Below are positions 1 through 37,573 of a DNA stretch of 37,573 bases, piece after piece; position 1 is the first letter of the stretch; each line of letters begins with the position of its first letter. Origin of the DNA: Anaeromyxobacter sp. (GTDB lineage: Bacteria; Myxococcota; Myxococcia; Myxococcales; Anaeromyxobacteraceae); assembly GCA_025360965.1 (NCBI GenBank), contig JANYBC010000226.1, positions 1 to 37,573 on the forward strand. Direction: 5' to 3'. The notes beneath the pieces are model-generated. The model worked only from the letters and a program-made list of their open reading frames with translations. It was not told the origin of the DNA and did no database searches. Made by a program: the position numbers and the translations under genes.

Positions 1-1
1 C

Positions 2-409
2 TGGTTCGATCACCGGGTCGGCGCCTGGCTGGGGGCGCGGCTGGAGCGGAACCCGGGCAAGGGCCGCTGGCTCAGCCGCGAGCAGCTGGCCAGCTTCGAG
101 GCCTCCTATCGCCGCTGGGGCGGCTGGCTGCTGCTCTTCAACCGCTTCTTCCCCGGCGTTCGCGGCTTCCTCTTCCTCGCCGCCGGCGCCTCCCGCATCC
201 CGCTCTCGCGGGCCCTGCTGCTGGGCGGCCTCTCGGCGGCGCTCTGGAACGGCCTGCTGCTGTCGGCCGGGGCGCTGGTGGCGGAGAACCTCGAGGAACT
301 GGTGGGGCTGGTCGACCGGTACATGCGGACGGCCGGGCTGCTTGGTGGACTTGCCCTGCTGGTGGCCGTGGCGCGCGCGCTCTGGCTGCGGCGGCGGAAG
401 TCGCCATGA
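2..409 (+). CDS. DedA/VTT-family membrane protein, C-terminal part (5' end outside window)
   Basis: The open frame enters from the left edge and gives 135 residues before TGA. It carries the loop-plus-helix signature of the DedA (SNARE-associated, VTT) family: a FNRFFPGVRGF segment at about residues 47-57, then a small-residue-rich hydrophobic stretch and a LSAALWNG motif. Two further hydrophobic segments and a basic tail (LRRRKSP) end the protein. Family members are inner-membrane proteins linked to membrane homeostasis and possibly undecaprenyl-phosphate or phospholipid flipping; the substrate cannot be read here. The stop overlaps the ATG of the next gene (ATGA), so the two are probably co-transcribed and translationally coupled. 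The N-terminal third or so is missing because of the window edge, not because of damage. Confidence 0.8.
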   Translation, partial: WFDHRVGAWLGARLERNPGKGRWLSREQLASFEASYRRWGGWLLLFNRFFPGVRGFLFLAAGASRIPLSRALLLGGLSAALWNGLLLSAGALVAENLEELVGLVDRYMRTAGLLGGLALLVAVARALWLRRRKSP

Positions 410-1374
410 CCGGCGCGCTGCTGGCGCTGGCCCTCGGCCTGCTGCCGCAGGGGCGGGCCGCGTGGCGGATGGAGCTGGCCGGGCAACCGGTCGGCGTGGT
501 GTCGCTCGAGCTGCGCTGCGCCGGCCCGCGCTGCGCGGTGAGCTGGCTGTCGCGGCAGCGCCTCCCGGCCGAGGCCGGCGGCGCGGTGCAGGAGCGGCGC
601 GTGGAGCTGGAGGTCGATCTCGAGGGGCGGGCGCTCGGATCGGCGCACGTCACCGAGGGTGGCGTCGCCCGCCGCGTGGCGCTGCCGATGGGCGCGGTCC
701 CGGCGCTGCTGGTCGAGCCGCTGCTCGCGGCGCGGATGGTCGACGCGCCCACGGCCTGCCTCGACGCAACCGACGAGCTGACCGGCGCGCCGCTGCGGGC
801 CTGCGGCCGGCGCGAGGGCGGCCGGCTGCGGCTCGAGTTCGGCTCGGAGCTGGAGCTGGTGACGCCGGGGGCCGACGGCTTCGCCGGCGAGGTGGTGCTG
901 CCTGCCCAGCGCATCCACTTCCTGCGCGACCCGGAGGCCGAGATCCCGGCGCAGCCGCCGCGCCTCTTCGGCGTCGAAGTGGCCGGACCGGGCCGACCAG
1001 AAGGTGCCCGGCGCTTCTGCGGCGTGGGCCGCGACCCGCCACCCCCGACGGTCACCGCCGCGCTCCCCCCGCCCCGCCCGGACGGCTCGAGCTGCCAGGA
1101 GCAGACCGCCACCTGGCTCGCGCTGGCCCGCGCCGCCGGCTGGCAGGGCAGGACCGCCGTCGGCGTGGCCTGGTCGGGCGAAGCCTGGGCCTGGCACGCC
1201 TGGGCCGAGGTGCGGATCGGCGAGGCCTGGGTCGCGGTCGATCCGTCCTTCGGCCAGTCGCCGGCCCGCTCGGCGCGCTTCACGCTGGCCACCTGGGAGG
1301 AGGGGGATGAGGCGGCCCGCGCCGAGGCGGGGCAGAAGATCCTCGGCTGCTGGGGGCGGGCGCGCGTCGAGTAG
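406..1374 (+). CDS. Transglutaminase-like (papain-fold) protein
   Basis: This 322-residue protein has a short hydrophobic N-terminus (GALLALALGLLPQG), consistent with export, then about 200 residues of beta-rich sequence. The C-terminal domain holds a transglutaminase-like triad: Cys230 in SSCQEQTATWLALARAAG, His264 in WAWHAWAEV and Asp279 in AVDPSFGQ, the order and spacing of the Transglut_core fold. Bacterial members are usually cysteine proteases or peptide-processing enzymes rather than true crosslinkers. The gene overlaps the DedA-like gene by four bases. No substrate can be named. The stop is followed by a short hairpin and the convergent M20 peptidase gene. Confidence 0.8.
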   Translation: MTGALLALALGLLPQGRAAWRMELAGQPVGVVSLELRCAGPRCAVSWLSRQRLPAEAGGAVQERRVELEVDLEGRALGSAHVTEGGVARRVALPMGAVPALLVEPLLAARMVDAPTACLDATDELTGAPLRACGRREGGRLRLEFGSELELVTPGADGFAGEVVLPAQRIHFLRDPEAEIPAQPPRLFGVEVAGPGRPEGARRFCGVGRDPPPPTVTAALPPPRPDGSSCQEQTATWLALARAAGWQGRTAVGVAWSGEAWAWHAWAEVRIGEAWVAVDPSFGQSPARSARFTLATWEEGDEAARAEAGQKILGCWGRARVE

Positions 1375-1398
1375 TCGCGACGAGTACCCGACGCGACT
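1373..1398. terminator. Candidate bidirectional terminator hairpin between convergent genes
   Basis: A perfect 7-bp inverted repeat (AGTCGCG at 1373-1379, CGCGACT at 1392-1398) with a 12-base loop sits in the 37-bp gap between the convergent transglutaminase-like and M20 peptidase genes. There is no T-tract on either side, so it is a terminator-like hairpin only. Position is the main support. Confidence 0.3.
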
Positions 1399-1411
1399 GG
1401 CGCCGCCGCTA

Positions 1412-2590
1412 TTAAGCCAGGCTGGCCAGGTACCGCAGCAGCGCCTGGGCCTTCGGCACCAGCGAGTCGAGCTCGAGCCGCTCGTCACGGGTGTGAAAGC
1501 CGGCGCCGCGCGGCCCGAGGCCGTCGATCGAGGGGACGCCGATGGCGCCGGTGGTGCAGGCGTCGGAGCCGCCGCCGGCCAGCGGTGCCTCGCCCGAGGA
1601 GAGGCCGGACTGCCGCTGGCACTCGCCGTAAACCTCGGCCAGCGCCGCAGACGCCGCCGTCCGCTGCAGCGGCGCGCGCCATGAGGTCGGCGCCAGCTCG
1701 AGCCGGGTCCCCTCCACGGCCGCCTCGCGGCAGGCAGCGCGCAGCGCCTCGACCAGCCGCTCGCCGTCGGCCTCGGAGAGGAAGCGCAGGTCGACCCCGC
1801 ACTCGGCCTGCTCCGGCACGGTGTTCTTGGAGCTGCCGCCGCGGATGGTGCCGACGCTGACCGTGACGCCGCGCGGGTAGTCGGTGAGCCGCTGGGCGAG
1901 GTCGACGAAGCGGGCCAGCGCCCAGATGGCGTTCTTCCCCTTCTCGTGCTCGTTGCCGGCGTGGGCGGCGACGCCGGTGGCGGTGACGCGGACCGCCGCC
2001 GTCCCCTTGCGCCGGGTCACCAGCAGGTCGCCGGCCCGCCCCGACTCGAAGACCAGGGCGGCGCGGGCCCCCGCGGCCAATCGCCGCAGGTGCGGCTGCG
2101 AGGAGGGCGAGCCGACCTCCTCGTCCGAGACCAGAAGCCCGGCCACCGGCACCTGCGTGAGCAGGCCGGCGCGGTGGGCCGCCGCCAGCCCGAAGAGCAG
2201 CACCGCCAGGCCGCCCTTCATGTCGAAGCTGCCCGGGCCGTGGCCGAGTCGGCCGTCGACCCTCCAGCCGGAGAAGGTGCCCGGAGGGAAGACGGTGTCG
2301 GTGTGGCCGACCAGGAAGACTGGTGCGCCGGCCGCCGGGCCGCGGAAGGCGAGGTGCGGCCCGAACGGGGGCGCGGCGATCCGCTCCGGCGCCAGCTCCA
2401 GCGCCGCCAGCTCGCCCTCGAGCAGCGCCACCACCCGCTCGACGCCGTCCGCATCCCCGGTGTGGGAGTCGAGGCGCACCAGCTCCTCGACCAGCCCCTC
2501 AAGCGCGGGGCGCGAGGCCTCGAGCCAGGCGAGCGACTGCTCGACCGATGCGAAGCCCTCCTCGAAGCTCTCACCGAAGGTGTCCGACAT
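1412..2590 (-). CDS. M20-family metallopeptidase (carboxypeptidase G2 / ArgE-DapE type)
   Basis: This 392-residue zinc hydrolase belongs to family M20. Metal and catalytic motifs are visible in order: VGHTDTVFP (His ligand and general Asp), FDMKGG (bridging Asp), VSDEEVGS (catalytic Glu and ligand Glu), an FESG segment and a C-terminal FHTRDER (last His). A central lid/dimerisation domain lies between. Relatives remove amino acids from N-acyl substrates (carboxypeptidase G2, acetylornithine or succinyl-diaminopimelate deacylases). Divergent placement beside argC-argB makes an acyl-amino-acid deacylase role in arginine metabolism possible but unproven. The ATG at 2590 (MSDTFGESF) is chosen over an upstream in-frame TTG at 2623, which would run into argC. 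Confidence 0.85.
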   Translation of the reverse strand: MSDTFGESFEEGFASVEQSLAWLEASRPALEGLVEELVRLDSHTGDADGVERVVALLEGELAALELAPERIAAPPFGPHLAFRGPAAGAPVFLVGHTDTVFPPGTFSGWRVDGRLGHGPGSFDMKGGLAVLLFGLAAAHRAGLLTQVPVAGLLVSDEEVGSPSSQPHLRRLAAGARAALVFESGRAGDLLVTRRKGTAAVRVTATGVAAHAGNEHEKGKNAIWALARFVDLAQRLTDYPRGVTVSVGTIRGGSSKNTVPEQAECGVDLRFLSEADGERLVEALRAACREAAVEGTRLELAPTSWRAPLQRTAASAALAEVYGECQRQSGLSSGEAPLAGGGSDACTTGAIGVPSIDGLGPRGAGFHTRDERLELDSLVPKAQALLRYLASLA

Positions 2591-2602
2591 GGCGTGCTCG
2601 GG

Positions 2603-2608
2603 TATAAG
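2603..2608 (+). promoter_or_regulatory. Candidate -10 element (TATAAG) for leaderless argC
   Basis: TATAAG lies eight bases before the argC ATG, in a 26-bp gap shared with the divergent M20 gene. The predicted transcript start would fall at or just before the ATG, and no Shine-Dalgarno sequence is visible. This suggests leaderless translation. No convincing -35 element is seen. Confidence 0.3.
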
Positions 2609-2616
2609 TGCCTTCC

Positions 2617-3677
<1,061 letters not shown>

Positions 3678-3681
<4 letters not shown>

Positions 3682-4493
3682 AGACCATCGTCATCAAGCT
3701 GGGCGGGGAGCTCGTCGACAGCCCCGAGCTGGACCTCATCGCCGCCGATCTGCGCACGCTGGTCGACGGCTGGCACCGGGTGGTGATCGTCCACGGCGGC
3801 GGGCCCCAGGCCAGCGCGCTGCAGAAGACCCTCGGGCTCGAGACCCGGATGATCGCCGGCCGGCGCTACACCGACGCGGCCACCCTCGACGTCATGAAGT
3901 ATGTGCTGGCCGGCCAGCTCAACGTCGACCTCTGCGCCCGGCTGCTGGCGCGCGGGGTGATGCCGGTGGGGCTGCACGGCGCCTCAGGCCACATGGTGCA
4001 GGCGGCGCGGCGCCCGCCCAAGGTGATGCAGGGGGCCGGCCCCGAGCCGATCGACCTCGGCCTGGTCGGCGATGTGACCGGCTTCAATCTGGCGCTGCTC
4101 GGCGACCTCTGGGAGCGGCGCTACGTGCCGGTCATCGCCTGCCTTGGCTGCGATCGGAACGGGCAGGTGCTCAACATCAACGGCGACACGGTGGCGAGCC
4201 AGCTGGCCGGCGCGCTCCAGGCCGATGCCCTGGTGCTGGTCACCTCCACGCCGGGCGTGCTGCGCGACCTGAAGGATCCTTCGAGCCGGGTGCCGCGCCT
4301 CGGGCGGGCCGAGTTCGAGCGGCTGGTGGCCGACGGCACCATCTCGGGCGGCATGATCCCGAAGCTGGAGGAGTCGTTCGGCATCCTGGCCGGCGGCGCC
4401 CGGAGCGTCGTCATCATCGGGAAGCTCTCGGCCGGGGATCTGGCCCGCGCCGTGCTGGAGCCGGGGAGCGCCGGCACCGTGCTGGAGCCGTAG
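3678..4493 (+). CDS. argB: Acetylglutamate kinase (ArgB)
   Basis: This 271-residue amino-acid-kinase-fold protein phosphorylates N-acetylglutamate with ATP. Visible landmarks are the N-terminal IVIKLGGELVD nucleotide loop, VVIVHGGGPQ (substrate Gly loop), GRRYTDAATLDVMKYVLAGQLN, LNINGDTVASQLAGAL, and a C-terminal ISGGMIPKLEE lysine segment that contacts ATP. Length fits the family. It follows argC with a four-base overlap, so its product is passed straight to ArgC. The ASGHMVQAARRPP segment differs from the commonest ArgB wording, in keeping with the unusual ArgC branch. A LysZ-like role is an alternative, but no lysW carrier gene is nearby. Confidence 0.87.
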
Positions 4494-4514
4494 CCGCGCA
4501 ACCGGGAGGAGACC

Positions 4515-5759
4515 ATGTCCGAACGCCGAACGCCGTCGCCGCAGACGCTCATCTTCGAGAAGGGATACGACCCGCAGCGCTCCGAGGGGGCGGCGGTGCC
4601 GCCGCTCTTCCGCACCTCGACCTTCATCTTCAAGAAGGCGGTCGACGGCAAGCGGGCCTTCGAGCTGGCCTACGGCCTGCGCCAGCGTGAGGCCGGCGAG
4701 AGCCCGGCGCTCATCTACACGCGCGTCAACAACCCCAACAGCGAGATCCTCGAGGACCGGGTCACCGCCTGGGACGGCGCCGAGGCGGCCGCGCTCTTCT
4801 CCTCGGGGATGGGGGCCATCTCCTCGACCTGCCTGACGCTGCTCCGCCCAGGCGACACCATCCTCTTCTCCGACCCGATCTACGGCGGCACCGAGTACCT
4901 CTTCCGCAAGCTGCTCCCCGAGTTCGGCATCCAGACCGTACCCTTCCCGGCCGGCGCCACCGAGGCCGAGCTGCAAGCGCTGGCCGCCGCCCACCCCTCG
5001 ACCCGCGTCATCTACCTCGAGTCGCCGGCCAACCCGACCATGGAGCTCTGCGACGTGCCGGCGGCGCGGCGCGTGGCCGATCGGCTCTCCACGGCGGGGC
5101 GGCCGGTGCTGGTGCTGATCGACAACACCTTCCTCGGCCCCATCTTCTCCCAGCCACTCTCGCTGGGGGCCGACGTGGTGCTCTACTCGGCCACCAAGTT
5201 CTTCGGCGGCCACTCCGACCTGGTGGCCGGGCTGGCCATGGGGAAGGCCGAGGTCATCAACCGGGTGCGGGCCACCCGGACCATCATGGGCTCGATGTCC
5301 GACCCGGACACCGCCTGGCTCATCACCCGCTCGCTCGGCACCTTGCAGCTGCGCATGGAGCAGCAGCAGGCCAACACGGTGCGGCTCGTCGAGCTGCTGC
5401 GGGGCCACAGGAAGGTGAAGCGGGTCTACTACCCCGGCCTGCCGGAGATGGGCGAGCGGCAGGTGGCGCTCTGGAAGGAGCAGTGCAGCGGCGCCGGCAG
5501 CGTGGTCAGCTTCGACGTGGTCGGCGCCGAGGCCGAGGCCTACCGCGTGCTCGACGCCGTCCGCCACATGCGGCTGGCGGTGAGCCTGGGCGGCATCGAG
5601 ACGCTCATCGAACACCCCTGGTCGATGACCCACGCCGACATGACGCCTGAGCAGAAGCTGCACGCCGGGTTCGGGCCGGCCATGATCCGGCTCTCGGTGG
5701 GGCTGGAGGACCCGGCCGACCTGGTCGACGACCTGGAGCGGGCGCTGGAGAAGGCCTGA
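4515..5759 (+). CDS. PLP-dependent Cys/Met metabolism enzyme (cystathionine gamma-synthase / methionine gamma-lyase family)
   Basis: This 414-residue fold-type I PLP enzyme has the PLP-binding Lys228 in LYSATKFFGGHSDLVAG. Other family landmarks are YTRVNNPN, the FSSGMGAISS phosphate-binding loop, DPIYGGTEYLF, ESPANPTMELCDV, and SLGGIETLIEHPWSMTH near the C-terminus. These define the Cys/Met_Meta_PP family. Reactions range from cystathionine synthesis to beta/gamma elimination of cystathionine or methionine, and the residues visible do not decide between them. A strong ribosome binding site (GGGAGGAGA) precedes the ATG. The 21-base gap after argB suggests it is in the same operon, which would place sulfur amino-acid metabolism next to arginine synthesis. 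Confidence 0.85.
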   Translation: MSERRTPSPQTLIFEKGYDPQRSEGAAVPPLFRTSTFIFKKAVDGKRAFELAYGLRQREAGESPALIYTRVNNPNSEILEDRVTAWDGAEAAALFSSGMGAISSTCLTLLRPGDTILFSDPIYGGTEYLFRKLLPEFGIQTVPFPAGATEAELQALAAAHPSTRVIYLESPANPTMELCDVPAARRVADRLSTAGRPVLVLIDNTFLGPIFSQPLSLGADVVLYSATKFFGGHSDLVAGLAMGKAEVINRVRATRTIMGSMSDPDTAWLITRSLGTLQLRMEQQQANTVRLVELLRGHRKVKRVYYPGLPEMGERQVALWKEQCSGAGSVVSFDVVGAEAEAYRVLDAVRHMRLAVSLGGIETLIEHPWSMTHADMTPEQKLHAGFGPAMIRLSVGLEDPADLVDDLERALEKA

Positions 5760-5763
5760 ATCC

Positions 5764-5952
5764 TCAGACCTCCCCGGCCCGCATCCGCTGCCAGATCTCG
5801 CGGCGTTCCGGGGTGAGGAAGTCGGAGGTGAGCCTCCACGCGTCATGGAGCCAGCGGAGCTTCTGTTCCGGCGAGAGCGCGAGGTAGGCGCGCAGCTCGT
5901 CGTCCGAGTGGTGGTGCGAGAAGCCCCGAGTGGTGCCGTCAGCGCTGGCCAC
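5764..5952 (-). CDS. Small acidic/aromatic protein, partner type of a nucleotidyltransferase gene
   Basis: This 62-residue protein starts at GTG 5952. It contains HHHSDDELRAYLALSP followed by EQKLRWLHDAWRLTSDFL, helices rich in Trp and Leu. Short proteins of this type commonly sit beside genes for minimal nucleotidyltransferases, in arrangements that look like toxin-antitoxin or paired housekeeping units; this is from memory of the family and not shown here. The gene overlaps the 3' end of a damaged nucleotidyltransferase gene on the same strand, so it may have been orphaned. Its own frame is intact. Function unknown. Confidence 0.55.
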   Translation of the reverse strand: MASADGTTRGFSHHHSDDELRAYLALSPEQKLRWLHDAWRLTSDFLTPERREIWQRMRAGEV

Positions 5953-6111
5953 GGATCAGCTCCTGGACGCGCCGGAGCGCGTCCACGTCGGAGGCATCCT
6001 GGCTCCTTCCGGTGCCCGTCTTCATCCGGATCAGCACGTCGATGCTCGCCACCGCCAGTGTCAGCTCTCCGAGAGGGCGACGAGGACGTCATGATAGAAG
6101 AGCCCAGCCAC
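5939..6111 (-). pseudogene. Nucleotidyltransferase remnant with both ends kept and the centre deleted
   Basis: Reading the minus strand from GTG 6111 gives AGLFYHDVLVALSES then TGA (6061-6063), which looks like the first residues of a small nucleotidyltransferase. Immediately after, in another frame, comes LTLAVASIDVLIRMKTGTGR and then QDASDVDALRRVQELI to a TGA at 5939-5941. This second part closely resembles the usual C-terminus of such proteins (VASLEDLIRMK-like, then an Asp-Leu helix). The central catalytic region with the GG and DxD motifs is absent. About 100 or more residues appear to be lost and the frame is shifted, so the gene is dead. It overlaps the 62-residue partner gene. Confidence 0.55.
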
Positions 6112-6117
6112 GCCGGG

Positions 6118-6123
6118 AGCATA
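6118..6123 (-). promoter_or_regulatory. Candidate -10 element (TATGCT) before the nucleotidyltransferase remnant
   Basis: TATGCT on the minus strand is six bases before the GTG of the remnant gene. The layout matches the candidate leaderless starts of argC, dtd and the HIT gene. No clear -35 is present. The 81 bases between here and the rluA-like stop (6124-6204) contain nothing recognisable. Confidence 0.22.
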
Positions 6124-6204
6124 GCAAGGCGGTGACAGGCCTGCTCAGCGCCCCAGAGGGATGGCGAGCTCGTGGAGAGGGGCGGGCCTACCGTGATGGC
6201 GGCG

Positions 6205-7107
6205 CTAGGCGGTCCGCAGCGCCGGCGGCGGCGGGCACTCGATCACCAGCCGCGCACCGCCCACCGGATGGTCGAGCTCGAGCCGCTGGGCGTGGAGCAG
6301 GTAGCCCGGATCGCCCGGCAGGGCGCGGGTCCCGGGGAGAGGCAGGCCGCCGGCGCCGAAGAGCGGATCGCCGACCAGCGGGTGGCCGGCGAAGGCCAGG
6401 TGGATCCTGATCTGGTGGGGGCGGCCGGTCTCGATCGCCACCTCGACCAGCGCGCTGGCCGGCTCGCCACCGCGCCGCTCCAGCACGGTGACGTGGCTCC
6501 TCGAGGCCCGCCCGCCGGGCGAGGCGGCATGGACGGTGCCGAGCAGGGCGTGCGGCACCTCGCCGATGGGGGCGTCGACGGTGAAGTGATCGGCGACCGG
6601 GTGGCCGGCGCAGAGGGCGCGGTAGACCTTTCCGACCCGCCTGGCCCGGAAGGCGGCCTGGACCACCCCGGCCGCCGCGGCGGTCCGCGCGAAGAGCACC
6701 ACCCCGGAGGTGTCGCGGCCGAGCCGGTGCATGGGGCTGGCCTCCGGGGCGCGCCGGCGCACCACCGCCAGCAGCGTATGCTCGAGGTAGAGGCCGCCGC
6801 CCGGCATGGTCGGGAGGCCGCGCGGCTTGGCGACGGCCAGCAGCAGCGCGTCCTCGTGGAGCACGGCGGCGTCGAGCGGCACCGGCGGCTCCTCCCAGGG
6901 CGGTCGGCTCCAGCAGAGCCACTGCCCGGCGAACAGCAGCGCTGCGGCGCTGGTAGACGCGCCGTCGAGCGTCACCTGCCCGCGCTCGATCCGCTCTTGC
7001 CACTCGGCCGGCGTGGCGTGGCCAAACCGCTCGCTCAGGTGGGTGAGCACGGCGCGGCCGGCGCCGCGGGCGTCGACCTGCTCCCGGTAGGTGTGGCCGT
7101 GGTTCAT
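6205..7107 (-). CDS. RluA-family pseudouridine synthase with Gly in place of the motif Asp
   Basis: This 300-residue protein is predicted to isomerise uridine to pseudouridine in RNA. The N-terminal 60 residues resemble an S4-like RNA-binding segment (WQERIERGQVTLDG). The synthase core follows: LAVAKPRGLPTMPGG, MHRLGRDTSGVVLFAR, KVYRALCAG, and ETGRPHQIRIHLAFAGHPLVGDPLFG near the C-terminus. In characterised RluA, RluC and RluD the central motif is HRLDxxTSG with a catalytic Asp; here codon 6718-6720 makes it Gly130. An Asp stands two residues later. The ATG at 7107 (MNHGHTYREQ) is preferred because upstream in-frame codons give low-quality sequence. The target RNA is unknown. Confidence 0.78.
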   Translation of the reverse strand: MNHGHTYREQVDARGAGRAVLTHLSERFGHATPAEWQERIERGQVTLDGASTSAAALLFAGQWLCWSRPPWEEPPVPLDAAVLHEDALLLAVAKPRGLPTMPGGGLYLEHTLLAVVRRRAPEASPMHRLGRDTSGVVLFARTAAAAGVVQAAFRARRVGKVYRALCAGHPVADHFTVDAPIGEVPHALLGTVHAASPGGRASRSHVTVLERRGGEPASALVEVAIETGRPHQIRIHLAFAGHPLVGDPLFGAGGLPLPGTRALPGDPGYLLHAQRLELDHPVGGARLVIECPPPPALRTA

Positions 7108-7265
7108 CCCTCGCTCGCCTCGCCCCGCGCCGTACCACGCGGCGGCCGGCAGGCGCCATCGGCGGGCCGCGCCACAGGCGATGGGGCTGGTGCCCGGGGC
7201 GGTCGATTCCGGTGCAACGGCGGCTTTCACTTGCGCCGGGCCGCCGTCCGGAGCAGGAGTTTCGC

Positions 7266-7859
7266 ATGAGCCAGCTCCCCCACCGCGACTTCGAGGCCAG
7301 CTACCGGGACGGCGACGCCCCGTGGGACATCGGCCGTCCCCAGGCCGAGGTGGTGGCCCTGGCTGAGGCTGGACTGATCGTCGGCTCGGTCCTCGACATC
7401 GGCTGCGGCACCGGCGAGAACGCGCTCTACCTGGCCGGCCGAGGCCACGCCGTCTTCGGCCTCGACGGCTCGACCACCGGGATCGAGCTGGCCCGCCAGA
7501 AGGCGGCGGCGCGGAAGCTTCCGGTGCAGTTCCACGTCTGGGACGCGCTCGAGCTCAAGCCGCTGCGCAAGAGCTTCGAGACCGTCATCGACATCGGCCT
7601 CTTCCACGTCTTCTCCGACCCGGATCGGCGGCGCTACGCCGAGTCGCTGACCGAAGTGACCGCCTCCGGCTCCGACCTCCTCATCCTCAGTTGGTCGACC
7701 GAGGAGCCGCCCGGCCCGGGACCGCGGCGCATCGACGAGCAGATGATCCGCGACGCCTTCCGCGGCCTCTTCGTCACCATGGAGGTCAAGCCGGCGCTCT
7801 TCGAGCGGCTCGGCGCGCCGCCCGCGAAGGCGCTGCTGGCCAGGCTGACCAGGGTCTAG
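7266..7859 (+). CDS. Class I SAM-dependent methyltransferase
   Basis: This 197-residue protein shows methyltransferase motif I as SVLDIGCGTGENALYLAGRG, followed by an acidic residue in FGLDGS that would bind the SAM ribose, and a motif IV region ETVIDIGLFHVFSD. The N-terminal YRDGDAPWDIGRPQAEVV resembles the thiopurine/TehB-like small methyltransferases. The substrate is not evident. The ATG at 7266 is preceded by AGGAG-like sequence at the right distance, so longer upstream starts are rejected. It stands alone, divergent from the pseudouridine synthase gene across about 158 bp with no clear promoter. Confidence 0.82.
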   Translation: MSQLPHRDFEASYRDGDAPWDIGRPQAEVVALAEAGLIVGSVLDIGCGTGENALYLAGRGHAVFGLDGSTTGIELARQKAAARKLPVQFHVWDALELKPLRKSFETVIDIGLFHVFSDPDRRRYAESLTEVTASGSDLLILSWSTEEPPGPGPRRIDEQMIRDAFRGLFVTMEVKPALFERLGAPPAKALLARLTRV

Positions 7860-7931
7860 ACACGGACGCCTCGGCCGGTCCGGCGCATGCGCTGACTGGC
7901 GCCCGAGCGCGACGTTGGTTAAGTGGTCGGC

Positions 7932-8342
7932 ATGCGCATCCGCTCAATCGCCGCCGCCCTGCTGCTCGCCGCCTCGCCGCTCGCCGCCCTGGCCGCCCCT
8001 GCGGAGGTCGGCCAGCCGGCCCCCGACTTCACGCTCAACGACCTCGACGGCAAGCCGGTGCGGCTCGCCGACCTGAAGGGCAAGATCGTGGTGCTGGAGT
8101 GGATCAACCCCGGCTGCCCCTACGTGGTGGCGGCGCACACCAAGGGGTCCCTGGTCGACGCCGCAGGCAAGCTGGCCTACCGCGGCGCCGTCGACAACTC
8201 GCCCGACGGCGAGCGCGGCGCGCCCTCGGGCGGAACGCTGGTGGAGTACGCGGCGGTGGCGGTGGAGGATCTCCGCGCCGGCCGGCCCATCAAGGTGACC
8301 ACCACCAGGGCCTACGGCTGCGGCGTGAAGTACGCGAAGTGA
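7932..8342 (+). CDS. Exported redoxin-like protein with a large internal deletion
   Basis: This 136-residue protein has a signal peptide (MRIRSIAAALLLAASPLAALAAPA), then the start of a peroxiredoxin/thioredoxin-like domain: VGQPAPDFTLNDLDGKPVRL and LEWINPGCPYVVAAHTKGSL. Family members of about 190-200 residues continue with a substrate-binding block ending in a cis-Pro strand before DAAGKLAYRGAVDNSP. Here those pieces are joined directly, so about 60-70 residues including the cis-Pro strand seem missing, still in frame. The C-terminus (YGCGVKY) is normal. It probably cannot form a complete thioredoxin fold. It overlaps the next gene (GTGA). Confidence 0.7.
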   Translation: MRIRSIAAALLLAASPLAALAAPAEVGQPAPDFTLNDLDGKPVRLADLKGKIVVLEWINPGCPYVVAAHTKGSLVDAAGKLAYRGAVDNSPDGERGAPSGGTLVEYAAVAVEDLRAGRPIKVTTTRAYGCGVKYAK

Positions 8343-8854
8343 GACGCCGCGTGACGCAACGCCCCCGGCTGGCGCTGGCCGCGCTCCTGCTCCTGCTGCC
8401 GCTGGCCCCCGCCACCGGCGCTGACCCCGCGACGCCCACCGCCCCGCCTCCAGCCGCTCCGCCACCCGCCGCCCCGGCCCCGGCCCGCGCCGAGGCCGGA
8501 CCTTGGACCGTCGCCCTGGAGCAGGCCGGGCCGCTCCAGCGCGGGGTGCCGGCCGCGGCCACCATCCGGCTCGCGGCGCGCGACGGCCACCACGTCAACC
8601 TCGAGTACCCGGCCGCCTTCAAGCCGGACCCGCAGGCCACCGTCGCCTTCGGCGGCGCCCGCGTGGCCCTGGCGGTCACGGCGCGGCGTCCCTGCGCCGG
8701 GCGCCCCGACGAGACCTGCGAGCTGGAGTGGGCGCTGCCCTTCACGCCCGGCCCGCCGCCGGTGCGGCTCTCGGGGACGGTGCTCTTCAGCGTCTGCACC
8801 GCCGAGCGCTGCCTCATCGAGCGGGTGGCGCTCGGCCTCGGCCTCGGCCGCTGA
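8339..8854 (+). CDS. Exported DsbD-alpha-like protein
   Basis: This 171-residue protein starts at a GTG that overlaps the redoxin stop. A signal peptide (LALAALLLLLPLAPATGA) is followed by a Pro/Ala-rich linker to about residue 50, then a beta-rich domain with HHVNLEYPAAFKP and a C-terminal SVCTAERCLIERVAL segment. A Cys pair in this wording is typical of the periplasmic N-terminal domain of DsbD-like thiol-disulfide interchange proteins. A coupled role with the upstream redoxin in periplasmic thiol chemistry is likely. It lacks the DsbD membrane and thioredoxin domains. An alternative GTG lies at 8351. Confidence 0.62.
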   Translation: MRRRVTQRPRLALAALLLLLPLAPATGADPATPTAPPPAAPPPAAPAPARAEAGPWTVALEQAGPLQRGVPAAATIRLAARDGHHVNLEYPAAFKPDPQATVAFGGARVALAVTARRPCAGRPDETCELEWALPFTPGPPPVRLSGTVLFSVCTAERCLIERVALGLGLGR

Positions 8855-9166
8855 TCGCCCCATCCCCGCTGGTCCTCCCCGGGCGGCCCTTCCTGCTCCT
8901 CGGGCCTGAGGGGCCGGAACCGCGGGCGCCCCAGCTCGAGTTCACTGCCGGTCCGGGCGGCAGCGGCTGGTCGGGGGCGTCGAGCGCCACCCGCAGCTTC
9001 CCGTCCTGCCCCCGCTCCCAGACCGTGACGTAGCGGCCGGTCCGGACCTCGCCGCCATCGGCAGGCTGCAGCGCCCAGGTGCCCTGGGTCACCACCAGGT
9101 CGCCCCCGCCGCGCAGGCGCCCAGCAGGGCGGCGAGCGGAAGGGCGAGGAGCGAGCGGTCGGACAT
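8814..9166 (-). pseudogene. DUF4440/SnoaL-like lipoprotein pseudogene, centre deleted
   Basis: From ATG 9166 the minus strand encodes a clean lipoprotein signal ([18 protein letters not shown]), then hits TGA after 25 residues. In the neighbouring frame, from about 9108, the sequence reads [20 protein letters not shown] and then [20 protein letters not shown], the last strands of a DUF4440 (ketosteroid-isomerase-like) domain. The first half of the domain, perhaps 70-90 residues, is missing and the frame is broken at the join. The tail runs on without a normal stop to 8814, overlapping the convergent DsbD-alpha-like gene. This accounts for the otherwise gene-free stretch 8855-9206. Confidence 0.6.
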
Positions 9167-9206
9167 GGTGGCTCCCTGGGTCGGCGGCTCGTGGTCGTCG
9201 GCGCGG

Positions 9207-10232
9207 TCAGTCGAAGGGGATGAGGTGGAGCGTCTCGCCCGGTGCGGCGCCGAGCCGGCGGGCCGCCTGGTGCGGCAGGGTGAGCCGGCCGGCCTTGAGA
9301 TGCGCCGGGGTGCGGACGGCGCGGAAGCGGCTCGGGCCGCGCGCCTGCGTCCGGGCCACCAGCCGCTCCGGGGCCTCGCCGCGGAGTGGCTCGGCCTGCA
9401 GCGTGCCGCTGCCGTGGGCCTTCACCAGCGTGATCTCGGCCAGCGGCGCCTCGTAGTGGGGCCCGCCGTCGAACGGGTCGATGCGGTGGACGTAGCGGAA
9501 GCCGATCCGCTCCAGCATGGCCTGCACCGGCCTGGCCTTCTTCCCCACCGCGCCCAGCGCCCGGCGCGCCGCCGGCGAGAGCAGGCTGGCGTAGACGTCG
9601 AAGGGCGGGAAGAGCTGCTGGATGAACTCCTTGTTCTCGCGCGAGAGCTTGTCGGCCTGCTGGTAGTCGAGGCCGGTGAAGCCGCGCCCGAAGGCCTCCC
9701 AGAAGGCGCTCTTGCCGTCGGCGGTGAGCGGCCCCATCAGCTCGGCCAGCACGGTGTCGCGGAAGCGGCGTGGGTGCATGGCGAGGTAGAGGAAGCGGAC
9801 CCAGGAGAGCTGCTTGCCGGCCTTCTCGGCGCCGCGCCGGGCTTCAGGGTGCACCACCAGCCCCCCGATCTCGGTCGGACCGTCGAAGTGGTAGCCGAGC
9901 GAGAGCAGCGGGTGGCGGAAGTGGCGATCCAGCGACGAGGAGTAGTGTTCCTTCTCGGTGACCGTGAAGAAGGTGCAGGGCGACCTGTGGGTGCCGTGCT
10001 TGGCGATCACCATCGAGGTGCCGACCAGCCGCGCTCCGCCGGGCGCCTCGGCGACGAAGACGTAGGCGCGGCCGAGCGGGTCCTTGATGCGGCCGGTGAA
10101 GCTTCCCACCGAGCGGTCGACGATCTGGCCGAGGGCGCGAGGATCGTTCGGCAGGTTGACCGAGTCGAGCTCGGCGGCCAGCTTCGCCAGCCCGGGGAGG
10201 TCGCTCCGCTGGGCATCTCGCAGGAGGAGCAT
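9207..10232 (-). CDS. Arginine/ornithine N-succinyltransferase family protein (AstA-like)
   Basis: This 341-residue protein matches the AstA family, a GNAT-fold acyltransferase that puts succinyl from succinyl-CoA on the alpha-amino group of arginine. Characteristic segments include [84 protein letters not shown] and [13 protein letters not shown]. Length fits AstA. No other ast catabolic genes (astB-astE) are in the window, so its use as a stand-alone acyltransferase is open. The ATG at 10232 is chosen over TTG 10238. It is divergent from dtd with 24 bp between the starts. Confidence 0.83.
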
Positions 10233-10242
10233 CCCCAAGGAG

Positions 10243-10248
10243 TATCAT
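10243..10248 (+). promoter_or_regulatory. Candidate -10 element (TATCAT) for leaderless dtd
   Basis: TATCAT ends eight bases before the dtd ATG, with only a run of C residues between and no Shine-Dalgarno sequence. A transcript starting here would be nearly leaderless. No -35 match is seen. Confidence 0.28.
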
Positions 10249-10256
10249 GCCCCCCC

Positions 10257-10706
10257 ATGAGAGCGGTGGTGCAGCGGGTGAGCCGGGGTGAGGTGCGGGT
10301 CGATGGGGCCGTGGTCGGGGTCGTGGGCAAGGGCTTCGTGGTGCTGCTGGGCGTGGCGCGCGACGACGTCGAGGCCGACGCCGCCGCACTGGCCGACAAG
10401 CTGGCCGGGCTCCGCATCTTCGAGGACGCCGCCGGCAAGATGAACCTGGCGCTGGCCGAAGTGGGTGGCGGCCTGCTGGTGATCTCGCAGTTCACGCTGC
10501 TGGGCGACGCTCGCAAGGGAAACCGGCCCGGCTTCAGCGACGCCGCGCCGCCCGAGGTGGCCGACGCCCTCTACCTCCGGACCTGCGCGCTCTTGCGCGA
10601 GAAGGGGCTGGCCGTGGCCACCGGGATCTTCCGTGCCGACATGGCGGTCGAGCTGGTCAACGAGGGGCCGGTCACCATCCTGCTCGACACCCGCAAGCTC
10701 TTCTAG
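10257..10706 (+). CDS. dtd: D-aminoacyl-tRNA deacylase (Dtd)
   Basis: This 149-residue protein hydrolyses D-aminoacyl-tRNA and mischarged Gly-tRNA(Ala), protecting translation from D-amino acids. The family landmarks are clear: [17 protein letters not shown] at the N-terminus, [18 protein letters not shown] in the middle, and [12 protein letters not shown] containing the Gly-cis-Pro motif that enforces chirality. Length is exactly typical. Its stop lies only nine bases before the stop of the convergent S9 peptidase gene. Confidence 0.95.
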
Positions 10707-10715
10707 CGCGGGACT

Positions 10716-12896
10716 CTAGGGCTTCGCCGCCGGCGCGGGCGCCCCGCCCAGCTGCTGCCAGAGGAAGGTGTAGCCGAGCGCCCACATGTGCGCCGCCTGC
10801 TTGTTGTCGGCGGCCCCGCCGTGCCCGCCCTCGATGTTCTCGTAGTAAAGGACCGGCTGCTTCGCCTCCATCATCCGGGCCATCATCTTCCTGGCGTGGC
10901 CGGGGTGGACCCGGTCGTCACGCGTCGAGGTGGTGAAGAGGGTGGGCGGATAGCGGGTCCCGGCCTTGAGCTGGTGGTAGGGGGAGAAGCCCTCGATGAA
11001 GGACCACTCGGCCGGATCGTCGGGGTTGCCGTACTCGCCCATCCAGCTCGCGCCGGCCAGCAGCAGGTGGTAGCGGCGCATGTCGAGCAGCGGCACCTGG
11101 CAGAGGATGGCCCCGAAGAGGTCGGGGCGGCGGGTGAGCATGTTGCCCATGAGCAGGCCGCCGTTGCTGCCGCCCATGGCGCCGAGCCGGGCCGGGGTGG
11201 TCACCTTGCGGCTCACCAGGTCCTCGGCCACGGCGATGAAGTCCTGGTAGGCTCTCGGCCGCTTCGCCTTCAGCGCCGCCTGGTGCCATCGCGGGCCGAA
11301 CTCTCCGCCGCCGCGGATGTTGGCCAGCACGAAGACCCCGCCGCGCTCCAGCCAGGCCCCGCCCACCAACCCGCTGTAGAAGGGGACCTCGGAGATCTCG
11401 AAGCCGCCGTACCCGTTGAGGAGGGTGGGGCGCTGTCCGTCGAGTTCGAGGCCGGCGCGGGAGACCTGGAAGTAGGGGATGCGGGTGCCGTCGGCCGACA
11501 CCGCCTGGTGCTGGCTCACCTCGAGCCCCCTGGCGTCGAAGAAGGCCGGCAGCTGCTTCAGCCGCTCCGGCGCGGCGCCGCCGGCGGTGCCGAGCAGCAG
11601 CGTGGTGGGGGTGGCGAAGCCGGTGACGGTCATGAAGTAGTCGTCGGAGTCGTCGGCGTCGACTGGCCACGCCCCCACCGTCACCAGGTCGGGCGCGCCG
11701 CGGAGCGGCTGCCGGGTCCAGCCGCCGGCGCCGGGGGTGAGCACCCAGAGCCGGTTGCGCACGTTGTCCAGCTCGTTCACCAGCACCCGGTGGCGCATCG
11801 GGGCGAAGGCAGCGAGCGAGGTGCGCTCGCCAGGCTCGAAGAGCAGGTCGAACTTCCGGTCACCGGCGAGGAACTTCTCCAGGCGGATGGCCAGCAGCGC
11901 GCCCGAGGGCCAGGCCCGGCCGCCCACGCTCCAGTCGTCGCGCAGCGTGAGGTAGAGCCACTCGCGGTGGAGCTCGGCCTCGGCGCTGTCGGGCTTCTCC
12001 ACCTTCACCAGCGCTCCCTTCCGGAGCAGGAAGAGCTCGCTGGAGTAGAAGGTGATGCGCCGCTCGACGAGATCGCGCACGAAGCCGGGGGTGGGATCGC
12101 GCCACGCGGCGGCCGACATGTCGCTGGCCCGGGCCTCGTAGACCAGCTCGGCCTGGGCGAGCGGCGTGCCGCGTTTCCAGCGCTTCACCACCCGCGGGTA
12201 ACCGGAGTCGGTGAGCGAGCCCGGGCCGAAGTCGGTGCCCAGGTAGATGGTGTCGGCGTCGATCCAGGCCACCCGGCTCTTGGCCTCGGGGAGGGTGAAG
12301 CCGCTGGCCACGAAGGCCTTCTTCACGACGTCGAACTCGCGCACCACCGAGGCGTCGGCCCCGCCGCGGGAGAGCTGCAGCAGGCAGCGGCGCTGCTCCG
12401 GCTTGAGGCAGGTGGCGCCGTGGAAGACCCAGTTCTCCTTCTCCGCGGCGCCCAGGGAGTCGACGTCCAGCACCGTCTCCCAGGCCGGCGTGGCCTTGCG
12501 GTACTCGGCCAGCGTGGTGCGCCTCCAGAGCCCGCGCTTGTTCACGGCGTCCTTCCAGAGGTTGTAGAACCAGCGCCCCTGGCGGCTCACGAAGGGGATC
12601 TTCTCCTTCGAGTCGAGGATGGAGAGGAGCCGCTGCTCCAGCCCGGCGAAGCCAGGAGAGGTGTCGAGCACCGCTGCGCTCTCGGCGTTGCGGGCCCGGG
12701 CCCAGGCCAGCGACTGCTCTCCCTGCACCTCCTCGAGCCAGAGGTAGGGGTCGTCCGGGGTGGGTGCGACAGGGGCGGGCGTGGTGGTGGTCATGGCGTT
12801 GGTCGGGGCCGGGGTGGGGACCGGGGCGGGGGCCGGCGGCGCGGCTGGGGGGGCGAGGGTCAGCGCGAGGGCGGCGGCGAGGGCGAGCGGTGGCAT
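10716..12896 (-). CDS. Prolyl oligopeptidase, family S9A, exported
   Basis: This 726-residue serine peptidase cleaves short peptides after proline. A signal peptide (PPLALAAALALTLAPPAAPP) and a Pro/Thr-rich linker precede DDPYLWLEEVQGEQSLAWA, the standard start of the S9A domain. A beta-propeller occupies about residues 90-440. The alpha/beta-hydrolase domain has the nucleophile Ser577 in GAMGGSNGGLLMGN, Asp in TSTRDDRVHPGHARKM and His in NIEGGHGG. Length and order of the triad fit prolyl endopeptidase. Export suggests a periplasmic or secreted nutritional or processing role. The gene diverges from the HIT gene. Confidence 0.9.
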   Translation of the reverse strand: MPPLALAAALALTLAPPAAPPAPAPVPTPAPTNAMTTTTPAPVAPTPDDPYLWLEEVQGEQSLAWARARNAESAAVLDTSPGFAGLEQRLLSILDSKEKIPFVSRQGRWFYNLWKDAVNKRGLWRRTTLAEYRKATPAWETVLDVDSLGAAEKENWVFHGATCLKPEQRRCLLQLSRGGADASVVREFDVVKKAFVASGFTLPEAKSRVAWIDADTIYLGTDFGPGSLTDSGYPRVVKRWKRGTPLAQAELVYEARASDMSAAAWRDPTPGFVRDLVERRITFYSSELFLLRKGALVKVEKPDSAEAELHREWLYLTLRDDWSVGGRAWPSGALLAIRLEKFLAGDRKFDLLFEPGERTSLAAFAPMRHRVLVNELDNVRNRLWVLTPGAGGWTRQPLRGAPDLVTVGAWPVDADDSDDYFMTVTGFATPTTLLLGTAGGAAPERLKQLPAFFDARGLEVSQHQAVSADGTRIPYFQVSRAGLELDGQRPTLLNGYGGFEISEVPFYSGLVGGAWLERGGVFVLANIRGGGEFGPRWHQAALKAKRPRAYQDFIAVAEDLVSRKVTTPARLGAMGGSNGGLLMGNMLTRRPDLFGAILCQVPLLDMRRYHLLLAGASWMGEYGNPDDPAEWSFIEGFSPYHQLKAGTRYPPTLFTTSTRDDRVHPGHARKMMARMMEAKQPVLYYENIEGGHGGAADNKQAAHMWALGYTFLWQQLGGAPAPAAKP

Positions 12897-12965
12897 GCGG
12901 GCTCCTGGGCGGCGAGGCCGGCATCATAGTGGAGGCCGGCCCGCCCGGCGCGTGACCTCGACGGC

Positions 12966-12997
12966 TTGACATCTCCGGTCCCGGCCGGTGGTAGCGT
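12966..12997 (+). promoter_or_regulatory. Candidate promoter for the HIT gene (TTGACA ... TAGCGT)
   Basis: A perfect -35 box TTGACA (12966-12971) is followed by TAGCGT (12992-12997), which fits the TAnnnT core of a -10 box, six bases before the HIT ATG. The 20-base spacer is longer than ideal; TGGTAG at 12989-12994 would give a 17-base spacer but matches less well. The transcript would have almost no leader. Confidence 0.42.
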
Positions 12998-13003
12998 TTC
13001 CCC

Positions 13004-13348
13004 ATGTCCGACTGCCCCTTCTGCAAGATCGCCTCGGGCCAGATCCAGGCGAAGCTCCTCCACCACGACGAGCAGTGCGTCGCCTTCGCCGACATCAACC
13101 CGCAGGCCCCCTTCCACGCCCTGGTCATCCCGCGCCGCCACCTCGTCAACCTGAACGAGCTCTCCACCGCCGACGAGGGGCTGGCAGGCCACCTGCTCGC
13201 CGTGGCGGCGCAGGTGGCGAGGGCGGGCGGCGTCGCCGAGAGCGGCTGGCGCGCCTCCTTCAACACCAACCGGGAGGGGGGCCAGGTGATCTGGCACCTC
13301 CACCTGCACGTGCTGGGCGGGCGGCAGATGGGTTGGCCGCCGGGGTAG
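13004..13348 (+). CDS. HIT-family nucleotide-binding protein (HinT-like)
   Basis: This 114-residue protein starts SDCPFCKIASGQIQAKLLHHDE, the normal opening of HinT-type proteins, and includes FADINPQAPFHALVIPRRH. The histidine triad HLHLHVLGGRQMGWPPG ends the protein in the standard way. Family members hydrolyse adenosine phosphoramidates and acyl-AMPs. Its CPFC pair may bind zinc. It appears to be a single-gene unit, convergent with the receiver gene nine bases beyond its stop. Confidence 0.92.
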   Translation: MSDCPFCKIASGQIQAKLLHHDEQCVAFADINPQAPFHALVIPRRHLVNLNELSTADEGLAGHLLAVAAQVARAGGVAESGWRASFNTNREGGQVIWHLHLHVLGGRQMGWPPG

Positions 13349-13356
13349 GGCGGGCT

Positions 13357-13794
13357 TCAGCGGCCCCTCGCGGCCTGCCCGAGCCGCTTGGACGCGAGGT
13401 GGCCAGCGAGCACGTCGTGGACGCGCAGGACCACATCGGCGACCTTGAAGGGCTTGCTCACGAAGTCCTTGGCGCCGGCCCGCAGCGCTCGGTGCCAGTG
13501 CTCCGGCTGGGCGCTGACCACCATGACCGGCAGGTCCGTGGACTCCTCGCTCCCCTTGACCACCTTGAGCCCCTCCATCACCTCGAAGCCGCTCATGCCC
13601 GGCATGTTGAGGTCGAGCAGGATCAGGTCGTAGTGGTTCTTGCGGTGGAGCTCGCACACGGTGACGGGGTCGAGCGTGGAGTCGACCGAGCCATATCCCT
13701 CCGCGCCCAGGACGTTCTTCAGCAGGAGCAGGTCGGATGGCAGATCGTCAACGATCAGGAGCTTGGCGTGGTGTATCTCAGCTGAACTGATCAT
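13357..13794 (-). CDS. Stand-alone response-regulator receiver protein
   Basis: This 145-residue protein is almost only a CheY-like receiver domain. KLLIVDDLPSD holds the acidic pair, YDLILLDLNMPGMSGFEV the phospho-acceptor Asp, VMVVSAQ the conserved Ser/Thr position and AKDFVSKPF the Lys. A short C-terminal helix (LASKRLGQAARGR) follows, with no DNA-binding or enzymatic output domain. Start ATG 13794 is preferred to ATG 13848, because the longer form would begin inside the strong hairpin at 13821-13860. No histidine kinase gene is in the window, so its partner is unknown. It lies downstream of the ice-binding gene on the same strand. Confidence 0.85.
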   Translation of the reverse strand: MISSAEIHHAKLLIVDDLPSDLLLLKNVLGAEGYGSVDSTLDPVTVCELHRKNHYDLILLDLNMPGMSGFEVMEGLKVVKGSEESTDLPVMVVSAQPEHWHRALRAGAKDFVSKPFKVADVVLRVHDVLAGHLASKRLGQAARGR

Positions 13795-13820
13795 GTGTGG
13801 ATCTCGTCCGATGGTCGAAG

Positions 13821-13860
13821 GCCCTGCCGCGATGAGCGGGAGGCTCATTCACGGCAGGGC
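13821..13860 (-). terminator. Strong two-part hairpin after the ice-binding gene
   Basis: GCCCTGCCG (13821-13829) pairs perfectly with CGGCAGGGC (13852-13860). Inside it ATGAGC (13832-13837) pairs with GCTCAT (13843-13848) around a five-base loop. The structure begins 14 bases after the stop of the ice-binding gene, where a terminator is expected. There is no U-tract on either strand, so it is a hairpin-type terminator or mRNA-stabilising element. Confidence 0.55.
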
Positions 13861-13874
13861 GTCCGGACTGGGAA

Positions 13875-14705
13875 CTACGGAGCAGGCTGCGTGACCGCGT
13901 TCATCTGCAGGGTCACGGCGGTCTGCGCCAGCAGCCGGCCGTTGACCGAGGCGCCGGTGTTCACGGCGATCAGCGTCTTGGCCAGCACCACGCCCTCGAG
14001 GTGAGCGGTGGTCCCGATGGTGACGGCGCCGGCGACCTGCCAGAAGATGTTCTTGGCCTGCGCGCCTCCGGTCAGCGTCACCCGGGTGGCGCTGGCCTGG
14101 TCCATCGTCCCCGCCACCTGGAAGATCCAGACGTCGTTCGGGCCACCCGCCAGGGTGACGTCGGTCGAGATCATCAGGCCGGTGCCCCACTTGTAGAGGC
14201 CGGGCACCAGGGTGAGCCCGCCGATCTCGCCAGCGCCCAGCTCGGTGAAGTTCGGAGAGACCCGCCCCTGGGCATCCAGGTAGGCGATCTCCATGTCGCC
14301 GATCGAGGCGGTGAGCGTGGTGGCGTCGTTGATGGCGCAGGGGAGGGGTCCGGCGGCGTCGACCACGTAGATGTTCCCGGTCACTTCACCGCAGGTGAGG
14401 AGGAGGGCGGCGCCGGTGATGGGGCTGGTCCCGACGTCGCCGGTGATGGCCGAGGCGTAGACGTCGGTGATCCCGGTCTTGCTCAGGATGGCGAAGGTGC
14501 CGGCGGTTCCGAGGCGGACGGCGGCGCCGACCGGCTCCACCGGGGTGGCGCTGAGCGTGCGGTTCTGGCGGTGCGACAAGGCGTTCATGAGCGCCGCGCT
14601 GCCCTGGGTCTCAGGGTTGGTCGGGTCGGCCCCGCACGCGCTCAGGGACATGATGAGGACTGCGGCTGCGGCGGCGGACAAGCTCAGCTTCTTCTTCAAG
14701 AACAT
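13875..14705 (-). CDS. Ice-binding-like lipoprotein (DUF3494 family)
   Basis: This 276-residue protein begins with a basic, hydrophobic lipoprotein signal ending at Cys24 (SAAAAAVLIMSLSAC). The mature part is a DUF3494 beta-solenoid: VRLGTAGTFAILSKTGITDV, ITGDVGTSPITG, LVPGLYKWGTGLMISTDVTL, GGPNDVWIFQVAGTM, AQAKNIFWQVAGAVTIGTTAHLEG and a closing ASVNGRLLAQTAVTLQMNAV. Characterised members bind ice or act as adhesins; in soil bacteria the true ligand is often unknown. AGGAG precedes ATG 14705. The lipid anchor suggests outer-membrane surface location. It sits between a receiver-only protein and a sigma-54 activator, which may control it. Confidence 0.88.
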   Translation of the reverse strand: MFLKKKLSLSAAAAAVLIMSLSACGADPTNPETQGSAALMNALSHRQNRTLSATPVEPVGAAVRLGTAGTFAILSKTGITDVYASAITGDVGTSPITGAALLLTCGEVTGNIYVVDAAGPLPCAINDATTLTASIGDMEIAYLDAQGRVSPNFTELGAGEIGGLTLVPGLYKWGTGLMISTDVTLAGGPNDVWIFQVAGTMDQASATRVTLTGGAQAKNIFWQVAGAVTIGTTAHLEGVVLAKTLIAVNTGASVNGRLLAQTAVTLQMNAVTQPAP

Positions 14706-14751
14706 GGTGCTCCTGGTGGTAGGGATGGGTGGATCACCCTCGGCTTCCCAT

Positions 14752-14765
14752 GCGACATCCATGCC
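14752..14765 (-). promoter_or_regulatory. Candidate sigma-54 promoter for the ice-binding gene
   Basis: On the minus strand GG (14765-14764) and GC (14753-14752) are separated by exactly ten bases in CGGCATGGATGTCGCAT, the invariant spacing of -24/-12 promoters. Other consensus positions match only partly. It would start transcription about 35 bases before the ATG, and the adjacent divergent gene encodes a sigma-54 activator. Confidence 0.28.
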
Positions 14766-14789
14766 GGACGGCCAAACGCCATAAGCCTA

Positions 14790-14854
14790 GGAATTTCGGA
14801 TCATTCCTCAGAGGGGCGGCGACGAGGTACTGGTCTACCCACCATATTCATGGT
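14790..14854. promoter_or_regulatory. AT-richer divergent intergenic patch with two short inverted repeats
   Basis: Between the ice-binding and sigma-54-activator genes lie GGAAT(8)ATTCC (14790-14807) and ACCAT(4)ATGGT (14841-14854) in sequence clearly less GC-rich than the surroundings. Either could be an activator or operator site. The five-base arms are short, so this is only suggestive. Confidence 0.25.
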
Positions 14855-14877
14855 ATGCACGCCATAGCTGCCGTCCC

Positions 14878-16272
<1,395 letters not shown>

Positions 16273-16273
16273 G

Positions 16274-16360
16274 CTCACCGTCAACTACGACCTCCGCGCA
16301 AACCAGCTGCTGATGACGAGCCTCCTCGACGCCCGCGGCGGTAGCGACGCTTCGGGCTGA
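16274..16360 (+). other. Possible C-terminal gene remnant in the gap after the sigma-54 activator
   Basis: The 96-bp gap between the activator and the thioesterase contains a 28-codon stretch open to TGA at 16358-16360, reading LTVNYDLRANQLLMTSLLDA then RGGSDASG. The alternating pattern looks like a beta-strand C-terminus, but there is no start codon and no usable homology. In DNA this GC-rich, short open frames occur by chance. Confidence 0.15.
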
Positions 16361-16368
16361 CGTCGGTC

Positions 16369-17127
16369 TCAGTCCCGCGCCACCCAGGAGGTGCGGGCCC
16401 GCGCCAGCGGCTTGCCGTCCTCCTCGCGAACCAGCTCGTGGAGCATGGCGCCCTCGCCGTCGGGCGCAGAGCGCGACAGCACGGTGTGACCCAGGGTGGT
16501 CTCGGCGAGGAATTGCACGTCGAGCGCCACCAGCCGCCGGGTCCGCCAGCGCGCCTCCTCGATCGCCTCGAGCGCCCAGCCGATGTAGCTGGCGTTGGTG
16601 ACGTGGAGGTTGGCGTCGATGTCGGCGAAGCGGACCTGGAAGCGCCGGTCGATGGTCGGGGCGGCGAGCGCAGGGAGCGGTGCCGACGGCAGCGGCAGGA
16701 CGTGCTCGGTCTGGGCGTGGCGCTCGGGCGGCAGCAGCCGGTTGGGGCGGCTCGGCCGCCGGGTGGCGAGGTCCATGACGAACCAGGTGGTGAGGGCCCG
16801 GCCCACCTCGACGCCGTCGCGCCAGAGCCGGAAGTCGCGCAAGGCCGCCAGCCGGTCCAGCCCGGACGGCCAGGTCTCGACCACCAGCGAGTCGCCCATG
16901 CGGATGGCGGCGTCGAGCACCAGCCGCTGCCGCGCCAGCACCCAGGCGAGCCCGCGCTCCCTGAGCTGGCCGACGCCGAAGCCGAGCGCGGCCGCCGAGC
17001 GCCCGGCCGCCTCTTGCAGGTAGCCGGCCAACGCCGCCGGCTGGAGCAGCCCGAAGGCGTCGGCGTCGAAGCTCTGGACGGTGAAGGGTGCGCGGGTGGC
17101 GCCCAGGAGCGACCCGTCCGCGGTCAT
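16369..17127 (-). CDS. Acyl-ACP thioesterase-like double hotdog protein
   Basis: This 252-residue protein matches the FatA/FatB-like acyl-ACP thioesterase family with two hotdog domains. The N-terminal half has [28 protein letters not shown] and [15 protein letters not shown]; the second half has [27 protein letters not shown], whose D-x-N-x-H-V-x-N wording is the family active-site segment. It would release free fatty acids from acyl-ACP or hydrolyse another acyl thioester. The ATG overlaps the serC stop (ATGA), so it is translated in the serC operon. The metabolic link to serine synthesis is not obvious. Confidence 0.82.
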
Positions 17128-18248
17128 CCCTTCTTCGCGAACTCGCCCATGAAGGCGGCCAGCTCGTCGATCCAGCCCGGCTCCACCGCGTTGTAGGCGG
17201 AGACCCTGATGCCGCCCACCGAGCGGTGCCCCTTCAGGCCGACCATCCCCTTGCCCTTGGCCTCCTTGACGAACCGCTCCTCGTCGGCCTCGGTGGGCAG
17301 CCGGAAGACCACGTTCATCACAGAGCGGCTCTGCTTCTCGACCGGGCACTTGAAGTAGCCCGGGTTGCCGTCGATGGCGCCGTAGAGGACGCCGGCCTTC
17401 TTCCGGTTGCGCGCCTCCATGGCGGGGAGGCCGCCCAGCCCCTTGAGCCAGCTGAGCACGTTGCGGATCATGTAGATGCCGAAGGTGGGGGGCGTGTTGT
17501 AGAGCGACTTGTTCTCGGCCGGGGTACGGAACTGGAAGATCTTGGGGATGTCCTTGCGTCCCTGCTCGATGAGCGCCTTCGCCATCACCATCACCACCAC
17601 GCCGGACGGGCCGATGTTCTTCTGGGCCCCGGCGTAGAGCAGGCCGAACTTCGAGACGTCGACCTTCTTCCAGAGGAAGTCGCTCGACATGTCGGCGATG
17701 AGCGGCGCGCTGGTGGCCGGGAAGGCGCGCGCGGCGCTGACGTCGAACTGGACGCCGTGGATGGTCTCGTTGGAGGTGAGGTGCAGGTAGGCGGCGCCGT
17801 CGGCCGCCTTGACCTCGCCCGGCGCCGGGGCGCGGACGTAGCTCTTCTCCTTGCCGTCGCCGGTGCCGGTGCTGCAGGCCACCCGCACCGAGCCGCCCAG
17901 CATGGCGGTGGCCAGCTTGGCCTCGGAGACCGCCTTCTCGCTCCAGGCCCCGGTCACCACGTAGTCGGCGCTCCCGCCCTTCTGCACCAGGTTCATGGGG
18001 ATCTGGGCGAAGAGCTGGGAGGCGCCGCCCTGCACGAAGAGCACCTCGTGGGTGTCGGGGACGCCGAGCAGCTCCTTCATGAGCGCGATGGCCTCGTCGT
18101 GGCAGGCCTCGTACTCCTTGCCGCGGTGGCTGTGCTCCATCACCGACATGCCGCTCCCGGCGAAGTCGAGGAACTCCAGGCGGGCCCGCTCGAGGGCGGG
18201 GAGGGGGAGCGCGGCGGGGCCGGCGTTGAAGTTCTTCACGCGGTTCAC
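17124..18248 (-). CDS. serC: Phosphoserine aminotransferase (SerC)
   Basis: This 374-residue class V aminotransferase converts 3-phosphohydroxypyruvate and glutamate into phosphoserine and 2-oxoglutarate. It opens with [17 protein letters not shown], has the [15 protein letters not shown] segment, [47 protein letters not shown] and the PLP Lys in [12 protein letters not shown]. The C-terminal [14 protein letters not shown] contributes substrate-binding residues. Length fits the family. It is the first gene of a two-gene operon with the thioesterase and diverges from the CitE-like gene across 93 bp. Confidence 0.95.
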
Positions 18249-18341
18249 GAGGCACCTCGGTGGTGAGGGTGGGAGGAGGGCATTCTAGGAGAATTGCCGG
18301 CGGGCTACCATGCGACCGGCCGTCCCACCTGAGGAGCCCCC

Positions 18342-19217
18342 GTGTCCCTGTCGATCGTCCGCCCGCGCCGCAGCGCCCTCTACATGCCCGGCTCCAACGC
18401 CCGGGCGGTGGAGAAGGCCCGCACCCTCGCCGCCGACGTGCTGCTGCTCGACCTCGAGGACGCGGTGGCCCCGGCGGCCAAGGAGCAGGCCAGGCGGCTG
18501 GTGGTCGAGGCGGTGCAGGCCGGCGGCTTCGGCCGGCGCGAGGTGGTCATCCGGGTGAACGGCGCCGGCACGCCCTGGGGGGCCGCCGACCTGGCCGCCG
18601 CCGCGCGCTCCGGCGCCGACGCGGTGCTCCTGCCCAAGGTCGAGTCGGCCGCGGAGGTCTGCCGGGCCGAGCAGGAGCTCGGCGCCGCCGGGGCCCCCGC
18701 CAGGCTCGCCCTCTGGGCCATGATCGAGACGCCGCGGGGGGTCCTGGCGGCGCCGGCCATCGCCGCGGCCACGCCCCGCCTCGCCTGCTTGGTGGCCGGG
18801 ACCAGCGACCTCGTCAAGGAGCTCGGCGCCCGCCACACGCCAGGCCGTGCCGAGGTGCTCACCGCCCTCTCGCTGATCGTGCTCTCGGCCCGGGCCTACG
18901 GCCTCGCCTGCCTCGACGGCGTCCACCTCGACCTGACCGACGAGGCCGGCTTCGAGGGGCAGTGCCGCCAGGGGCGCGACCTCGGCTTCGACGGCAAGAC
19001 GCTGATCCACCCCAGGACCATCGCCGCCGCCAACCGGGCCTTCGCCCCGGGCGCCGAGGAGGTCGAGGCGGCGCGGCGCATCCTGGTGGCGCACGCCGAG
19101 GCGGAGTCCTTCGGCCAGGGCGTGGTGGTGGTGGACGGGCGGCTGGTGGAGAGGCTGCACGTCGAGGCGGCCCGGCGCCTGCTGGCGCTGGCCGAGGCAG
19201 TCTCGGACCAAACGTGA
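18342..19217 (+). CDS. CoA ester lyase (CitE / HpcH-HpaI family)
   Basis: This 291-residue TIM-barrel protein starts RPRRSALYMPGSNARAVEKA, followed by LLLDLEDAVAP, VIRVNG, VLLPKVESAAEV (metal-binding Glu), WAMIETPRGVL and KTLIHPRTIAAANRAF. These are the hallmarks of CitE-like enzymes such as malyl-CoA or citramalyl-CoA lyases, which cleave or form CoA esters with Mg2+. Without citrate-lyase partner genes nearby, a stand-alone malyl/citramalyl-CoA or other beta-hydroxyacyl-CoA lyase role is more likely than citrate lyase. The GTG start follows GAGGAG. Confidence 0.88.
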   Translation: MSLSIVRPRRSALYMPGSNARAVEKARTLAADVLLLDLEDAVAPAAKEQARRLVVEAVQAGGFGRREVVIRVNGAGTPWGAADLAAAARSGADAVLLPKVESAAEVCRAEQELGAAGAPARLALWAMIETPRGVLAAPAIAAATPRLACLVAGTSDLVKELGARHTPGRAEVLTALSLIVLSARAYGLACLDGVHLDLTDEAGFEGQCRQGRDLGFDGKTLIHPRTIAAANRAFAPGAEEVEAARRILVAHAEAESFGQGVVVVDGRLVERLHVEAARRLLALAEAVSDQT

Positions 19218-19287
19218 GGGGCGTCACAGTCGCTCGCCCCAAGGTGTGGTTCAATGTGCCCTCCGGATGTCTCGGGAGGGAGTGCGC

Positions 19288-20625
19288 ATGGCCACCGCAG
19301 CAGCGAACGCCGCAGCGCCGACGGTCGAGTACGAGTTGGAGGCCGGCTCGCACGGGCCAGGAGACCTCGAGGTCCTGAAGTTCGAGGCCGAGGAGCGGCT
19401 CTCCACCCCCTTCGAGCTCGACGTCACGGTGATGATCCGGCCCGGGGTCGACGTCGACGTGCCGGCGCTGCTCGGCGAGCCGGCCGCCCTGCACGCCGAG
19501 GCCGGGGACGGCGAGGTGCGCGACCTCCACGGGATGGTGGCGCGGGTGCGGGCCTGGGAGGAGGGCACCGGCGAGGACCGCAAGCGCCTGCGGCTCACGG
19601 TGGTGCCGAGGCTCTGGCGGCTCGGAAAGATGGCGCGCAGCCGGATCTTCCAGAACCTCACCGTCCCGCAGATCGTCGAGAAGGTCCTGAAGGAGGGTGA
19701 GGTGGAGCACCGGCTCTCCCTGGCGGCCACCTACCCGGAGCGCCGCTACTGCGTGCAGTACCGCGAGTCGGACCTCGACTTCGTCTCCCGCCTGCTCGAG
19801 GAGGAGGGCATCTTCTACCTCTTCGAGCACGCCGCCGGCGGCCACGTCATGGTGCTGGGCGACGCGCCCTCGGCCCACCAGCCGCTCCCCGGCGGGGCCA
19901 GGCTGGCCTTCCGCGAGAAGAGCAGCCTCAGCGCCGACGCCGACCACGCCGACGCCTTCTCGGCCGTCCGCGAGCTGCGCTCCGGCAAGATGACCCTGCG
20001 CGACTACGACGACCTGCGCCCGGCGCTCGACCTCACCGCCAGCAAGGCGTCCGGCGGGGACGAGGAGAAGCTGGAGGTCTACGACTACCCGGCCGGCCAC
20101 CACGAGCCGAAGGTCGGCGAGGCGCGGGCGCGCGTCCGCCTCGAGGCCGAGCGGGCCTGGGCCCTGCAGCACGCCGGCTCGAGCACCTGCAAGCGGCTGG
20201 TGCCCGGGTACGTCCTGGAGCTGGCCGACCACCCGCTCCCCGAGCTGAACGGGGAGTACGTGGTGCTCTCGGTGACCCACCGGGGCCACCAGCGCGGCCG
20301 GCTCGCCGCGGTCGAGGCGCACGCGCTCGACAAGGAGAGCTACCGGAACCAGTTCACCTGCCTGAAGAAGGACGTCCCCTTCCGGCCGGTGCGCCGCACG
20401 CCGCGCCCGGTCATCCCGGGCGCGCAGACGGCGGTGGTGGTGGGGCCGTCTGGCGAGGAGATCCACACCGACGAGCACGGCCGGATCAAGGTGCAGTTCC
20501 ACTGGGACCGGGAGGGGAAGCACGACGACCGGGCCAGCTGCTGGATCCGGGTGGCCCAGTCATGGGCCGGGCCGGGGTGGGGCGCGCTCTACCTGCCGCG
20601 CATGGGCCAGGAGGTGGTGGTCTAG
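19288..20625 (+). CDS. vgrG: VgrG1 (TssI) spike protein, part before an in-frame amber codon
   Basis: VgrG trimers form the puncturing spike of the type VI secretion tube. This part covers the gp27-like base (YELEAGSHGPGDLEVLKFEA; RLWRLGKMARSRIFQNLTVP; QYRESDLDFVSRLLEEEGIF) and most of the gp5 OB fold (GPSGEEIHTDEHGRIKVQFH, then SWAGPGWGALYLPRMGQEVV). It ends at TAG 20623-20625, codon 446, inside the OB fold. The neighbouring VgrG2 has Arg at the same place. The frame continues open for 310 more codons, so this is a nonsense interruption, not a natural end. ATG 19288 follows a strong GGGAGGGAG site. If translated alone it would lack the spike. Confidence 0.85.
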   Translation: MATAAANAAAPTVEYELEAGSHGPGDLEVLKFEAEERLSTPFELDVTVMIRPGVDVDVPALLGEPAALHAEAGDGEVRDLHGMVARVRAWEEGTGEDRKRLRLTVVPRLWRLGKMARSRIFQNLTVPQIVEKVLKEGEVEHRLSLAATYPERRYCVQYRESDLDFVSRLLEEEGIFYLFEHAAGGHVMVLGDAPSAHQPLPGGARLAFREKSSLSADADHADAFSAVRELRSGKMTLRDYDDLRPALDLTASKASGGDEEKLEVYDYPAGHHEPKVGEARARVRLEAERAWALQHAGSSTCKRLVPGYVLELADHPLPELNGEYVVLSVTHRGHQRGRLAAVEAHALDKESYRNQFTCLKKDVPFRPVRRTPRPVIPGAQTAVVVGPSGEEIHTDEHGRIKVQFHWDREGKHDDRASCWIRVAQSWAGPGWGALYLPRMGQEVVV

Positions 20626-21555
20626 TTCCTGGAGGGCGACCCGGACCAGCCGCTGGTCACCGGCAGCGTATACAACGGCGCCAACCCGCCGCCCCTGGCG
20701 CTGCCCGGGGACAAGACGCGGAGCACGCTGCGCACCGAGAGCAGCCCGGGCGGCGGCGGCTCCAACGAGCTGCGCTACGAGGACGCCAAGGGGAGCGAGG
20801 AGATCTACCTCCACGCCCAGAAGGACCTGAACGTGGTGGTCGAGAACGACCAGACCGCCACCGTGGGCGGCAACCAGAAGCTCGACGTGCAGGGGGACCG
20901 GAGCCGGTCGATCGGCGGCAGCCAGGTCCTGCAGGTGACCAAGGACGACACCAGCACCATCGGGGGGAGCCAGACCCTGGCGGTGGGAGCCAACCGGACC
21001 ACCACGGTGGGCGGGGCCCACGCGGAGACGGTGGGCGGGGACCAGTCGGTCTCGGTGGGCGCGACCCAGACCGTCACCGTGGCGATGGCTTCGGTGGAGT
21101 CGGTCGGGCTCGCCAAGGCGCTCAACGTGGGCGGCGCCTACGCGGTCACCGTGGGGGCCGCCATGAACGAGATCGTGGGGGGGCTCAAGTCGGAGGAGAT
21201 CGGCGGCGCCAAGGTGGAGGTGGTGGGCGGCAAGAAGACCGAGACGGTGGCCGGCTCGCGCACCATGAAGGTGGGGGGTGACCTCTCGGAGACGGTGGGC
21301 AAGTCGCGCACCCTCAAGGTGGGCAAGGACCTGACCGTCAACGTCGGCGGCAAGTTCCAGCAGGCCGTCAAGGACAAGTACACGCTCAAGGCCAAGGAGA
21401 TCATCCTCAGCGCCGACGACCAGTTCACGCTCAAGGTCGGCTCGGCCACCCTGCAGGTGAAGAAGAGTGGCGCCATCGTGCTGAAGGGCAGCAAGATCGA
21501 CATCAAGGCCAGCGGGAACCTGGTGCTCAAGGGCTCGAAGATCACGGAGAACTGA
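20626..21555 (+). pseudogene. C-terminal spike half of the amber-interrupted vgrG1
   Basis: In the same frame right after the [23 protein letters not shown] completes the OB fold and [20 protein letters not shown] leads into a long gp5-type beta-helix built from VGG-containing repeats (for example [18 protein letters not shown]). It ends KGSKITEN with no effector extension. No start codon with a good ribosome site is seen at the break; GTG 20833 would lose the OB strands. The full gene, 19288-21555, would be a normal 755-residue VgrG, so the two parts are one gene separated by a point change, unless the stop is read through. Confidence 0.8.
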
Positions 21556-21556
21556 G

Positions 21557-24022
21557 GTGGCCAGCACCGCGCGCATCAGGTTCGAGCTTCAGGTGGGCGG
21601 TCTCGGCGACGCCGACCTGGCGGTCCTGCGCGTCGAGGGGCGGGAGGGGCTCTCCGAGCCCTACGCCTTCGAGGTCGAGGTGCTGCGGCGCGACGGCGAG
21701 CCGCTCGACCTGGAGGACCTGGCCGGCAAGGAGGCCGAGCTGACGCTGCGGCGGCCCAGCGGCGAGGAGCGGGTGGTGCACGGCGAGGCCACCCGGCTCG
21801 CGCTGGTGGACCTGTCGGCCGGCGTGCCGCACTACCGGATCCGCATCGAGCCGCGGCTCTGGCGGCTAGGGCGCACCGCGCGGAGCCGCATCTTCCAGGA
21901 CCAGACCGTGCCCGAGATCGTGGCGGCGGTGCTCGACGAGCACGAGGTGGTGCAGCGCGCCTCGCTCTCCGGCAGCTACCCGAAGCGCGAGTACGTGGCG
22001 CAGTACCGCGAGACCGACCTGGCCTTCGTGTCGCGCCTGCTGGAGGCCGAGGGGATCTGGTACCGCTTCGAGCACGGGCCGGGGCGGCACGAGCTGGTGC
22101 TGGGCGACTCGGCCAGCGCCGTCGCCGATGGCGGCACGCAGGTGCCCTTCCGGCTGGACACCGGCCAGGGCGAGGACAAGGAGCACCTCTCCCGGCTGGA
22201 GCGGACCCGGCGGGTGGCCACCGAGGCGGCGACCCGGCGCGACTACGACTTCGTGAAGCCGGCGCTCGACCTCACCGCCAAGGAGGGCAGCGGGGCGCTG
22301 GAGGACTACGAGTACCCGGGCGGCCAGCTGGATCCGGGCGATGGCAAGCGGCTGGCGAAGCTGCGGCTGGAGACGCTCCAGTTCGGGGCGGCGACCTACG
22401 ACGCCACCGGAAGCAGCCTGGCGGCGCTGCCCGGCGCCACCTTCGAGGTGGCCGACCACCTCGACGGAACCATGAACGTGAAGCTGGTGGCGGTGCGGGT
22501 GGTGCACGAGGGGACGCAGGGGCGGCCCGGCACCGGCGGCGGCGCGGTGGAGGCGACCTACCAGAACCGGCTCACCGCTATCGAGGCGGCGCTCCCCTAC
22601 CGGCCGCGGCGGCGGACGCCGATGCCGCGGGTGGCCGGGATCCAGACCGCCACGGTGGTGGGGGCCTCCGGCGAGGAGGCCCACGTCGACCAGCACGGCC
22701 GCGTCAAGGTGCTGTTCCACTGGGATCGCGCCGGCGCCAGGGACGACACGTCGAGCTGCTGGGTGCGGGTGGGGCAGGCCTGGGCCGGCGCCGGCATGGG
22801 CGCCAGCTTCGTGCCGAGGGTCGGGCAGGAGGTGGTGGTCCGGTTCCTGGAAGGCGACCCGGATCGGCCGCTGGTGGCCGGCGCCGTCTACAACGGCCAG
22901 AACCCGCCGCCGGTGGCGCTGCCGGGCGACAAGACCAGGTCCACGCTGCGCACCGACTCGAGCCTGGGCGGCGGCGGTTCCAACGAACTGCGGCTGGAGG
23001 ACTCCAAGGACGCCGAGGAGGTCTGGCTCCACGCGGAGAAGGACCAGAACTCGGAGATCGAGAACGACTCCACTCGGAAGGTCCAGGCCAACGAGGCCCT
23101 CGAGGTGGCGAAGGACCGGCAGAAGACCGTGCTCGGCAAGCAGTCGCTGCGGGTCGGCGTCAACGACGGCGGCGACGTGGGTCAGAACAGGACCCTCACC
23201 GTGGCCGGCGCCCGGTCCACGGCGGTGGGCGTGGCCCACGCCGAGCAGGTGGGCGCGGCGCAGACGGTGACCGTGGGCGGAAACCAGGCGGTGAGCGTGG
23301 GGGCGGCCAGCATGCAGAGCGTGGGGCTGGCGGCGGCGCTCACGGTCGGTGGCGCCTACCTCGTCAACGTCGGCGGCGTGCACAACACGGCGGTGGGCGG
23401 GCTCAAGTCGACGCAGGTGGCCGGCGCGGCGGTGGAGGTGGTGGTCGGGTCGCGAGACGAGACGGTCGGCAAGGATCGGGCTTCGGACACCGGCGGCGGG
23501 GCCGAGCTCGAGGTGGCGGCCGGCGTGGCGCTCGACACCGGGAAGGACGTCACCGAGACCATCGATGGCAAGCTGGAGCTGTCGCTCCCGAAGGCCATGG
23601 CGATGCTGATGAAGGACGGGACCCTGGAGGCCGACACGCTCACCATCATGGTGGGCGGGTCGGTGGCGCTGGTGATGAAGAAGTCCGGCTCGATCGTCCT
23701 CTCCGGCGGCGACGTGACCATCGAGCAGGACGGCGCAGTGACGCTCAAGGGCTCCCAGGTGCAGAAGGACGCCGGGTCCTCGGCCGCCAGCGGGTCGGCC
23801 ACCGTGGCCGAGCTCAAGGCGCTCGATGAGGCGAACAAGGTGGCGCAGGTCACGTTCAAGGACACGCGCGGTGGTGGCGCGCTGGCCGGCCTGGCCTTCA
23901 AGGCGACGCTGCCCGGGGAGTCGCCGCGGGACGGCAAGGTCTCGGGCAAGGGGCTCATCGCCCTGCGCGACGCCAAGCCTGGCCAGTGCGAGATCGAGTT
24001 CGTCAAGCTGGAGGAGGACTAG
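21557..24022 (+). CDS. vgrG: VgrG2 (TssI) spike protein with a C-terminal transthyretin-like tail
   Basis: This intact 821-residue VgrG starts at GTG one base after vgrG1. It has the gp27-like base (residues 1-340), the gp5 OB fold (about 350-450; ASGEEAHVDQHGRVKVLFHW, GQEVVVRFLEGDPDRPLVAG), a VGG-repeat beta-helix (about 495-740), then a 70-residue tail: VAELKALDEANKVAQVTFKD, then GGALAGLAFKATLPGE and a closing CEIEFVKL. The tail reads as a transthyretin/prealbumin-like beta-sandwich. In enteroaggregative E. coli a VgrG tail of this kind binds a phospholipase cargo. Here the next gene is a lipase, so cargo docking is the likely role. Confidence 0.93.
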   Translation: MASTARIRFELQVGGLGDADLAVLRVEGREGLSEPYAFEVEVLRRDGEPLDLEDLAGKEAELTLRRPSGEERVVHGEATRLALVDLSAGVPHYRIRIEPRLWRLGRTARSRIFQDQTVPEIVAAVLDEHEVVQRASLSGSYPKREYVAQYRETDLAFVSRLLEAEGIWYRFEHGPGRHELVLGDSASAVADGGTQVPFRLDTGQGEDKEHLSRLERTRRVATEAATRRDYDFVKPALDLTAKEGSGALEDYEYPGGQLDPGDGKRLAKLRLETLQFGAATYDATGSSLAALPGATFEVADHLDGTMNVKLVAVRVVHEGTQGRPGTGGGAVEATYQNRLTAIEAALPYRPRRRTPMPRVAGIQTATVVGASGEEAHVDQHGRVKVLFHWDRAGARDDTSSCWVRVGQAWAGAGMGASFVPRVGQEVVVRFLEGDPDRPLVAGAVYNGQNPPPVALPGDKTRSTLRTDSSLGGGGSNELRLEDSKDAEEVWLHAEKDQNSEIENDSTRKVQANEALEVAKDRQKTVLGKQSLRVGVNDGGDVGQNRTLTVAGARSTAVGVAHAEQVGAAQTVTVGGNQAVSVGAASMQSVGLAAALTVGGAYLVNVGGVHNTAVGGLKSTQVAGAAVEVVVGSRDETVGKDRASDTGGGAELEVAAGVALDTGKDVTETIDGKLELSLPKAMAMLMKDGTLEADTLTIMVGGSVALVMKKSGSIVLSGGDVTIEQDGAVTLKGSQVQKDAGSSAASGSATVAELKALDEANKVAQVTFKDTRGGGALAGLAFKATLPGESPRDGKVSGKGLIALRDAKPGQCEIEFVKLEED

Positions 24023-25729
24023 ATGGCCGCCCCCAAGGTGCCGTGGTCCGACCTCGTCAAGAAGAAGACCAAGTTCACCGTCGGGGAGCCGAACGAGGTG
24101 GTGGTCCAGAAGGAGGTCATCCCCATCGTCTTCGTGCCCGGCATCATGGGGAGCCGGCTGAAGAAGAACGGCGAGAAGATCTGGGACCCGGACGCCAAGG
24201 GCTTCATGCTCTGGAACTACGGCATGGCCACGGTGGACGCCGCCGACAAGAAGGCGGCCCTGGTCGGCGACACCTTCAACGAGAAACTCCTCGAGCCGTA
24301 CCCGGACGACGCCGAGCACAACCAGAAGTTCTCGGATGGCGACTGGGCCCGCCCATCGACCTGGCCGACCGCCGAGAAGCGCGGATGGGGCACGGTCGGA
24401 TGGGGGACCTACGGCGAGATCCTCCAGAAGCTCCAGGCCGCCGAGACCTGGCCCGCCCCGCTGCACGCCTTCTTCGACTTCCCGGTCTACGCGGTCGGTT
24501 ACAACTGGACAGCCTCGAACCAGGACTCGGGCAAGAAGCTGGCCGACCGGATCACCGAGATCGTGAAGGCCCACAAGGACGCCGATGGCCTGTGCGAGAA
24601 GGTCATCGTCGTGACCCACTCGATGGGCGGACTGGTGACGCGCTGGGCGGTCGAGAAGGAGGGGGCCAAGGAGAAGGTGCTGGGGGTGGTCCACGGTGTC
24701 CAGCCGGCAGTCGGCGCGGCCACCACCTACTGGCGCATGAAGTCCGGCTTCGAGCGCGGCAAGGTGGCCGGCTTCGAACTTCCCAACCCGGCCGCCTGGG
24801 TGCTGGGGACCAACGGGCGGGAGGTCACGGCCCTGCTCGCCTGGATCCCCGGCGGCCTCCAGCTGCTCCCCGGACCCGACTACACCGACAACGCCGGGTC
24901 GAAGGACTGGCTGCGCATCTACGACCACGAGGGCAAGGAGGTCGCCAAGTTCGGCAGTGACGCCCTCACGCAGATCTACACCAACGAGGATCCGCTGGCC
25001 TACTGGCGGCTCGTCGAGAAGTCCTACCTGCTTCCAAAGCCGGTCCAGGACCTTTCGGTAGACGACGCCTGGGGAACCTTCGTGAACTCCGCCGAGGAGG
25101 CGAACGCCTTCCACGTTGAGCTCTCCGGAAAGAAACACCCGGAGACCCAGGTCTTCTACGGTGCCGGCAAGGGCACGCCGTCGTGCGACCGTGCCGTCTA
25201 CAGGGCGGTGCTCTACGGCTGGAAGGACGCCGCCAAGGACGCCTGGTCGATCGCCAAGGTGGTGAAGTTCGTGGCCGTCCCAGGGGTGGGCACTGCGCTC
25301 TCGGTCGGCTTCGAGGTGCTGAAGCGGACCGAATGGTGGCAGTCGCGCGGCGCCTTCAAGGTGCGGGCCCAGACCGCCGACGGCGGCGTGGACGTGGTGC
25401 TGTCACACCCGGCCGACGTGGCCAAGGAGAACGACCAACCGCACGGCCACGGCGCGGGTGACGGCACGGTCCCCGAGTCGTCCGGCAAGGCCTTGAAGCA
25501 ATGTGGCGAGGCGGTGGGGGGAGGCGAGAAGGACGCCAAGGCCTTCGACGGGATAGAGCACGAGCCGGCCTTCCACGCCGACCAGCGCGGCCTGCTCGAG
25601 AAGGCCAAGGACTGGGCCCACGAGCAGGTGGGAGGTCCGAAGAGCGGTCCGCCCGAGGACAACCCGGTGGCGTTCACGGTCGCCTCGGTCAAGCGGCTGG
25701 TACGGCTCAAGATCAAGAAGGCGAAGTGA
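24023..25729 (+). CDS. T6SS lipase effector, LCAT/PGAP1-like alpha/beta hydrolase
   Basis: This 568-residue protein starts directly after the VgrG2 stop, with GGAGGAGGA upstream. Its hydrolase core shows the oxyanion strand IPIVFVPGIMGSRL (residues 33-46), the nucleophile Ser200 in VVTHSMGGLVTRWA, Asp480 in AGDGTVPESSG and His513 or His518 in GIEHEPAFHADQ. PGIMGS with HSMGG is typical of LCAT/PGAP1-like lipases, which act on phospholipids or GPI-like lipids. No signal peptide is present, as expected for a T6SS cargo. The following exported Tli4-like protein supports a Tle4-type antibacterial phospholipase. A segment at 405-430 could form a membrane-binding lid. Confidence 0.82.
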   Translation: MAAPKVPWSDLVKKKTKFTVGEPNEVVVQKEVIPIVFVPGIMGSRLKKNGEKIWDPDAKGFMLWNYGMATVDAADKKAALVGDTFNEKLLEPYPDDAEHNQKFSDGDWARPSTWPTAEKRGWGTVGWGTYGEILQKLQAAETWPAPLHAFFDFPVYAVGYNWTASNQDSGKKLADRITEIVKAHKDADGLCEKVIVVTHSMGGLVTRWAVEKEGAKEKVLGVVHGVQPAVGAATTYWRMKSGFERGKVAGFELPNPAAWVLGTNGREVTALLAWIPGGLQLLPGPDYTDNAGSKDWLRIYDHEGKEVAKFGSDALTQIYTNEDPLAYWRLVEKSYLLPKPVQDLSVDDAWGTFVNSAEEANAFHVELSGKKHPETQVFYGAGKGTPSCDRAVYRAVLYGWKDAAKDAWSIAKVVKFVAVPGVGTALSVGFEVLKRTEWWQSRGAFKVRAQTADGGVDVVLSHPADVAKENDQPHGHGAGDGTVPESSGKALKQCGEAVGGGEKDAKAFDGIEHEPAFHADQRGLLEKAKDWAHEQVGGPKSGPPEDNPVAFTVASVKRLVRLKIKKAK

Positions 25730-26724
25730 CAAGCCGGAGGCGCAGACCGGCCAGGCTGGGTGCGCTGTCGCTGCTGCTGGCGGGGTGGTCGTTCTGGAGC
25801 CAGGCTGAGGCCAGGGAGGTCAAGATGGAAGAAGCGGCGGTCGGGAAGCTCGAGCGGGTGTATGTCGGGCGGTTCTCGCTGGAGGTCCCGGCGGGGGCCG
25901 CGCGGTACGGGGAGGAGTTCCTGGTCCGCAACATCGCGTTGACCGAGACGTCACTGGCCACTCCCGACGCGAAAGGGTGGGGGCTCGAATGGGCCGCTAG
26001 GCGTGCCGCCGTGGAGGGCCTCAAGTCGAGCCGAGTCAATGACCGGGCGCTCAACGGCACGATCACCCTGGACCTGGAACTCGAGCCAGGACGCCACGGG
26101 GTGATGGTGTACCACCACGCTTCAGGATCGGCGATGGTGACCGTCCTGAACTTGCGTCGCGTGGACGGGGTTGGGCTCTGGATGATGCGCGTCGCCGGTG
26201 GCAGCTCCGTGGAGGCAGTCCGCGCCAGGATGGCTGCCGTCGGCCCAGCCTACCAACCCGTCCTCAAGGACCAGCCCCGCCCGAGCGGCGACGTCTTCCA
26301 CCTCCCACGCGGCGTGGTCGCAGCGCCCTTCCAGGAGCAGGAGAAGGCCAAGTCGGTATTCAAGGGAGGTCCCCTGGCCGTGGAGATCAAGGTCCTGATC
26401 GAATCGACCGACGAACCGAAGGGCGGCGGTCTGCTGGCGCGCTTCGGCGAATCGGTGGCCAAGGCCGGCGCGGCCTTTGCGGCCGGCGTTTCGCCGGTCC
26501 GCAGCCGGGGGCGCGCGGTGGCCGGGATGAAGGGCGAGGAGTTCGTGATGCGCGACTCCGAGGCCGGCGACCTCTATTTCATGTGGGAGTTCAAGGGGGA
26601 GGCAGGCTCCGGGAAGCACCCCCGCATCCAGCTCCAGATGATCACCAAGCAGGAGCGGCAGCCGGAGAAGATGGCCTTCTGGGATGCGCTGGTCGACTCG
26701 CTCAAGCCGGCCGCTTCGCCGTGA
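25726..26724 (+). CDS. Exported Tli4-like immunity protein for the lipase effector
   Basis: This 332-residue protein begins at GTG overlapping the lipase stop. A signal peptide (LGALSLLLAGWSFWSQAEA) sends it to the periplasm. The mature protein has KLERVYVGRFSLEVPAGAA, a long middle with ITLDLELEPGRHGVMVYHH, and a C-terminal GMKGEEFVMRDSEAGDLYFM then WEFKGEAGSGKHPRIQLQM. This two-part layout resembles the Tli4_N/Tli4_C family that neutralises Tle4 lipases. Periplasmic location matches the site of lipase attack. The assignment rests on layout, motif wording and position; residue-level proof is lacking. It overlaps the next gene by GTGA. Confidence 0.72.
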   Translation: MTSRRRRPARLGALSLLLAGWSFWSQAEAREVKMEEAAVGKLERVYVGRFSLEVPAGAARYGEEFLVRNIALTETSLATPDAKGWGLEWAARRAAVEGLKSSRVNDRALNGTITLDLELEPGRHGVMVYHHASGSAMVTVLNLRRVDGVGLWMMRVAGGSSVEAVRARMAAVGPAYQPVLKDQPRPSGDVFHLPRGVVAAPFQEQEKAKSVFKGGPLAVEIKVLIESTDEPKGGGLLARFGESVAKAGAAFAAGVSPVRSRGRAVAGMKGEEFVMRDSEAGDLYFMWEFKGEAGSGKHPRIQLQMITKQERQPEKMAFWDALVDSLKPAASP

Positions 26725-29228
26725 CGCCTTCCGCGCCACCCATCCGCTGGGACATCGTCGACGAGCACCTCGACGAGGCGGCCTTCCTCTACGGGCAGTG
26801 GGAGCGGGCGCTGGTGGACCCCGAGTACACGCTCGGTGAGGTGCTGTCAGGACCGGAGGAGCGGCTGCTGGCGCACCTCGACGGCCTGGTGGTGGCGGGG
26901 CAACGGGCGGCGGAGAAGCTGCTGCTGCCGGCGCTGGGCGGTGACGACCCGGGGCTGGTCTTCGCGGCGGCGTACGCGCTGCTCGCCTCGGAGGACGGCG
27001 ACTTCAGCGAGCCGGTGCTCAAGGCGCTGGTCGAGGGCGAGCCGGCCGCGGCCGACGCGGTGGTGCGCGCGCTCCAGGTGACGCAACGGGGCGATCTCTA
27101 CGGGCGGCTGGCGCCGCTGCTGGCCAAGGGGCCGGCGCCGGTGCAGGCGCGGGTCCTGGAGGTGCTGGCCTTCCTGCGCATCGACCCGCGCGTGCGGCTC
27201 GACCCGCTGGCCCGCTCGACCGACGAGGGGCTGCGCCGGGCCGTCCTGCGCGTGGGGAGGATCTTCCCCGCGCAGGTGCCGCTCCAGCAGGTGGAGCTGG
27301 CGCTGGCCTCGAAGGACCCGGCCGAGCGAGCGCTGGCGCTTGAGGTGGGGCTGGTCCAGGGGTCGAAGGGTGCCTGGGCGGCGGTGGAGCGGGCGCTGGC
27401 GGCGCCGGTGCCCCCGCCGGAGTGGGCGCAGGCGGCGCTGCTCTGGGCGCTCTCCGGCGAGCGTGAACTCCGCCCGCTGCTCTCGGGCCTCACCGATCCG
27501 AAGCGGCGCAACGCTGCGCTCTTCGCCCTCGGCTTCACCGGGCGGGTGGCGGCGGTGGAGGCGGCGCTGGCTTGGCTCGCCGACGAGCAGGCCGGGAAGG
27601 TGGCGGCCGAGGCCTTCAGCGCGGTGACCGGCCTGGTCATCGAGAAGCGCTTCGCGACGCCGAGTGAGCGCTGGGACCCGGACGCGCCGGAGGACGAGGA
27701 GGAGGCTTCGGACGAGGCGGAGGGCCCCGAGGCCGACCTGCCGGCGCCGGCGCCCGAGGCGATCGGTGCCTGGTGGCAGGCGGAGCAGGCCCGCTTCGAC
27801 CCCTTGCAGCGCTGGCTCGGCGGGAAGCCGTGGGCCATCGAGGGGGTGGTCGCGGGGCTCGAGGAGGGTCCTTGCCGCCGCCGGGGTGCGCAGGCACTCG
27901 ACCTGGCCATCCGCTCCCGCGGGCAGCTCCAGCTCGAGACCACCGCCCCGGCCCGGCGCCAGGTGGCCGAGCTGGCCGAGCTCCGGCGAGGGTTGCCGCG
28001 AGGGCTCGGGACCTACCGGGAGATCATCCAGGCGCCGGCGCCGAGGGGCGTGGCGCCGAGGCCGGTCGAGGGAGCGCTGCTCACCAGGGTGGTCGGGTCC
28101 GGCCCTCCGCCGCCTCTTGCACTGGCGGTGACAGGCCTCGCCATGGCGACCTCGCTGGGGTCGCTGGTCCCGGGCGCCGCCGCCGCCGCCGCGGGCCTGG
28201 TCCGCGTCGACGAGATCCCCGAGGTGGAGGTCTTCGACGAGGACGAGCTCGTGAACGAGCCGACCACCGGCCACCCGGTCGCGGCGGCAGATGGCTTCGT
28301 CGGCGTCGCCCGCCTGGCCTCCCTGGCGGCAGAGGCGCTCGCCCCCCTGCTCGCCGCCATCCGGCTGGAGGCGCCAGGGCGCCTCGGCCTGGTCGTCGCG
28401 CTGCCCAGCGGCCACCATCTCCAGTGGGCCTACGAGGAGTCAGACGACCAGGGCGGCGGGGAGGACGACGGGACCTCGCCGGCGCCAAGACGCGACCACC
28501 TCGAGGCCTGCGAGGGCGCGTTCCTCCCCGCGCTGGCCGCGCTCCTGCCCGAGGGGCCGGTCTTCGCGCAACGCGCCGTGCTGATGGAGGACGCGCCGGG
28601 ATTCGTCTCGGCGCTGGAGCTGGCCCGGCAGTGGCTCGCGAAGGGGCTGGTCGAGCGGTGCGTGGTCGGAGGCGTCGACAGCCTGGTCGATCCGGCCGTG
28701 CTGGGAGCCATCGCCGCGAGGGACCTCCTCAAGGGGCCCGAACGTCCGAGCGGGCTCGCACCCGGTGAGGCCGCCGCGTTCGTGGTGGTGGAGCCGACGG
28801 ACCGTGGACGCCGCGCCGGACGCCATCCGGTCCTCTCCATCGAGGCCATCGCCGCGGACCGCGAAGACGCCGACGCCCGCAGCGCCGGGAGCTTCATGGG
28901 CGCCGCCCTCGCCCGCGCGCTCGCTGCGGTGGTGCCGAAGACCCCGGGCCGGCGCCTGGTGCTCGGAGACCTGGACGGGACGACCATACGCGCCCACGAC
29001 TGGGGTTCAGCCCTGGCGCGGCACGGCAAGCTCCTCGAAGGCGCGGTGGAGCGGCACGCGGCGCAGTCGTTCGGGGCCATCGGGAGCGCCGCGGGGCCGG
29101 TGTCCATCTGCCTGGCGGCCGAAGCCTTCAGGAGAGGCATGGCTCCGGGCCCCGAGGCCGTCATCTGGCTCTGGTCCGAGCTCGGGTCGCGCGCCGCGCT
29201 GCGGGTTCGCGCTCCCGAGAAGCCCTAG
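26721..29228 (+). CDS. T6SS-associated fusion: TIGR02270/HEAT-repeat protein plus ketosynthase-like domain
   Basis: This 835-residue protein starts at GTG overlapping the immunity gene. Residues 1 to about 420 match the TIGR02270 type (RWDIVDEHLDEAAFLYGQWE, LLAHLDGLVVAGQRAAEKLL) followed by helical HEAT-like repeats and an acidic break. From about residue 460 a thiolase/ketosynthase fold begins: LALAVTGLAMATSLGSLVPG, then AVLMEDAPGFVSALELARQW, VVGGVDSLVDPAVLGAI, SGLAPGEAAAFVVVEP, GDLDGTTIRAHDW and FGAIGSAAGPVSICLAAEAF. The catalytic Cys and the HGT and GH histidine motifs of active ketosynthases are not present, so it is probably a scaffold. Both parts are usually separate genes in T6SS clusters, from memory. 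Confidence 0.8.
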   Translation: MTPSAPPIRWDIVDEHLDEAAFLYGQWERALVDPEYTLGEVLSGPEERLLAHLDGLVVAGQRAAEKLLLPALGGDDPGLVFAAAYALLASEDGDFSEPVLKALVEGEPAAADAVVRALQVTQRGDLYGRLAPLLAKGPAPVQARVLEVLAFLRIDPRVRLDPLARSTDEGLRRAVLRVGRIFPAQVPLQQVELALASKDPAERALALEVGLVQGSKGAWAAVERALAAPVPPPEWAQAALLWALSGERELRPLLSGLTDPKRRNAALFALGFTGRVAAVEAALAWLADEQAGKVAAEAFSAVTGLVIEKRFATPSERWDPDAPEDEEEASDEAEGPEADLPAPAPEAIGAWWQAEQARFDPLQRWLGGKPWAIEGVVAGLEEGPCRRRGAQALDLAIRSRGQLQLETTAPARRQVAELAELRRGLPRGLGTYREIIQAPAPRGVAPRPVEGALLTRVVGSGPPPPLALAVTGLAMATSLGSLVPGAAAAAAGLVRVDEIPEVEVFDEDELVNEPTTGHPVAAADGFVGVARLASLAAEALAPLLAAIRLEAPGRLGLVVALPSGHHLQWAYEESDDQGGGEDDGTSPAPRRDHLEACEGAFLPALAALLPEGPVFAQRAVLMEDAPGFVSALELARQWLAKGLVERCVVGGVDSLVDPAVLGAIAARDLLKGPERPSGLAPGEAAAFVVVEPTDRGRRAGRHPVLSIEAIAADREDADARSAGSFMGAALARALAAVVPKTPGRRLVLGDLDGTTIRAHDWGSALARHGKLLEGAVERHAAQSFGAIGSAAGPVSICLAAEAFRRGMAPGPEAVIWLWSELGSRAALRVRAPEKP

Positions 29229-30034
29229 CCCTCTGCCACCAGCCTCCAGGCTCCAGGCTCCGGGACGCGGGCCAGCGTCGCGATGCGGGCGGCGCGGGGC
29301 GCGAAGCGGAGCTCCGTGGGCGCGTGGAGGCCGAGCAGGGTCGCGAGCCGGATGAGGGCGAGGGCCTCGACGTCAACGTAGGCCTCGGTGGCGAGCCAGG
29401 AGGGCTCCACGACGGGGTTCTTGCGCTCCTCAGCCACCGCGGCCTGACGTGCGCGGGCGTGTGCCGCCAAGGCCTCGTCGAGGTCGTCCTGCGAGCGGGC
29501 GTGGAGGGCGTCGCAGAGGGCGACCTTCTGCTCGTCCGATTCGGCGGCCGCGCGGTGGAGGGTGGCGAGGTGCGGCTCGACGTCGGGCGAGGGAGCCTTG
29601 CCGTCGCCCAGGAGCGCCATCAAGGCCCGGACGTAGGCGAAGTCCTCCTCGTACTCGTCGCCGTCGAACCAGCTGGGCGCGGAGAGCCGGCCGATCTCGG
29701 CGGCGCCGGCCACGTCGCCTGCGGCCAGGGCGTCGAAGAAGGGATCGGCGCGGCTGGCGCAGAGTTCGTATGGCTTCTTCAGCTCGGTCCAGCGGACGCG
29801 GGGGAGGAAGGCCAGGTAGGCGCGGCCGCTGGCGGCGAGCCGGTCGGCCAGCGTGGCGCCATCGGCCTCCTCGAGCAGGTGACAGAGCCCGAGCCGGCGC
29901 AGCTGCTTGCCGACGGCCCGGTACGCCGCCCCCTCGGCCTCGACGGGCTTCGCGCCGGCGAGGAACTTCGAGAGCTCGCCAAGCTCGAACTCGAGGTTGG
30001 AACGGATGAGCGGATAGTCGGGGGGGGTGGCCAC
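29225..30034 (-). CDS. Imm49-like immunity protein
   Basis: This 269-residue, mostly helical, acidic protein has no signal peptide, so it acts in the cytoplasm. The layout resembles Imm49 proteins: a helical N-terminus (LIRSNLEFELGELSKFLAG), PFFDALAAGDVAGAAEIGRL, EYEEDFAYVRALMALLGDG, an alanine-rich helical repeat, KVALCDALHARSQDDLDEAL, and VDVEALALIRLATLLGLHAP. It starts at GTG six bases after the Imm11-like stop, in the same operon as the nuclease effector. Its stop TAG shares CTAG with the stop of the convergent fusion gene. The cognate toxin could be the AHH nuclease or one lost from the locus. Confidence 0.68.
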   Translation of the reverse strand: MATPPDYPLIRSNLEFELGELSKFLAGAKPVEAEGAAYRAVGKQLRRLGLCHLLEEADGATLADRLAASGRAYLAFLPRVRWTELKKPYELCASRADPFFDALAAGDVAGAAEIGRLSAPSWFDGDEYEEDFAYVRALMALLGDGKAPSPDVEPHLATLHRAAAESDEQKVALCDALHARSQDDLDEALAAHARARQAAVAEERKNPVVEPSWLATEAYVDVEALALIRLATLLGLHAPTELRFAPRAARIATLARVPEPGAWRLVAEG

Positions 30035-30040
30035 GTGGAC

Positions 30041-30625
30041 TCAGATGAAGACCGGAGTATCGAGGTCCAGGATCTTGAGGCCAGCGGCCTTGGCCTCGGT
30101 CAGCTTGTCGACGAGGTCGGAGCGAACGATATAGGTGCGAGGGTTCTCCTTCAACCGAAAGAGCGTGCGGTCGGGAGGGATCTTCTTCTGGTGGAGGACG
30201 ACACGCTGGAAGCCAAGGATCATGTCGGGCTCCATCGCGCTCCGGTCGTACTCGGACTTCGCGAGGTCGACGCAGTCCACGGTGCCGACCGGATGAACGA
30301 GGAAATAGGGCGCCTTGATCGGGCGCCCCTTCAGATCGAGGACCTGGAGTGGGTAGACCTCGCACGGGTTCGGCTCGGCTGCGAGGAGGGCTCGGACCTT
30401 CTCGGAGACAATGAGCCAGCTCAGGGAATTCGAGATGAAGTCCTCGAGCTTCATCCCCTTGTGCTTGGAGTCGAGGGCCATGGTGGCGTCATCGGGGAGA
30501 TGGCCTGCGAAGGACTTCCCCTCGCCAACCAGGAAGGTCTTGGAGGCGCCCTTTGGATCCCGGTCGATGTAGCCGAACTGAGGGCGACTTGGAACCGTGA
30601 GGACGTAGAAGTCGTACTTGACCAT
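30041..30625 (-). CDS. Imm11/Imm43-like (DUF1629-type) immunity protein
   Basis: This 194-residue protein without a signal peptide begins VKYDFYVLTVPSRPQFGYID. The middle carries LEDFISNSLSWLIVSEKVRALL, then EVYPLQVLDLKGRPIKAPYF, LVHPVGTVDCVDLAKSEYDR, and a TLFRLKENPRTYIVRSDLVD segment near the end. These strand-helix blocks resemble Imm11 (DUF1629) proteins, which protect against polymorphic nuclease toxins. It follows the AHH nuclease gene by 65 bases, the normal place for its immunity gene. ATG 30625 with an upstream AGGA is chosen; longer frames upstream read as non-coding. Confidence 0.7.
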   Translation of the reverse strand: MVKYDFYVLTVPSRPQFGYIDRDPKGASKTFLVGEGKSFAGHLPDDATMALDSKHKGMKLEDFISNSLSWLIVSEKVRALLAAEPNPCEVYPLQVLDLKGRPIKAPYFLVHPVGTVDCVDLAKSEYDRSAMEPDMILGFQRVVLHQKKIPPDRTLFRLKENPRTYIVRSDLVDKLTEAKAAGLKILDLDTPVFI

Positions 30626-30690
30626 GGATGTTCCTGCCATCTTGCGAATCGGGCCAGCCCGGCGCTGGTGGCCGGCGAAGGCCCCGGGAC

Positions 30691-31476
30691 CTAGCCGATC
30701 AGGTTGATCTCGACGCCGGCACCCTTGGCTCGACCCCACTGCTCGAGCTGGTCGTAGAGGCGGGACGAGATCTTGTCGATGTCCTTGCCTGCATTCTCCG
30801 CCATCTTCTTGTCCACCTTGTGCACGTCCCCCTTGCTCTTGTCGAGCGCACTGGCGAGGCTGTCACGCGCCTGCTTGAGCTTCGCCTTCGCGTAGTCGTT
30901 GTAGTGAGGGTGATTGTTGGGGTGGATCGGCCACTTGATGATCTGACCAACCTGCGCCTCTTCGGGCAGCAGCACGATGTTGGCCTTCTCGTTGATGTTG
31001 TACTTGCCAACGACGAGGCAGAGCAGCGGCTTGCGATGAAACTCGTCGTGGTAGAGCCCCTGCTCGAGCGCCGCGCTCGGGATGAGGTGGTGCCACTGGT
31101 GGCGATAGGGGTAATGGGCGCCGCGAGCCTTGGGCTTGAAGTTGGGGAAGGCTCCGGTTGCGCAAGCGTCCACGTCCCAGATGGTCTTCTTCTGCTTGGC
31201 AGGGTCCTTCGGCTGCTGGACTGGCGTCGTGGTCCGGTAGTGGACCTTGCCTTTTACGGTCAGCTTCTTCTTGCTCCCCTTGAGCCCGGTGATGGTGGCC
31301 GGATCGTATTGGCGCGGCGCGGCGTTGTAGTGGGCGGTCCGGTTGGCCTTGGTCTCGGCGTAGCCCTTCTTGTCGTAGTGGCAGTGCGCCTTGCGTTCGC
31401 TGTCGTGGCGAACGATGCAGGCGCCCGCGTCGTGGAACTTCTTGAGGCTGGCCGGAATCTTGATGTGGTTCGCCAC
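30691..31476 (-). CDS. AHH-type HNH/Endonuclease VII nuclease effector
   Basis: This 261-residue lysine- and histidine-rich protein has its nuclease core at residues 120-200: HYPYRHQWHHLIPSAALEQG, a conserved KYNINEKANIVLLPEEAQVG, and IHPNNHPHYNDYAKAKL. WHHLIP plus a later HxxNHxxYN pair is the pattern of the AHH branch of HNH/EndoVII toxins that degrade DNA or RNA. The first 100 residues hold a Cys/His group (CIVRHDSERKAHCH) that may bind zinc. No signal peptide or large delivery domain is present, so it needs a spike partner. The preceding DUF4150/DUF6484 genes and the following immunity genes give that context. Confidence 0.8.
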   Translation of the reverse strand: MANHIKIPASLKKFHDAGACIVRHDSERKAHCHYDKKGYAETKANRTAHYNAAPRQYDPATITGLKGSKKKLTVKGKVHYRTTTPVQQPKDPAKQKKTIWDVDACATGAFPNFKPKARGAHYPYRHQWHHLIPSAALEQGLYHDEFHRKPLLCLVVGKYNINEKANIVLLPEEAQVGQIIKWPIHPNNHPHYNDYAKAKLKQARDSLASALDKSKGDVHKVDKKMAENAGKDIDKISSRLYDQLEQWGRAKGAGVEINLIG

Positions 31477-31489
31477 GGCGTGCCTCCCC

Positions 31490-31996
31490 TCAGTTGATCT
31501 GGACCTTCCCGCCGCGGATCTTCTGCACCGCGTCGGCCTGGGTCACCACGTTCACCCCGCGCACCACCACCTTGCCGTCGCGCCGCAGGGTGATGGAGGC
31601 CTTGCCGCAGCGGAGCACCACCTCCTCGCGCCCCTCGATCTCGACCCGCTGGCCGTCCACCCGGGCCGTGGTCCTGGCCTGCGGCGGCGGCGCAGCCAGC
31701 ACCGCGTCGAGCAGCGGTGTGGCCGAGCGCAACAGCGCCACCAGCACCGGTCGGCCGGGGTCGCCCTCCTCGAAGAGCAGCAGCGCCTCCTGCCGCTCGC
31801 GCGCCGCATCAGCGAGCGCCGCGTCGTCTACCGCCGCCGAGAGGCGGGCCACGGTGGGGCCGCGCGTCGTTCCCTCGACCTCCACCTTCACCTCGCCACC
31901 ACGGGCCGAGACCACCCGCCCGACTCGTGCGCCGGCGATCCGCTCGGGCCGCTCGAGCCGGATCACCTCCGCCTTCTTCCCCTTGGTGGCGCGCAT
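31490..31996 (-). CDS. DUF6484 mini-spike: OB fold plus short gp5-like beta-helix
   Basis: This 168-residue protein has an N-terminal OB-like domain (GARVGRVVSARGGEVKVEVE then LLLFEEGDPGRPVLVALL), the same EGDP-RP wording as the VgrG gp5 OB fold. Residues about 110-168 read as a short beta-helix or spike stem: VDGQRVEIEGREEVVLRCGK, SITLRRDGKVVVRGVNVV and a final IRGGKVQIN. It therefore looks like a VgrG stripped to OB fold and needle, lacking the gp27-like base. It lies 13 bases before the nuclease gene and six after the DUF4150 tip gene, and probably links the PAAR-like tip to the cargo. Confidence 0.75.
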   Translation of the reverse strand: MRATKGKKAEVIRLERPERIAGARVGRVVSARGGEVKVEVEGTTRGPTVARLSAAVDDAALADAARERQEALLLFEEGDPGRPVLVALLRSATPLLDAVLAAPPPQARTTARVDGQRVEIEGREEVVLRCGKASITLRRDGKVVVRGVNVVTQADAVQKIRGGKVQIN

Positions 31997-32002
31997 CGGC
32001 CG

Positions 32003-32464
32003 CTACAGCTCCTTGTCACAGCAGAGGCACTTCCCCTTGTCCGCCGACTTCCCCATCGAGATGACCGGGGCCTGCAGCACGGGGAAGGGCGGGGTGTTCT
32101 TGTCGTTGTGGAGCATCAAGTCGAACGACCGCGGCACGTTCTTGCCCTCGAACTGCACGTCGAACGAGTAGTTGACGAACTCGGCCTTGCCCTTGGTCTT
32201 GCTGGAGGCCACGCCGCCTGCGGAGCCGGCCTCGTCGCCAGTGGAGGTGGAGAAGTTGGAGTCCTTCACGCAGACGGGCTGGCCGTCCACCTTGACCTTC
32301 TTGGTCCCCTTGGCCGTGTCCGACGACATGGCGATGTTCGGGTAGGGGATGGGAATCGGCCCGGCCGGGCTGGGCGTCTTGCAGACGTCGGGGAAGGCGA
32401 TGCTGGTGCCGTTGGTATCGGCGTTCACGATGGAGAGCTTGTTCACGCCCACGCTGGTCGCCAT
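32003..32464 (-). CDS. DUF4150 PAAR-like spike-tip protein
   Basis: This 153-residue protein is a PAAR-like tip of the DUF4150 family. It reads MATSVGVNKLSIVNADTNGT, FPDVCKTPSPAGPIPIPYPN, then VKVDGQPVCVKDSNFSTSTG, DEAGSAGGVASSKTKGKAEF and FEGKNVPRSFDLMLHNDKNT. PAAR tips cap the VgrG spike with a metal-binding cone and carry effectors. A Cys-rich tail (KCLCCDKEL) may add a metal site. It sits between DUF2169 and DUF6484 genes, the usual DUF4150 neighbourhood. Small proteins of this type are normally secreted with the spike. Confidence 0.85.
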   Translation of the reverse strand: MATSVGVNKLSIVNADTNGTSIAFPDVCKTPSPAGPIPIPYPNIAMSSDTAKGTKKVKVDGQPVCVKDSNFSTSTGDEAGSAGGVASSKTKGKAEFVNYSFDVQFEGKNVPRSFDLMLHNDKNTPPFPVLQAPVISMGKSADKGKCLCCDKEL

Positions 32465-32497
32465 GCCATCCTCCGCCCACTCGGTGAAGCTGACATC

Positions 32498-33556
32498 CTA
32501 CGCGCCGACCGCACCCCGGGGCGAGGGGAGGGCCGCCTGCGACCCGGTCCGCACCTCCATGGTGCGCACCTCGGTCGGCTCCCGCCGCAGGGTGAGCTCC
32601 CCACGCCATAGCAGGACCAGCTTGCGGGCGTCTGTGTCGACGATCACAGTGTCGAGCCGGGTGGCGACCAGGGCGTCCTCGAGCCCTCCGCGCTCCACCA
32701 GCACGGTGGGCGCCTCCAGCCCCGGAAGCCGGAAGGCGTAGCCGCCGGTCGGCGTCACCCCGGCCACCACCACCGGCTCGTCGCCGCGCAGGTGGCCGGC
32801 CGCCACCAGGCCGGGAGAGGCGGCGCAGAGGAAGCGGCGGTCGAAGTCCCTGGGCAGGAGCGGCGCGCGCTCCTGCTCCCACTTCTTGTCGTAGGTGCCG
32901 GCGTGCTTCGGCCGCGGCTCCCAGCTCGGCGAGAGGAAGCCGAACCCGGCGGGCGGCGGGCGGTCGCCCCAGCCCTTGAAGGGCCGGGCCGGGTCCTCCA
33001 GGTTGGGGCAGCGCAGCCCCTCCTCGAAGCGGGTGCCGCCCCCACGGAAGCCGACGCCGACCGGGTTGCGCGGCTCGAAGCTGTGCCTGGCCGGATCCGG
33101 GTAGGAGCGGTCCCAGCCGCCAAAGGCCCGCTCCCAAAGGAGCGGGATCTTCTCGAAGGGGACCGCCCGGGTCATCCCCACCGAGCCGACCGACTTGAAG
33201 AAGACCCGGTCGCCCACCACCCGGACCCCCTTCTTGAGCGGGCCGACCTGCAGGGCCACCAGCAGGTCGGCGGTCCCCGGGCGCGGCGCCACCGCGCTGC
33301 CGACCAGCACCACGTCGGTGGCCGGCTTGGGCCAGCCGCACTCCGGCTCGTAGCGGTAGCTGGAGGTCTCCGGCTCGCCCCAGGGCAGGCCGGCCAGCAC
33401 CGGCGGGGTCTGCTCCGCCGCCAGCGTGATCCCGGCCTCGGCGAGATCCCAGCTGCCCTTCACCAGCGGCACCAGCAGCGGGCGCCCTTCTTCGTCGGCC
33501 ACGAAGAGCGGCTCGAAGGCGAAAGGGGTGGCGTTGTCGACGGCGGGGTGGCCCAC
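32498..33556 (-). CDS. DUF2169 T6SS effector-loading protein
   Basis: This 352-residue protein matches DUF2169, proteins next to DUF4150 tips and effectors that are thought to act as adaptors or chaperones. It starts VGHPAVDNATPFAFEPLFVA then LVPLVKGSWDLAEAGITLA; the centre has PLLWERAFGGWDRSYPD, the WE-FGG-D segment typical of the family, then PRNPVGVGFR and LCAASPGLVAAGHLRGDEPV. GTG 33556 is preferred because it gives the family N-terminus; more upstream starts run across the clpV promoter gap. It is the first gene of the minus-strand effector operon, divergent from clpV. Confidence 0.82.
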   Translation of the reverse strand: MGHPAVDNATPFAFEPLFVADEEGRPLLVPLVKGSWDLAEAGITLAAEQTPPVLAGLPWGEPETSSYRYEPECGWPKPATDVVLVGSAVAPRPGTADLLVALQVGPLKKGVRVVGDRVFFKSVGSVGMTRAVPFEKIPLLWERAFGGWDRSYPDPARHSFEPRNPVGVGFRGGGTRFEEGLRCPNLEDPARPFKGWGDRPPPAGFGFLSPSWEPRPKHAGTYDKKWEQERAPLLPRDFDRRFLCAASPGLVAAGHLRGDEPVVVAGVTPTGGYAFRLPGLEAPTVLVERGGLEDALVATRLDTVIVDTDARKLVLLWRGELTLRREPTEVRTMEVRTGSQAALPSPRGAVGA

Positions 33557-33650
33557 GGCCGGGAGCCTAGCACCGCCGAAGGCAGGGGGAATCGCTCGCT
33601 TTCGGGCGCCGGTGGTGATCCGCAGTCGTCCGAGGTGCGTTCCAGCGGAC

Positions 33651-33676
33651 CTTGAGTAATACTCACTGACCTCAAG
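33651..33676. promoter_or_regulatory. Candidate operator in the divergent DUF2169-clpV promoter gap
   Basis: GAGTAATACTC (33654-33664) is a perfect 11-base palindrome, and CTTGAG (33651-33656) pairs with CTCAAG (33671-33676) around it. It is in the 181-bp gap between the two divergent T6SS operons and is AT-richer than its surroundings. A binding site for a regulator of either operon is possible. No cognate regulator gene is adjacent. Confidence 0.33.
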
Positions 33677-33737
33677 CTCTCCCCCCATACGAACGACGGT
33701 TCGCCAGCCGGCGGGGCCGTAGTTCCTCGGAGGCCCC

Positions 33738-36344
<2,607 letters not shown>

Positions 36345-36353
36345 GATGCTCAC

Positions 36354-37573
36354 ATGACACCGCTGGTGATCCGGGTCGAGGACACGGAGGCGTCCTCCAG
36401 CGCGCCGAGCGCCTACATCAAGTCGCCGATCCGCATCGGCCGGGGCGAGCTCAACGACCTGCAGCTCGACTACCCGTTCGTCTCCACCTGGCACGCCGTG
36501 CTGCGGTTCGAGGAGGAGGAGGTCAGCGTCGTCGACCTGGGGTCGACCAACGGCTCGTTCCTCGGCGACCGCCGGCTGGAGAAGAACGTGCCGGTGGCGC
36601 TCGGCGCCGGGGACGTGCTGCGCATCGGCACCCTGCGGCTCCACGTCACGCGCCGGCAGCTGGCCAAGGCCGAGGCGCCGCGCAGCCGCTCCAGCACCCA
36701 GTTCGCCATGCGGATCGCCGACATCCCCTCCACGCCGGCGCCGGCCGCCCCTCCCGCCCCGCCGGCGGCGAGCGAGCCGGACCGGCCCCGCACCCAGCCG
36801 GGCAAGGTCCAGGGGCCCCCGGCCACGCCAGCGCCGGCTGCGCCGCCCTCCAGGGTGGTCGCCAGCGTCCCTCCCGTGGCACCGGCGATCCCCGTCACTC
36901 CCGAGCCGGCCGGGCCGTCGGCGGCGGCGACGGCGGCGCTGGAGAACGCCTCCTGGCAGCTCGGCGTGCTCCACGAGGCCCTGGCGGAGGCGACCCGCAA
37001 CATGGACGTCGCCGTGGAGCAGGCCCTGGCCGGGCTCTCGCCGGTCGACCGGCAGGCGGCGCAGCACCTCATGTCCGGGCGCTTCCCACACGTCGCCGGA
37101 CCCGGGAGCGCGGCGCCCGCCCCGGCGCCGGCCGCGGCCCAGCCCCACCGGGCGGCCCCTTCCCTGGCGGCTCGCGAGCCGGCCCCGGCGTCGCACGTTG
37201 CCGACTCCGGGCTGGCCGAGGTGGCCCTGCGCCTGCTGCGCGCCTTCGGGGAGTCCTACCTGCCGGCCAGCGTGTCGCTCGACTCGCGCGAGTCGGTGCA
37301 GGCGTTCCTGGGGGCGGCCGCCGAGCTGCTCGAGACCTCGGCGCGGTCCTTCGTGGAGCTGCGCGGCGGCTACGACGAGTTCGGGCGGGAGATGGGCATC
37401 CGGGTGGCGCGCGGCGAGGGGCCGGTGGCCTCGGCCCGCGACGCCCGCGAGCTGCTGGCCTACCTGCTGGCGCCTGGCCAGGGGTCGGCGCGCGCCGCCG
37501 AGCTCGGCAGCGCCTTCGCCGATCTCATGATGCACCAGCTGGCGCTGCTGGCCGGCGTGACCGACGGGGCCCG
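36354..37573 (+). CDS. FHA-domain T6SS-associated protein, TagH-like (3' end outside window)
   Basis: The frame from ATG 36354 runs off the window after 406 codons. Residues 20-100 form an FHA domain that binds phospho-threonine: SPIRIGRGELNDLQLDYPFV, the STWHAVLRF Ser-x-x-His turn, and VDLGSTNGSFLGDRRL. A Pro/Ala-rich linker follows to about residue 200. The C-terminal part (ALRLLRAFGESYLPA, FVELRGGYDEFGREMGIRVA, DARELLAYLLAPGQG) resembles the C-terminal region of T6SS FHA proteins. These work in threonine-phosphorylation control of T6SS assembly with PpkA/PppA in some bacteria; no kinase is visible here. It begins nine bases after clpV, in the same operon. Confidence 0.83.
   Translation, partial: MTPLVIRVEDTEASSSAPSAYIKSPIRIGRGELNDLQLDYPFVSTWHAVLRFEEEEVSVVDLGSTNGSFLGDRRLEKNVPVALGAGDVLRIGTLRLHVTRRQLAKAEAPRSRSSTQFAMRIADIPSTPAPAAPPAPPAASEPDRPRTQPGKVQGPPATPAPAAPPSRVVASVPPVAPAIPVTPEPAGPSAAATAALENASWQLGVLHEALAEATRNMDVAVEQALAGLSPVDRQAAQHLMSGRFPHVAGPGSAAPAPAPAAAQPHRAAPSLAAREPAPASHVADSGLAEVALRLLRAFGESYLPASVSLDSRESVQAFLGAAAELLETSARSFVELRGGYDEFGREMGIRVARGEGPVASARDARELLAYLLAPGQGSARAAELGSAFADLMMHQLALLAGVTDGA

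What the first reader, a model, noticed from the sequence alone, without database searches (positions are those of the whole stretch)
20623..20625. VgrG1 is cut by a single in-frame amber codon inside the gp5 OB fold
The frame from 19288 to 21555 is otherwise intact and reads as a complete 755-residue VgrG. At codon 446 a TAG stands where the neighbouring VgrG2 has CGG, and where Glu or Arg is usual; GAG to TAG would be one change. The break removes the needle, so the spike could not form. Options are a recent loss leaving VgrG2 as the working spike, a sequencing error, or read-through of TAG. The lack of any further damage suggests the event is recent or selection is still acting.
Basis: partly seen in the sequence, partly recalled or inferred. 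Interest (0 to 1): 0.7.

Follow-up and report, generated by a model that had tools for sequence, protein, structure and literature searches.

The report
Recently broken type VI spike gene
A stop codon really does cut one spike gene of this bacterium's toxin-injecting machine, and because two other core genes of the same machine also look broken, this is most likely the ordinary early decay of a disused weapon rather than a special recoding trick.

Summary
The TAG at 20623-20625 is real: codon 446 of an otherwise open 755-codon vgrG frame (19288-21555), inside the gp5-type OB fold. It is private to this genome as far as seen: 0 of 55 other full-length VgrG1-class matches in the phylum search have an internal stop, and 40 distinct orthologs have Glu 37, Asp 2, Gly 1 there. 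TAG is an ordinary terminator here (RF1 present, no PylS, no CUA tRNA found). 3 of 17 type VI genes checked are damaged against 0 of 59 control genes; a coding-signal scan of 446 kb found one other likely nonsense codon. VgrG1 shows no excess of amino-acid change on either side of the stop, so the break is recent. Best explanation: early multi-gene decay of the type VI system, a known phenomenon. Consensus error in a 259-contig draft is the main rival; read-through is unlikely.

The parts
19288..20622 (+). vgrG1, upstream part (codons 1-445): gp27-like hub (Phage_GPD) and start of the OB fold; open reading ends at the TAG
20623..20625 (+). in-frame TAG, codon 446 of vgrG1, inside the OB-fold domain
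   Evidence: sense codon in all 40 distinct orthologs compared
20464..20673 (+). OB-fold region of vgrG1 (Phage_base_V match, residues 393-462)
20626..21555 (+). vgrG1, downstream part: rest of OB fold, Gp5_trimer_C (479-590), Gp5_C repeats; not translated from the normal start if TAG terminates
   Evidence: homology to residue 755
21557..24022 (+). vgrG2, second spike gene (48% identical), no internal stop, itself terminated by TAG
24023..25729 (+). alpha/beta-hydrolase (PGAP1/LCAT-like), likely lipase-type effector
26302..26706 (+). Tli4_C domain of the presumed cognate immunity gene (ORF 25501-26724, true start not fixed)
30041..30739 (-). Imm11-family immunity-like gene
30691..31476 (-). 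AHH-family nuclease-like gene
32003..32464 (-). Tox-PAAR-like gene
32498..33787 (-). DUF2169 gene of the type VI cluster
33738..36344 (+). tssH (ClpV), no lesion
   Evidence: TIGR03345, 1131.5 bits
36354..37573 (+). gene beside tssH whose product aligns to the corresponding gene of relatives; runs off the contig end; called FHA gene here from recall
   Evidence: alignment; the name FHA is recalled

Best explanation
The TAG is a genuine, recent nonsense mutation and a terminator. It leaves a 445-residue hub fragment without trimerisation core or needle. It is one of several recent inactivating changes in the only type VI secretion system found in this genome: the sheath gene tssC has two frame breaks and a TAG, and the membrane-core gene tssM has a TAG. 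The system is in early multi-gene decay after loss of use; effector and immunity genes and the other core genes that could be checked are still open. Shown: the lesions in the assembly, their absence in the relatives compared, TAG's ordinary role, recency of the vgrG1 break. Inferred: that the protein is lost, that the machine is dead, the order of events.
For: Stop private to this genome: 0 of 55 other full-length VgrG1-class matches have one (up to five candidates scored per genome); 37 Glu, 2 Asp, 1 Gly in 40 orthologs. tssC broken in three places; tssM TAG at residue 427, inside the IcmF-related_N match 179-435; no second tssC or tssM found. 3 of 17 type VI genes damaged versus 0 of 59 control genes (63.0 kb; Fisher p 0.0097). 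Coding-signal scan: 2 type VI nonsense hits versus 1 in 446.1 kb (p 0.0066). All stops being TAG is expected: 80% of one-step nonsense changes from this codon usage give TAG. vgrG1 branch not accelerated. Multi-lesion type VI decay is documented in classical Vibrio cholerae (PMC8578542, passages).
Against: No reads and no second strain of the species could be examined; the three same-genus genomes held (79, 79 and 98% complete) have no vgrG match. The genome is a 259-contig draft, and the 5' lesions of tssC lie within 200 bases of a contig end. tssA and tssB lie in an assembly gap or are absent. vgrG1 was handed to me as a finding; without it the enrichment p values are 0.043 and 0.084. vgrG2, tssH, tssF, tssG, hcp, tssE, tssJ, tssK (part checked) and tssL show no lesion.
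Confidence: 0.68

Rival explanations
1. Consensus or assembly error: the TAG (and the tssC and tssM lesions) are mistakes or mixed-strain artefacts in a draft assembly; the living cell has intact genes.
For: Draft of 259 contigs; no second genome of the species is held here; the tssC 5' lesions are near a contig end; type VI genes are split over at least three contigs.
Against: At the density seen in type VI genes, about 8.5 nonsense codons would be expected in 63 kb of control genes; none was found. No A or T run of 5 or more, and no G or C run of 7 or more, lies in tssC. The vgrG1 TAG is mid-contig.
Confidence: 0.2
2. Isolated loss of vgrG1, with VgrG2 kept as the working spike of an active type VI system.
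For: vgrG2 and many core genes are open; type VI systems can work with one VgrG (general knowledge, recalled).
Against: The only sheath gene and the only tssM found are broken. In relatives with the tandem (e.g. G004, G009, G016, G021) both members have no stop.
Confidence: 0.05
3. Polymorphic loss: the broken alleles segregate in a population in which other cells keep an intact system, so the state is reversible at population level.
For: The break is very recent; the system is patchy among relatives (25 of 60 genomes, the own one included, have a match).
Against: No population data; several lesions in one genome suggest fixation rather than switching.
Confidence: 0.05
4. Regulated or constitutive read-through of TAG, giving full-length VgrG1.
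For: Frame intact on both sides; three type VI genes each have a TAG.
Against: RF1 present; no PylS; none of 41 tRNAs has a CUA anticodon; 13 of 27 window genes, vgrG2 and tssH included, end in TAG; tssC frame breaks would not be mended by read-through. The tRNA set is incomplete in the draft.
Confidence: 0.02

Closest known systems
Disabled type VI system of classical-biotype Vibrio cholerae (PMC8578542; passages read)
   Same: Several inactivating changes in core genes of one otherwise recognisable system, among them sheath (vipA) and TssM (vasK) genes
   Different: There followed through many strains and tested by killing assays; here one draft genome, no experiment; here a vgrG is also hit
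Decayed vgrG-effector aux clusters of Ralstonia (PMC11481896; passages read)
   Same: Frameshifts, premature stops and other losses in vgrG, toxin or immunity genes; about 23.5% of 1,066 clusters classified
   Different: Those are auxiliary clusters; here core genes tssC and tssM are hit too
Citrobacter rodentium tssM1 rescued by transcriptional slippage (PMC4256274; outline and abstract read)
   Same: A prematurely interrupted core type VI gene in an otherwise recognisable cluster
   Different: There an 11-A run restores the frame; here the lesions include in-frame TAGs and no A or T run of 5 or more exists in vgrG1, tssC or tssM
   Same: 55-68% identical over nearly the whole length, often in a genome that also has a VgrG2-class gene
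   Different: No internal stop in any of the 55 full-length matches

Membership tests
VgrG/TssI spike protein (TIGR03361) | hub plus OB fold in one chain above the curated score | tested here: met
   Frame with X at codon 446 scores 630.3 bits, cut-off 186.35
VgrG/TssI spike protein (TIGR03361) | continuous reading frame through trimerisation domain and needle | tested here: not met
   TAG at codon 446; Gp5_trimer_C begins at 479
Pseudogene by nonsense mutation | orthologs intact, lesion private to one lineage | tested here: met
   0 of 55 other full-length VgrG1-class matches with a stop; 40 of 40 distinct orthologs sense at the site
Pseudogene by nonsense mutation | relaxed constraint after the break | tested here: inconclusive
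   C/N branch ratio 0.64, closest ortholog 0.69; 2 of 96 and 2 of 83 private changes at invariant columns, not raised; probably too recent to show
Functional type VI secretion system | intact sheath (tssB, tssC) and membrane core (tssM) | tested here: not met
   tssC and tssM broken in the assembly; tssB not found, gap or loss
TAG recoding (pyrrolysine or suppressor tRNA) | PylS or CUA tRNA; TAG avoided as terminator | tested here: not met
   tRNA set incomplete
Slippage-rescued type VI gene (as C. rodentium tssM1) | long A or T run at the break | tested here: not met
   no A or T run of 5 or more in the three genes
Split hub/spike pair as P2 gpD + gpV | gene boundary between hub and OB domain | tested here: not met
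   break is inside the OB domain match 393-462; hub match ends at 335; the gpD/gpV comparison is recalled

The most novel reading that the evidence does not exclude
Three core type VI genes (vgrG1, tssC, tssM) are each held off by an amber codon and could be switched on together by conditional amber suppression. This requires the two tssC frame breaks to be assembly errors and a suppressor tRNA to sit in unassembled sequence.
Probability: 0.015. Interest if true: 0.85.

Novelty: new member of a known kind. Interest (0 to 1): 0.22.

Why it matters
If the lesions are real, a type VI system of a relative of Anaeromyxobacter is caught at an early stage of loss, with three broken genes and most others, toxins and immunity included, still open. 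That gives an example of how such weapons are lost, and a caution that reading one gene of a cluster split over contigs can miss the wider state. It does not point to a new mechanism.

Tried and rejected
Recoding of TAG: rejected on RF1, PylS, tRNA and terminator usage. One tRNA of undetermined anticodon (L149:173-248) was read by eye: its anticodon loop holds CTC, no CTA (the script failed). Restart downstream of the stop: the first in-frame start is a GTG at 20833, 70 codons on, with AAGGA shortly before it; it would give a needle without an OB fold, not a P2-type split, so not favoured. Relaxed selection in the C-terminal part: tested and not seen.

A frame-switch scan meant to find indels printed 7 flags of 61 same-strand switches but did not flag the known tssC breaks; I dropped it as insensitive and did not follow its flags. 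The first stop scan missed vgrG1 at its threshold; I lowered the threshold and re-ran it on both sets, then used the same setting for the second control. On the window, C156 and C101 it gave 9 candidates: vgrG1, tssM and 7 that I took as gene boundaries from the neighbouring starts, without a domain check. Of the 7 + 12 control candidates I judged 18 to be gene boundaries or non-coding ends: 15 were in stretches given to Pfam, 3 (L231:92, L295:16200, L295:16206) were judged from sequence alone; L288 gave no domain, and L279 (two stops) and L232 are less sure. One, L222:12176, is a likely real nonsense codon. In the homology controls two flags (L218:15581, L289:754) were taken as stop-to-stop extension upstream of the start. 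Two other VgrG hits with stops in the alignment (L083, L087) have them near its C-terminal end.

Same-species comparison could not be done: one genome per species is held and the three same-genus genomes lack a vgrG match. Structure prediction was not run; it would not bear on the question. Literature searches; only one held paper has Anaeromyxobacter, type VI secretion and VgrG together and it is on Pseudomonas putida (listing only).

Full report
The observation. Window 19288-21555 is one frame of 755 codons and a TGA, broken once, by TAG at 20623-20625, codon 446. With X at the stop, the frame is a VgrG/TssI protein (TIGR03361, 630.3 bits, cut-off 186.35) with hub 35-335, OB fold 393-462 and trimerisation domain 479-590. 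The stop therefore sits in the OB fold and cuts off the trimerisation core and needle. The best-matching solved chains are VgrG structures such as 7q5p and 4mtk.

Where it is. The window is the whole contig C233 of a 3.83 Mb draft in 259 contigs; its genome gave two VgrG matches, vgrG1 with the TAG and vgrG2 without a stop. No name is given, but a same-family genome, G016, has its VgrG on a contig number 252 of 27,278 bases, which is the number and length of a contig of an uncultured Anaeromyxobacter MAG, so I take the organism to be a relative of Anaeromyxobacter.

Private to this genome. Of 60 genomes (own and 59 relatives), 25 have some match; 11 relatives have a full-length VgrG1-class gene (57-68% identity, L003-L013), none with a stop. 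In 195 genomes of the phylum, own included, 61 have a strong match; I count 55 full-length VgrG1-class places other than the window's (874 bits or more), none with an internal stop. That search scored at most five candidates per genome and its list of weaker matches is cut. Two VgrG2-like places in the printed list do have stops, G082:C1:10252290 and G147:C7:242067. At the broken codon, 40 distinct orthologs (from 50 loci, 10 duplicates dropped) have Glu 37, Asp 2, Gly 1.

TAG is a stop here. Of 27 window genes, as I delimited them, 13 end in TAG, 13 in TGA, 1 in TAA; vgrG2 and tssH end in TAG. RF1 is present and whole (486.8 bits, cut-off 423.25). No PylS match was found; the same model rings in 13 of 14 control genomes, over the cut-off in 1. 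Of 41 tRNA places none has a CUA anticodon. No GAA (Phe) or GAT (Ile) anticodon was among them, so the set is incomplete and a suppressor in unassembled sequence is not excluded.

The wider system. The finding changes when the rest of the cluster is read. The only TssC gene found is on contig C156. Compared with four orthologs it has a 2-base loss near codon 50, a TAG just after it, an intact middle part (81% identical to L181 over about 425 residues), and a 1-base loss near codon 477. The only TssM gene found is on C101 and has a TAG at C101:7522, residue 427, inside the IcmF-related_N match 179-435. tssJ, tssK (the part covered by the reference), tssL, tagF (cut by the contig end), hcp, tssE, tssF, tssG, tssH, the gene after tssH (cut), vgrG2, and the PAAR-like, DUF2169 and DUF6484 genes show no lesion (the last three rest on 38-61% identical partial matches). 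tssA and tssB were not seen; tssB was searched for and not found, and in G004 they lie just where the assembly has a gap. Gene names of the cluster in C101, C156 and the relatives, beyond those that a family search named, are mine from recall.

Is it error? Two controls. By homology to a same-genus genome (G003, 0.84 Mb of it fetched), 30 + 29 = 59 non-type-VI genes, 63.0 kb, had no frame break or internal stop after two upstream-extension flags were set aside; 11 of them are in the window. By coding signal, 39 other contig stretches (206.7 + 239.4 kb) gave 19 candidate stops, of which one, a TAG between HisKA and HATPase_c of a histidine kinase (L222:12176), looks like real nonsense. Type VI genes: 3 of 17, as I delimited them, damaged, against 0 of 59 (Fisher p 0.0097); nonsense found by the scan, 2 in 22.3 kb against 1 in 446.1 kb (p 0.0066). 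The scan missed the TAG in tssC, which sits between frame breaks. vgrG1 was handed to me as a finding, so it inflates these numbers; without it p is 0.043 and 0.084. At the type VI density, uniform error would give about 8.5 nonsense codons in the control genes. So uniform error is disfavoured, but local error or mixed strains in these contigs is not excluded.

Why all TAG? From the codon usage of ten window genes, 80% of single-base nonsense changes would make TAG, so three TAGs need no special reason.

When? In a tree of 41 distinct VgrG1 sequences the window's terminal branch has a C-part to N-part ratio of 0.64, against 0.69 for L003, the closest ortholog, and 0.14 to 0.95 among the 14 rows printed. 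Changes at columns otherwise invariant are 2 of 96 and 2 of 83, not above other long branches. A rough neutral reckoning (1 nonsense in vgrG1; 3 in 22.3 kb) puts release from constraint at about 0.005 to 0.017 substitutions per site; this is an order of magnitude, no more.

Mechanism. Translation of vgrG1 most likely stops at codon 446, leaving a hub with a partial OB fold that cannot form the trimeric needle (inferred from domain order). A P2-like two-chain spike is not expected, because the cut is in the OB fold. With sheath and membrane core also broken, VgrG2 and its lipase-type effector would have no machine to fire them. The likely history is loss of use, then accumulation of hits (inferred).

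Known precedents. Classical Vibrio cholerae carries several type VI lesions, in vipA, vasE, vasK and vasN, and the vasK and vasN alleles, put into a test strain, abolished killing (PMC8578542, passages). About 23.5% of 1,066 Ralstonia aux clusters had loss-of-function changes in vgrG, toxin or immunity genes (PMC11481896, passages). Rescue of a broken tssM by slippage at a run of 11 A is known (PMC4256274, abstract and outline), but no such run exists here. The case is therefore a new example of a known kind.

Noticed in passing
L222:12176 (own genome, contig C50): A TAG stands between the HisKA and HATPase_c domains of a histidine-kinase frame; likely a nonsense codon outside the type VI genes.
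   Followed up: partly
codon 446 of vgrG1 (20623) and codon 429 of vgrG2 (22841): The same OB-fold position is acidic in the VgrG1 class (Glu 37, Asp 2 of 40) and Arg in the VgrG2-class rows. Opposite charges in a tandem pair could bear on who trimerises with whom; untested.
   Followed up: no
window 24023-26724 and 30041-31476: Two effector-immunity-like pairs remain open in the broken system: hydrolase with Tli4_C, and AHH nuclease with Imm11.
   Followed up: no
G082:C1:10252290-10254512 and G147:C7:242067-244277: Two VgrG2-like genes in other genomes of the phylum also carry internal stops (TGA and TAA; TGA).
   Followed up: no
window 1-18434 against G003:C14:16925-39319: Much of the left half of the window is syntenic with a same-genus genome in which no vgrG match was found; the synteny ends just before vgrG1, so the type VI region may be an island here or a loss in that relative.
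   Followed up: partly
L149:173-248: A tRNA with an irregular anticodon loop beside tRNA-Glu(TTC); ARAGORN could not assign it.
   Followed up: partly
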